Below are positions 1-64,000 of a DNA stretch of 64,000 nt, one piece after another; within the stretch, counting starts at the first letter, position 1; the number at the start of each line of letters is the position of its first letter. Source of the stretch: Tetrapyrgos nigripes (taxonomy: Eukaryota; Basidiomycota; Agaricomycetes; Agaricales; Campanellaceae). The stretch covers positions 124,001 to 188,000 of the forward strand of contig JAACJM010000081.1 in assembly GCA_013368315.1 (NCBI GenBank), written 5' to 3'. The notes beneath the pieces are model-generated. The model had not been told where the DNA came from. It searched no databases and was given only the letters and a program-made list of their open reading frames with translations. The position numbers and the translations under genes were made by a program.

Positions 1-948
1 CAAATTTACATTTGATACCTAAAATCCCTGGCCAAGAAATGATGGCACTGTTCCTCAAATTATGAGCATTCTCTGTATATAGGTGTATGACAAATTGGGT
101 GATTCAAGGTGCTGAGCCCACCCAAGCACATACAAAGTAATCCTATGTTAAAGGGCTCTTTCAACATGTCAGGCATTATGTAGGATGCACCCATATGTAC
201 AACAATGGTGCACAGAGCAAAGAAGGGATCATGCCTGACCCAACTGACACTCATGATGGATTTCCGATAAATTTGAGTTAAGACTCTCCTTGATGGTACC
301 CTGATATGTACCATTACTTACAGATGTACTAATGTAATTTGTTTAATAGTAGGGCAATATATATGGCAGCAATGGTAGGTGCACAAGGAGGGCAGAAATA
401 TTTCCATGCACAGATTAGCCCAAGCCAAAGCACTTTCCAAATAATCTGGACCAGCATCCTTTCAGCAGACCCAACAGCAAGCTCAGTGGAGCTCATGTAC
501 CATTACTTACTATTGTACTAATGCAATTTGTGCTATAATACCGTAGTAGGGCAATATATAGCAGAAATAGCAGGTGCAAGGAGAGCCGGTCCCAGCAGAA
601 ACATTCCCATGGCATTTTCTGAATAACCTGAGCTATTTCCAAAAAATCTGATGCCAGCCTGATGCCAAGCTACCCCTACAATGGCATTCTCCAAGAGAGA
701 CCATGCTGAAAAGGGCAGGTCACTTTGTAAGCTGCTCTAGTCATGTGTGGACAAGGTTCAACCATTGCTTTTTATAAAGGAGGTTCTAAGGTTACAACCA
801 CGATATTTTGTAAAACTTTTATAAAAAAACTGTGTCTCAGCCTGGGTATAAGACTGCAGATTCAATTGTGACAATGCTTGCCATGATGAATACAGATGTC
901 AGAGAGACAAGCAACAAATGTTACAGGTATAGCCAGAAAAATCTCACT
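1..948. repeat. Intergenic, with a ~110 bp direct duplication
   Basis: No gene is supported here. Two related copies of a ~110 bp segment lie at about 301-412 and 492-612; both start around GTACCATTACTTAC, both contain AGTAGGGCAATATATA, and they differ by scattered changes, so this is an old direct duplication with a spacing of about 191 bp. The region is just downstream of the minus-strand ankyrin gene and would hold its 3' end signals. Confidence 0.6.
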
Positions 949-3218
949 TTATGTATGCAGCTGTGTCTCCTTGGCAAGGAGGAGCTTGACAATCTCCTTG
1001 CAATTGGGCCTTTGATGTACAAGTATCTGATGGGCTGCCCCATATTCAGCTGCCTGGAGGGCTGTCCCATATTTACCACCTGAAAGTGCTGTTTGAGTGT
1101 CATCTCCCTCTCTATCCAACCACATTCTCACCTTGAATGGTTGGGTCTGCCCCCTTGTCAAGCAGGAGCTTGACAATCTCCTTGTTTCCATTAGCTGAGA
1201 CTGCCTGAAGGGCTGTCCCATAATAACCACCTGAAAGTGCTCTTTGAATGTCATCTCTCTCTCTCTATCAAAACACATTCTCACCTTGAATGTTTGGGTC
1301 TGCCCCCTTGTCAAGCAGGAGCTGAACAATCTCCTTGTGTCCTCCATATGAGGTTGAAGCAGCCTGAATGGCTGTCCCATAATGACCACCTGAAGGTGCT
1401 CTTTGAGTGACATCTCCCTCTTTATCCAAATACATTCCCACCTTGAATGTTTGGGTCTGCCCCCTTGTCAAGCAGGAGCTCAACAATCTCCTTGTATCCT
1501 TCATATGAGGCTGCCTGAAGGGCAGTCCCATAATGACCACCTGAAAGTGCTCTTTGAGTGACATCTCCTTCATTCAAACACATGCTCACCTCGAATGTTT
1601 GGGTCTGCCCCCTTGTCAAATAGGAGCTGAACAAGCTCCTTGCGTAGATTATAAGGTGAGGCAAAAGAGTCATGAAGGACTGCTGCACAAAGGGCTGACC
1701 CATATTCACCACCTGAAAGTGCTTGGTGAGTGTCATCTCCTTCATCCAAATGCATTCTCACCTTGCATGTTTGGGTCTGCCCCCATGGCAAGAAGGAGCT
1801 CAATAATCTGCTTGAAACCTTGATATGAGGCTGCCTGAAGGGCTGTCCCATATTTACCACCTGAAAGTGCTCTCTGAGTGTCATCTCCCTCTTAATACAA
1901 ACACATTCTCACCTTGAATGTTTGGGTCTGCCCCCTTGTCAAGCAGGAGCTCAACAATCTCCTTGTGTCCTTGATATGAGGCTGCCTGAAGGGCTGTCCC
2001 ATATTCACCACCTGAAAGTGCTCTTTGAGTGTCATCTCCATCTTTATCCAGACACATTCTCACCTTGAATGTTTGTGTCTACCCCCTTGTCAAGCAGGAA
2101 CTCAACAATCTCCTTGTGTCCACTACACGAGGCTGCCTGAAGGGCTGTCCCATATTTACCACCTGGAAGTGTTCTTTGAGAGTCATCTCCCTCTTTATCC
2201 AAAGACATTCTCACCTTGAGTGGTTAGGTCTATCTCCTTGTCAAGCAGGAGCTCAACAATCTCCTTGTGTTGTCCATATGAGGCTGCCTGAAGGGCTGTC
2301 CCATATTTACCACCTGGAAGTGCTCTTTGAGTGACATCTCCTTCTTCATTCAAACACATTCTCACCTTGAATGTTTGGGTCTGCCCCCTTGTCAAGCAGA
2401 AGCTCAAAAATCTCCTTGTGTCCTCTATATGAGGCTGCCTGAAGGCATGTCCCATATTCACCACCTGAAAGTGCTCTTTAAGTGACATCTCCTTCCTCAT
2501 TTAAACACATTTTCACCTTGAATGTTTGTGTCTGCCCTCTTGTCAAGCAGGAGCTCAACAATATGCTTGGAACCTTTATATGAGGCTGCCTGAAGGGCTG
2601 TCTCATATTCACCACCTGAAAGTGCTCTTTGAATGTCATCTCCCTCTTTATCAAACACATTCTCACCTTGAATGTTTGGGTCTGCCCCCTTGTCAAGCAG
2701 GAGCTGAACAATCTCCTTGTCCCCTCCATAAGGGTTTGAAGCTGCCTGAAGGGCAGTCCCATAATGACCACCTGAAAGTGCTCTTTGAGTGACATCTCCT
2801 TCATCCAAACACATTCTCACCTTGAATGTTTGGGTTCTCCCCCTTGTTGAGCAGAAGCTCCACAATCTGCTTGGAACCTTTATATGAGGCTGCCTGAAGG
2901 GCTGTCTCATATTCACCACCTGAAAGTGCTCTTTGTGTGACATCTCCTTCCTCATTCAAACACATTCTCACCTTGAATATTTGGGTCTGCCCCCTTGTCA
3001 AGCAGGACCTCAACAACCTCCTTGTATCCTCTACCAGTGGCTGCCTGAAGTGCTGTCCCATATTTACCACCTGAAAGAATGCTTTAAGTGCCATCTTCTT
3101 CATTCAAGCACATTCTCACCTTGAATGTTTGGGTCTGCCCCCTTGTCAAGCAGGAGCTCAACAAACTCCCTGTTTCCATGATATGAAGCTAGTTGGAGGG
3201 CTGTCACACAGTCACATC
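949..3218 (-). repeat. Tandem array of one-repeat-per-exon ankyrin units (~150 bp exon+intron)
   Basis: Fifteen exon/intron units repeat with a period of about 150-155 bp. The 14 complete exons are 99 bp (11 of them), 105 bp (two, at 1285 and 2667) or 123 bp (at 1590), all multiples of three. They are bounded by phase-1 introns, so each exon is symmetric and starts within the Gly codon after ...NIQ. Introns are 49-54 bp, start GTGAGAATG and end CTTTCAG, and are nearly as similar to each other as the exons are. The array therefore grew by duplication of exon plus intron DNA, or is being homogenised by conversion. The last unit (949-1079) is degenerate and closes the frame. Confidence 0.88.
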
Positions 3219-5354
3219 CTAGTTTTTGCTTTCAGTTTACATTTCCATAAAAAAAACAATCACAATATTTATACCTTCAACATTTACATTCACATCAGCA
3301 CCCTTTTTGACCCAACTGAAAGCTGACTCTATTTCCCCATATTGCCTCTTAATTTCTTTCTTTAATGCTTCTGTATAGACCCTCCTCTTTTGCTTCTCAA
3401 TTTTCTTCTCATGCCGTTGCATAATGGCCTCTACAAGATCACGTAGAGGTATTGCTATCAGGAGCATGGCAAGCACCTGTCCAAATGTCCAATTGGTTCC
3501 ACCTTGATCTATGTTTTGTTGAAGAGTCAGCTCAGTATCAACAATGAAGGTGAGATTGATGGCTATAAGAAAAACCATGCCAATAATGATAGGCATAATG
3601 CTGTTTGAGGACTTGGACTGATGCTTGCCATACCATGCCTGGTACCTGATATACAGAAGAAGGAAAAACACTGCTGGAACAACTAGGTTCAATCCAGGTA
3701 CCAGGAATAGTGAGTAGATCACAAGGGACCATCCACGCAATCCCTTTGACCCTAGAGAAACATGATGCCCCAAAATGACAATGGATTCAATTGGACAGGA
3801 GGCCGAAGCTGTGAATGAACCTGGTTTACTCCACATCCAAGTGCCAAGAACAGCCATTATAGTCAAGTGAAGTGAGCCCAGGAGGAAAACAATCCTTCTG
3901 AAGACATTTATGACATATGACTGCTGCGGAGACTTTGTATCCTGGTCTGTGAGCCACAATGGAATCCTAATTAGTTGATCATCTCAAAATTAAAAAGAGG
4001 AAAATAAGCCCACTGCCTTCTGATTGCTTCTCGACATCATTCGAACCAATAAACTTCTGTTCTGCAAACGGCGTGTTAACAGGAAAGTGAATAGCACATG
4101 GATTTGTAATTATCTTTTTTCGTTTGGGATCCTGGCTGGAAAAGACTCTTGATCTCCGCCATCAAGTTCTGCAATGAGAGCTTATCGCTAGCATGCTGTA
4201 TCCATGCAGACAATTTCAGCTCAATTTGCACCGGACCAGGTTGGCTCTTGTGCTGAACGTAGAGCAGAAAGTAGATAAAGGTATTCGTGTTGTTCATCCA
4301 GCTCAAATTGAGGACAATGCTCGCTTGAAAGCTAGATAATCCGAGCGTCGTAATCTGGACCATGGCCGAAATTAAGATGGCAAAGGCGGTAATGAGGATT
4401 GTGGTTGACTGGGTTTCGACAGACTCAAGTTCATACAAAGACACCTCGCGGTCCGAGAGAGCCCAAATGGCTGGGATGAAGGCTCTAGGGAACAGCACGG
4501 GGATCCCGTGGGGAAATTTTTTTTGACCCGTCCCCGTACCCGCCAAAACCCGTACCCGCCTTCACGGGTCAAGGGTAACAGCGGGGCTGACGGGTCTGAA
4601 GCAAAACTGGCGGGTTTAGTATGGGTATATACATATACTACCAGAGTACATACCACTAAGTAGACCTACAAGATTATTGTACCCCTCTGGCATCTAAATG
4701 TCCTCTGCTCTGCATCCTTATTAATAGTCTCAACCTCAAGGACTTTGCAACAGCCAGGCCATCCTAATTGTGAACTGAGCCCTCTCAAACTCCACTGACA
4801 AAGCGCGTGTAGAATCTGCTGACTCGGAAAGGCAGTTTCAAACGTACAAACATAGGGTAAAAGGAATCAGCCTCTAGATCTGTTGAAAAAGCACTCAATG
4901 TGGTGGAGCTGACTAGAGTAACAACAATAAGACAGCGTGCATGGATCAGGATGCATTGTTCCTTCGGTTTTGAAAGAACTGATCATGAAGGATTTTTTCA
5001 TGCATACCTATATCTCCAGTAATAATTTGTTTAGATATTTATCTACTTACAAGCATAAAATAATCATACAATTTAGACTACTCCAAAATTATGCCAGCGG
5101 CAGTCTTGCAGTATCCAGGTGGCGGGTCAATTTACCCATCTGGTGGGTCGCAGGTTTGAAGCAGGTCAAGAAAAGCCAACCCGTCCCCGTCCCCGCCATA
5201 CCCCGTCCCTGTGACCCGCCACTTACCCGCCAACCCGTGCTATTCCCTAGATGAAGCTGAGTAGATTTTGGATGTAGATTGCTGCACGGACGCCAATTCC
5301 TGATATATCTGGATCCGAAAGAAGGCAGGGGTTGTCTGCAATGGAGGCGCTCAT
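949..5354 (-). CDS. Multi-pass membrane protein with C-terminal ankyrin repeats; exon 1 split by a transposon
   Basis: Proposed start is the ATG at 5354 (MSASIADNPC...). Exon 1 runs 5354-5250, is interrupted by an insertion at 4486-5249, and resumes at 4474-4098 (PAIWALSDREVSLYELESVE...). Exon 3 is 3966-3275; then come 14 ankyrin exons at 3218-3120, 3070-2972, 2919-2821, 2771-2667, 2615-2517, 2464-2366, 2313-2215, 2162-2064, 2011-1913, 1860-1762, 1712-1590, 1540-1442, 1389-1285 and 1230-1132, and a last exon 1079-949 ending in TAA. Leaving out the insertion, these sum to 2727 nt, about 908 residues. Hydrophobic segments include ILITAFAILISAMVQ, IVFLLGSLHLTIMAVLG, LVVPAVFFLLLYI and IMPIIIGMVFLIAINLTFIV. 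Each repeat reads GTALQAAS..GHKEIVELLLDKGADPNIQ. A membrane domain followed by ankyrins is seen in basidiomycete proteins of unknown function; a sensing or scaffold role is only a guess. With the insertion present the frame meets TAG straight after ...LLSFI, so it is probably disabled unless the insert is spliced out. Confidence 0.8.
4486..5249. mobile_element. hAT-like non-autonomous element inside the ankyrin gene
   Basis: The ends are an inverted pair, TAGGGAACAGCACGGG at 4486 and its near complement ending ...TTCCCTA at 5249, followed inward by C/G-rich words such as ACCCGCC and GTCCCCGTACC. The flanks GATGAAGGCTC (4475-4485) and GATGAAGCTGA (5250-5260) form a direct repeat with one extra base on the left, fitting an aged 8 bp target duplication. 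No transposase reading frame is present in the 764 bp. TAGGG termini and 8 bp duplications are hallmarks of hAT elements. Removing the element joins the two halves of the ankyrin-protein exon in frame, which is independent support for the boundaries. Confidence 0.75.
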
Positions 5355-5416
5355 CGCTGGACTCGATGTGGGGGGAAGGAAGGAAGCGGCACACGAGGCA
5401 GCTGCACGGAACTCAC

Positions 5417-6656
5417 ATCAGCAAAAAGGCATTTCACCTTTTCCGACCTTTTTGATCCTTTTGGCAACTTTTTTTGGTCTGGACTTTTGATGACCTTTTT
5501 TTACCGGACTTTTCCTAACTTTCTTGTACTTTGCGTGGCTGAGGACTTTTTCGGACTTTTTTGTACTTTTTTTTGTACTTTTTCCAAGCTTCAGTCTACA
5601 TATGTACCCCGTGAATGTGTAGCTAGGGCATGTAAGCACATCTCTATATCATGGAGATGGCATAAGTGCTTCTCGTTTCACCCATAGTGCTAGTGCCGGC
5701 ATCCACTGTCTAAGTTGTGTGCGTATTTCCGTTCGTGCAGTCAGCTACAGTGAGCGAGGGTGGGGAAGCAACGAAATTTTAGATCAAGTCCTGTTCAAAC
5801 TCTGAAGGGCCATGCGTAATACGTGTACCTTTATATATCACCTCGGTCCTCATATATGTTTCCATCAATCATATCCTCATGACGACGCCAACAGCTCTCA
5901 ACCGAACATCCTCAACGTCCTCAACTAGTACCTCAACTACCTCAACTACCTCAATGCTGCACTCAAGGCCATCAACAGTACCCTCAATATCCTCAAATAC
6001 CTCAATCAATGGAGTCCTCAAAACTTCCTTTACTGTTGTCAACCTCTTGGCGCTCGACTTCAAATGCCACGTCAACACGTCAACGCGTCAACACCCAGTC
6101 ACCAGCTCTACGACGCACGAATAGTGAAGACTCCCTCTATTCCCAACATTTCCAATAATTGTTATGCTTGCTCGTCATGTCCGCGTGTTCCAAATCTACA
6201 AAAAATGCAAATGAGGATTGGGGGGAGGATACAACGATGGATTGGGTGGGGACAATTGCTCCATGGTGAGTACATTCTGCCTCTCAGCTACTGGGCCATT
6301 CACTCAATCACTCAGACAGGGGTTTAACAGGCAGAGGCTCACGGTACGTTCACTCTTTCTTAATTATGTATGATTGAGATTTATAGCCTTTTTTCATACA
6401 GATTTCATCTGCTATGACCGAAGAGTGTAGACGCACAAGTGAGCTGGCCTTAGAGAGAACCACAAGCTACTAGTGTAGAGTAGCGTAGAACTTTTCATAC
6501 GTACTTTTATTGAACTGATATGCGTACTTTTATTGAACTTTTAAAAGTACTTTGTACTTTTAAAAGAAACCGGACCTGGCTTTTAAAAGTTCGGCGATTC
6601 GGATAAAAGTCCTCGAAAAGGTCCGAAAAGGCCTGATGCCTTTTTCCTGATGCATG
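5417..6656. mobile_element. Possible non-autonomous element with imperfect ~45 bp inverted ends
   Basis: The left end (around 5418-5465) reads CATCAGCAAAAAGGCAT then CCTTTTCCGACCTTTTT. The right end, read on the other strand from about 6656, gives CATCAGGAAAAAGGCAT then CCTTTTCGGACCTTTTC. Interiors near both ends are rich in GTACTTTT and GGACTTTT words. I could not find a convincing target duplication and no transposase is seen. It lies immediately upstream of the ankyrin gene. Confidence 0.4.
5889..6012 (+). repeat. CCTCAACTA-type simple repeat
   Basis: Degenerate run of CCTCAA words, with a perfect 9-mer stretch ACCTCAACT repeated around 5930-5957. It gives short Ser/Thr-rich shadow ORFs that are unlikely to be genes. 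Confidence 0.6.
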
Positions 6657-6915
6657 TCAAACCTTGGTCAAAAGACCTCGGTTACAGTTCGGTTTCGTGC
6701 TATTTATATGACTCGAGATAGATATGTCAGGTGTCTACAACCAATATGCATTAATGAAAACTGGGGTAAAGAGCCATCGCTTCGCGTGGCAAGCTACGAG
6801 GCCTGTTCAATAAAGTCAAAAATTTACTCTTATATTGACTATGCTGCAGCCACTGAGAGAAGGAGAGCTAAAACAGCAAAAGAGGATTTGAAGACAAACA
6901 GTGATACGTGAAAAA

Positions 6916-7275
6916 TCAGTGTTCAAAAATCATACCTACCCATGTTGCAAGACAAATCCCAACACAATACCGACATCGAAGCGTGAAGTGTACCTCACCA
7001 TCTTCATCACTCATGCAATCACTGCCAAAAAGTGAATCACTTCTCCTGGGTCCATCGTTGTCAGGCGTTAGAATCATATTCATTGCCATATGCATTCGTC
7101 CGAGTATGGACCTGTTGAGCCCAGCGGAGAAGCATTGGCACAGATGGGCCTCCGAGCAATGAGGTTCCAAGGGCAATTTGGGAAAGCCGCTATACCATTC
7201 CCAAGCTTCTGGGCCGATTGGCTCACTCACTGAGCCGGGGATGCATAACGAAGAGAGCTTGAAGCCAGTGACGTC
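6916..7275 (-). CDS. Unidentified exon-like open reading frame
   Basis: An open segment begins after a good 3' splice site (pyrimidine-rich tract then GTGTTTGTGCAG, at about 7276-7290) and reads DVTGFKLSSLCIPG... through ...PEAWEWYSGFPK and ...SDEDGEVHFTLRCRYC to a stop near 6916. The composition (mixed charged, acidic SDEDGE stretch, five Cys in the last two thirds) is more protein-like than the neighbouring ORFs, but I recognise no family and no start exon. Treat as hypothetical; a chance ORF remains possible. Confidence 0.25.
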   Translation of the reverse strand, partial: DVTGFKLSSLCIPGSVSEPIGPEAWEWYSGFPKLPLEPHCSEAHLCQCFSAGLNRSILGRMHMAMNMILTPDNDGPRRSDSLFGSDCMSDEDGEVHFTLRCRYCVGICLATWVGMIFEH

Positions 7276-7329
7276 CTGCACAAACACAAAAGAAAGGTGG
7301 AAAAAGGGGTGCCTTTTAAGAAACACAGA

Positions 7330-9020
7330 ATTAAAAAATCCAAAGCGACAGTCTTGAAATGAGCATCAGACATTGGACAAAAGAACAACGGGAGGCTACT
7401 TCTGGAATAGCAGTGAATAATAAATTTGCAGATGTAAAGCTTCCTGTCATGCAAAGAACAAACACTCAGTACACAGAGATGGAGACGAAAAAATCAAAGA
7501 AATGTGCCACTGCTATTGTAGAAGTTACATGCTCCTTCAACCATGATTTTATCAGAGCAAGTCTAGGATAGGTTTCTGTGGGTTTCAGCACAGATATTCC
7601 AGCGATTGGGACTGGCAGACGGAAAGAGAAAGAGAGCTTAAGAAGATGGGATAGAGAAACAGGACCGATCAATTGGTAGGAGTAGGCATCCAAAGGGAGG
7701 AGCCATGTCACAAGTGTGTATTATTTGCGATTTGGGGTATGCGAACACTGCTTGGAGTCAGGTAGAATCAAGGGTTGCTGCAGAACAAGAGTCCTGAGAG
7801 AACACCGACGTCGCAGTTTGTCGACAAATCCTTGGGAAAAGGAGGACTTGACGAAAGAGAGGCAAGAATTACGACTCGAGGCGAATGCAAGCTTGAGGAG
7901 TGGAGGAATAGGGTGGTGGAGGTTGTCGACGCTGGCAGTCAAAACGACGCGCTGATGTTTGCATGACGTTGTGGGTTGTGCCTAGACTGATCGGTTGTCG
8001 GCATCTCAGAGACCGGCAATAGAAATCTGAATGACCTAACTTAAAGGCCTCGCGTTGTTCCGAGAAAGCCGTGAACGACGTCATGGGTCTCGACTGTGAT
8101 TCCAGATGAGCGCTTGACGAGCGCCAATGCACAGGGGTGGGAGTTTGAACCCGTGGAAAAGATCCAGGAGGTCGCTACGACATAAATTAACTCAGCCTAA
8201 AGGCCTCATAACGAGTGATCACTTTCTAGTTGCCCTCTAAATTCCATACTTCAATACGCCTGCCGTAGACTTGGCGTACACCTTCACAATCTACGAGTCT
8301 GCGCAATACTGCCCACCTCGCTACATTCGTATGATATCCTCACACCAAACCTAGTCCTACAAATTACCGTACCCCATCCCTACGGCTCCCGCAATCGCCT
8401 CATCCCTTTTACCCTCTACTGCCGACCGTCCTCCCTTCTTGTCCATAAACTTACCGAAACTCGACGCCTGGATCATGATGATGAAAGAATGTTATATCGC
8501 GGCTGCAGGATTGATGCTTACGCTGGGAGTAGCAGGGCTGGACCATGGAACGTTCAGCTCTACAGGTTGAGTAGGTTGAGGGTTGGAGAGGAATACGGCA
8601 TAGTTGTCGCTGAGGAAGAAGTAAAGAGATATGCAAGTGCGAGGACGTAGGTGGGTTTTCAGATTGTTTTCGTTCGGGATGGGGATACTAACCGTTTGAC
8701 TCTTGTACTGGTACTCTGCGGTCATGAAGAATAGGAGGGAGTTTCGTTTGGGTTGCTGGTCTTATCCTCTTCATCTGGTCTCTGCCGGCGAAGACTACGT
8801 GCTCTCCTTCACTCGTATAACTCCCTCTTTCTCCCCTTCTATTGTCGACTCTATATCATTGCTCTTCAAGGAATTTAGACCGAGGGTAGGCAAATGACAA
8901 TCTACGACATATAAAGAGGACGTCGGAGTCTGCGCGTATGGGTCACTACTCAATCCCAAACGTTAAGCTGCCTCACTCAATCCTCTTGTTATGCTCACCA
9001 CCCAACCACCAGACTATCCT
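7330..9020. other. No supported gene
   Basis: Only short ORFs of under 90 codons, without family matches, signal peptides or coherent splice structures. Contains nothing I can call beyond unique-looking sequence. Confidence 0.5.
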
Positions 9021-9039
9021 AGTAACACAACACCGACGT

Positions 9040-10005
9040 TATAGGCATCTATGGTGAACATGTCCTCGATATATACGCCAATGCAGTCCGTGAAGAACGT
9101 TGGACGGCTTCAGAGATCCAATAGCGAAATCAAACACAATCCGGGCCCATGTGACATCAGAGTTTTTTGACCTCGACGTCGACCATGGTGCTCTCATCTC
9201 TGTCTTCAAATGTGGTCTAAGCCAGTGAGTCATTTTATCCACCTTTGGGCCGACAGGGACTCAATGTCTTCCTTACGATAGGTTTTCTCCTTCTATTACT
9301 GCCCTTCTCTTCTTTCGCTTCTTGACTCAAGTGCGCCTTGTCGCATTACTGAGTTTTTTTTTTCCGCCATCTAACTATGTCTCTTCATAGGTCATATCAG
9401 TCTAGACCATCCGCGTCAAGCTCATGCCTTCCTCTTCGCTTTTCGCACCGTCTGGATTGGACCAATAAAGATCTCTTGACCTCAAACCCATTTCTACCGA
9501 TGTTGAATTCGCTTCTGGGGTATTCGACAACACCAAATCTGATTCCAAGGTATCTGAAAGCTCCAAATCCAACGCTGGACGCGGTGAGGCGACACGTCAT
9601 CAACAGACATACGAAGTATCTCTATGTCTGGAGGATTCTAGGGCCGATCGAGTTCCGTTTTGCTCGCCTCTAGTCATTGGTGAAAGGTCACTGGCTCAGT
9701 GTTGGTTCGTTCGGGGTGTAGGAGATAATTCTTGTGGTTTTCAACTCAAAGTCTCGTCTATGGTACGTCGTATACATTCTTCTCTCATTCCTCTCCTTCT
9801 AATCCACTATCTCATTAAGTCCTTCTCTTCTATCCTCCAGGTGTTCCTCTTGCCGCACCACTCATCACGCCATCAACCTGGACTGCAAAACCCTCATCCA
9901 ACGACGTAGTCAAATCTTGGCCATTCTGGACGACTTTGGGCCGCTTCCTGGGTTCCTCGACACCTATAATGTTCGACTAGCACCCTCCCAGCTAACTCAT
10001 TGAGT
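9040..10005 (+). pseudogene. Duplicated, unrecognised gene remnant (left copy)
   Basis: A discontinuous coding signal shared with the inverted copy at 46.4-47.1 kb. One segment (about 9490-9761) reads SLDLKPISTDVEFASGVFDN... through ...YEVSLCLEDSRADR... to ...GDNSCGFQLKVSSM. After an intron-like gap (about 9762-9840, ending TCTATCCTCCAG) a second segment reads INLDCKTLIQRRSQILAILD... and DFGPLPGFL.... A further open segment just upstream (about 9128-9225, ...EFFDLDVDHGALISVFKC...) may be an earlier exon. The two duplicated copies preserve EVSL.LEDSRAD and LIQRRSQ.LA.LD.FGPLPGFL, so this was once protein-coding. Neither copy gives a full frame (TAA upstream in the left, a TGA frameshift in the right). 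Family unknown to me. Confidence 0.4.
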
Positions 10006-11195
10006 AGCTATGGACCCATAGAACTCTATCCTCGTCAAGACCTACGACTACAACACAAAAGATACGGTCTATAGCTGGTGATGGATGGCTTGAACAAAAA
10101 AAAAGGCTTGAGACTACATTGGGTCAGTTTGTATCTGTTGGACGACTGTTTTCTTCGGTATTGATGTATCACGGCGCAGGGATATGGTTGCCATGGCTGG
10201 TGTTTTCTCGCCAACATACGGTGCGTTTGATATAGTCTTCGGATGGCCGATAGTGACGTCTTTCCTCTCGTTGATCGTTTCTTTCTTCTAGTCACTGGTA
10301 TTGGTCAAACCCCGGCTGCGAGCACATCGAGCCTCCGGAACTACTCAAAATATTAGCAGTGTTCACCCGAGTCAGATCCTAGCATTTCTCGGAGTAGTCT
10401 CAGCATATGAAGAGGGCGAATGGGTGTGAGAAGTGGTCCCGCCGGCTGGACTGCAAGGGATAGAATGACGTGGAATGCGAGGACGAGGAACTCCGCTTTG
10501 AGGTGACGAGCAGTGTTGACAGTGCATAGCGGGTACGTGGATCATCCCTTCATTTTTCGCATAAGCACTAGACACTGACACAGTTCTTTCCTAGGTTGAG
10601 CAATCGACTGCTACTAGTATAGCTCTCTGCGGCCGTCATTCGGCGGCTCCCCTTTTTCCATTCCAGTCTCAAACTCCGCCGAAGTTTTGCCTCGGATTCC
10701 GTCTTGGCATTCACCCCGACTAGCCTGAGACAACGATGATGAGTTTCGTAACAGATACTTCGTCGTGCGCACAGCACAATACTCCTATCTGGACGACTCA
10801 ATGTCCCAAACTCTGCCGAATGCCCTCAAGGACTCACGCCAAATTGTACTGCGACCATTACTTCCACCGTCACCTCTACGGCCACCACAACGTTGACTGT
10901 CGATATGCCCGAAACCGATTCGACCTTCACTGAGATGCCCACTGTTACTACAATTACTACAACTGACACTTCCAAAACATGAGTTTTCCATTTTCCTCTG
11001 ATCCATCTTCAAACTCACAAGTACTTTCAGAATCTCATACACCTACTCCGCGTCTCCAAATAAACGTGGCTCCTCCACCCTAGACGACGTCTACCCAGGA
11101 TGCCCCAACTTTCTCAAGGAGGTTGCACTTGACATCGTCAGGACAGCATGCAATTGCTTCCTGGGGCCTGTGCAGACGTCCAAATGTCACATCCA
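9270..11195 (+). repeat. Inverted segmental duplication, left copy (part 1)
   Basis: This stretch, together with 25701-26340, matches the reverse complement of about 43450-47130. Shared landmarks include the CTAACTA segment near 9370, CCAATACCAGTGACTAGAAG-type sequence near 10290 (complement at 46110), and the coding segments described in the pseudogene entries. The left copy lacks about 915 bp present in the right copy: its joint at 10845/10846 links sequence equivalent to 45411 directly to sequence equivalent to 44495. The left copy is also single where the right copy carries a ~180 bp tandem duplication (45391-45880). Confidence 0.82.
10846..11195 (+). pseudogene. 5' fragment of a broken Thr-rich secreted-protein gene, split by the 14.5 kb element
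   Basis: Matches the intact gene at 43594-44907. Exon 1 remnant 10846-10980 covers only its last third; the start codon, signal peptide and about the first 138 codons were lost with the 915 bp deletion. The intron donor is damaged: the intact copy has AAAAT|GTGAG, here the GT is missing (AACATGAG). The acceptor GTACTTTCAG ending at 11030 survives, and exon 2 reads on as ...KRGSSTLDDVYPGCPNF... to ...RTACNCFLGPVQTS before an extra base at about 11182-11184 shifts the frame. The insertion at 11198/11199 follows, and the gene resumes at 25701 or just after. Confidence 0.85.
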
Positions 11196-11198
11196 TCA

Positions 11199-11282
11199 CA
11201 CTGGAGGCAAATCCCTGTAAATCATCTGCCATACAGAGGTATTACAGTGACCTTACAACAAGTCATTCAATAAGTAATCCAC
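11199..11282 (+). repeat. Left terminal inverted repeat of the 14.5 kb element
   Basis: 84 bp starting CACTGGAGGCAAATCCCTG and ending ...AAGTAATCCAC. It pairs with 25617-25700 with two mismatches: G/C in TTACAGTGACC and T/A in GACCTTACAAC. Confidence 0.92.
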
Positions 11283-11545
11283 CTTGTATTACAGAGGTAT
11301 TACAGAGAGAAGAATTTTCCAGAGCAATGCTGTAAGACTGCTGTAAGACAAGTTGTATTACAGGAACATTTCAGAGGCCAAATCCCTGTATATCTGGTGC
11401 CCTACATAGGGATTACAGCAAACTTACACCAAGCCATTCAACAAGTATTCTGCCTTGGATTACAGAAGTATTACAAAGAGAAGAAATTTTGGGAGCAATG
11501 CGGTAAGACTGCTGTAAGACAAGTTGGATTACAGGGACATTTCAG
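11205..11545 (+). repeat. Two tandem copies of a ~170 bp subterminal segment
   Basis: Copy 1 is 11205-11374 and copy 2 is 11375-11545. Both start AGGC(C)AAATCCCTGTA and end ACAG(G/A)ACATTTCAG, and both contain GCTGTAAGACAAGTTG and several GTATTACAGA-type words. They are clearly diverged (many substitutions), older than the near-identical terminal repeats. The right end of the element has no counterpart beyond its 84 bp repeat. Confidence 0.85.
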
Positions 11546-11611
11546 AGTGACATGGTGTCACAGTAATACATTAGGTAATACAGCCAAGAAATACAGAAGT
11601 ATTTCAGTGTG

Positions 11612-14600
11612 ACAAAAGTGCGCAGGTTGCGTCCAGAGTGCGGGCAGGTTGTGCCCAGGGTGCATGCAGGTTGCCTCCAGAGTGCGCACAGGTTGCGTCC
11701 AGAGTGCGTGCAGGTTGCGTCCAGAGTCCAGGGTGCGCGCAGGTTGCGTCCAGAGTGCATGCAGGTTGCCCCCAGAGTGCGCGCAGGTTGCGTCCAGGGT
11801 GCATGCAGGTTGCCTTCAGAGTGCGGGCAGGTTGCGTCCAGAGTGCGTGCAGGTTGCGTCCAGAGTGCGCGCAGGTTGCGTCCAGAGTGCATGCAAGTTG
11901 CGTCCAGATTGTGTGCAGGTTGTGTCCAGAGTGCGCGCAGGTTGCGTCCAGGGCAGAGTCCACAATGCATGCAGGTTGTGTGGTTGCGTCGAGAGTGCAC
12001 GCAAGTTGCATCCAGATTGTGTGCAGGTTGCGTCCAGAGTGCGTGCAGGTTGCGTCCAGAGTGCACGCAGGTTGCGTCCAGGGTGCGCGCAGGTTGCGTC
12101 CAGAGTGCGCGCAGGTTGCGTCCAGGGTGTGCGCAGGTTGCATCCAGAGGTCCAGGGTGCATGCAGATTGTGTCCAGGGTGTGTCCAGAGTGCGCGCAGG
12201 TTGCGTCCAGAGTGTGCGCAGGTTGCGTCCAGGGTGCGCGCAGGTTGCGTCGAGAGTGCACGCAGGTTGCGTCGAGAGTGCACGCAGGTTGCGCCCAGGG
12301 TGCGTCCAGAGTGCACGCAGGTTGCATCCAGAGTGTGCGCAGGTTGTGTCCAGAGTGCGCGCAGGTTGCGTCCAGAGTGCGTGCAGGTTGCATCCAGAGG
12401 TCCAGGGTGCACGCAGATTGCGTCCAGGGTGCGTCCAGAGTGCAGGCAGGTTGCGTCCAGAGTGCGGGCAGGTTGCGTCCAGAGTGCACACAAGTTGCGT
12501 CCAGATTGCGTGCAGGTTGCGTCCAGAGTGCGTTGCAGGTTGCCTCCAGAGTGCGCGCAGGTTGCGTCCAGAGTGCGTGCAGGTTGCGTCCAGAGTGCCT
12601 GCGGGTTGCGTCCAGAGTCCAGGGTGCGCGCAGGTTGCGTCCAGAGTGCGCGCAGGTTGCACCCAGAGTGCACACAGGTTGCGTCCAGGGTGCATGCAAG
12701 TTGCCTTCAGAGTGCGCGCAGGTTGCGTCCAGAGTGCATGCAGGTTGCGTCCAGAGTGCGTGCAGGTTGCGTCCAGAGTCCAGGGTGCACACAGGTTGCG
12801 TCCAGGGTGCATGCAGGTTGCCTTCAGAGTGCGCGCAGGTTGCGTCCAGAGTGCGTGCAGGTTGCGTCCAGAGTGCGTGCAAGTTGCGTCCAGATTGTGT
12901 GCAGGTTGCGTCCAGAGTGCGCGCAGGTTGCGTCCAGGGCAGAGTCCACAATGCATGCAGGTTGTGTGGTTGCATCCAGATTGTGCACAGGTTGCGTCCA
13001 GAGTGTGCACAGGTTGCGTCCAGAGTGTGGGCAGGTTGCGTCCAGGGTGCGCGGAGGTTGCGTCCAGAGTGCGCGCAGGTTGGGTCCAGGGTGCGTGCAG
13101 GTTGCGTCCAGAGTGCGCACAGGTTGCATCCAGAGTGCGCGCAGGTTGCATCCAGAGGTCCAGGGTACGTCCAGAGTGCGCGCAGGTTGCGTCCAGAGTG
13201 CACGCAGGTTGCGTCCAGGGTGCGCGCAGGTTGCATCCAGAGGTCCAGGGTGCGTCCAAAGTGCGTGCAGGTTGCGTCCAGAGTGCGCGCAGGTTGCGTC
13301 CAGAGTGCGCGCAGGTTGCGTCCAGAGTGCACGCAAGTTGCATCCAGAGGTCCAGGGTGCACGCAGATTGTGTTCAGGGTGCGTCCAGAGTGCGGGCAGG
13401 TTGCATCCAGGGTGCGCTGCACGCAGGTTGCGTCCAGGGTGCATGCAGGTTGCCTTCAGAGTGCACGCAGGTTGCGTCCAGAGTGCGTGCAGGTTGCGTC
13501 CAGAGTGCGTGCAGGTTGCGTCCAGAGTGCGTGCAGGTTGCGTCCAGAGTGCGTGCAGGTTGCGTCCAGAGTGCGTGCAGGTTGCGTCCAGAGTGCGTGC
13601 AGGTTGCGTCCAGAGTGCGTGCAGGTTGCGTCCAGAGTGCCTGCAGGTTGCGTCCAGAGTCCAGGGTGCGCGCAGGTTGCGTCCAGAGTGTGCGCAGGTT
13701 GCGTCCAGATTGCGTGCAGGTTGCGTCCAGATTGCGTGCAGGTAGCATCCAGAGTGCGCGCAGGTTGCGTCCAGAGTGCGTGCAGGTTGCGTCCAGAGTG
13801 CGCGCAGGTTGCATCCAGGGTGCGCGCAGGTTGTGTCCAGAGTGCGCACAGGTTGCGTCCAGGGTGCGCGCAGGTTGCATCCAGAGTGCGCGCAGGTTGT
13901 GTCCAGAGTGCGCACAGGTTGCGTCCAGAGTGCGCGCAGGTTGCATCCAGAGTGCGTCCAGAGTGCGCACAAGTTGTGTCCAGAGTGCACACAGGTTGCG
14001 TCCAGAGTGCGGGCAGGTTGCGTCCAGATTGCGCGCAGGTTGCGTCCAGATCGCGCGCAGGTAGCATCCAGAGTGCGCGCAGGTTGCGTCCAGAGTGCGT
14101 GCAGGTTGCGTCCAGAGTGCGCGCGGGTAGCATCCAGAGTGCGCGCAGGTTGCGTCCAGAGTGCGTGCAGGTTGCGTCCAGAGTGCGCGCAGGTTGCGTC
14201 CAGAGTGCGCGCAGGTTGCGTCCAGAGTGCGCGCAGGTTGCGTCCAGAGTGCGTGCAGGTTGCGTCCAGAGTGCGCACAGGTTGCGTCCAGGATGCGTGC
14301 AGGTTGCGTCCAGAGTGCGCGCAGGTTGCATCCAGGGTGCGCGCAGGTTGCGTCCAGAGTGCGTGCAGGTTGCATCCAGGGTGCGCGCAGGTTGCGTCCA
14401 GAGTGCGTGCAGGCTGCGTCCAGGGTGCATGCAGGTTGCGTCCAGAGTGTGCGCAGGTTGCGTCCAGAGTGCACACAGGTTGTGTCCAGAATGCGTGCAG
14501 GTTGCGTCCAGAGTGCGCGCAGGTTGCGTCCAGGGTGCATGCAGGTTGCCTCCAGAGTGCACGCAGGTTGCGTCCAGAGTGCGTGCAGGTTGCGTCCAGA

Positions 14601-17600
14601 GTCCAGGGTGCGCGCAGGTTGTGTCCAGAGTGCGCGCAGGTTACACCCAGAGTGCGCGCAGGTTGCGTCCAGGGTGCATGCAGGTTGCCTTCAGAGTGCA
14701 CGCAGGTTGCGTCCAGACCCCAGAGTGCGCGCAGGTTGCGTCCAGGGTGCATGCAGGTTGCCTCCAGAGTGCGCGCAGGTTGCGTCCAGAGTGCGTGCAG
14801 GTTGCGTCCGGTTGCATCCAGGGTGCGTCCAGAGTGCGCACAGGTTGCGTCCAGGGTGCATGCAGGTTGCCTTCAGAGTGCGCGCAGGGTGCACGCAGAT
14901 TGCGCACAGGTTGCGTCCAGAGTGCGCGCAGGTTGCATCCAGGGTGCGCGCAGGTTGCGTCCAGAGTGCGCGCAGGTTGCGTCCAGAGTGCGTGCAGGTT
15001 GCGTCCAGAGTGCGTGCAGGTTGCGTCCAGAGTCCAGGGTGCGCGCAGGTTGCATCCAGAGTGCGTGCAGGTTGCACCCAGAGTGCATGCAGGTTGTGTC
15101 CAGGGTGCATGCAGGTTGCCTTCAGAGTGCATGCAGGTTGCGTCCAGACTGCGTGCAGGTGGCATCCAGAGTGCGCACAGGTTGCGTCCAGAGTGTGTGC
15201 AGGTTGCGTCCAGAGTGCGCGCAGGTTGCGTCCAGAGTGCGCGCAGGTTGCGTCCAGAGTGTGCGCAGGTTGGGTCCAGGGTGCGCGCAGGTTAGGGGCA
15301 TTCTGGACACAACCTGTGCGCACTCTGGACGCACTCTGGACGGAACTTGCACGCACCCTGGACGCAACCTGTGCGCACTCTGGACGCAACCTGCGTGCAC
15401 TCTGGACGCAACCTGTGTGCACTCTGGACGCAACCTGCGCATACTCTGGACGCAACCTGCGCGCACTCTGAAGGCAACCTGCGCGCACTCCAGACACAAC
15501 CTGCGCGCACCCTGGATGCAACCTGCGCGCACTCTGGATGCAACCTGCGCGCACTCTGGACGCAACCTGCGTGCACTCTGGACCGCACTCTGGACGCAAC
15601 CTGCACGCACTCTGGACGCACCCTGGACCTCCGGATGCAACCTGCGTGCACCCTGGACCTCTGGATGCAACCTGCGCGCACTCTGGACGCAACCTGCATG
15701 CACCCTGGACGCAACCTGCGCGCACTCTGACGCAACCTGCGCGCACTCTGGACGCAACCTGCACGCACTCTGGACACAACCTGTGCACACTCTGGACGCA
15801 ACCACACACCCTGCATGCATCGTGGACTCTCCCCTGGACGCAACCTGCACGCACTCTGGACGCAACCTGCGCGCCCTCTGAAGGCAACTTGCATGCACCC
15901 TGGACGCAACCTGTGCGCACTCTGGAGGCAACCACATACCCTGCATGCATTGTGGACTCTCCCATGGACGCAACCTGCACCCAGAGCACGCGCAGGTTGC
16001 GTCCAGGGTGTGTGCAGGTTGCCTTCAAAGTGCACACAGGTTGCGTCCACGCAGGTTGCGTCCAAGCAGGTTGCGTCCACGCAGGTTGCGTCCACGCAGG
16101 TTGCGTCCAGAGTGTGTGCAGGTTGTGTCCAGAGTGCGCGCAGGTTGCGTCCAGGGTGCGCGCAGGTTAGGGGCATTCTGGACACAACCTGTGCGCACTC
16201 TGGACGCACTCTGGACGCAACTTGCACGCACCCTGGACGCAACCTGCGCGCACTCTGGACGCAACCTGCATGCACTCTGGACGCAACCTGCGCGCACTCT
16301 GGAGGCAACCTGCATGCACCCTGGACGCACCCTGCGCGCACTCTGGACGCAACCTGCGCGCACTCTGGACGCAACCTGCGCGCACTCTGGACGCAACCTG
16401 CGCGCACTCTGGACGCAACCTGCGCGCACTCTGGACACAACCTGCACGCACTCTGGACACAACCTGCGCGCACCCTGGACGCAACCTGCGCGCACTCTGG
16501 ACGCAACCTGCACGCACTCTGGACACAACCTGTGCGCACCCTGGACACAACCTGCGCGCACTCTGGACGCAACCTGCGCGCACCCTGGATGCAACCTGCA
16601 CGCACTCTGGACGCAACCTGCACGCATCCTGGACGCAACCTGTGCGCAATCTGCATGCACCCTGCGCGCCCTCTGAAGGCAACCTGCATGCACCCTGGAC
16701 GCAACCTGTGCGCACTCTGGAGTCCAGAGTGCGCGCAGGTTGTGTCCAGAGTGCGCACAGGTTGCGTCCAGGGTGCGCGCAGGTTGCATCCAGAGTGCGT
16801 CCAGAGTGCGCACAAGTTGTGTCCAGAGTGCACACAGGTTGCGTCCAGAGTGCGGGCAGGTTGCGTCCAGATTGCGCGCAGGTTCCGTCCAGATTGCGTG
16901 CAGGTAGCATCCAGAGTGCGCGCAGGTTGCGTCCAGAGTGCGTCCAGGGTGCGCGCAGGTTGCATCCAGAGTGCGTCCAGAGTGCGCACAAGTTGTGTCC
17001 AGAGTGCACACAGGTTGCGTCCAGAGTGCAGGCAGGTTGCGTCCAGATTGCGCGCAGGTTGCGTCCAGATTGCGCGCAGGTAGCATCCAGAGTGCGCGCA
17101 GGTTGCGTCCAGAGTGCGTGCAGGTTGCGTCCAGAGTGCGCGCGGGTAGCATCCAGAGTGCGCGCAGGTTGCGTCCAGAGTGCGTGCAGGTTGCGTCCAG
17201 AGTGCGCGCAGGTTGCGTCCAGAGTGCGCGCAGGTTGCGTCCAGAGTGCGTGCAGGTTGCGTCCAAAGTGCGCGCAGGTTGCATCCAGGGTGCGTGCAGG
17301 TTGTGTCCAGAGTGCGCACAGGTTGCGTCCAGGATGCGTGCAGGTTGCGTCCAGAGTGCGCGCAGGTTGCATCCAGGGTGCGCGCAGGTTGCGTCCAGAG
17401 TGCGTGCAGGTTGCATCCAGGGTGCGCGCAGGTTGCGTCCAGAGTGCGTGCAGGCTGCGTCCAGGGTGCACGCAGGTTGCGTCCAGAGTGCGCGCAGGTT
17501 GCGTCCAGAGTGCACACAGGTTGTGTCCAGAATGCGTGCAGGTTGCGTCCAGAGTGCGCGCAGGTTGCGTCCAGGGTGCATGCAGGTTGCCTCCAGAGTG

Positions 17601-20600
17601 CGCGCAGGTTGCGTCCAGAGTGCGTGCAGGTTGCGTCCGGTTGCATCCAGGGTGCGTCCAGAGTGCGCACAGGTTGCGTCCAGGGTGCATGCAGGTTGCC
17701 TTCAGAGTGCGCGCAGGGTGCACGCAGATTGCGCACAGGTTGCATCCAGGATGCGTGCAGAGTGCGCGCAGGTTGCATCCAGGGTGCGCGCAGGTTGCGT
17801 CCAGAGTGTGTGCAGGTTGCGTCCAGAGTGCGTGCAGGTTGCATCCAGAGTCCAGGGTGCGCGCAGGTTGCGTCCAGAGTGCGTGCAGGTTGCACCCAGA
17901 GTGCGCGCAGGTTGTGTCCAGGGTGCATGCAGGTTGCCTTCAGAGTGCATGCAGGTTGCGTCCAGACTGCGTGCAGGTGGCATCCAGAGTGCGCACAGGT
18001 TGCGTCCAGAGTGTGTGCAGGTTGCGTCCAGAGTGCGCGCAGGTTGCGTCCAGAGTGTGCGCAGGTTGGGTCCAGGGTGCGCGCAGGTTAGGGGCATTCT
18101 GGACACAACCTGTGCGCACTCTGGACGCACTCTGGACGGAACTTGCACGCACCCTGGACGCAACCTGTGCGCACTCTGGACGCAACCTGTGCGCACTCTG
18201 GACGCAACCTGCGTGCACTCTGGACGCAACCTGTGTGCACTCTGGACGCAACCTGCGCATACTCTGGACGCAACCTGCGCGCACTCTGAAGGCAACCTGC
18301 GCGCACTCCGGACACAACCTGCGCGCACCCTGGATGCAACCTGCGCGCACTCTGGATGCAACCTGCGCGCACTCTGGACGCAACCTGCGTGCACTCTGGA
18401 CCGCACTCTGGACGCAACCTGCACGCACTCTGGACGCACCCTGGACCTCTGGATGCAACCTGCGTGCACCCTGGACCTCTGGATGCAACCTGCGCGCACT
18501 CTGGACGCAACCTGCATGCACCCTGGACGCAACCTGCGCGCACTCTGACGCAACCTGCGCGCACTCTGGACGCAACCTGCACGCACTCTGGACACAACCT
18601 GTGCGCACTCTGGACGCAACCACACACCCTGCATGCATCGTGGACTCTCCCCTGGACGCAACCTGCACGCACTCTGGACGCAACCTGCGCGCCCTCTGAA
18701 GGCAACTTGCATGCACCCTGGACGCAACCTGTGCGCACTCTGGAGGCAACCACATACCCTGCATGCATTGTGGACTCTCCCATGGACGCAACCTGCACCC
18801 AGAGCACGCATGCAGGTTGCCTTCAGAGTGCATGCAGGTTGCGTCCAGACTGCGTGCAGGTGGCATCCAGAGTGCGCACAGGTTGCGTCCAGAGTGTGTG
18901 CAGGTTGCGTCCAGAGTGCGCGCAGGTTGCGTCCAGAGTGTGCGCAGGTTGGGTCCAGGGTGCGCGCAGGTTAGGGGCATTCTGGACACAACCTGTGCGC
19001 ACTCTGGACGCACTCTGGACGGAACTTGCACGCACCCTGGACGCAACCTGTGCGCACTCTGGACGCAACCTGTGTGCACTCTGGACGCAACCTGCGCATA
19101 CTCTGGACGCAACCTGCGCGCACTCTGAAGGCAACCTGCGCGCACTCCGGACACAACCTGTGCGCACCCTGGATGCAACCTGCGCGCACTCTGGACGCAC
19201 AACCTGCGTGCACTCTGGACCGCACTCTGGACGCAACCTGCACGCACTCTGGACGCACCCTGGACCTCTGGATGCAACCTGCGTGCACCCTGGACCTCTG
19301 GATGCAACCTGCGTGCACCCTGGACCTCTGGATGCAACCTGCGCGCACTCTGGACGCAACCTGCATGCACCCTGGACACAACCTGCGCGCACTCTGACGC
19401 AACCTGCGCGCACTCTGGACGCAACCTGCACGCACTCTGGACACAACCTGTGCGCACTCTGGACGCAACCACACACCCTGCATGCATCGTGGACTCTCCC
19501 CTGGACGCAACCTGCACGCACTCTGGACGCAACCTGCGCGCACTCTGAAGGCAACTTGCATGCACCCTGGACGCAACCTGTGCGCACTCTGGGTGCAACC
19601 TGCGCGCACTCTGGACACAACCTGCACGCACCCTGGACTCTGGACGCAACCTGCACGCACTCTGGACGCAACCTGCGCGCACCCTGGACGCAACCTGCGC
19701 GCACTCTGGACGCAACCTGCGCGCACCCTGGATGCAACCTGTGCGCACTCTGGACGCAACCTGCGTGTACTCTGGACGCAACCTGTGCGCACTCTGGAGG
19801 CAACCACACACCCTGCATGCATCGTGGACTCTCCCATGGACGCAACCTGCACCCAGAGCACGCGCAGGTTGCGTCCAGGGTGCGTGCAGGTTGCCTTCAG
19901 AGTGCACGCAGGTTGCGTCCACACAGGTTGCGTCCACGCAGGTTGCGTCCATGCAGGTTGCGTCCAGAGTGTGTGCAGGTTGTGTCCAGAGTGCGCACTC
20001 TGGACGCACTCTGGACGCAACTTGCACGCACCCTGGACGCAACCTGCGCGCACTCTGGACACAACCTGCACGCACTCTGGACGCAACCTGCGCACACTCT
20101 GGAGGCAACCTGCATGCACCCTGGACGCACCCTGCGCGCACTCTGGACGCAACCTGCACACACTCTGGACGCAACCTGCGCGCACTCTGGACGCAACCTG
20201 CGCGCACTCTGGACACAACCTGCGCGCACTCTGGACGCAACCTGCACGCACTCTGGACACAACCTGCACGCACTCTGGACACAACCTGTGCGCACCCTGG
20301 ACGCAACCTGCGCGCACTCTGGACACAACCTGCGCGCACTCTGGACGCAACCTGCACGCACTCTGGACACAACCTGCACGCACTCTGGACACAACCTGTG
20401 CGCACCCTGGACGCAACCTGCGCGCACTCTGGACGCAACCTGCACGCACTCTGGACACAACCTGCGCGCACCCTGGACACAACCTGCGCGCACTCTGGAC
20501 GCAACCTGCGCGCACCCTGGATGCAACCTGCACGCACTCTGGACGCAACCTGCACGCATCCTGGACGCAACCTGTGCGCAATCTGCGTGCACCCTGCGCG

Positions 20601-23600
20601 CACTCTGAAGGCAACCTGCATGCACCCTGGACGCAACCTGTGCGCACTCTGGACGCACCCTGGATGCAACCGGACGCAACCTGCACGCACTCTGGACACA
20701 ACCTGCGCGCACTCTGGAGGCAACCTGCATGCACCCTGGACGCAACCTGCACGCACTCTGGGGTCTGGACGCAACCTGCGTGCACTCTGAAGGCAACCTG
20801 CATGCACCCTGGACGCAACCTGCGCGCACTCTGGGTGTAACCTGCGCGCACTCTGGACGCAACCTGCGCGCACCCTGGACTCTGGACGCAACCTGCACGC
20901 ACTCTGGAGGCAACCTACATGCACCCTGGACGCAACCTGCGCGCACTCTGGACGCAACCTGCACGCATTCTGGACACAACCTGTGTGCACTCTGGACGCA
21001 ACCTGCGCGCACTCTGGACGCAACCTGCGTGCACCCTGGACGCAGCCTGCACGCACTCTGGACGCAACCTGCGCGCACCCTGGATGCAACCTGCACGCAC
21101 TCTGGACGCAACCTGCGCGCACCCTGGATGCAACCTGCGCGCACTCTGGACGCAACCTGTGCGCACTCTGGACACAACCTGTCTGGTCCAGGGTGCGCGC
21201 AGGTTAGGGGCATTCTGGACACAACCTGTGCGCACTCTGGACGCACTCTGGACGGAACTTGCACGCACCCTGGACGCAACCTGTGCGCACTCTGGACGCA
21301 ACCTGCGTGCACTCTGGACGCAACCTGTGTGCACTCTGGACGCAACCTGCGCGCACTCTGGACGCAACCTGCGTGCACCCTGGACGCAACCTGCGTGCAC
21401 CCTGGACGCAGCCTGCACGCACTCTGGACGCAACCTGCGCGCACCCTGGATGCAACCTGCACGCACTCTGGACGCAACCTGCGCGCAGTCTGGACGCAAC
21501 CTGCACGCATTCTGGACACAACCTGTGTGCACTCTGGACGCAACCTGCGCGCACTCTGGACGCAACCTGCACACACTCTGGACGCAACCTGCGCGCACTC
21601 TGGATGCAACCTGCGCGCACTCTGGACGCAACCTGCGCGCACTCTGGACACAATCTGCGCGCACTCTGGACGCAACCTGCACGCACTCTGGACACAACCT
21701 GCGCGCACCCTGGACGCAACCTGCGCGCACTCTGGACGCAACCTGCGCGCACCCTGGATGCAACCTGCACGCACTCTGGACGCAACCTGCACGCATCCTG
21801 GACGCAACCTGTGCGCACTCTGGACACAACCTGCACGCACCCTGGATGCAACCTGCGCGCACTCTGGACACAACCTGCACGCACTCTGGACGCAACCTGC
21901 GCGCACTCTGGAGGCAACCTGCATGCACCCTGGACGCAACCTGCGCGCACTCTGGACGCAACCACACACCCTGCATGCATCGTGGACTCTCCCATGGACG
22001 CAACCTGCACCCAGAGCGCGCGCAGGTTGCGTCCAGGGTGCATGCAGGTTGCCTTCAGAGTGCACGCAAGTTGCGTCCAGACTGCGTGCAGGTGGCGTCC
22101 AGATTGCGTGCAGGTTGCGTCCACAGTGTGTGCAGGTTGTGTCCAGAGTGCGCGCAGGTTGCGTCCAGGGTGCGCACAGGTTAGGGGCATTCTGGACACA
22201 ACCTGTGCGCACTCTGCACACACTCTGGACGCAACTTGCATGCACCCTGGACGCAACCTGTGCGCACCCTGGATGCAACCTGTGCGCACTCTGGACGCAA
22301 CCTGCGCGTACTCTGGACGCAACCTGTGCGCACTCTGGAGGCAACCTGCATGCACCCTGGACGCAACCTGCGCGCAATCTGGACGCAACCTGCGCGCACC
22401 CTGGACGCAACCTGTGCGCACTCTGGATGCAACCTGCGCACACTATGGACACAACCTGCGCACACTCTGCGTGCACTCTGGAGGCAACCTGTATGCACCC
22501 TGAACGCAACCTGCGTGCACTCTGGACGCAACCTGCACGCACCCTGGACTCTGGACGCAACCTCCACACACTCTGGACGCAACCTGCGCACGCTCTGGAC
22601 GCAACCTGCACGCACTCTGGAGGCAACCTGCATGCACCCTGGACACAACCTGCGCGCACTCTGGGCGCAACCTGTGTGCACTCTGGACGCAACCTGCACA
22701 CACTCGGGACGCAACCTGCGTGCACCCTGGACACAACCTGCGCGCACCCTGGACGCAACCTGCACGCACCCTGGACGCAACCTGCGCGCACTCTGGATGC
22801 AACCTGTGCACACTCTGGACGCTACCTGCACGCAATCTGGACGCAACCTGCGCACACTCTGGACGCAACTTGCGCGCACTCTGGATGCAACCACACACCC
22901 TGCATGCATCGTGGACTCTCCCCTGGACGCAACCTGCACGCACTCTGGACGCAACCTGCACGCACTCTGGACGCAACCTGCGTGCACTCTGAAGGCAACC
23001 TGCATGCACCCTGGACGCAACCTGCGCGCACTCTGGACGCAACCTGCGAGCACCCTGGACGCAACCTGCGCGCACTCTGGATGCAACCTGCGCGCACTCT
23101 GGACGCACCCTGCGCACACCCTGGACGCAACCTGTGCGGCACTCTGGATGCAACCTGTGCGCACTCTGAAGGCAACTTGCCTGCATGCATCGTGGACTCT
23201 GCCCTGGACGCAACCTGCGCGCACTCTGGATGCAACCTGCACGCACTCTGGACGCAACCTGCATGCACTCTGGATGCAACCTGCGCGCACTCTGAAGGCA
23301 ACCTGCATGCACCCTGGACACAACCTGTGCACACTCTGGGGGCAACCTGCGCGCACCCTGGACTCTGGACGCAACCTGCACGCACTCTGGACGCAACATG
23401 CATGCACTCTGGACGCAACCTGCACGCAATCTGGAGGCAACCTGCATGCACCCTGGACGCAACCTGCACGCATTCTGGACACAACCTGTGTGCGCTCTGG
23501 ACGCAACCTGCGCGCACTCTGGACGCAACCTGCGTGCACCCTGGACGCAGCCTGCACGCACTCTGGACGCAACCTGCGCGCACCCAGGATGCAACCTGCA

Positions 23601-25614
23601 CGCACTCTGGACGCAACCTGCATGCACCCTGGACGCAACCTGCGCGCAGTCTGGACGCAACCTGCACGCATTCTGGACACAACCTGTGTGCACTCGGATG
23701 CAACCTGCGCGCACTCTGGACGCAACCTGTGCGCACTCTGGACACAACCTGTCTGGACGCAACCTGCGTGCACTCTGAAGGCAACCTGCATGCACCCTGG
23801 ACGCAACCTGCGCGCACTCTGGACGCAACCTGCACGCAATCTGGACACAACCTGTGTGCACTCTGGACGCAACCTGCGCGCACTCTGGACGCAACCTGCA
23901 CACACTCTGGACGCAACCTGCGCGCACTCTGGATGCAACCTGCGCGCACTCTGGACGCAACCTGCGCGCACTCTGGACACAATCTGCGCGCACTCTGGAC
24001 GCAACCTGCACGCACTCTGGACACAACCTGCGCGCACCCTGGACGCAACCTGCGCGCACTCTGGACGCAACCTGCGCACACCCTGGATGCAACCTGCACG
24101 CACTCTGGACGCAACCTGCACGCATCCTGGACGCAACCTGTGCGCACTCTGGACACAACCTGCACGCACCCTGGATGCAACCTGCGCGCACTCTGGACAC
24201 AACCTGCACGCACTCTGGACGCAACCTGCGCGCACTCTGGAGGCAACCTGCATGCACCCTGGACGCAACCTGCGCGCACTCTGGACGCAACCACACACCC
24301 TGCATGCATCGTGGACTCTCCCATGGACGCAACCTGCACCCAGAGCGCGCGCAGGTTGCGTCCAGGGTGCATGCAGGTTGCCTTCAGAGTGCACGCAGGT
24401 TGCGTCCAGACTGCGTGCAGGTGGCGTCCAGAGTGCGTGCAGGTTGCGTCCAGAGTGTGTGCAGGTTGTGTCCAGAGTGCGCGCAGGTTGCGTCCAGGGT
24501 GCGCACAGGTTAGGGGCATTCTGGACACAACCTGTGCGCACTCTGCACACACTCTGGACGCAACTTGCATGCACCCTGGACGCAACCTGTGCGCACCCTG
24601 GATGCAACCTGTGCGCACTCTGGACGCAACCTGCGCGTACTCTGGATGCAACCTGTGCGCACTCTGGAGGCAACCTGCATGCACCCTGGACGCAACCTGC
24701 GCGCAATCTGGACGCAACCTGCGCGCACCCTGGACGCAACCTGTGCGCACTCTGGATGCAACCTGCGCACACTATGGACACAACCTGCGCGCACTCTGCG
24801 TGCACTCTGGAGGCAACCTGTATGCACCCTGAACGCAACCTGCGTGCACTCTGGACGCAACCTGCACGCACCCTGGACTCTGGACGCAACCTCCACACAC
24901 TCTGGACGCAACCTGCGCGCGCTCTGGACGCAACCTGCACGCACTCTGGAGGCAACCTGCATGCACCCTGGACACAACCTGTGTGCACTCTGGACGCAAC
25001 CTGCACACACTCGGGACGCAACCTGCGTGCACCCTGGACACAACCTGCGCGCACTCTGGACGCAACCTGCACGCACCCTGGACGCAACCTGCGCGCACTC
25101 TGGATGCAACCTGTGCACACTCTGGACGCTACCTGCACGCAATCTGGACGCAACCTGCGCGCACTCTGGATGCAACCACACACCCTGCATGCATCGTGGA
25201 CTCTCCCCTGGACGCAACCTGCACGCACTCTGGACGCAACCTGCACGCACTCTGGACGCAACCTGCGTGCACTCTGAAGGCAACCTGCATGCACCCTGGA
25301 CGCAACCTGCGCGCACTCTGGATGCAACCTGCGCGCACTCTGGACACACCCTGCGCACACCCTGGACGCAACCTGTGCGCACTCTGAAGGCAACTTGCCT
25401 GCATGCATCGTGGACTCTGCCCTGGACGCAACCTGCGCGCACTCTGGATGCAACCTGCACGCACTCTGGACGCAACCTGCATGCACTCTGGATGCAACCT
25501 GCGTGCACTCTGAAGGCAACCTGCATGCACCCTGGACGCGACCTGTGCACACTCTGGGGGCAACCTGCGCGCACCCTGGACTCTGGACGCAACCTGCACG
25601 CACTCTGGACGCAA
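11612..25614. repeat. 22 bp GC-rich minisatellite in alternating-orientation blocks
   Basis: The unit core is GCAGGTTGCGTCCAGAG followed by TGCGC/TGCGT, period 22 bp; 14.0 kb divided by 22 gives about 636 units. Plus-oriented blocks lie at about 11612-15294, 15985-16169, 16721-18090, 18805-18972, 19860-19996, 21186-21207, 22017-22182 and 24346-24512; the stretches between and after them (to 25614) are minus-oriented. Plus-to-minus joints share GCAGGTTAGGGGCATTCTGG (7 times). Most minus-to-plus joints share GACGCAACCTGCACCCAGAG (5 times). Because 22 is one more than a multiple of 3 and no frame of the unit has a stop, all six frames stay open for long distances with a 22-residue period; I do not regard these as genes. 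Variant units lacking 7 bp form 15 bp sub-arrays at 16047-16105 and 19911-19965. Confidence 0.95.
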
Positions 25615-25616
25615 CA

Positions 25617-25700
25617 GTGGATTACTTATTGAATGACTTGTTGTATGGTCAGTGTAATACCTCTGTATGGCAGATGATTTACAGGGATTTGCCTCCAGTG
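25617..25700 (-). repeat. Right terminal inverted repeat of the 14.5 kb element
   Basis: Reverse complement of the left terminal repeat with 82 of 84 positions identical. Ends ...GATTTGCCTCCAGTG, followed by the TCA duplication at 25701-25703. The minisatellite abuts its inner edge directly. Confidence 0.92.
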
Positions 25701-26178
25701 TCACGACCCAGGCCACCACCGTCGGCGTCCCGCAGACTGTCACTCCCACTTCTACAGTCACTGTTCCCGCAGGAACCGTGACCTCCACCATCACCGAAAC
25801 CTCCTCCGCGTCCATCACCACAACGGCAACTGACACTGTTACGACTACCCAGACCACCCATACAACAGCAAGCACTACCGTGCAGACAATGACAACGGTC
25901 ACAACAAGCCAGTTTTGCGTACCAGTTCACCAATCCCCAGCCGGGTACTTTCCCTGGTTGCAGTTATGGCACCTACTACAACGACTACGCACTCACCAAT
26001 GACCCCGGACCAAACAATGACTACGCTGGAGCTATCGACACCTGTTTGTCGTCGTACTATACTGTGTAACTGCGTTCGTCTTCCTCCAGTCGGGCACACT
26101 CACTTGCTACACTGTTCAGTTTTTGCATTGTATGAACCCACTGATTTTTCGGCGGGGTCCAGTATAATACCATCTTGA
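25701..26178 (+). pseudogene. 3' fragment of the broken Thr-rich secreted-protein gene
   Basis: Continues the 10846-11195 fragment after the transposon: VTTQATTVGVPQTVTPTSTV... through ...TTTQTTHTTASTTV, matching the intact gene's ATTVGVPQTVTPTTTVTVPAG region. Around 25905-25925 the frame shifts relative to the intact copy. In another frame the Cys-rich part reads YQFTNPQPGTFPGCSYGTYY and ...DYAGAIDTCLSSYY before a premature TAA near 26066, where bases have been lost compared with the intact TCLGSCYADRNTRGC segment. The end of the gene, ...TDFSAG.SIIPS then stop, is still recognisable at about 26140-26178. Confidence 0.85.
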
Positions 26179-26340
26179 AAAGTTCATTTACTACCTTACA
26201 TTTCTACTCAAGTTTACTCGACGCATTGTACACTTCTTCTTTGCCTCGTTTTCTTTGCCTCTCTGGTTGGCTAAATGATAGTCCGAGTGTTTACATTGTA
26301 TATCATTATATCTTGAGTATGACTAAAATGCCATTTCCTC
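26179..26340 (+). repeat. Inverted segmental duplication, left copy (part 2, 3' flank)
   Basis: The downstream flank stays similar to the reverse complement of 43450-43593, including GATAGTCCGAGTGTTTAC and TATATCT(T/C)GAGTATGACTA, and then diverges. This marks one border of the duplication. Confidence 0.75.
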
Positions 26341-28791
26341 TGTTACTTGAGATTAGAAAACAACGCAAATATGCTCAAGTGAAGCATATATTGCTGACTC
26401 TTCCAAAACACTAGAATATTGGAAAGTCCAATCATCGACGCTTCAGGCTTCAAGCCAACTTCAAGCACAACGATACGAGTAATAGTGTATTGTTTGACTA
26501 CCTACCAAGTACATGATGAGTCTATCTAAGGATAAGAAGTGTACTCTATCAAATATGACAGCTACTGTCTGCGATGAGCTAAACGCTAATGGAACCTTGT
26601 GCAACCGACCTATCAGCTGGCGTCAAAAAAAAAAACCCCCCGCAGTTCAGCTAGTGTTAAAAATCAGAGATGACACAAACATACTTGATTAATGATGGCT
26701 CAAGAACTATACGGAGAGCTTCAAGGGGTGAGGATTCAGATAGTACCACAAGGGTGACCTGGCAAGACAGCGAGTGAATCTCAGGGAAAGGGAAGGCAAC
26801 AGCAATAGCAACATACAACTAAAGGGAACTTCGAGTATATGCCATATTCTGTAGACAAATAAGCACGAGTATTAGCATTGATGACAAAGAGTAGGGCATA
26901 AGGCGCACCTGGGATAAGTCATTACGAGCAGGACCTTACAGAACCCTGCACAATAACACCGGAGAAGATACAAGGGTCAAAAAGCGGTAAAAAGGAAGGG
27001 TAGTACTTACCTTAAAGTAGAAACATCCAATGACCCTATTGTGAAACAGGCGGGTGCATGAGCGCTCATGGAGAATACAAAATGAAGTCAAAGCAGGGCT
27101 ACACAGGAAGATTGAGACTGGTCTTGATAAAGCACTGTGCTCATGCTGCCGATTGAAGGAGAAGTACTGGAGAGTGACCTGGAGAGTCTCGAAAACTTGC
27201 GACTCATGAGTGCCAGTGGAAAGAAAGTCAACATGGTCAAGTGACCGTTTGTTGATGACACGCTATAGCGGCAACTGTACAGTTCTTTGGCGGAGTTTCA
27301 ATTATTCTATTCGGAAGAAGTCCCAGCTTCCTTGTTCGGGTTAGGGTTAAATTACTTCGCAATCTGGCTCTATCCAGCGCTGTCCTCCGTCTGGCCCCCT
27401 GGGGAGGAGTTTATTACCCATGTGCACGCATTCGCTATGTATTCTTGTTTGCTCAACAGCTTTTTTTTTGTTACTTTTTAGTTGCTGAGTACTTGTCTAG
27501 GCTCTGACCTTTTATTGATATGCCCTAGTACATACCTTTGCCCTACTTTGCCTTGGTTTTTATGGTTGCTTGCCTCTATTATCTCAGTCAACACTAGCTT
27601 GGGCTATGTACAATTCTACCACTCGGATACTACCTCAATTTCGTTCATCACACCAATATACATTCTTTACACAACACTTGTTGATTTTTGATCATACTTT
27701 CGTGTGCATATCCATGACTTGTTTAGACAACATTGTGCATCTCTTATCCAACAGTGTACAATGAGGATGCAATAAGTGCATGGTTGTACAATAGAATACA
27801 GAAAGGATGCAACATGTGGTATAGATTATACATAATTATGCATTTTCATTCCCAAAATGCATGATTAGGCCTCTGAGCATTTCCCTGATGCAGCCCCTCT
27901 GGGGCAGCAAAGCCTGCTACCATTTTTGCCGGTCTGCTTAGTTGTGTACATTTGCCATTGCGATACAATCCTAGTTAATGCTATAAGCAATACTGAAAAG
28001 TAAACAACACAAGGGGGTGGCAGCCAAAATTTTTTGTGGCCTACCCAGACCCCCCCTCCCCCCTTCCATATATAGTATATCTGTCAGATAAGATTAGATA
28101 AACTGTAAGATAAGACAAGATAATGCTACCCATCCTCTACCGACTAGACCCTTCATCTTTTGTGAGCCATTTCTTGACAAGAGTCACACTTCCAATTGAT
28201 GCCGCGTTCTGCTGCGCTAACACTCAGTATAAACCATCAAGTCCATAATTCCCTTGCCTTGCCCAACCTTTCTTCAAGCCATCTCCGCAACTCTCCCCAT
28301 AACCAAACACGCCATGCATCATCTTGTTCAATATATTCTCCGAATTGTCTTCCGACTCCATTCCCAGTGCTATCAATGCCTCTGGATCGCATGCAAAGTC
28401 TCGGAAAGGATGGGATTCACTTTGAATTCACTGGGATGAAGCACTGTATCCGGGATACATGATGTGTGCTTCCACAAGCGCTCCAGAAGATTTTCAGTGT
28501 CAGCGCAGATGGAAATGTGCTTTGATGTTTGCTGGAATGTCTGGTCTCAGCTTGGAGAATCACTTGGGGCAGAATGTACAGTGGGAATGGAAGGAACAAT
28601 GGGAGGAGGTGCAGAGACCGTTGATGGGTTGAGTACCAGTTTTTTAGTGAGCCAGTTTGTTATAGACTGGTTGGGCTTCGTCATTGGGACTGGCCAGAGC
28701 AATTCTTCTCGTTGGTTGGCTTAATTAACTGACATTTATTCACCTCTGTTGATGTTGATCAGCACCTCATAGGACGTTCTGAGACACTCAG
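26341..28791. other. No supported gene
   Basis: Short unconnected ORFs only. There is a homopolymer-like run of A then C near 26626-26641 and a C-rich tract near 28050-28065. A similar C-rich tract, also following an AAAATTTTTTG-like word, recurs at about 29255-29300, hinting at another dispersed repeat. Confidence 0.45.
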
Positions 28792-29237
28792 TGTCATGAA
28801 TCCCTTCCTGTCTTCACTTCCAGACCCTGTCCTACATTCCTTCTACTTCCTTTGTTCTAGATCTCGTCTCCTGGTACCTATGACTTCTATCTTCTTTGAT
28901 ACATCATTTATCTGACTGACAGATCATATCTGCTTCTATGGCACATATTGACATCACTTAGACACCTGATCATCATCCTATGATAGCTTCCCTTCGTACC
29001 TGCTGATCTAGCTTCGTACTTTCATATATTTACTATAGGGCTTCATAGATAGGTCTCCAGTCTGTCCACTTCTGTCCCTCTGATCCATACTGCTCAGCAT
29101 TGTCCTCAGTACTATGTAGACTCTGGCCCAGTACTGGCTTACTCACTTATACCATCTATTTGCCTTGTTCCTTCATCTTTGGCTCCTGTGTGGTGGCCTG
29201 AGAGGCATCCAGTCCCTATCTGAACCTGTTCTTGACA
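28792..29237 (+). mobile_element. Solo LTR with 5 bp target duplication CTCAG
   Basis: 446 bp beginning TGTCATGAATCCC and ending GTTCTTGACA, i.e. TG...CA boundaries with the short inverted TGTCA/TGACA typical of LTRs. It is flanked by CTCAG at 28787-28791 and 29238-29242. A related copy lies inverted at 33900-34347. No gag, pol or primer-binding sequence adjoins it, so it is best read as a solo LTR left by recombination between the two LTRs of a retrotransposon. Confidence 0.88.
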
Positions 29238-29939
29238 CTCAGTCCAAGGTTGTCAAAAAAAGTTTTGGCCAGACCATAGACCCCCCTCTCCCCCCACCCC
29301 CTATTCCAGATATTCAGTCTCCCACCCCCTTGAAACAACATCTGCTGAAACTAAATAGCTAGTGTGGCCTTCACTTGACCCACTTGCACCGTGGTATGTG
29401 AAGGCTCCCATTCCTTCAGAATGCTATGTGTGGTCACTATTTCTAATTTCTTCAAACACCTAGCAAAAACAAGGGTAATTGTTGGTGCCATCATTAGGCC
29501 CTGTTTCCGACAGGAAGGTGATCGACTATGATAGTGTGGCAGAAACCCAAAAAGGAAACTGCATGTGACGAGCAGAAAATTGGTGCAAAACAAGCCACTC
29601 AAGATTTGGGGAGCATTTGGGTGTTAAGACCCTCTACCTAACAGTAGCGGGAATATTTTGTATCACTATTTTGGGGTGTGCCATTGACAACAGCTCAGTC
29701 CTGGTTCATAAGCAGCTAAATTACCTATGAAAGGGGTGTGGGCCATCACTGAGGCATAGCAAGATCGGTTATAAGAACGAGTCCCTTAAAAGAGCCTCAT
29801 AATTTGCAAAATCATTCGAATAACCAAATGCCACCAGCAAGATTCACATTGGTGGAATATGTCTATCTGCCACAACAGGTATAGGGTATAGGCTTCATGG
29901 TTTTTCATGCCGTTATCTTTTTCTGAGATCAAAATTTCA

Positions 29940-30600
29940 GTGAGCTGTGCAGTTCAGCTATTCTATGCCTATCAAATCTATGTCATGTCTTCCTCGATGA
30001 TTCTGCCCAGAATGATTAGTGCAGTAAGTATACATACCAGTGCTCCTGATTGAAAGTTCATATGCTGATTGTGACTCCCAGCTTGTAGTGACACAGGCAA
30101 TAGCTTCGTTCATATAAACCATTCAAGCAGCCACAATCGAAAACTACTATTCAATTCGTATCAAAGGATATTGGGAATTTATGATCTGGCTTATTGGCAG
30201 CACAACTTGCAACCTAATTATTGCCGCTGTGATGACATTCTATGTATGTTCATACCTTAGCAGTTGAGTGTTCTAAACTAAAACCGAATATAGCTATCTA
30301 GATTGAGCTCTGCCACGAAAAGAAGGCACTCCTCATTTCAAAGATTAATGTTCATGATGATCAAAATTCGAGTGGTCCTAGGTGAGCAGCAGTTGTTTCA
30401 TTTGATGGAATCACTGGAAGCTCTACTTACTTTGTCACTTCTACAGTCTAGCAATGTTCACCACTGCGGGTGCCATTCTCTTTATCTCAATGGCAAATAG
30501 AAGCACTTTCTTCCAAATCCCTGTCAAATGCCTAGGGAAATTATATCTGATTGCAGTTCTGAATAGCAGAATGCAAATTCAGGGTGGGAGGGAGCATCAA
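29940..30600 (+). pseudogene. DUF6534-like fungal membrane protein, decayed
   Basis: Exon-like blocks in order: after CAAAATTTCAG, SCAVQLFYAYQIYVMSSSMI... (about 29942-30023); intron GTAAGTATAC...CTCCCAG; then LVVTQAIASFI, an in-frame TAA (30117-30119), and TIQAATIENYYS... to WEFMIWLIGSTTCNLIIAAV MTFYV; intron GTATGTTCAT...TATAG; LSRLSSATKRRHSS...IKIRVVL; intron GTGAGCAG...CTACAG; LAMFTTAGAILFISM... and LGKLYLIAVLNSRMQI. The FYAYQIYV, WL.GS..C..IIA..MT.Y and LLNSR-like motifs in this order are those I associate with DUF6534 seven-helix proteins of agaricomycetes (function unknown). The family's usual N-terminal helices are not found upstream, and the TAA argues for a pseudogene. Confidence 0.62.
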
Positions 30601-30609
30601 GCGAGGGTT

Positions 30610-31780
30610 TGAGGAGGGGCAGAGGGGATCCCAGATGAGTATTAGTGTGCATTTGGAGATTCCCGGTGCAAATGATTCTGAAGGATCTGGATCGGGAAAT
30701 AGTGGGAGCAACTATACTAATAGGAGAGTTTCCTGAAGGTACAATTCTAGGATACTTAATATTTAGAGAGATTACTGGTATGCGCCCACCCATCACAGCA
30801 AAAGACAGATCCAATTGTGGCACAGCTAGTGATTCAACAAGTATGATAGGTACATACATAGTTCATGAGCCATGATGCAGAGCCTCATTCAACTGGTGGT
30901 CACATTAACTGCTTTTCTTTGGTGTGTGGTACATCGGAGGGCGGCATATACTGTCGATGATTCTCGAGGAATCATTCCAGCAGTACTTCAATTGGACTTC
31001 CAAAGTGAACTTAACCCTTGAACCATGACTTATTGAAATGCTTGATGTCATCACCGCTGCTGAATAGGATGCCACTGGTATGAACAGAGAATGGAGACGC
31101 TAGCAAGAAAACTCCATTCCTCTCACCCAAAGACATGGGAATTTTTTAAAAAAGTACAGATCAACCAATTTCTATAACTTTTCAAAATCAATGGATCTTA
31201 CCATTGCGACATTCTAAAAATTCCTGCTACATTATCCATACAGATCCATAGCATATGAAGCTGATTTGAAGCTGACTACATGGGGACGCTGTACTCGTGG
31301 ACCTTGGTCCACACCACTTTCCTATTCCAGCAGTCACCATCAAGCGTCACCCACATCCAAGCTTGGCATGCACACTATCACTCCTTTTATTCATACCACA
31401 ATATATGCATTGGAATCTCAAAATATAGGATATGTGCATAGCTATGTACATATGTAGCAATGTTGACCAATCTGATCACCCTCCTACGTGTGTGTTGAAT
31501 GGTCTGCATGCACCCACCATTAGATGTTCATAGTAGAAGTTAAAGAAGCGGATATGGGAGGCAAAATAATGGTGATAGATAGAAAACGACAAGTGTTGTG
31601 ATGGAGCAGCATTTGCCTTGGGCCATAGCATATTGCAATAGGTGGCTGGTAACAGTGATGGTGACAGTGATAGGAGTAAATGTCCAACATTGAATCCAGA
31701 GTCTGTTTAAGACTGAGACTCTGGGACTCTGAAGGGAAGGAAGCAGACATCAAGATTGCGATTCACAGTTAGTTAGAAGG
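30610..31780. other. No supported gene
   Basis: Short ORFs on both strands without recognisable features. The first part may be the decayed C-terminal tail of the DUF6534-like gene: one frame is Ser/Gly/Asn-rich, as in such tails. Confidence 0.4.
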
Positions 31781-31791
31781 TGTACCATGGC

Positions 31792-32302
31792 TAGTGTTGT
31801 GCTGACTCGACTTTGGTTCACTCCAGCTCGACTCTCAATGGCTTGATTACATTATTGCGATGACTCAGCTCTGGAGTCGTAAATAACTCACTCACTCTGG
31901 CTCCAGTCAACCTGAGTCAACTTCAATTGTGTATATATTGTACTGTATGTATCTCTGTATGCCAATACATTATGTGACTAAAGACATTCAAGTGGCACTC
32001 TTAATACAATATTGATGCCAACCACCATTTTCTCAAAACCTCAAATGTTAGATGCTCCTTTGTCCTACAATTGCTTCCACTTCTACATTCTACAGTATTC
32101 CACAATCTGAGCATTGATTTCAGAGCCTTAGGACTCTTTTACATGCTCTCCCCATTGACACTAGAATAAACACAGCTAGAGTTGCAAGTGAGCCACAGCC
32201 GAGTCACACTGAGTCGGCTAATGCTGTATTGACTCAACTCAACTACAAATTGGCTCAACTCACTGACTTAGCTGGAGTTGAGTTGAGTCATGTCCAACAC
32301 TA
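31792..32302. mobile_element. 511 bp hAT-type MITE with perfect 8 bp duplication
   Basis: Ends are inverted: TAGTGTTGTGCTGACTCGAC on the left and, read from the right end, TAGTGTTGGACATGACTCAA. The 8 bp ACCATGGC occurs directly before (31784-31791) and after (32303-32310). The interior is rich in GACTCAACT and GAGTCA words in both orientations and has no coding capacity. Length, TAGTG termini and an 8 bp duplication fit a hAT-derived miniature element. Confidence 0.88.
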
Positions 32303-32310
32303 ACCATGGC

Positions 32311-33595
32311 ACACAGATCACGCATATGGGAATTTAAGTAGCTTGAGCAAGACCAAGCCCGTTGAGGGCATTTAAGAGTGTGTAAAGGGGAAGAGATGGT
32401 GGAGACTGGATTGAGATGTGGACACTGCACAAGGATGACACATACATCAGAGTTTGATAACACAGGCCATGTGGATTTTTGTCAATTAAAAGTCAAACAC
32501 TCATCCTCGCACTTGATCCCATATGCTCAGCCTACCCTGTAGTGTCAAATAAGCTCAAGACATGCTTAGGATGGTATTCTAAAGCATCTTAAAAGAGCTA
32601 GCTGTCTATAACTATTGACCTAGGTGAGAATGAATAAAATCTCAACCTCCAAGTTGCCCGAGGTTCAACTTTATTCCAGGACATGACTTCTCATGCTTTT
32701 TCAGCTCATCCTCCCACTCTTTCTCTCAACTCTCATTGGTTCAACAGAATGAGTAGAGCTTTGGAAACATTTGGGATATGCTTTAGGCATGTTTACTCAT
32801 ATGCAGAATATTTTTCTGGCTGTATATGAGCTGAATGAGAAAGATATTTACATCTTGATACAAAATACTCAGAAAATGGTTGACCTGTGACATTCGTACT
32901 CAAATAGAGGTACCATCCCGTACCTGAAAATTGAACAAAAAATCCAAGAGGGTCAGTATTATAGCTTTAACTAATCATGGAGACTGTCAATTTCACTTGA
33001 CTGTATTTGAAGGTAGTCAGGGCATTTCTTATGCATCAAATTCTATTTCTTATCTTGAAGGCATACTAGATACATATTAGCTAATAGCTATGCACTACTC
33101 ACAGCTGGCAGTAAGGACATACTGTGGTCCATGTATCTATCTATGGAGATCAATTCAGACTTGCAATGCTATGCCATCATGCTATGTCAACTCATGTTCA
33201 ACTTTCTGCAGATGCAGAGAAGATTATTGGCTCAGGGACCTCAGAGAATGCCTCACTGTAATATGCTCTTTGACTCAAGACAGCATGGTCACAGTCCTGT
33301 ATTACAGTACCTGTACATGTACAGACACAGTTGAGAGCCCTAACAAGCTTGAGTGTGTCTGGATCTAACTAGCTTGGACATGGACAGTATAGCCAATAGA
33401 CATGATGTACCAGCATGTTCTGCATAACCTTGTGTGCCACCCTTTGAGCTTGAAGTTATGAGTGATTTTGGTTGACTAGTATTTGAAGATGATCATGATT
33501 CATGGAGGCAAACCAAGTGACTTCCTTGACTAGTTAGAACTGAGCATTTTTTGGTGAAAGTGCTAATAACCAGAAAGACCTATTTGAAAGCACAG
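32311..33595. other. No supported gene
   Basis: No recognisable coding or RNA feature. An open stretch around 33131-33334 (LMFNFLQMQRRLLAQG...) has protein-like composition, but I cannot assign it. Confidence 0.4.
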
Positions 33596-33599
33596 ATAG

Positions 33600-33751
33600 A
33601 TCACAACATTGAAGAACACTAAGAGATGGGTTACACAGGCCTTGCTGAGTCCAGACTCCCCACACCCTGACCATGATGGCAATACAAGTGTTAAGCTGGA
33701 TGAGTACACTGTGATTGGTGATATCACTAAAGGCACCTTTGGAATTGTGAA
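33600..33751 (+). pseudogene. Orphan exon with a protein-kinase glycine-rich loop
   Basis: Bounded by an AG at 33599 and a GTGAGT donor at 33752. It reads ITTLKNTKRWVTQALLSPD..., then LDEYTVIGDITKGTFGIVK up to the splice site. The pattern Y-x-V-I-G-x-I-x-x-G-T-F-G-x-V-K is the first subdomain of a Ser/Thr kinase, and the wording is closest to what I know of fungal Snf1/AMPK-type kinases (..GEIAEGTFGKVK..). No following kinase exons (VAIK lysine, HRD, DFG) can be found. A solo LTR begins 149 bp downstream, so this is likely a stranded 5' fragment. Snf1 is a guess; the kinase character is fairly likely. Confidence 0.5.
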
Positions 33752-33899
33752 GTGAGTGGTCTTTCCCCTTCCCAGTCTTCTTTGAAGAGAAACCAAGACC
33801 AAGACCACCCTTCCCTGTCACAATCACATGCTGACTGAACAACATCATACTACCCCCACAACCATGCCTCTGTGCACTCTCACTCCCACCAACACTCAC

Positions 33900-34347
33900 T
33901 GTCAAGAACAGGTTCAGATAGGGACTGGATGCCTCTCAGGCCACCACACAGAAGCCAAAGATGAAGGAGCAAGGCAACTAGATGGTATAAGCAAGTAAGC
34001 CAGTACTGGGCCAGAGTCTACATAGTACTGAGGACAATGCTGAGCAGTATGGATCAGAGGGACAGAAGTGGACAGACTAGAGAACCTATCTACAAAGCCA
34101 TGTAGTAAATATACAAAAGTGCGAAGCTAGATCAGCAGGTATCTGATGGAGACAACCATAGGATGATAGTCATGTGTCTAAGTGATGTCAATATGTGCAG
34201 TAGAAGCAGATATGATCTGTCAGTCAGATAAATGATGTATCAAAGAAGATAGAAGCCATAGGTACCAGGAGACGAGATCTAGAACAAAAGAAGTAGAAGG
34301 AATGTAGGACAGGGTCTGGAAGCGAAGACAGGAAGGGATTCATGACA
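33900..34347 (-). mobile_element. Solo LTR (same family, inverted) with 5 bp duplication CTCAC
   Basis: 448 bp; in the plus direction it starts TGTCAAGAACAGG and ends ATTCATGACA, the reverse complement of the family at 28792-29237 with scattered differences. Flanked by CTCAC at 33895-33899 and 34348-34352. No internal retroelement sequence adjoins it. Confidence 0.88.
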
Positions 34348-34352
34348 CTCAC

Positions 34353-36470
34353 AAATCAAACCAACACCAACACAAGATGAAATGGCATTTCAGTATAAGG
34401 TCTCAGAGTCCACCTATGGAGATTATGTTGGAGATTTACAAGACTTTGAAGGTGTTGGGTGGGTGAGTAGAGTGTTTTTGGTTCCTCGTTCTTTGTCTTT
34501 TTTTTTTTTGGGTTTTTGGCAGTTTTGTGGGTTGCAGTGATACAGCAGGTAAACCCCTGGCCATGCACTGCATTATTTTGCACACTTCTAATTGAAGTAG
34601 TGCAACTCACTATATACACAATCAAACCTATGAATCATCTAGCTTGTCCACTAGAGTGACTCACAAATGGGTATCTTTTAAGATGAAAGCTTTCATTTAG
34701 TTCAATCTCAAGAGTTCTGTCATAAATGCAGTTGGTGACATGCTGGTCGAAGCACACTTGGACTTTACTATCCTTTGTTTGGGTGCAATTGCTATACAAA
34801 ACAGTTCATTTACCAGATTTATGACTTTGTTTCACTACTCTGATGAGAGATATCTTGTCTGGACTGTGGCTGCTGACATGTTCAATATGTAATATCAACC
34901 TCTGGACAACTATGACTACAGAGAGTGGGCATGCTCTTTGTGAGCAGTGTATTAAGGCTCCAGACTCCTACTTAGACTCAGCAATTCCTCAGTAAACTAC
35001 TATACAGTACTTAGCTAGTCATGTGGCTGACTATAAAAGTGCACTTCAATTACCTTATCATACAACAACCACTTGTAACCACCTTCATACAGATACAGTG
35101 CAATGGCAATACAAGTATTGTTCCTGTGGAAAGCAGTCGTCTACAGTTCATCTTCAGTGGGAGGTGTCATACCCCTTGAGCTGCTTAACTTCATCTTCTC
35201 AGTGCTCAGTCTTTTCATACCAAATGTTCCACTTGTTGTATTGCACAGTACCTTGCAGAGATGTACTAAGTCCTCTTTGATCTCAAGCCAGTTGTGTTTT
35301 TCCTCTTTGATTAGTGCTCAGTTTGCACTTCAGAGGTAGCTGCACCCATTCAAGCAGTGTATTACCATTCTCTTCTGCCCACCCCAGTTTCATTTTGTAT
35401 TTGTTGGAGTATCACCACAACAGGGCACCCATACATAACCACCCTCCTCTCATTCTACCCTTCTCCTATGTCACATCCCTTTTACATCCTTTTACCCTTT
35501 GTCCTCCATCTGAACTAGTCTCTGTCCAGTTGAAGTGGTACTCCATTTCATCTTGACTTTGATTACACTTCTTTACTTCTTCCTTGAAGATTTGGTTCAT
35601 CTAGATCTATTGTGAGAGCTTTAGCATCTCCCTACCCCTGAACTATACACCTCATCTTGAGTGGAAGGTAGTTGTTGGTTGAGTCATTTTGCCTTTGATC
35701 CCACACTCAGTGTCTCAGTGGGTTGGGGAGTTTAGGAGAGTTTGGTCAATTTGGGGATGGGTTTGCAAGTTTGGGGGTTTGGGGGTGGTTGACTACAGGA
35801 AAGTCTTCAGAAGTTGCTGTCCCCCACTGCAGCAAAAGACCTGGACCTATTACTGAAGAGTATTCTGGCCCCTGGCTGCTCAGAACTCACCAGGGCATGT
35901 AAAATACCTATTAACAAACTTTTGCCAGCTCAGGATCTCTAAAGTAACTCAAAATCACATCAAACTTTGAAGCTGCTGGTCATGTGAATTTCCTTTTAAG
36001 GATTTATGACTAATAAGCTGCTGACAGCTAAAATTGACACAGCTACTACAGGACTAGGAAATTACATGCTAGACTAGAGAGTTTGAAGTAGTACCATGCC
36101 ATATGTTGGCCACAAGCTTTGAGATGAGAGTGGAATGAGAGGAAGAAGGGAAAGCCAACTGGCACTGATGAGTCAATGATCTGGGGCCAGAAGTAATTTG
36201 ATCAGCATTTATTAGACTGCATCAATTCCTCATATTGGCCTCATATCTACCCTCCTAGTTACCAGTTATTAACAGGTTATAACAGTATTTAATTGTATTT
36301 GGTTGGAGCCTTAGACAATATACAAGATGTTGTATATGTAGTCTGGTGATCCATGCTAGTGTGCTATTATGTAAGTACTTAAGGGATATTCCCACATTTG
36401 GTTCCCTTAACTTTTCACCTGTACAAAGGAACAACAGTTCATATACTCTTGAAGAAGTCATTAGTAACAC
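34353..36470. other. No supported gene
   Basis: AT-moderate sequence with short ORFs. Includes a T-rich run near 34498-34512. I see no repeat boundary, splice-coherent coding signal or RNA gene. Confidence 0.45.
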
Positions 36471-36472
36471 TA

Positions 36473-36570
36473 CAGTGACTGACAAAATTGATGTCACCCC
36501 TGTGACCAGATTCAATTCAAAAACTCAATTTGATCTGGTCATGGGGTGACATCAGTTTTGTCAGTCACTG
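36473..36570. mobile_element. 98 bp palindromic TA-flanked MITE (Tc1/mariner type)
   Basis: The left arm starts CAGTGACTGACAAAATTGAT and the right arm, read inward from its end, starts CAGTGACTGACAAAACTGAT. The two ~45 bp arms pair almost fully around a short AAAACTC-like loop. TA dinucleotides at 36471-36472 and 36571-36572 are the expected Tc1/mariner target duplication. It could fold into one long hairpin. Confidence 0.87.
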
Positions 36571-36909
36571 TATCCATTAATCTGTCTACCAAAAATCCCA
36601 GTGGAAAATAAAGCAGAACTCACATAAAGACCTTGCAAAGACCTGAAGTTCATTTCTGCGAGTACACAGCCACTTCTGCATCAGGCTTTGGGCCGCAAAT
36701 GTCTCTGCTGGACAATAGCACCTTCCACTGCAAATATCATTGTAAAAATATGTGCATACATTTTATTTAGTATCTAAGTACATACAAGAAAAAACGAAAC
36801 AATTTGGTGCAGAAACACCTGTGCCTTTGGTGTGCCGATGCTACTTATGTAATAACGTGCCGGCACAGTTTGCCCATTGAGATTGCCACAAGACTAAAAG
36901 CAGATAGAT

Positions 36910-37208
36910 GGTTACAAGGCCCTTTAGGGTCTCGTTCTTATAACCTGACGCTCCTGCATATGGCTATGCTCGATGCGTCTCCTATTCAGTCAGCAAGCTC
37001 TGGTCATGCCAGTATGCTGTTTCTTCATTACTGGTGCCATTTCATCACTGGTCACCAGCTGTTGCCACAAAAACGTGTGGTCTGCAATGCCCATTTGACA
37101 TCGATCATCCTGTACACTTGCTCATCACTGCTCACCATCCATGAGGGTTACAGTGTTACGAGGTCCTTTAGGGACTTGTTCTGATAACCTGAGGCTTCCG
37201 TGCATGGC
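36910..37208 (+). repeat. ~58 bp direct repeats of a dispersed element
   Basis: TTACAAGGCCCTTTAGGGTC with following CTCGTTCTTATAACCTGACGC at about 36911-36968 recurs in diverged form at about 37149-37208 (TTACGAGGTCCTTTAGGGAC...). Related pieces in the other orientation lie near 29771-29805 and 58716-58755. This is probably part of a dispersed repeat family rather than a gene; the 126-codon ORF over it looks incidental. Confidence 0.55.
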
Positions 37209-37841
37209 TATGCAAGTTAGATATACGATTTTCTCGAGATTTTCTTACTAATTTCCAACTTGGAATCCAGAACTGAACAGTTGACAGTGCTCATTTAGCA
37301 CTTGCCAATTACTTCCTTTTCTTTGGGCCTCGTCATTGCCACACGCAGTGGTGGCCCACATCTCCTTCATGGAGAATAAGGGGATAGCGGCAGGTACAAG
37401 TCTCCATCCCTTTGCAGAAAAATCCATTGAATTATTGACCCTGAAGAAGTACCCAATGTGGGCCATGGACTGGGTACTGGTCCGTTGCTTGACAAAAGCT
37501 TGACAGGAGAAGGTGCAGTGCCGTGTCTGCTGTGTCGACAGACCTATTCAAATACTTAGAATAAGACTCGTCCCATAAATAATACGACTTGTAATGAAGA
37601 GAAGGAAAAAGGTAAGGCGTCCTGCTCATCTAGAACGACTCCTGTTTCGATCATCACATACCTATGAACATTAACTTTCGAAGCAGGGAGTGCCTTCTCT
37701 TCGTGCCAGGTCTGAGTCGCTGTATTTATTTTAACCAGTTCAGGATGCTGACTCTCTCAACTTCCATGTTAAGCATGTGCATGAACGTACAATAAAGAAA
37801 CTCATCACAGAGGCAATACTGAAATCAAGCAGTGGCAAGTT

Positions 37842-40800
37842 TAGGGCTCCAACCGAATACTATTAAATACTGTTATAACTGGTTAATAACAGGTTAAAAT
37901 AATAACAAGTTATACCTGAGCCCAGTAACAGGTATTAACTGTTATAACCTGTTAGTAACTGGTAGCCACCTGCCAGCAATTTCCGAAGAATGGCATCACA
38001 TCAGGACGGCGGTCCATCGAGGTTGAGCTGGACCTGAACATCAGATTCCTGCACAAAATCTTTTCCCTGACAACCATACTGCCACCTTTCCTCTTTTGCG
38101 CTAGCTTTGGGCAGAGCATGTATGAATCAATGAGCACTGTATAATGTCGCAAAATGATCTGTGAGGTTGAGCTGGACCCGAGCATCAGAGTCCTGCACGA
38201 AATCTTTTCCCCGACAGCCATACCGCCACCTTTCCTCTTTTGCGCTAGTGGATGGCGATGAGGCTCTTATAAAACAGTGACAAGCTCGCTTAAATTCTTG
38301 ACCATCAACATGGACCATCCTAGAATCTTTGAAGCTGCGCACAGGACTATGGAAGTCATTGCTCATAAGAAGTACTTAGACACTAGTAAGCTTATCATTT
38401 TTTACTTGTTTCTTACGCATATTATGCACTTACAGTGATATATTACTCTAGGTCCAAGGCCAGAGTGTGCTCGACCTGTTCTCAGTCCAACACAGTCTTG
38501 TGCAATAGCCAGACATGGCCTGAGCTGGTTTTTGTCACTTTTTATAATCACTTTCACTCCGCTTATTTTTCCGTATGCTCTCCACCATGCAAGCAACTTC
38601 GAGAATGAGGGAATTGATGGGTTTGGGTTATTCTGCATCAACAGTGTTGCCGTGGGTATGTTGGGATTGTATGGCTATATGCTCCTACTTTTGCTTGTCC
38701 TAGGTGCGTATCTTTGTTCTCCGAGTTCTACTCACGTTGTTCTATCTGCTCAACGAAATATGTAGCCCACGTATTTGCTCCAGACTGGTTACTTTTTCAT
38801 CGGGTCCAACCTTTTCTTTCCTTGAGATATCATCGTTCACATATATGATATATCACATATGCGTCTTGATCGCTTTCGACGCCTCACACAAGCCCAACTG
38901 TTCACTGTATTTGCTCAAGGCTTCGGAAACAAGTCTATTCCAATCCGTAAGCACTTGCGTTCCAAGTAAACCTTTCTCCCAGTATTCATATGCCTTTCTT
39001 TCAGTTGTCACCTCAAATATGAACGTAGCTGACATCAAAAACTACCTGATTCACCAACGATACGTACCGGCTGAGCTCTGGGGTAAAACCTGGACAATGG
39101 TAACGATCCCAGGGCGATTAAAACCCATCAATGATGATGATACCTTTGCCTCATTGGCAGTGGGCCCATTATCGCACGTTCAGTTTAGGGTGCTAATATC
39201 TGGTGGAGCACCAGAGACAGGTGTGGATCGGTTCAGTCATTGTGTTGTGTAGTCTAACATTGTTGCTGTAGAGAAGGAATCAATACCAGCCACTGGTCCC
39301 TCCACAAAAAGAAGAGCTTCGCAATCAAACCAAGGTATGTTGAATAGTTATTACTTTTTGAACTGAATTTGATAATTCTTCAAGTGAATGACACATCCAT
39401 ATCAACTGGAGCTTTTCAAAAGAAGCGTAAGAAGGACGAACCAGATCCTTCCCTCATGCTTGACACCCGGCGGACCCGTAAAATCGACAAGCTGCAAGCT
39501 GCACTGGTATTTCAGCGACAATCCAACAACACAGATGATACAAAGACAAATCAAACTGCCTCACGCTCCAAGCCATCAGCGACACGAAGCCGTCCCACTG
39601 TTGCTAGTTCTTCAGGAATTGATGTTTCTTTCAGTTCAGAGGTATTTCTTTCCCAATTTCATGATATCACTCTCAACGTGTATTTGTGTTTATGTCCAGT
39701 CAATCACTGTAGAGCGTATTTGGACAATCATTACTGAAATTGCTGGCCTCTCGAAATCGCTTCCCAATAGTGTTCCTATTGGTCTACCCAATGGGAAGAT
39801 TGCTTTGAGTTTTGTGGAGAATGCTGAGTCACCATGGGAAGCGTTCAATCACTTTTTTGATAGGGCCTTTGGTGATGACACAAGGGACGCGAATGGCCGG
39901 CTCCAATATATGTCTCGGGGGGAACATGGTATGGATTCCGTCAATCGTTACCTTGCTTCACTGTCCGAGGATCAGTTGGATACCATGCCACTTGTTCCCA
40001 CTCACCTTAAGCTTGTACGCTTGCGGGATGAGCTTAGGTACTTGATATCCGATGTGATCACTCATGAATCCAACTCTAACAGACACACCAACTTGAATAA
40101 GACTTTGAAGAAACCCCCTCAGACTATAGACAAGGAGTACAAGCCTCCGAAACACACTCGCGAGTTATCCATTGATGATGTTCCGATGCTGATTTTTGAT
40201 GCTGATGGGAATGAGATAGTGCTGGGCGACAAGGATATTGAGCTCGCTGATACAGAGGTGATTGATTTAGACGAGAATGGGTCGGACTTGGACAGTGATA
40301 AGCGAAAAGGAAAGGATAAGAAGTGCAAGAAAGTAAGTGAATACCACTCTCGATTGACAGGTTCTGATTCATGGTTGATCAGGTCTCTGCTGAACAAGCC
40401 ATTGACGTCAACATGAGTGACACTTCTGATGGTGAGACAGCACTACGAGGGGTTGAATCGAAGGAGAAAGCAAGAAAGGGCGGGTGACGTGGTCCAACGT
40501 CAGATACTTTGGACTATTTCTCGCAACCTAAGTGAAAGAATGGTACATGGGTGTTCTCATGTAAAATCTGCAATTCGTATGTCACTTATCTCTTGAGGAA
40601 CTCAAGCTGAATTTATCTTCTTCATTAGAATACGCAGTGTTCCAGCAATGCCAGGTTGTAGCTTGTATTATGATGAAAACCCCCGTCCATCATTGTCGAA
40701 CTTTACTTCTCATGTCAAGCAGCATCGTAACAAAGGAGAGATCAAGGAAGGAAAAAATGACGAGGAAATACCTGAGGAGATGGGTCAGGGTAGTCGGAAG

Positions 40801-43225
40801 GTAATGGAACAGTTCCTTGAGGCTGGAAAGGAGAATCCAGGGAACGAGCCTACCTATCAAGGCTTTCTACAAGTTTTCTCAGCATGGATCTTTGAAGATG
40901 ATCTTGCATTCACGGCGGGAGAAAGTCCAGCCTGCAAGCGCGTTTTTGACTATCTGAAGATTAAGTTCAAGCTTCCGACTGACACTACGGTTCGCAAAAC
41001 CCTTGACTCAATTGTGGAATCACTGCATAGCAGTGTTGTGAGAGAAATATCAGTATGTTTCCTAGTCTTCTTTGGGATTCTCAGTTCATTTATTAAGCCT
41101 TAGCGTGTTCAATCGAGGATTTCCTACTCAACTGATGTTTGGACAAATCGCCAGATGATCTTTAGTTTCTCTGGTGTCATTGCGCACTGGATCAATGATG
41201 ACTGGAAGTTAGTTGAGCGCTTGGTTGATTTCAAGCACCTTGAGAGCCAAGAGCATGCAGGAGAGTATACAGTGAAGGCATTCATTCAATCTGCATCGAA
41301 GCGTGGAGGTTTGAATAAGATAAGTGTTGACCACATGCTTTTGAGGGCCATCATCTCATGTTTCTTTACTTCTTAGCAATTGTTATGGACAATGCTTCGG
41401 CATGTGACTCTATGGCAAAATTCCTCCAGAAACTGCTCAATAGAAGATATCAAGACCTTCAGGTGCATGTCGAGAATAGTCGCATCCGGTGCCTTGCACA
41501 TGTCATCAATCTCATTGTCCAGGCAATATTGAAAGTTCTCGAGGAGGCAGAGTCGAGCGATGATGTGGATTACTATCTACTTCATAAAGATCAACCCATT
41601 CACTATGATGAGAATGATGACGAAGAGTTGAAGGCTATGGAGGCAGAGGAGGATAATACGGAGGCTGGTGGGGAAGGTGATGAATCTGATGATGACGATG
41701 AGACATCTGACTTGAAGAATGCTCAGAGTCTGAGCACTTTGAAACAAGTATGTATTTTATATCTGCTGAGAGGTACATACATTTGCTGAATTAATCATCT
41801 AGCTTCGTCTGATTACAACAAAAATTGTTTCGTCACCTCAGCGACGCGCCAGCTTTCGAAAGATCTGTAAACGCATCTACCCGACCGAGAAGAATGAGAA
41901 AGACACACCGCTAGCGAAACTGATGGTCATCAGAGATGTCCGAACACACTGGAATTACACTCATGCGATGATTCGACGAGGCCGTTTGCTACGTAGTGTA
42001 TGTGAATGTCTGATTTCTTTCATTTTGTCACTCAAAAGGTCTCTCAGGCAATCAATGAATGGGTGCTCAAGCACGAGGATCTTTTAGATCTTCGTATTTC
42101 AAAGGAGGACTGGGCAGAGTTGGAATGAATTGAAAAACTTCTTGAGGTCAGTGTTCTATGGAACTACCATAATATACAGTATGTCAACGCCTAATGATTG
42201 TGTTCTCTCAGGTCTTCACTGAAGTTACAAACTTGATGTCTCACGCGGACATGCCAACCTTGCCGTTTGTGCTTCCCATGTATCGACATATGGAGAAAAA
42301 GCTTCAGACTTTGAAAAAAGGTCTAACGCTGCCTCCTGTCTTTAGTACCGCACTCAATGCTGGACTTCTAAAGCTCAATAAGTATTATGACCTTGCACGC
42401 ACAAATCAATTCTATGTCATAGCAACTGGTGAGTATCAGGCAATGCGTTCCGGATGTCTATACATTGAACAACAATTTTTTCCAGTATGCCATCCGACAT
42501 TCTGCCTGAATTGGTTTGGAAAGCGTCATTCAGATGAGTATCAGCAGGCGAAGGCCCTTTTTGAGCATGTCTATGAGTCCTATTCTCAGGCTGTGCCTGT
42601 GGGCTCGAACAGCGTCTCTCCAAGAAAGCCAAAGAAGACATCTGGCAATGACAAACTCTTTGAGTCTCTGTGGAATGAAATGCCATCTGATTCAGAAGAC
42701 GAGAGCTTGCCTGATATACAGGGTAGCTCTAGCCAAACATCAGATGAATTAGAGCAATATTTTTCTGGAGAGGGAGGGCAAGGTGAAATGAAAAAGCCCT
42801 TGCAATGGTGGAAGGTATTCTAGATTTTTATGGCTGTGTTGAATCCTATTCATGTTTTCCCGTAGACTCACTGCAAGACCACTGAAGATCAGCGTGGATT
42901 TCCAATCATATCACGCATAGCCCGTGACTTTTTGGCCATTCCAGGAACAAGTGTATCTGTTGAACGGCTATTCTCGAAATCGCGTCACCTTTGCTCTGAT
43001 GTGCGCTCATCAATGAAAGCCGAGACTACCACTCAAGCGATGTGCGCAAAGATCTGGTTGAAGGATGGACTCTTTGAATTTCACTCCCATAAGCTTATTT
43101 CACACAAAATTCGGTCGTCGGAAAAATCTGTTAGTAACTAGTTATAACATGTTATAACATAGTATACCTGTTACTTATTAGTTACCTCGAGAATTGTAAC
43201 AAGTAATTAACAGGTTGGAGCCCTA
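37842..43225 (+). mobile_element. Full-length hAT transposon (5384 bp)
   Basis: 13 bp perfect terminal inverted repeats TAGGGCTCCAACC (37842-37854) and GGTTGGAGCCCTA (43213-43225), flanked by an exact 8 bp duplication GGCAAGTT (37834-37841 and 43226-43233). Both ends continue with TGTTATAACTGGTTA-like words that may be transposase-binding subterminal repeats. An ~86 bp segment of the left region is duplicated at an offset of 144 bp (about 38020-38105 and 38164-38249). It carries one plus-strand multi-exon transposase gene. The element lies about 225 bp from the border of the right segmental-duplication copy. Confidence 0.93.
38310..43141 (+). pseudogene. hAT transposase, multi-exon, with at least three in-frame TGA stops
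   Basis: Exons traced by splice sites: 39005-39220, 39272-39334, 39385-39641, 39700-40332, 40383-40576, 40629-41052, 41104-41323, 41377-41747, 41803-41997, about 42039-42144, 42212-42429, 42486-42816 and 42867-43141. A possible first exon starts at the ATG at 38310, but the 5' part is unclear. Landmarks: BED-type finger CKICN...HVKQH across 40576/40629; ISYSTDVWTN and VMDNASACD, with the acidic residues of the RNase H-like core; RCLAHVINLIVQ; DVRTHWNYTHAM; IATVCHPTFCLNWF; and the C-terminal dimerisation motif IARDFLAIPGTSVSVERLFS. TGA codons at 40485, 40533 and 42126 break the frame at places where CGA or TGG would be expected, so it is probably inactive while its ends could still be mobilised. 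Confidence 0.87.
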
Positions 43226-43593
43226 GGCAAGTTGCGCCGCCGATAATTAGCCAAATCATTTTATATTTAATGGGGATGCAGGAGCTTCCCCTCGTCCAGG
43301 ACTGCCCATCAAGCATCTGCAATGGTCAGAAACGAATTTCTCGTCGTTGGTACCTTGGAAACGAGTTGAAGCGCATATCTTGTACACGGAAGAGAGTGGT
43401 GTTGTGAAACGGACATCATTGGAAAGTGATCCGTCCTTCAAGTATTTAGGGAAATGCCAGTATATAGTCATACTCGAGATATAATGATACAACGTAAACA
43501 CTCGGACTATCAGTCAGCCAGCCAGAGAGGAAAAGAAGAGTACAATGCGACGAGTAAAACCCGAATAGAAATGTAAAGTAGTAGATGAAATTT

Positions 43594-44907
43594 TCAAGAT
43601 GGTATTATACTGAATCCTGCCGAAAAATCAGTGGGTTGGTCACAATGCAAATAAGAACCCCCTTGATTGAACGGGACGACAGAATTGTAGCAAGTGAGCG
43701 TGCCCGACTGGAGGAAGACGAACGCAGTTACACATCCGCGGGTGTTTCGGTCAGCATAGCACGACCCCAGACAGGTGTTGATAGCGTCCGCGTAGTCATT
43801 TTTTGATCCGGGGTCATTGGTGAGTACGTAGTCTCTGTATCTGGTGCCATAACTGCAACCAGGGAAAGTACCCGGCTGGGGATTGGTGAACTGGTACGCA
43901 ATGCCGGCTGTTTGGGACTGAGTGGCAGCAGTTGTCGTCGTCGTCGTTGTCGTCACGGTCGTGCTCGCTGTGGTGTGGGCTGTCTGGGTAGTCGTAACGG
44001 TGTCAGTTGCCGTCGTGGTGATGGATACGGAGGCGGTTTCGATGAGGTTGGAGGTGGAGGTCACGGTTCCTGCAGGAACAGTGACGGTAGTAGTGGGAGT
44101 GACAGTCTGCGGGACGCCGACGGTGGTGGCCTTGGTCGTGATAGCTGTGACAGTGGACGTCTGCACAGGCCCCAGGAAGCAATCGCACGCTGTCCTAGCG
44201 ACGTCAAGTGCAACCTTCTTGAGAGAGTTGGGGCATCCTGGGTAGACGTCGCTTAGGTTGGAGGAGCCACGTTTGACTGGGGTCACGGGGGAGTAGGTGT
44301 ATGTAATTCTGAAAGTACTTGTGAGCGTTTGAAGATGGATCAGAGGAAAATCGAAAACTCACATTTTCGAAGTATAAGTTGTAGTCGTTGAAGTAACAGT
44401 GGGCATATCAGTGAAGGTCGAATCGGTTTCGGTTGTATCGACGGTAAACGTCGTGGTGTCCGTAGAGGTGACGGTGGAAGTAATGGTCGCAGTACTGGTG
44501 GCCGTTTGTTGAACGGTGTTGGTATCAGAACTGACAGTGAGGGTGGCGGTTGATGCAGTCACGAAGCCAGTGCTGGTGCCGGTCTGAGCGACGGTGGTGC
44601 GTACCGTGGTGATCGGGTTAGCACCCGAACGGCCCAGGATTTTCATGCAAAGACGGTTGGCGTCCTTGTACTGACTGAGAGCGCCGTTGATCTGTGTGAT
44701 CAGGGAAGAACTGCAAGTCTTCGGGGATGCGCGTGTTGTGAGGTGCTGGAGTTGATCATGCACGCGTTGATCCTCAGGTGCCACGTTCAGGGCTGCGCGT
44801 CCTGCGAGGTGTTGGCGTTGATCCCGAGGTGCCACTCTCGGGGAAGCGACCAGGGCTGAAGCGTTGGAAACGAGGAGGACGAGTGGGAGAAGAGGGAGGA
44901 AATGCAT
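43594..44907 (-). CDS. Secreted Thr-rich protein with a Cys-rich C-terminal domain
   Basis: Two exons, 44907-44363 and 44308-43594, around a 54 bp GTGAG...TTTCAG intron; 1260 nt, 419 residues. The N-terminus MHFLPLLPLVLLVSNASA is a clear signal peptide. It is followed by two similar short blocks (RDQRQHLAGRA and DQLQHLTTRA), a Cys pair (TCSSS, LCMK), and long Thr/Ser/Val tracts such as STATITSTVTSTDTTTFTV and TTTTATDTVTTT that are probably O-glycosylated. The last ~100 residues hold seven Cys in GTFPGCSYGT, TCLGSCYADRNTRGC, LTCYN and HCDQ; the pattern resembles extracellular Cys-rich modules of fungal wall-associated proteins (WSC or PAN-like), but I cannot fix the family. There is no obvious GPI signal at the C-terminus (SIIPS). 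A role at the cell surface or in the wall is inference. A broken paralogue lies at 10846-26178. Confidence 0.82.
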
Positions 44908-45390
44908 CGCAGGAATGTGCTGATGAGGACTACCATGTCCAGACTTGCCTGGTTTTATAGCAAACTACCTGGCTCCTAAGGAAGAAGGGTTGAGTGAGGC
45001 TGTAGCGAGACCTTCTGAGACAACTTACAGCAAAGTTTTTCCCTTTCGATCATCTTGAAGATCAGGGGCCTGGTGATAATCGTTGTTGGACCGAAGCCTC
45101 CTCTCGTGGAATTCTGTATCTGCCTGCATTTTTTTCCCTGTCAATTTACGCGCAATTAGAAGCTTTCGTGGATTACTCACCTGCTGGTCATCCTGAAAAT
45201 GACCCAAGTCACTCTTCAAAAGAGGTCAATGGGATCCTAAGCGAAAAGCAGTGCTCCTGAGTTCTGATCGAGGGTTACCCCTGGAGTCCCCGCCGACAAC
45301 CGACGCATGTGCTAGCGAGGCCAGACCCGATTCAGAGCATTGAAAGGTCAGACCTGGATTCCTCCTGCTGGGTCAGTAATCTTAGAGGAG

Positions 45391-45880
45391 TGGGGTGAAT
45401 GCCAAGACGGAATTTGGCGTGAGTCCTTGAGGGGGTTCGGTGGAGTTTGAGATTGGAATAGAAAAGGGGAACCGCCAAATGAAGCAGACTGACGGTCGCG
45501 GAGAGCTATACTTGCAGCAGTCGATTGCTCGACCTAGGAAAGAAGTCTGTCAGTACCTCAATGGTCATGCGAAAAATGAACGGATGATACACGTAGTCGT
45601 TCGGCGGAGTTCGGGACATTGAAGTCGTCCAGATAGGATTATTGCATTGTACGCTCGACGAGGTATCTGTTACGGAGTTCATCATCTTTGTCTCAGGTGA
45701 GTCGGAGTGAATGCCAAGACGGAACCCGAGGTCAACCTTCGGCGGAGTTTGGGATGAGGGGACGCGAATGAAGCAGACTGACGGTCGCGGACAGCTATAC
45801 TTGTAGCAGTCGATTGCTCGACCTAGGAGAAGTGTGTCAGTGTCTCAATGCTCATATGAAAAATGCAAGGATGATCCACG
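45391..45880 (-). repeat. ~180 bp tandem duplication upstream of the Thr-rich gene
   Basis: About 45391-45600 and 45704-45880 share GTGAATGCCAAGACGGAA, GAAGCAGACTGACGGTCGCG and GCAGTCGATTGCTCGACCTA with an offset near 313 bp. The other segmental copy (10510-10760) has one version only, so the duplication or its loss happened after the two copies separated. Confidence 0.7.
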
Positions 45881-46397
45881 TACCTGCTATGAACTGTCAA
45901 CACTACTCGTCACCTCAAAGCGGACTTCCTCGTCCTCGCGTTCCATCTCATTCCATCCATTGCAGTCCAACTGGCAGCACCACTTCTCGCACCCATCCAG
46001 CCAGTTCATACGTTGAGACTACTCCGAGAAATGCTAGGATCCGACTCGGGTAAACACGCCAATATCTTGAGCAGTTCTGGAGGTTTGACATGCTTGCAGC
46101 CGGGGTTTGACCAATACCAGTGACTAGAAGAAAGAAACGACCGACGAGAGGAAAGACATCACTGTCAGCAATCCTTTAAAGCCCAGAAGAGCGTATCGAA
46201 CGCACCATATGTTGGCGAGAAAACACCCGCCCAGGTAACCATATTCCTGCGCCGTGATACATCAATACCGAAGAAAACAGTCATCCAACAGATACCAACT
46301 GACCCAATGCAATCTCAAGCCTTTTCTTTTATTCAAGTTGTCCATCACTAGTTATAATCCGTACGTTTTGCGTTGATAGTTGTAGGTCCTGATGAGG

Positions 46398-47050
46398 CTA
46401 GGGCTTTACGGGTCCATAGCTACTCAATGAGTTAGCTGGGAGGATGCTAGTCGAATTTATAGGTGTAGAGGAACCCGGGAAGCGGCCCAAACTCGTCCAG
46501 AACGGCCAGGACTTGGCTGCGTCGTTGGATAAGGGTTTTGGAGTCCGAATTGATGAGTGGTGTTGTAAGAGGGACACCTGGAGGATAGAAGAGAAGGGAG
46601 AGTTAATAAGATAGTGAAGTAGAAAGAGAGAAATGAGAGAAGAATGTACACAACGCATCACAGGCCAGACTTCGAGTTGGGGACCACAACAATTATCTCC
46701 TATACACCAACGAGGCAACACCAAGCCAACCACCTTACAGCAAGAAGCAGAGACGAATAAATCGACCTGATCCGCCCTAGAATCCTCCAGAACCAGAGAT
46801 ACTTCGTACGTCTCACTTTTGCACTGTTGATGAGGTGTCGCCTCACACGCGTCCAGCGTTGGCTTTATAGCTTTCAGATACCTCGAAATCAGGTTTGGCG
46901 TTGTCGAATACCCCGAAAACGAGTTCAACATCGGTAGAGATAGATTAGAGGTGTAAGGGATCGTCTTTGTTTATCCAATCCAGACGGTACGAAGAGAAGC
47001 GAAGAGAAAGATGTGAGCTTGACCGCAGATGGTCCAGACTGACATGTAGT
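46398..47050 (-). pseudogene. Duplicated, unrecognised gene remnant (right copy)
   Basis: Counterpart of 9040-10005. It reads ...TDVELVFGVFDNAKPDFEVS..., then a TGA after NAGRV caused by one extra base relative to the left copy, then ETYEVSLVLEDSRADQV... to GDNCCGPQLEVWPVM. After an intron-like gap (ending TATCCTCCAG) it gives SKTLIQRRSQVLAVLDEFG and PLPGFLYTYKFD before a stop. Comparing copies shows which residues were under constraint, but the family remains unknown to me. Confidence 0.4.
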
Positions 47051-47130
47051 TAGATGGCGGGAAAAGTGATTCAGTAATGCGAGAAGGCGCACCTGGGTCA
47101 AGTGCATAGAACGAGAAAAAATGGCCCACA

Positions 47131-50100
47131 CCCCCTTCATACATATCGAATCGATAAATGAGGCGACATGATGGATTTGGAAGTTGCGGTCAGAGTCTGA
47201 ACCAAGGCATTGCCGGCGCCGGATGGCAGGCAAAAATGATGATAAAGACTATGTGCTCGCGTGCCACCGAGACTTGCCCGAGGCGCATCGAGTCGCGTCA
47301 AGATCGCGTCAGGAGCGGTCGCAATCGCGGATAAAAGGGCTTCAGGTTCATTGGTTGTTGTACGGCTTGAAGAAAAGAAATTTTTGAAGCGAGTACGTAT
47401 TGCTATGTTACCTTATGATACTGTGTTACTACTAACCCAGAGTGTGGCATTCGTTGAATATCAATTTCTGAGAATGGTCTGGACCGCAAGATCCACCCAA
47501 GTCGGATGGTTTCAGCGATTTCAACGTATCCTGACATTTGATATGGTTTAGAATGAGGTTTGAGGTTCCTAGTAACAATCGGTACAAAGAACATTTTGTA
47601 CGTCAGTCTCTAGGAACCTCGAAGCAGAATTTTTGGTTTCAAGTTATCCACCGGGACATACGATCAAGTGGTCCGTATGTCGAGATCTCTTTAGTTGTCC
47701 GGCAGGAGATCATGATGATGATGATGATGCTAGTGTGCAGTTCATTTGAACAGCGTTACTAATCCAGGCATCATGATAGTTGGCGACCAGTCACACTGTG
47801 TTGCAATCATTTGTTCTAATACTATCGACTCACAGGTGTGCTATAAGGAAGAGTGTCATTCCGTTGATTTTCTAAGTGGGTCAACACCCAGCTACGTCCG
47901 ACTCCTCCCGAAGGATCTTCCCTGCATGACGACCATGTCGATTCTCGAAACTGACCCAGTGTCGCCATACTAGTGCCAAACCTGTGGCCATCGTGACGAC
48001 TGTTTCGGTATTTGAATGCGATATACTATATATCTGTAAATATCCGTCCCAGATTTATCCCATACACTCAGATAGTAAATAATATTTTGAAATTCTGAAC
48101 ATACAAGCATACGAAATAAGTATATATATACCCACTGGACATACCCCCGCAACAAACGGGCGGTTCTGCAGGAAACACAGCCGGGAAACCGCCTGTATCG
48201 CGTGAAGTCGTAATTGAAAACAAAGAGTACCTGGGTAGTGCGAACGCATGCATATGCACTAGAATGTATACAGACCTGACCTGGGCCCGGCGGTAAACAC
48301 AGGTATGTATAGAACGAACAACTTGATTGAAAAGCCCTTCAATAACCGTTAGAGTGCATGTACGCCACTATGTATACTGCTTATACATTTTAAGAGGTCT
48401 TCGATGTTATTCTCTCAGAATCCTTACTCTCGAAACATCAACTTGAATCAATATGTCGCCCGAGTTTTCGTCATTTTATTCTTTGAACGAAACACGGTGG
48501 CTTCTCAGCGCTCAGCCTCCGGGAATCCACCCACGTCCCAGTGCCACCTGAGCCATTCGGGACGGTCTCCCGTATGTTGTGACTGTTCGTGGAAACATCA
48601 ATGCATCTCCCGAGTTATACATACCGAGACAGAAATAATTGACGGTGTATATCGGGCGTTAGACTCATAGAAGCCAGAAGCCCAAGTCCGTGGTAAATGC
48701 TAAATATATCCCACCGATTCGAACGAAGTTTGATACACTGTTCTTCTGACCTGACCCTCACTGTCGGACATCAGCTGTGAGCCTGTGGCAGAAACAATAT
48801 CCGAGCTCAATAATATATCGGTGGTGATTCGGATATCCAGACACTGATCATGAATCACTGGCATCCTCAGCAACGGTATCTGCAGTCATGAATGGTTCAA
48901 GAATAACGACCCCTCTAACAGTGGCTACCTGTGGCTTTTTTCACGGAGTTTGACTTGAAGTTCTTGTACTTATTGGGTTACTATAAGGAGGAACGACTCC
49001 GAGGAATTAGTGATTCTGTGATGAGTCCTACTTGGGGTAAATCTTACCATTTTCGGCAACTTTTGAACTTGGCCAAGGCTCAATAGCGAATGTTCACCAG
49101 CGGTCTGGGGAGCTTATGCCCTGATCATCTTACTAACTTGGCCACTTCGAGCCTGAGGTTGCTATCGGGTACGGTTTGTACTGTATTACTAGGTAAAAAA
49201 GGAAGTGTAGGTACGCAGGTAATAAGTACTGCATCAACGCTTCAACACTCACCGGAGCACTGACATGCGCAGCGAGCGATTTTAGCGAAAAGAGTACTCA
49301 ACAAGGAGAAAACGATGCGCCGCAGCACGGCAATGGTACGTATTGAGCAGCGCTCGATACTGGACCGTAGCTGACGTCGCCGATAACAATTTCGCAGATT
49401 TCTTTTCAGTAAAAGTCAATGTGGCTGGTCGTCAAGTTGTCGTACATAGAGCCAGCCACCCCGGTGTTGTCATCTAGAGCTGACCGAGTCAAGTAATTAG
49501 ACAAATATCTTTACTTTTACTTTGCTTCTTCCTCGACGAAGTTTACACGACTGGGTGACTTCTGCTTTGCCTCGAAGTAGGAAATTCGGATGTGAGTTAA
49601 AGTTTAAAGGGAAGACCACTCAGGATTCTGAGGACATGACAAAGTAAGCAGCAAAAATGAGAAAAGGGATCCACATCCCACTACAAAATCTGAACGCTCT
49701 GGAAGTATTCGCGAGGACACGAATGGGCTAGACCTTTCAAAGCTTCAGCTTCACCGCCGATGTACTTAAAAAAGGAATTTTCTCCGCGGCGTTTGCGCCA
49801 CGAGGAGACCACGTGGAAATAAACCGGCCAGCGATTTTGACCCTTCTCCTCCTCCAGTCCGTGACGCGTATACCGGAGTAGTAGCAGCTCTTGCTCCTGG
49901 GATTCAGTAAGTACTTCGTTTGGTCTTCTGACAATACTTCCTGAAGCTCTCTGAGTTTTAAAGCATAGCTAGTCGGGAATGATAATAAGTAACCAGCAAG
50001 CCAGCAAGGCTGCATTAAGCTTTGCGAACGTTCTGGTGACATGTACATGTGTCAATCGCAGTTTTTTCGAAACATAGGGCCGTCATCGTTTGTTCCGAAT

Positions 50101-50800
50101 TCTGGGAACCGGTTGCCAAAACAGATGTTGAAAGCAAACTCATCTCGCCTCACATTATCCGATTCCGTCGAAGCCCAGTCTGCTGTTCACCCTTGAAAAT
50201 CAGTTACATCTCCGCCGACACTAAATACTCTTTTTGAATTACTGTATGGTTGCTTTTCGGAGTCTGGCTGTGCGAGCTTCGCTGAGTCTTATGTCAGATC
50301 TAGTTGCTGCTAACAAGATCATTGCCAGGGCAGAGTTGGGTGTCGTCCCAGTTTGCGAAACGATATCAGCTTCCCTGAACGCGTACGACAGTCGGATCCA
50401 CTACTAGGTGGATATCGCGGATAAATCGACCTGGATCCCGCGAGATACAGATAGGCCCACAAAGAAAATCTCCAGCGAGTCTTGCCCTTCTGACCACAAA
50501 AGAGATCATATCTCCACCACAAAAACAAGAGGAAGTACTTCTCGATGATGAATTCGACATATGTAAAGGGACGAGCTTCTAAAAGCAAATCGTACCTCCA
50601 GTGCGCGACCGGATCGTGGGAGGTCGGCCGGACTCATGTATGCGACTTTTATGGCTGGATGTTTTGAAGAGTCCGGTAAAATCGTGTCAAAAAAGCACCC
50701 GCAATCATTCAAAATTGGACCCTCGACATTTGATTGCAATAATCCTATACTTTGCGGTAGAGGGTATAAGACTTGTTTCCTTTCCAGAGGTTTCCAAGTT
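47131..50800. other. No supported gene
   Basis: Short ORFs only, including a 103-codon minus-strand frame (49737-50048) with no recognisable motif. A short ATG microsatellite lies at about 47710-47730. The last few hundred bases would hold the promoter of the monooxygenase gene; I see no clear TATA element. Confidence 0.45.
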
Positions 50801-50809
50801 ACTCTCGAA

Positions 50810-52883
50810 ATGAGTTCTGGATCTAGGTTGAGAGTTGCCATTTGGTAGGTCCCCTGGCTTTGTCTTCCATTACCCACGGCATTACTCATGACAAACGTCG
50901 TTCCTTTCCTTTCGAAATGACATGACAGTGGTGCTGGTATAGCGGGATTGACGTGTGCTCTGGCACTGTCGGAATATCCAGATATAGAAATCGATGTCTT
51001 CGAAAGCGCTGGAAAGCTCGCCGAAGTTGGGGCTGGTATCGGCCTATTTCCACGTAAAAAAGAGGCTTCTAGGTATATCTTTCAATGAAGCTAAAGCCTC
51101 TTCCTTCCAGGTCCTTGGCAAATCATCCGGAAATTGGGTCTCGAACAAGACCTCCTAAAGACGACCGAGTCCAAGCTCATAGAAGGCCGAGGTATGATCA
51201 TATCTAGCTCGTACTTCGTTGTTTTAACTAATGACCGTGTCAGCTCCAAGCTTCCGGTATCGTAAAAGCGATCAACGTGAAGGAGTGGAATTCTTTAGGC
51301 TTTACACTCAAGGTCAGTCCGAGTCCTTTTCCTGACCAGCATTTTCACCAACCCTTCTATTGATTGTAGGATCCTTAATCTTGCTCCACCGCGCAGACTA
51401 TCAACAAACCCTCCTACACCACCTTCCAAAATCATGTCGAACGCACTGTTCCAAACGTCTACTGTCGTATCGACAGTCTCACAACCGTCACGGCGTGGAT
51501 CTTTTCTTTGAAGACGGCACTTCCTACTCTTGTGATGTCCTAATAGGCGCTGACGGACTCAAATCGGCTGTTCGAAGATGTATGCTGCACGAGAAATCTG
51601 GGATTGCTCAAGCAGAGGGTAGGTGGAAGGAATCTATGGAATTACTGCGTTCAGTGGACCCAATATGGAGTGGCCAAAATGCTTATCGAGCCTTGATACC
51701 CGCCGAGAAGTTGAGGGCTCGAGCACCATCTCATTCGGTGTTCACGGCTCCGATGCAGGTGGGTTGCTTATTTCCAGAATAAACATTGCCTAACGTCTGC
51801 TTTTCGCTGATGAAGTACTTGGGAAAGAATGGTGTGAGTACAAGTCGCTCTTCTGATTTCTAGCATTCACCGTCCTCATTCTGATTTCTTCCAACTGCAG
51901 TATGTCCTCACCTACCCCATCTCTGGCGGGAAAATGATCAACTTTGTGGCCTTTGATATAAGGCACGAACTCGAGAACACAAAATTCAATGGTCCGTGGG
52001 TGTCTACCTCAAATAAGTCCCGCTTTGCTTCCCGTTTTGCCGATTGGGAACCGGAGGTACAGACGTTATTGGAGGTAAGTATTTTTGTTTGCGAAGTTGA
52101 TTGTTATACTAAATCATGGATTTCCCTTCCCCATCATCGATCCTATCTGTCCTTAGTGTGTGGAAGAACCACTGCAGTGGGCTATACACACGATACCACC
52201 GATGAAGTCTTTTATTTCGGGGCGAGTCACTGTTATGGGCGATGCTGTAGGTCTTCTACATCATACAGTAAAGTTCTTTCTTGTTTCTGTCAATTTTGAC
52301 GTTTTGTATTTAGGCACATGCTATGACACCCCATGAAGGCTCAGGAGCAGGCCAGGCTATTGAGGTAGGTGTTGCCAGTTCCATTTCCGCCACTGCATTC
52401 CCAAGGACGAAGGAGAAAACTCGTTCTTACTTCGCACCTTCGATGAACTTCGACTAATCTTATCTTTGATAACTATTAGGATGCTTATCTCCTCGCCACC
52501 GTCCTCGGCCATCCACGTACCAACTCAACCAACGTCCACCACACTCTCAGTGTCTACGACTCCATCCGCAGACCCTTAGCCTACGACGTCATGGAGCATT
52601 CCCGGATGAACGGACATTACTTTTCACTAAACGTCGATGGCGTAGACTTTGATTCAAACAGCGTCAGTGTCCGAGAGAACAATTGGAGAATCTACGATAT
52701 GTAGCGAGGATGTTTGAGAAGAATTGGGAGTGGGGTGAGTCCGTGTTCCTATCTCTATCATTTGTCTCAAGAAGTATGACCTTTCTGACTGACTCGGGTT
52801 GGCTGGTTATGATTTATTTAGCATGGACAACATCGATAGATGGGATGGTGAAAGAAGCGGTTCGTCTGATGGAGTGCTCGTAA
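50810..52883 (+). CDS. FAD-dependent monooxygenase, salicylate hydroxylase-like, with a 3' frameshift
   Basis: Eleven exons: 50810-50844, 50929-51053, 51111-51191, 51244-51312, 51370-51758, 51816-51833, 51901-52074, 52157-52246, 52314-52364, 52480-52734 and 52822-52883. Start ATG 50810 gives MSSGSRLRVAICGAGIAGLT, with the GxGxxG FAD fold. Next are EIDVFESAGKLAEVGAGIGL, an Arg/Asp site LILLHRADYQQ, the DG motif DVLIGADGLKSAVRR and the GD motif GDAAHAMTPHEGSGAGQAIE. Such flavoproteins hydroxylate aromatic acids with NAD(P)H and O2. Exon lengths sum to 1349 nt, one short of 450 codons: within about 52665-52690 the frame slips, and the direct reading stops at TAG 52702. The later frame resumes as QLENLRYVARMFEKNWEWAW and ends in the usual DG.V.EAVRL.E tail. 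Either a real one-base deletion costing about 60 residues, or a sequence error. Confidence 0.88.
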
Positions 52884-53538
52884 CGCCAGCTTCTTCCTCC
52901 GGCAAATGAAAACGCCACAGATTTTCCGTCCCTTCAAGAAATTAACTTATAGAACTCATGAGCCATTCTTTTTCAATGAACAACGCACACCAGGTTTTCT
53001 GTCTTTTCATCTTTCATCGATATCTGCGGATTCCATGCTAGCTACTATGCTTCTATTGTACCATTTCTGACGCATTATACCGTTGTATCCTTACTGGACA
53101 TTCGCACTCGTACCTCCATGCCATGCATTTATGTTTCACGATTTTCGTCTTCGTTCGTCACTTCGTCTTTCAACTGTGGCGAATTTTTCTAAAAAAGGAT
53201 TTACTTCCCACTTATCTACTTACGGTCCTATCAATGAGAGTCTAGAGTCGATTGCTAACACTCGATTAGCTATAGCTTCTTGTGCCTGAGCGCCGCCGCC
53301 GCCGTCTAGATGAGAATGGCACGTGATCCCAGTCACAGCTTATGCAATCACGTCGGGTGGTCGGGTGGTCGGGATCCCGACGCCGCAGGTAGGTTGCTGA
53401 ATATTCGGCAAATTTGAACTCCGCCGAACAACTGTACAGCTGTTACAGTCACATGTACCGCTTGCTTTTCAAACCCCATTCGCACGCCCAGTTTATCCTC
53501 GTCGTTTTTCGTCGCTGCGCTTTCTTCAGGATCATAGT
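52884..53538. other. No supported gene
   Basis: Downstream flank of the monooxygenase gene. A short repeat GTCGGGTGGTCGGGTGGTCGG near 53350-53370 is the only structure noticed. Confidence 0.45.
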
Positions 53539-54189
53539 TAGGGCTCCGCACCGTCCCAGTACTGTACGGTTTGTACTGGTACCGTACAACGGATACGGTC
53601 CTGTACCGTATGGAACTTTTTGATCACAAAAATATGGGGTTGTACGGGTTCAGCCCGTATATGACCGTCTTCTTTACGACCGTATTACGGGTTTGTACGG
53701 TGTACGGGTCGGTCAAGCCTCGGTGACAAGTTTTCCTTCAACCTTTGACCGTTTCGCCCAGTTTTGGTCATTTTATTGTACATAAAATACTTGGTACACT
53801 GTAAAACCCAAGCCCGGAGAGCATCTTCATGCAAATTCGGATGAAAAAAGGTCTTAACGTGATATTGTTTAGATGTCAATGAGCTACAAAGTCAAGTGAA
53901 AAGTTTCAGACAGCTACCCTAACGTGCACAACCTCAAAATCTGTCCTCCAGCACAATCCTAAAGCTCTCAAGGACAGTACAAAGCCGCTAAAAGGTAAGC
54001 CTTCTGTATTATTTCACTCAGCCACACCAGTACGAACCGTATCCAGTAATACTGCTGTACCCGTACCCGTCCAGTATCATACAGGCTTCAAAATGAACCA
54101 GTACGATTACTGGTATGGGTATGCCGTACCAGTACTGAGCCTGCAAAATTTACAGGTGTACCAGTATTACTGGACGGTGCAAACCCCTA
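53539..54189. mobile_element. hAT-like non-autonomous element rich in GTACC/CAGTA words
   Basis: The left end is TAGGGCTCCGCACCGTCC followed by CAGTACTGTACGG; the right end read inward is TAGGGGTTTGCACCGTCC then AGTAATACTGG. Interior words such as GTACGGGT, CCGTACC and CAGTATTACTGG recur in both orientations, as in subterminal repeats of hAT elements. The flanking 8-mers (ATCATAGT and ATTACGAG) match only weakly, so the exact borders or the duplication have decayed. No transposase. Confidence 0.6.
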
Positions 54190-54489
54190 ATTACGAGGCC
54201 GAATGAAATGAGGCTGAGTCCTTTACACTCCGTTTCCGCATGTGGCGGTGCATATTCATCCTGTCTCCTCCCGTGCTGTTGTTTCCGGTTTCCTCCAAGT
54301 CCTTGCCCATATCTGCAGCCCCTGTATTTCTTAACATGACCAAACAACAACATTGTCTCAATATCTTTGTGCCGGACCAGTAACAAAAGTTTCCAATCTC
54401 AATCTTTCATTTTGTTGTCTTTTTTCTTTGTCTTGTTCTTATTTTTATTGCTTTCCTTTCTCTTTTGCTGTCTTTCATCTTTTGTTATC

Positions 54490-54665
54490 TTTCTCTCTCT
54501 CGATCTCTCGTCTTCTTCATTGCTTGCTTTCGTTTCTTTTTTCCTCTCTTCTCTCTCTCGATCTCTCGTCTTCTTCATTGCTTGCTTTCTTTTCTTTTTT
54601 CCTCTCTTCTCTCTCTCGATCTCTTGTCTTCTTCGTTGCTTGCTTTCTTTTCTTTTTTCCTCTCC
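54490..54665 (+). repeat. 58 bp pyrimidine-rich minisatellite, three copies
   Basis: CGATCTCTCGTCTTCTTC-type units start at 54501, 54559 and 54617, an exact spacing of 58 bp, each ending in a C/T-only tract. One strand is almost pure pyrimidine, which explains the Lys/Arg/Glu-rich shadow ORF on the minus strand. Confidence 0.88.
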
Positions 54666-55429
54666 TTTCCTCAACAGTTCACATGTTTGCTTATCGTCCA
54701 GTTATGGGTCTCTGCACCTCATCTGGCTTCTTCCCACTCCAGTAAAGAGAAAACCTGTGGCCTTGTACTTGCCATGTGTGACGTTGGCCCACATCCCTTT
54801 CATCATAGTTTAGGTAAGGGTGCAACATGTTCTTCGTGAGTATGATTTGGCTGACCTGCTTGTTTTTCATCTCATTCCAGGGTCTTGGCAGAGTTTTTCA
54901 CAATTGGACAGTGATTGGGAGGTCCAAGGAAGCATGAACATACATGTCTTGTGGTTTTCTATAGGCGTGGGCAGCGCTGCCAAGTTATTAGGTAATCACT
55001 AGTATTTATAGCTCAAAGACCTCTTTTTTTGGTCTGAGTACTCAGATAGACTTAAATATACCATCTACAAAATTTAATTGTCAAAGGCAGAGAAGAAGTG
55101 GTACTTATGTACTGTCCAATTTGCAGCCAAAATCAGCACACCTGAGTGGCTGTGTTGGCGCGGAAACACTGTCCTTGTCCTTTCTGTGAGTTCTACTTCG
55201 TTTTTTCTTGCAATTTTTGGTGTGAAGGCAGTTTAAAGATAAGCATACTGATCTATCAAATCAAATGTGAGATGTTGTGCTTGAGTGCTAGCGAAAATGG
55301 GAGGAAAGCAACCGTGTGGGATTTCAGTGATTATGTCGTATGTAGCTTAACAGTAGTATAGACTGGGGCAAAGGGCCATCGCTTCGCGTGGCAAATTACG
55401 AGGCAGGATATGTGATTTCCCTTAGCTTA

Positions 55430-55665
55430 GTCTGAGTCAACCAAACCAACACTGAATCAACCAAAATTCCAAGTCTGATTCAACCCAGGCACACATCTGA
55501 TTCAACCTTGGTCCACAGTCTGATTTAACCCAGGCACACATCTAATTCAACCTTGGTCCACAGTCTGATTTAACCTGACTCAATTCTCGCATCACTCTGA
55601 TTCAACCCAGACCTAAGCTCTCATTTTACTGAATCAACCTGGACTTTCCACCACTCTAAGTCTGA
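55430..55665 (+). repeat. Cluster of TGATTCAACC motifs with a 45 bp tandem duplication
   Basis: About nine copies of a TGA(T/A)T(C/T)AACC-like 10-mer in 230 bp. Two successive 45 bp units (about 55477-55521 and 55522-55566) contain AACCCAGGCACACATCT and TTCAACCTTGGTCCACA. The same motif forms a larger cluster at 59.15-59.65 kb. Confidence 0.7.
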
Positions 55666-55689
55666 GTCAGCCGCAGCGAGGTTAATGAT

Positions 55690-56385
55690 TCCCATTGATA
55701 TTGGCTTCGACTTCTCGCCCTTCAAGTGGCAGATTCTCAGCACGTCCTCTTGGTGTCCTCGCAGCATATCAGGTAAGCCAACCTTCTCTTTACCTTTTCA
55801 CTATTACTCATGTTTTTGCAGACAAAGGCTGTAGGCTTGTCAGACAGAGAACTTCTTGTGGGCCACCGCTTCGCGCAGGTATCAGAAATTTGCGGACACC
55901 CATATTTTCATTGCTATGGACTTATTCCTTGTCAAAACAATTGTTCCTCTTAGTTTATGGGATAGTACAAACATTCCTATCACCTGCTATGAATAATAGA
56001 GGTGCGGAAATATTCTTTTTTCTGCTGAATTTATTGCGATTTAATTTTTCAGGAGGGTGAACATTGCAAGGTTATATGAGAAAAGATTGAGGCAGAAAGG
56101 AAAACAAAGCGGGTAGAGAAAAAGAAGAATGCACCTCCCAGACTCAGACCAAAGCCATTGATCAAAGAGCAAGTCTTAAACAGGTCCAAAAAAGCTTTAC
56201 AGGAGGAAATTGCTGCAAAGCCAACAGAACCTCACCAGCCACATCAATCAACAGGTTCCAAGTGCAGACTTAATGCAGAAAATGGAAGTGAAGAGAAGAG
56301 GATAGACACCAATCTAAGAGACCACAGAGGCAGAGAAAATAGTCTCTTTACAGAAACTGGCTATTTCCAGAAATTACAATGAGTA
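55690..56385 (+). pseudogene. Possible decayed coding segment, Lys-rich tail
   Basis: The frame at about 56078-56382 reads KIEAERKTKRVEKKKNAPPR, then LRPKPLIKEQVLNRSKKALQ and a Pro/His/Ser-rich stretch to a stop. The basic, coiled-coil-like composition resembles the C-terminal tails of some transposases, but no catalytic domain is found upstream. The family is not established. Confidence 0.25.
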
Positions 56386-56416
56386 CAAATTATTATGAAG
56401 CTATTACAATGTATTA

Positions 56417-58052
56417 CAGTGGCCAAAAAAATTGTCCACATGTTTGGCACTTTTGGAAAGATTGCTGATTTAAGAGCTATTGAGCAGAAATCTCAAAACA
56501 TGGCTGGTGGTAGCAAGAAAGCCTTGGATTAGAGCTACAATAATCTGTCTGTTTTGTCTTATCTGGCCAAATATCTGTGGAGTTATGATTGATTTAAAAC
56601 TGTATGTCATTTGGACAATTTTTTGAGTTGCCACTTCAAAGTCATTATTGCAATAACCTGATGTGTTATACATGATGTCATGGGTGGAGCTGTACAGTAA
56701 TGTAATGTATACACTACAATGATGTCATAGCTGCCAGCTGGAGCATACATAGCAACATACAGATGCTCTACAGCCTCTATGAAAATCATGGGGTCCCTCA
56801 TATCAGCCCAGAAAGACAATCTCTACTCTCTCCTCTTAACTGCTTCTCCATCTGCAAAAATTGCAGCTCAGACTGGAGTATGGAAGCCAAGAGTTGCTTT
56901 TGTGGCTTAAAAGACAAATACAGACAATGAGAACAATACAGCAGGGTGTCCTAGAGGCTCTCTACTACTTGTGAAGAGGTTAGATTGGAAAAAAATCCAT
57001 TCTGGTAAAGCCAGATTGCTACACAAGTGGCCTGAAACATCAAGGCTCTTCTTGGACAACCTGTCCCAACCTATAACAGCCAAAACATTCCTGAAAACAT
57101 CTTGTGGCAATCTCCAAAACACAGAACAAGTGCAAACTTACAGTGACTTGCAGCAAGGTTCACTTGAAGTTTGCACAGATGTAAAAAGACCGGGCTGTAG
57201 AAGGCTGGAAGTGGGTTATTTGTTCAGATAAGACCAAAACCAATTATTTTGGGGCAAATATGCCCCAGCATGTGTGAGAAAAGAGAGATAAATTCATGGT
57301 ACAGCAAGATGTGACAGAAATGATGACATTTGAGAGAGAAAATGACATGATGGGGTAGGGTATGGGGCAACAGTAAGCAGTAAAAATGGTCCAGATGAAG
57401 GAGAAGATAGATTGCAAACACTATATGACCATCTTAAGTAACAAAATCCTGGAAAGCATTAATAATATGGGAGTTGATCCAGAGGTGGCCATTTTTCAGC
57501 TGGGTATTAACTTTCTAAAGTGCTATATCCAATGGTTTCCTTTATCAGAACATGTCTCTCTACCTATAAAAGCAACACTCTGCTTTCATACCTCAGTCTG
57601 AGCTGAAATTTTGATAGAGGGAGGGGCAGTTTGGAGGAGAGAGTAGAGATTGTCTTTCTGGGCTGATATGAGGGACCCCATGATTTTCATAGAAGCTGTA
57701 GAGCATCTGTATGTTGCTATGTATGCTCCAGCTGGCAGCTATGACATCATTCTGGTGTATACATCACATTACTGTACAGCTCCACCCATGACATCATGTA
57801 TAACACATCAGGTTATTGCAATAATGATTTTAAAGTGGCAACTCAAAAAATTGTCCAAATGACATACAATTTTAAATCAATCATAACTCCACAGATATGT
57901 GGCCAAATAAGACAAAACAGACAAATTATTGTAGCTCTAATCAAAGGCTTTCTTGCTACCACCAGCCATGTTTTGAGATTTCTGCTCAATAGCTCTTAAA
58001 TCAGCAATCTTTCCAAAAGTGCCAAACATGTGGACAATTTTTTTGGCCACTG
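56417..58052. mobile_element. Tc1/mariner-like element with ~420-470 bp inverted repeats
   Basis: Termini are CAGTGGCCAAAAAAATTGTC and its complement, with TA at 56415-56416 and 58053-58054. The left arm (56417 to about 56838, weaker to about 56892) is repeated inverted at about 57631-58052, so both arms encode the same shadow peptide (MSFWADMRDPMIF...). The middle (~700 bp) has only a short ORF (56971-57231, MKRLDWKKIHSG...) with no visible DDE/D motif. A non-autonomous element is the simplest reading. Flanking sequence is tandemly duplicated, giving an unoccupied copy of the insertion site at 58134-58270. Confidence 0.85.
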
Positions 58053-58270
58053 TATCTTGTATAAACATGCTAAGACATGTCCCTAATACCATCAATTGTT
58101 TGATATTCAAAGTTGACAAGTGCAAATGTTAAAACTACAATGAGTACAAATTATCTTGAAGTTATTGCAATGTATATCTTCCAGAAACATGCTAAGACAT
58201 GACCATAATACCACCAATCATAGTAACCAATCATTTGATATTCAAAGTTGACAAGTGCAAATGCTGGCAG
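58053..58270 (+). repeat. Tandem duplication preserving an empty insertion site
   Basis: Unit A is 56375-56416 joined to 58053-58133 (split by the Tc1-like element). Unit B, 58134 to about 58270, has the same order without the insertion: CTACAATGAGTACAAATTAT, ATTGCAATGTATATCTT, then AACATGCTAAGACATG and TTTGATATTCAAAGTTGACA. The site TGTATATCTT in B corresponds to TGTATTA|element|TATCTT in A. Confidence 0.78.
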
Positions 58271-58558
58271 CAAGCCTCAAAGCATTTGAGATGCATGAGA
58301 AAATTTTTGAGTGTCTTCAGCATTGCAACTTCACAATGAGTTGATTCATGAGGGTGTAGAAATCCTCTCTTGGTGTCCTGTAGAGAGATTATCTGTGGAA
58401 ACATTGGGAAAAAAAATTGTGGCTGTGCTTATCCCACTTTTTTGAAGATTTTTACACTCTGTGGACAGCAGATACAAGACCTTGAAAGTGTCTCTGAGGT
58501 AAGATATACATTTGGTATAGGAGATACAGTCTCATACAGTATTTACAATCCTATCTGC

Positions 58559-58760
58559 AGGGTGTCCGCAACCCTGCAAAGTGTCCGCAAATTTACCTAT
58601 ACCGCGCTTCGCGTGGCAATAACAAGGCCCCTAAATGTCGAAGGTGAAAGGTCTGGACCGGATCTGGCAAAAAAAGCCGGTAGGACGACTTGGCATAGCC
58701 ACAGCTGCAAAGCGGCGTTTATAAGAACGAATCCCTTAAAAGGGCCTCGTAAAGGCGGGG
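58559..58760. repeat. Dispersed repeat fragments with GTGTCCGCAA and CGCTTCGCG words
   Basis: Contains GGGTGTCCGCAACC and AGTGTCCGCAAATTT, then GCGCTTCGCGTGGCAA, and later ATAAGAACGAATCCCTTAAA. An inverted counterpart, CCGCTTCGCGCAGG...AAATTTGCGGACACCC, lies at about 55865-55905. Further pieces with ATCGCTTCGCGTGGCAA are at 6776 and 55377. These look like ends of one repeat family, possibly enclosing the 55.9-58.6 kb segment. Confidence 0.5.
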
Positions 58761-59149
58761 TTTTTGGAACGTGTAGAAGGCATCAGGTGTCACATCGTAA
58801 CTTGACAGCGTGTCAGCACTCTGACGTGTATTCGCAGACTGCCAGACTGCCAAAAGGACAGAAATCACAGTCCCAGCACGGACATAAGCTCTTCTATAGC
58901 GCAAACATCTGTACTGATTTGGTGCTATTCTCAAGTCCTGCGATTATGCTCTTACCGCAGGTCATCATTTCTTTGTGCTTATATTTTTGGGAGCTTTTGT
59001 ATATGTGCAGTAGCAAATATAGTACTGCTACTTATTCTGATCTATTCCGACAGTACCCGTAGGCTGCGACTGTGTGATTGGTACAGGTCAGAGTAGGCCC
59101 AGTAGGGTGGATTCCTTCTGAAATCCACCTTATCGTGAATCAGTAAAAT

Positions 59150-60000
59150 CTTACTTACGCCGGGTTGAATCTATTATATACAAAGTATATACATCAGTCT
59201 ACAAGACTAGGTTGAATCAGCAAGTAAACGCGCGACCGCGTTGTCTCAGTAAAATCCTACTGAGGGAGGCTAAATTAGAGAAATTGTCAACGCCAGGTTG
59301 AATCAGGAAATAAATGTACAACTGGGTTGACTCAGTAAGGTCGTACTGTGAAGCATTAGTCAGGGAATATTGACCATGGCTGAAAGGTCACGGTGACTGT
59401 CTAGCATGATCCAGCCTTACGTTTTAGAAAAGCACTGATTCAACTCACCAGTATGGTCAATAACTCATATTTTTATTTGCTGATGCAACCCAGCATAAGT
59501 ACAATTCACCTAATTCAACCTTTACCTTTTGGAAACATACTGATTCAATTTTACTGAGTCAATCTAGTCCTGTGTTTAGCTGCTGATTCAACCCACTGTA
59601 AGTATATTTTTACTAATTCAACCTTGCTAATTCTGAAACTTAACCAATTCACCCGGTCAGTACACAAGTCAATTTGGCGTAGATACAAACATGCTTCTGG
59701 TCCAACAATGAGAAAATGAGATAGCGATGATCCCCATTTCAGTGAAAGATTATTTTGTGTTCGAGAGCCTCAAAAGACGATGGAAGAATCTTTTTTGTGC
59801 TTTCTCAACCAGCTCAAGCTCAGGCTGTGCACCTCACATTTTAGGAAGTCATTGGTCGGTATGATTTCATCAGTGAGTCAGCCAAGTCATATTGTTACTT
59901 GCTTATTCAACCTGTCATAGGTGTAGATGAAGCACTTGAAAATACAAACATTCCCAATTCGACCCTAATTCAACCCACTAAGCTCAGGGAAAATACATAT
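59150..60000. repeat. Larger TGATTCAACC motif cluster with an orientation switch
   Basis: From about 59159 to 59340 the motif appears as GGTTGAATCA and GGTTGACTCAG (four or five times). From about 59438 to 59960 it appears in the other orientation as CTGATTCAACC, CTAATTCAACC and variants (eight or more times). CAGTAAAATC(C/T)TACT words accompany the first half. No gene is evident except a weak 93-codon ORF at 59899-60180. Confidence 0.65.
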
Positions 60001-60780
60001 TTTGCTACTGTGTTCCGGTACTTGACTAGGACTTTGAACAAGATTGCTCTGGCTCAGAAGGTGGTATTTTTGAGCACTGCAAGCATTTGTACAGATGTAC
60101 TGAGCTTCCCTGGGCATGCGGAAATTTGGCTAGTTGGTAACATGAATAACGCGGACCATCAGACGTGCACTCAAGAATGAAAACAAATCTGACTTGTAAT
60201 GACCATTCTGTCAGTTCTTTGATCAGTACCTTTTCAAAACATCAAGGTTGAAGCAGAAAAATACGACATATCAGAATGGACAATGATCAAGCTATTGCCA
60301 AGCTATGCTACATACATATGGACAGTATATCTACAAGCCGTAAGGTTAACGCCCTCAAAGTTCGTGTAATGAAGAGTGAGTTGAAAGTGGCTGCCCGACC
60401 CCATTCCATATAGACGAACAATAGATGAAGACGTAGATGCAGGCTGTGCAACTGAAGGGGGAACCAGAAAGGTGTAGGTATGGAGGTACAGGGTACGGTT
60501 ATGGGTATGGAGTCAAGTATCAATTAGCTTCATCCCATGGTTAATGGCAAGTGTCTAAGGGGAATTATCAGGCTGAATTTAGGACAATTACATTGAAATC
60601 ACAGCAGTGTATGGTCTACAAGGTTTATCTGATTTTAAAGCATGTTAATAATCCAGAAATTAATAAAAGAATCCATGTGGCTGAATCTTTGATCCATTTT
60701 AATTCTATGCATTTATATGGACCCTTTCAAGTCTAATACATAATTTTGATGTGGAGGGGAACAATTTGGTCTGCCTTATC

Positions 60781-60945
60781 TTGTAGTCACACCTGTACCC
60801 ACACCTGTACCTCCCATACCCATACCCGTACCTCCCATGCCCATACCCCATACCTCCCGTACCCGTACCTGTATCCGTACCTCCCGTACCTGTACCCCAT
60901 AACTACTGGAACTGTTACTGTACCTGCCGTACCCGCACTTCATTA
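60781..60945 (+). repeat. GTACC/CATACC simple-sequence tract
   Basis: Degenerate hexamer-based run of CCGTACCT, CCCATACC and CTGTACC words. A related tract in the opposite orientation (GGTATGGAGGTACAGGGTAC) lies at about 60477-60515, so the two form a loose inverted pair of unknown origin. Confidence 0.6.
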
Positions 60946-60969
60946 CTATACCATTGCCGGCATCTAATT

Positions 60970-63900
60970 CGTTGAATAAGTAGCTCCAGCTCGCTCATTT
61001 AAAGAGAAGACAACTTTGTGTAGACCCTCATGGGATGACCGTGACACAACTAGTTACTATCCAGACTTATAATGTGAAGATTTTCGCAAAGTGTGTGGGT
61101 GGGGGATTTGGGTCTGGTTGAGAATCGTGCAACATTTACTTACATTGTCCTAACTGATTCACCACATGTTTTGAAGGTTGGTGAGTGCATTGTAAAAAGC
61201 TGTATGCTTCGTTTCATTTTACATGATTACTGTGATACCACTTACTTATAAATGTGTCCTTCAGTATTACTACTTATATGCATGTACGTTGTGAATTCGA
61301 ACATTTCTCGTTGACCCTCCCTACCTTCCTAATCTGTGGTTGGCAGCCACTAGGGGCCGTATGAAATATAAATAGATTCCACAATGTGGTGTTGTTTAGC
61401 AATGTCTTTTGCGAGAAATAACACATCTGCCGCTTTCATCAGTGGGGAGATTGGTTCGAATTGTCAATGCTCCGTGTCATACAGTGTAACAATTGCGTCC
61501 ATTTTGCTGGAGAAGGTGTATCTCAGCATACTCGGCATGGTCAAATATCTTTAAGCATATTCAGTACCTGGTTCAGTACTGTTACTCCTGCTCACAATCC
61601 ATCATGGTGTAGTGGCTAACATTGCTGTCTTTCATCTGCAGCTCAATAAGTCTTGGGCAACTGGACCACAGGCAAGGGAGCATACACTCATCTGTAGTGT
61701 CACAAAGAGGCGAGCGCTTAGATAACGATCACGAGGAGCTACGGGCTCGACTTGACTAACAAGCAACAGTAAGAACTAGAACTGGTCCCAACGACAAAGA
61801 ATGTATTAAATACCTAACAAGCAACAGTAAGAACTAGAACTACAGTGCTCGTTAGCAAAGGTGAAAGAAACTATAACAAAGGGGGATACACACCTGGTCC
61901 CAACAATGAAGAGGTCAAGATGGGAAACCAGATGTCAGGCTACAGGTTATATATGTAAAGGGAAAGCTGTGGAGTAAAGCTGTAATGGAAGCTTTACGAG
62001 CGGCTATACAATAAGCTGTATCGGAGAAATGAAAGGTCCGGTGCATAGCATGTGGAATGTGAGTCATAAGGTGTAAAGGTTCGAGGAGTGGTGTGGAGAT
62101 CTGAGGATGCGGAGATAGAAAGAAATAAATAGTACCAAATATAGACTTTATGACATGTAGGACTTTCAGAAATAACCAATCTCTTTCTCTCTGGGATAAT
62201 GAGAGGGTAGCTGCTTTAATTTCTCTCGTAATTAAGAGCTGTATCGATAATCAAAGACATTTTATACCCTCAAATCATCCCCAGACACTAGGTGTAAAGA
62301 TTGTAGTGAAAGTACGGGTATTAGCACAGCCACCAACCGTGCCACCCATACCCCGGTTTAGCGTTATCACTGTTATCCCAAATTAAGAGAAATTTCGCGG
62401 TCCCCCCTTTCAAATTAGCAGATATTGTCCATAATTATTGACTATTACAATGACGTTATCAGACCTTTTGGTTCTCATTATCACTGTTATTTCACATTAC
62501 TGATGCAGAAGACAACGAAGAAATGGCAAAAGATATATTTACAGGCTACATAGATACAGAAAGTACATATGACAATACATCTAAACCTTGCTGTCTGACC
62601 GGCTGACCTGCAATCACTACAACCTTCAGAATGCTCCCTGAAAGACAATATATGAATAACTGCCAAATCTGAGGTACCGAAAGTCTCACCTGAATCAAGG
62701 CAGTGCGTGTTGACCAAGTCTTGAGGTCAGTCAGTTGAAAGAAAGCCTATAAATATGATACATTGTGAGCTGGCGGATAGGCACTTTAATATAAAGAAAG
62801 ACATACCTCGAACTCGAATGGTGACGACAGCATGTCTACCTGCAGCCCAACACCAACGTCGTCTTCAGACCACAATCCCCACATGCGTGGCGTTGGAAGG
62901 CGTCGCGTATACTCAGAGACACCGACCTCTTGATGTTGAGGCTGTATACATAGTAGTATTTGATTCGTATAACATCTGATGATCAGTAGACGTGAGTTAA
63001 CGAGAGAAGACGTAACAGCCAAAATGAAAAGGGAAAAAAGACTCAGCTCAACAGACCCGGAGTATTACGGCTCATTTTCTCCAGCTCATCGAAAGGTCCC
63101 GGGGCTAATCTCTGCGTACAGTCATTTCCTCCCTCCAAAGGCTGCGTCTGCGTAACAAAATCAATAGCGAAGAGAAATGAATAGAGTTGGGGAGCATACT
63201 TCACGTGTCAGCAACAAATAGCCTTGAAGAGGAGCGGCCTAGACATAGTAGTGCGGCACAGGACATAGGGAAGGCCTGAAGAAAGGGCTTGGGGGGATAG
63301 AAGGTGGGCGGTGGGATGTGAAAGAAAACGAACAATAAAATCAGGTGACCGAGCGACTGCATACAGTTTTGCGTCTGAACTAACTTGAAGTTCCCATCGC
63401 CTATCGAACCAGGGGAAAATTTAACCAAGTCCGCGCGCCCGCCCTCTGATGCTTGTCCTCGGTTGTCTTCCGTACGGTATGTGTACCTATTCTTCAGTTA
63501 ATCTTCAGTTCAACTTTAGTTGTATTTGCTGGTGCGTATTTAATATTTCTGTTTGCAGGTGCTATATCACGTCTGACACAAGCATTTCTTGACATAGATA
63601 GTTGTGTATCCTATACTTAGCATGCACTGCAGACGTCTACCCGTATGTACATACCCTCTTATTGTCGTAGGTACTATGCACATGCACATCGTACGGCCAC
63701 TGCATCTTTCATGATTTTTATGACAGGACACTTGCGGTATACATGCAGTGATGAAAGCTCCAAAGCTTTCGTGAAAAAACTGATAGCATACAATTAACTT
63801 AGTGGAAATTATTGGGACAGGTTGATAATAGTCAGTAATGATAGCTAATACATGGAGAATTAATACGCGCAGCGATTAATGGACGGAGAATTAACCCCGT

Positions 63901-64000
63901 TATTCGCGTTATCGGATATTGTCGCTAAGCTATCGACAATTAACCGAGGACCGGTTTCCTGATGTCAGAGCCAGACTACCACACCAAATCGTCTCCATGA
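60970..64000. other. No supported gene
   Basis: Short ORFs only. A 24 bp direct repeat, CTAACAAGCAACAGTAAGAAC and following bases, occurs at 61757 and 61815. Nothing else could be called with confidence, and the window ends without a gene. Confidence 0.45.

Follow-up and report, generated by a model that had tools for sequence, protein, structure and literature searches.

An insertion of 14.5 kb in the genome of Tetrapyrgos nigripes combines transposon-like borders with an interior made almost entirely of a 22-bp tandem repeat. This raises the question of whether a single element has had its interior turned into a minisatellite, as a first-pass annotation proposed, or whether the repeat is carried about the genome by a whole family of elements. 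The evidence strongly favours the latter: the insertion very probably belongs, as a non-autonomous copy, to an EnSpm/CACTA family that moves a 22-bp minisatellite as cargo. Such a family implies that copies of a cut-and-paste element can consist of hardly more than their ends and a tandem array, and that minisatellites can spread by transposition, beyond their growth by local slippage.

Borders and content of the window copy

The window, i.e., the whole 64-kb stretch of DNA that was analysed, contains no N. The insertion occupies positions 11199-25700 (14,502 bp), with termini CACTGGAGGC at 11199 and GCCTCCAGTG at 25700, and is organised as follows.

11196-11198, no strand: left target site duplication, TCA
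11199-11282, plus: left terminal inverted repeat, outer 84 bp, starting with CACTGGAGGC
11199-11619, plus: complete left end, about 420 bp, type A, made of two diverged units of about 175 bp
11620-25615, no strand: 22-bp minisatellite array, consensus CAGGTTGCGTCCAGAGTGCGCG, 599 units parsed (255 plus, 344 minus, 176 distinct)
11620-15293, plus: first array block
15298-16721, minus: array block, mainly minus, with a short plus block at 15981-16168
16722-18089, plus: array block
18094-25615, minus: array, mainly minus, with short plus blocks at 18812-18972, 19853-19992, 22011-22182 and 24340-24511
25617-25700, minus: right terminal inverted repeat, outer 84 bp only, the remainder of the 420-bp end being absent
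25701-25703, no strand: right target site duplication, TCA
44139-44141, minus: paralogous uninterrupted site, a single TCA at which the flanks meet

The exact borders, the CACT termini and the TCA duplication reported by the first-pass annotation are all confirmed, as is the match between the outer 84 bp of the two ends (82/84 identical). The same 84 bp were taken for the full inverted repeat, and this part did not hold: other copies show that the family's terminal repeat measures about 420 bp, and the right one of the window copy is cut, its 84 bp joining the array directly. Without most of its right end, the window copy may have lost mobility. The left end carries a second, diverged copy of the left terminus at about +175 bp, as well as 11 occurrences of CTGTAA/TTACAG. 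The proposed empty site near 44140 also proved genuine, since the two flanks, each aligned alone, abut at its single TCA (left 88%, right 77% identity). A search for an allelic site, empty or filled, gave nothing; apart from the locus itself, the left flank matches this 88% paralogue best. Neither an excision product nor a polymorphic insertion was seen.

Sequence of the 22-mer family accounts for 13,698 of the 14,502 bp (94%), in blocks of alternating orientation, which bears out the claim that the interior is nearly all 22-bp repeat. Part of the array is itself duplicated, 16723-19547 being a 90% direct copy of 13880-16719. Outside the element, the consensus has no match in the window with up to four substitutions. 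Open reading frames of up to 1,367 aa run through the array in several overlapping frames on both strands, probably because the 22-bp unit rarely yields stop codons; they are unlikely to be genes.

A family of array-bearing copies

The terminal repeats are far from confined to the window locus: the family terminus has at least 200 matches in the assembly, many of them bounding insertions. The first 25 bp, with up to two mismatches, give at least 100 forward and at least 100 reverse matches, against 0 and 0 for the reversed control. Exact 84/84 matches to the window terminus number 41, including the window copy itself (40 of 267 candidates scored). Of the 100 ends listed, out of at least 200, 28 have no partner and the others resolve into 36 convergent pairs spanning 1,531-17,259 bp. 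Among the listed ends, neighbours less than 30 kb apart stand in plus-minus order 36 times and in other orders 4 times. We estimate the family at roughly a hundred copies.

A 3-bp target duplication is exact at 12 of 15 sites, i.e., at the window copy and at C237, C209, C7, C6 (twice), C74, C146, C230, C138, C71 and the inner copy of C22. The sites without an exact duplication are C33:4213-8425 (ATG/CTG), the outer pair of C22 (AGA/GAA) and C30 (TCA/AAG), where the pairing of the ends is unsure because the right end is only 88% alike. This last copy is undelimited for the same reason, but its flanks were read and it counts among the sites without duplication.

All 11 copies delimited end to end, at 10 sites, have an array between their ends. 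These arrays range from 922 to 13,698 bp and make up 49-94% of the length of the copy; the ten copies other than that of the window share its structure at 1.8-8.1 kb. C33:4213-8425 and C33:54302-58211 are copies at one site that arose by segmental duplication. Likewise, all 30 end loci fetched contain the 22-mer within 1.6 kb inside the terminus, and in 22 of them the array starts 411-447 bp from it. In one comparison, nine of these 30 loci were set aside, their ends being already represented by whole elements, and the window copy contributed one end. The first-pass annotation's description of a CACTA-like element with a minisatellite interior is supported by these further insertions, which have the same ends and arrays of different lengths (0.9-13.7 kb). 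Its picture of one element with an interior turned into a minisatellite is not, the array being present in every delimited copy and inside every fetched end.

Among the 22-mer matches listed (part of 368), a family end faces the repeat on each of 25 contigs, and no satellite-type array independent of a mobile element was found. The 22-mer thus appears to travel only as cargo. The further suggestion that the element acts as a mobile seed of free satellites is unsupported, as no array was found outside an element among the matches listed. The comparisons of 22-mer contigs with family ends, and of tnp2 and KDZ match rows with the 36 pairs, were made by eye.

While the ends are closely similar, the arrays are not. 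With the ends cut off, none of 54 pairs of copies from different sites share 300 bp or more at above 92.7% identity, whereas the inner part of the left ends of those copies is 97.6% identical in the median (lowest 93.7%), a comparison biased towards similarity, since the ends were mostly selected as top 84-bp matches. One comparison left out hits shorter than 60 bp and hits in the L073 array. Identity between 22-bp units is 0.80 within copies, 0.79 between copies and 0.83 between neighbours. In several copies, the 22-mer blocks inside the two ends have opposite orientations without forming one symmetrical repeat, and the 22-mer occurs in both orientations relative to the ends. The array would grow, shrink and flip in blocks after or during moves, which would yield closely similar ends around arrays of 0.9 to 13.7 kb. 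From this pattern we infer that the most likely cause is template slippage in gap repair, together with exchange between the many repeats. With about a hundred copies by estimate, closely similar ends and array lengths some fifteenfold apart in the copies read, the timing of array change, at or between transpositions, becomes addressable.

Class assignment and source of the transposase

Both ends of the element conform to CAC..GTG (CACTGGAGGC..GCCTCCAGTG) and its target duplication is 3 bp long, the two features by which fungal EnSpm elements are assigned in the available excerpts of PMC12730594; the family therefore fits EnSpm/CACTA. A sister family points the same way. Its C22 member shares the first 12 bp (CACTGGAGGCAA) with the window family, other members differing at 1 or 2 of these positions. 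An inward-facing sister end lies within 20 kb of 22 of 28 tnp2 matches (0.5 expected), the set being those with at least 50% identity out of 74, and a tnp2 stretch lies within the 12.5-kb sister element of C22, the one that shares the 12-bp terminus. The 11 delimited copies of the window family consist of ends and array, and we infer that the family is mobilised in trans. A tnp2-type transposase made elsewhere would recognise the ends of about 420 bp, with their CACTG terminus and CTGTAA-rich subterminal repeats, excise the element and reinsert it with a 3-bp target duplication, whatever sits between the ends.

A relative carrying a transposase, which the first-pass annotation had named as a supporting observation, is thus found in the sister family, which brackets tnp2; with the family's own ends, it comes down to a single candidate known from match positions. 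This candidate is a tnp2 match (query residues 18-539) inside the 15.4-kb pair C34:14467-29856, both ends of which match the first 25 bp exactly; the tnp2 match has two in-frame TGA codons, reflecting an intron or decay. In the sequence read, no element with window-family ends contained an intact tnp2 gene, and 1 of 117 PF02992 matches falls inside the 36 pairs (0.25 expected), which is not significant by itself. A 69-aa acidic frame at the right end of C34 has no Pfam family and matches only itself in the genome.

The pair C22:396692-419948 was considered as an autonomous copy and rejected: its tnp2 lies in the nested 12.5-kb sister element, which has ends and an ATA duplication of its own; near its right end the pair contains another nested copy of the family, flanked by an ACT duplication; and the outer flanks (AGA/GAA) mismatch. 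Of ten C22 open reading frames scanned against Pfam, one matched Transposase_21 (E 2e-5, below the curated cut-off), two matched RVT_2 and one an integrase core, the other six having no family. A protein search with a 353-aa frame of the sister element gave 5 hits, four of them from Dendrothele bispora, and is uninformative on the window copy.

Long tandem arrays are difficult to assemble, and the length of the window array as assembled may be inexact; it is nonetheless extremely improbable that the 14-kb array results from a false join, or from collapse or expansion of a repeat, given the exact target duplication, the paralogous empty site, the absence of N from the window and the structure shared by the other ten delimited copies. 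It is also very unlikely, if a little less far-fetched, that the element belongs to another superfamily, KDZ or Plavaka, and resembles CACTA at its termini only. KDZ genes are abundant in this genome (173 matches) and one match, C37:394778-395167, lies inside the C37:383130-400388 pair among the matches listed, but about 0.4 such matches are expected by chance in 36 pairs. Moreover, excerpts of PMC12730594 give an 8-bp target duplication for Zisupton and TGT..ACA or CATCA..TGATG termini for Plavaka, against the 3-bp duplications and CACTG..CAGTG termini found here, and it is a tnp2 element of the same genome that has 12 terminal bases in common with the family.

Origin of the 22-bp repeat and related systems

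The EnSpm/CACTA reading leaves several possible origins for the repeat itself. With up to four substitutions allowed, no 22-mer match turned up in 10 tnp2 loci, 10 KDZ loci or the 12.5-kb sister element, and a derivation from tnp2, as in Chenopodium, is rejected on the tnp2 loci and the sister element. Its absence from these suggests that the repeat was at some time acquired or arose de novo. It is possible, though doubtful, that the transposon captured a pre-existing minisatellite, the array being foreign DNA; this concerns the origin of the array and not its present behaviour. Besides the lack of a match in the sister element and the ten tnp2 loci, capture gains from a weakly similar 22-bp repeat at 55468-55576. 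It is weakened by the lack of any free array among the 22-mer matches listed, with family ends on all 25 contigs, and by the presence of the 22-mer in all 30 end loci, at nearly the same starting position in 22; if there was a capture, it was probably a single one, by the founder. The first-pass annotation had instead suggested that the 22-mer is an amplified subterminal motif bound by the transposon's own protein, so that the array would be a protein-loading platform and long arrays would be selected. This we consider unlikely. The regular start of the array, 411-447 bp from the terminus, speaks for it, as does the right end of C34, the pair that alone among the 36 holds a PF02992 match: here a 22-mer block of about 230 bp lies between a coding-looking stretch and the end, so that the repeat may be native to a coding ancestor. 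However, the ends have a repeated motif of their own, CTGTAA/TTACAG. In the 11 delimited copies it occurs 10-13 times in each 420-bp end, against 0-2 times in the interior and once in the window copy's shortened right end. This motif is absent from the 22-mer, which leaves the amplification idea without support; the 22-mer has no counterpart in the sister coding element, and the repeat lies in both orientations relative to the ends. We put forward tentatively, as rather improbable, a further scenario in which a coding ancestor of the C34 type already carried the repeat next to its gene, as a short block acting in cis. After gene loss, the array would have become the body of the element, kept as helpful, e.g., as a CpG-rich methylation sink or an end-spacing chromatin platform, and would change in length with each excision-gap repair. 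If true, this would be a natural case of minisatellite growth coupled to transposition.

Foldback elements have long inverted repeats that are themselves made of tandem repeats; the ends of the present family hold two units of about 175 bp. One foldback element, Tetris of Drosophila virilis, is likewise apparently non-autonomous, has long inverted ends with tandem repeats in its interior, and is proposed as a satellite source in the excerpted account (PMC4079207); its repeats of about 220 bp lie inside the inverted repeats and form satellite-like arrays of kilobase size, whereas here 22-bp repeats lie between the ends and no free array was found among the matches listed. BrickBuilt, a MITE of Porphyromonas gingivalis, also has inverted-repeat ends and a body made of a 23-nt minisatellite, as described in parts of PMC4596501, but it is bacterial, with 19 copies in ATCC 33277, while the present family is eukaryotic, with ends of about 420 bp and copies of up to 14.5 kb.

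Fungal EnSpm/CACTA elements, as excerpted from PMC1636069 and PMC12730594, share with the present family the CAC..GTG termini, the 3-bp duplication and subterminal repeats over several hundred bp, and tnp2/Transposase_21 occurs in sister elements of the same genome. These fungal elements are described there through their transposase genes, whereas the delimited copies here are ends and array. No fungal example of an array-filled CACTA element was found in the titles and abstracts of the open-licence papers searched; what is new is this extreme fungal variant of the satellite-bearing CACTA elements known in quinoa. The nearest published cases found, as far as the excerpts describe them, are plant CACTA elements with an array beside their genes. 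Jozin, a CACTA-like element of Chenopodium, is likewise linked to a short repeat, of about 40 bp, which according to parts of PMC7320549 comes from a tnp2 fragment and forms the major satellite family there, in contrast to the 22-mer and its lack of matches in 10 tnp2 loci. Similarly, a 16,523-bp CACTA-like element of Chenopodium quinoa contains 5,550 bp of tandem array of a 171-bp monomer, also present in three other scaffolds, according to excerpts of PMC8978399. By the same account, a relative species has a similar array unconnected to CACTA, whereas here none was found outside the family among the matches listed, and the quinoa element keeps its coding sequence, with the array near its 3′ end, whereas here the array replaces the coding region.

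The window copy and its relatives in the assembly

The CACTA-like insertion of the window (the window copy) spans 11199-25700, opening with CACTGGAGGC and closing with GCCTCCAGTG. Its outer 84 bp agree at 82 of 84 positions between the left and right ends, and TCA lies on each side. When the flanks are aligned with the paralogue of the interrupted gene, the left one (to 11198) reaches 44139 at 88% and the right one (from 25701) starts at 44141 at 77%; because these alignments meet at 44139-44141, the uninterrupted paralogue holds a single TCA common to both flanks. The element is thus located and bordered as the first-pass annotation had placed it. Sequence of the 22-bp minisatellite family (the 22-mer) makes up 13,698 of its 14,502 bp, and the window sequence contains no N. 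A protein search gives the paralogue a T. nigripes homologue at 79% identity, annotated as an Apple-domain protein.

T. nigripes is placed in the Campanellaceae, Agaricales (NCBI), and its assembly comprises 98.46 Mb in 587 contigs (C numbers below), the window being C80:124001-188000. Exact matches over the full 84 bp of the end number 41 in this genome, the window's own counted (40 of 267 candidates scored), and the first 25 bp of the terminus, with up to two mismatches, have at least 200 (at least 100 forward and at least 100 reverse), while the reversed control has none. Among the 100 ends listed, 36 convergent pairs measure between 1,531 and 17,259 bp, with a median of 4.6 kb and a mean of 5.9 kb, and 28 ends are unpaired; neighbouring ends less than 30 kb apart follow the +- order 36 times and other orders 4 times. 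About 100 copies of mean length would, as a rough estimate, amount to some 0.6 Mb.

Eleven copies, the window copy included, were delimited end to end; they represent 10 sites, since two loci (L061 and L066) on two contigs agree in their duplication, in their interiors (identical) and in their flanks (98.6-99.5% identity). The array sits between the ends in all eleven, measuring 922, 922, 1,351, 1,376, 2,798, 2,897, 3,656, 5,664, 6,526, 7,294 and 13,698 bp, or 49-94% of the element. The proposal that the same ends bound other insertions with arrays of different lengths is therefore borne out. A twelfth copy, on C30 (L064), has an array and a pair of ends; similarity of its right end is just 88%. 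In all 30 end loci recovered with the terminal repeat, the 22-mer occurs within 1.6 kb of the terminus, and in 22 of them it starts 411-447 bp from it. Two types of end are found:

Type A: array starts after about 422 bp, e.g., left end of the window copy
Type B: about 200-300 bp of further AT-rich sequence ahead of the array

These types are clustered on the tree of ends (2 changes vs 9.0 in shuffles), a tree with few well-supported branches whose bootstrap has not settled. The real terminal repeat of the family is about 420 bp. The 84-bp inverted repeat originally described therefore stands as the matching outer part of the window copy but not as the full repeat: this copy's right end of just 84 bp is unusual within the family and marks it as a right-truncated member that may no longer move.

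Two contig pairs, C138:84248 / C250:110161 and C237 / C380, have flanks 98.6-100% identical around the same insertion, which suggests either haplotypes kept in the assembly or recent duplication. The assembly is rich in KDZ transposase genes (173 matches, best E 4e-55).

Superfamily and transposase

Fungal EnSpm elements are recognised by CAC..GTG termini and 3-bp duplications, while Zisupton makes 8-bp duplications and Plavaka has other termini, according to one account (PMC12730594). An exact 3-bp duplication flanks 12 of 15 family sites.

Exact target site duplications (TSDs) of family copies
Window copy: TCA
C237: CGT (C380 is the same insertion)
C209: TAG
C7: TGG
C6:72781: TGA
C6:958643: CCA
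C74: ATA
C146: TTA
C230: TAT
C138: TAA
C71: ATA
C22 inner copy: ACT

No exact 3-bp duplication was found at C33:4213-8425 (flanks ATG/CTG), the C22 outer pair (AGA/GAA) or C30 (TCA/AAG, with the diverged right end). The termini and the 12 duplications uphold the assignment to a CACTA-type class of element.

A tnp2-bearing sister element is nested in a family copy on C22:

C22:397123-409616 (L072:824 to L073:3316), 12.5 kb: sister element, CACTGGAGGCAAGCTCATGGG ends, ATA duplication

Its first 12 bases are those of the family (CACTGGAGGCAA), and its inverted ends extend over about 177 bp at 91% identity. A Transposase_21 stretch scores 33.1 bits (cut-off 28.6), one frame alone scoring 24.4 bits. 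The 26-bp sister terminus, with up to two mismatches, occurs 86 times, 17 of them exact, many others reading CACTGGAGGCG or CACTGGGGGC. Among the 28 tnp2 matches with at least 50% identity to the sister element's gene, 22 have an inward-facing sister end within 20 kb, 9 of them on both sides (0.5 expected), and 6 have none; therefore, these termini belong to tnp2 elements. The sister element also contains a Copia-like RVT_2 fragment and a 353-aa frame (L072:4885-5943) with 109 genome matches, no Pfam family and relatives in Dendrothele bispora, one of them named a GCM-domain protein; this frame is possibly a second gene of these CACTA elements.

For the family's own ends, the tnp2 link is thinner, and its one candidate, on C34, is known from match positions. 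The pair at C34:14467-29856, exact over the first 25 bp of each end, contains a tnp2 match (44% identity, two TGA codons) to residues 18-539 of the 570-aa query. It is the sole pair of 36 with a PF02992 match (1 of 117 matches, 0.25 expected), which is within chance. The anticipated transposase-bearing relative is thus found in the sister element, with its 12 shared bases, but not securely between the family's own ends. On C270 (tnp2 match 37256-38641, family end from 38643) and C472 (match 3-896, end from 898), tnp2 matches that both start at query residue 72 lie one or two bases from a family end; apparently, the family inserted into another CACTA's transposase gene in these two related contigs.

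Origin and turnover of the array

A three-unit 22-mer query has 368 matches in the genome (40 of 506 candidates scored), and a family end faces the array on 25 of the 25 contigs among the matches listed (tables compared by eye). When four or fewer substitutions are allowed, the consensus unit is not found in the window outside the element, nor in 10 tnp2 loci, 10 KDZ loci or the sister element. The 22-mer was thus found to be cargo of the family, present only with family ends among the matches listed, and the idea that the element seeds satellites elsewhere gains no support here. The 22-mer had also been read as an amplified subterminal motif, which is probably wrong: the motif repeated in the ends is CTGTAA/TTACAG (10-13 per 420-bp end, 0-2 in the interior, and one at the truncated right side of the window copy, counted over its final 420 bp), and it is absent from the 22-mer. 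A weaker form of this idea is that the 22-mer could have sat beside a gene in a coding ancestor, since at the right-hand end of C34:14467-29856 a short 22-mer block (about 230 bp) is separated by roughly 500 bp from an acidic reading frame.

Between copies at different sites, interiors without ends reach 81.0-92.7% identity in the closest matching stretch of 300 bp or more, in 54 of 54 pairs, whereas the left ends of those pairs, compared over their inner 331 bp, have a median identity of 97.6% (93.7-100%). The 42 ends compared differ by a median of 2.4% and at most 22.7%, a comparison biased towards similarity because most were fetched as best 84-bp matches. Unit identity is 0.80 within a copy, 0.79 between copies and 0.83 between neighbours. 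We infer that the pool of variant units predates dispersal and that arrays reshuffle faster than ends mutate. Array blocks have been inverted many times, and 16723-19547 (a + block, then mainly - blocks) is a 90% repeat of 13880-16719, a large duplicated segment. The left and right ends of a copy differ by 0-0.5% in 5 of 10 copies and by 1.9-4.6% in the other 5, as expected if repair or exchange sometimes copies one end onto the other. Two copies on C33 (4,213 and 3,910 bp) have right flanks 95% alike over 1.5 kb, which suggests that they arose by segmental duplication. Slippage and template switching during gap repair, plus unequal exchange, would fit these patterns.

Transitions within the units are common where the consensus has CpG (C8 14% T, G9 15% A, C19 16% T, G20 21% A, C21 40% T, G22 11% A), and those at non-CpG C/G positions are mostly 1-2% (positions 7, 11, 12, 14, 16 and 18; positions 3 and 4, 9% A), absolute rates being biased by the parsing of units (CA start, no more than four substitutions across bases 1-14). 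This pattern of change suggests that the CpGs may be methylated and decaying.

Comparable elements and other repeats of the window

The family is a genuine mobile minisatellite, of CACTA type and present in many copies. Published cases include CACTA elements of Chenopodium quinoa, in which 5.5 kb of a 16.5-kb coding element is satellite array (PMC8978399), and a satellite that arose from a tnp2 fragment of a CACTA element (PMC7320549); foldback Tetris (PMC4079207) and BrickBuilt, a bacterial minisatellite MITE (PMC4596501), have an architecture close to that of the family. A literature search by title and start of abstract, mainly of open-licence papers, yielded no recognised fungal case. What is new is an array in place of the coding region, in every delimited copy, and found only with family ends.

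Other repeats were observed in the window:

1049-3173: a 151-bp unit repeated in tandem about 14 times with 75% matches; may be a gene with internal repeats
54491-54664: 58-bp pyrimidine-rich unit, three copies, 97% matches
55468-55576: another short tandem repeat with a 22-bp unit, lying outside the element and richer in AT
56415-56901 and 57568-58054: inverted repeat with 487-bp arms, 94.7% identical, around a spacer of about 670 bp; resembles another mobile element

The repeat at 55468-55576 shows weak similarity to the unit of the element (local score 17; 300 shuffles, mean 7.0, sd 2.4, maximum 21) and is possibly a distant relative of the minisatellite.
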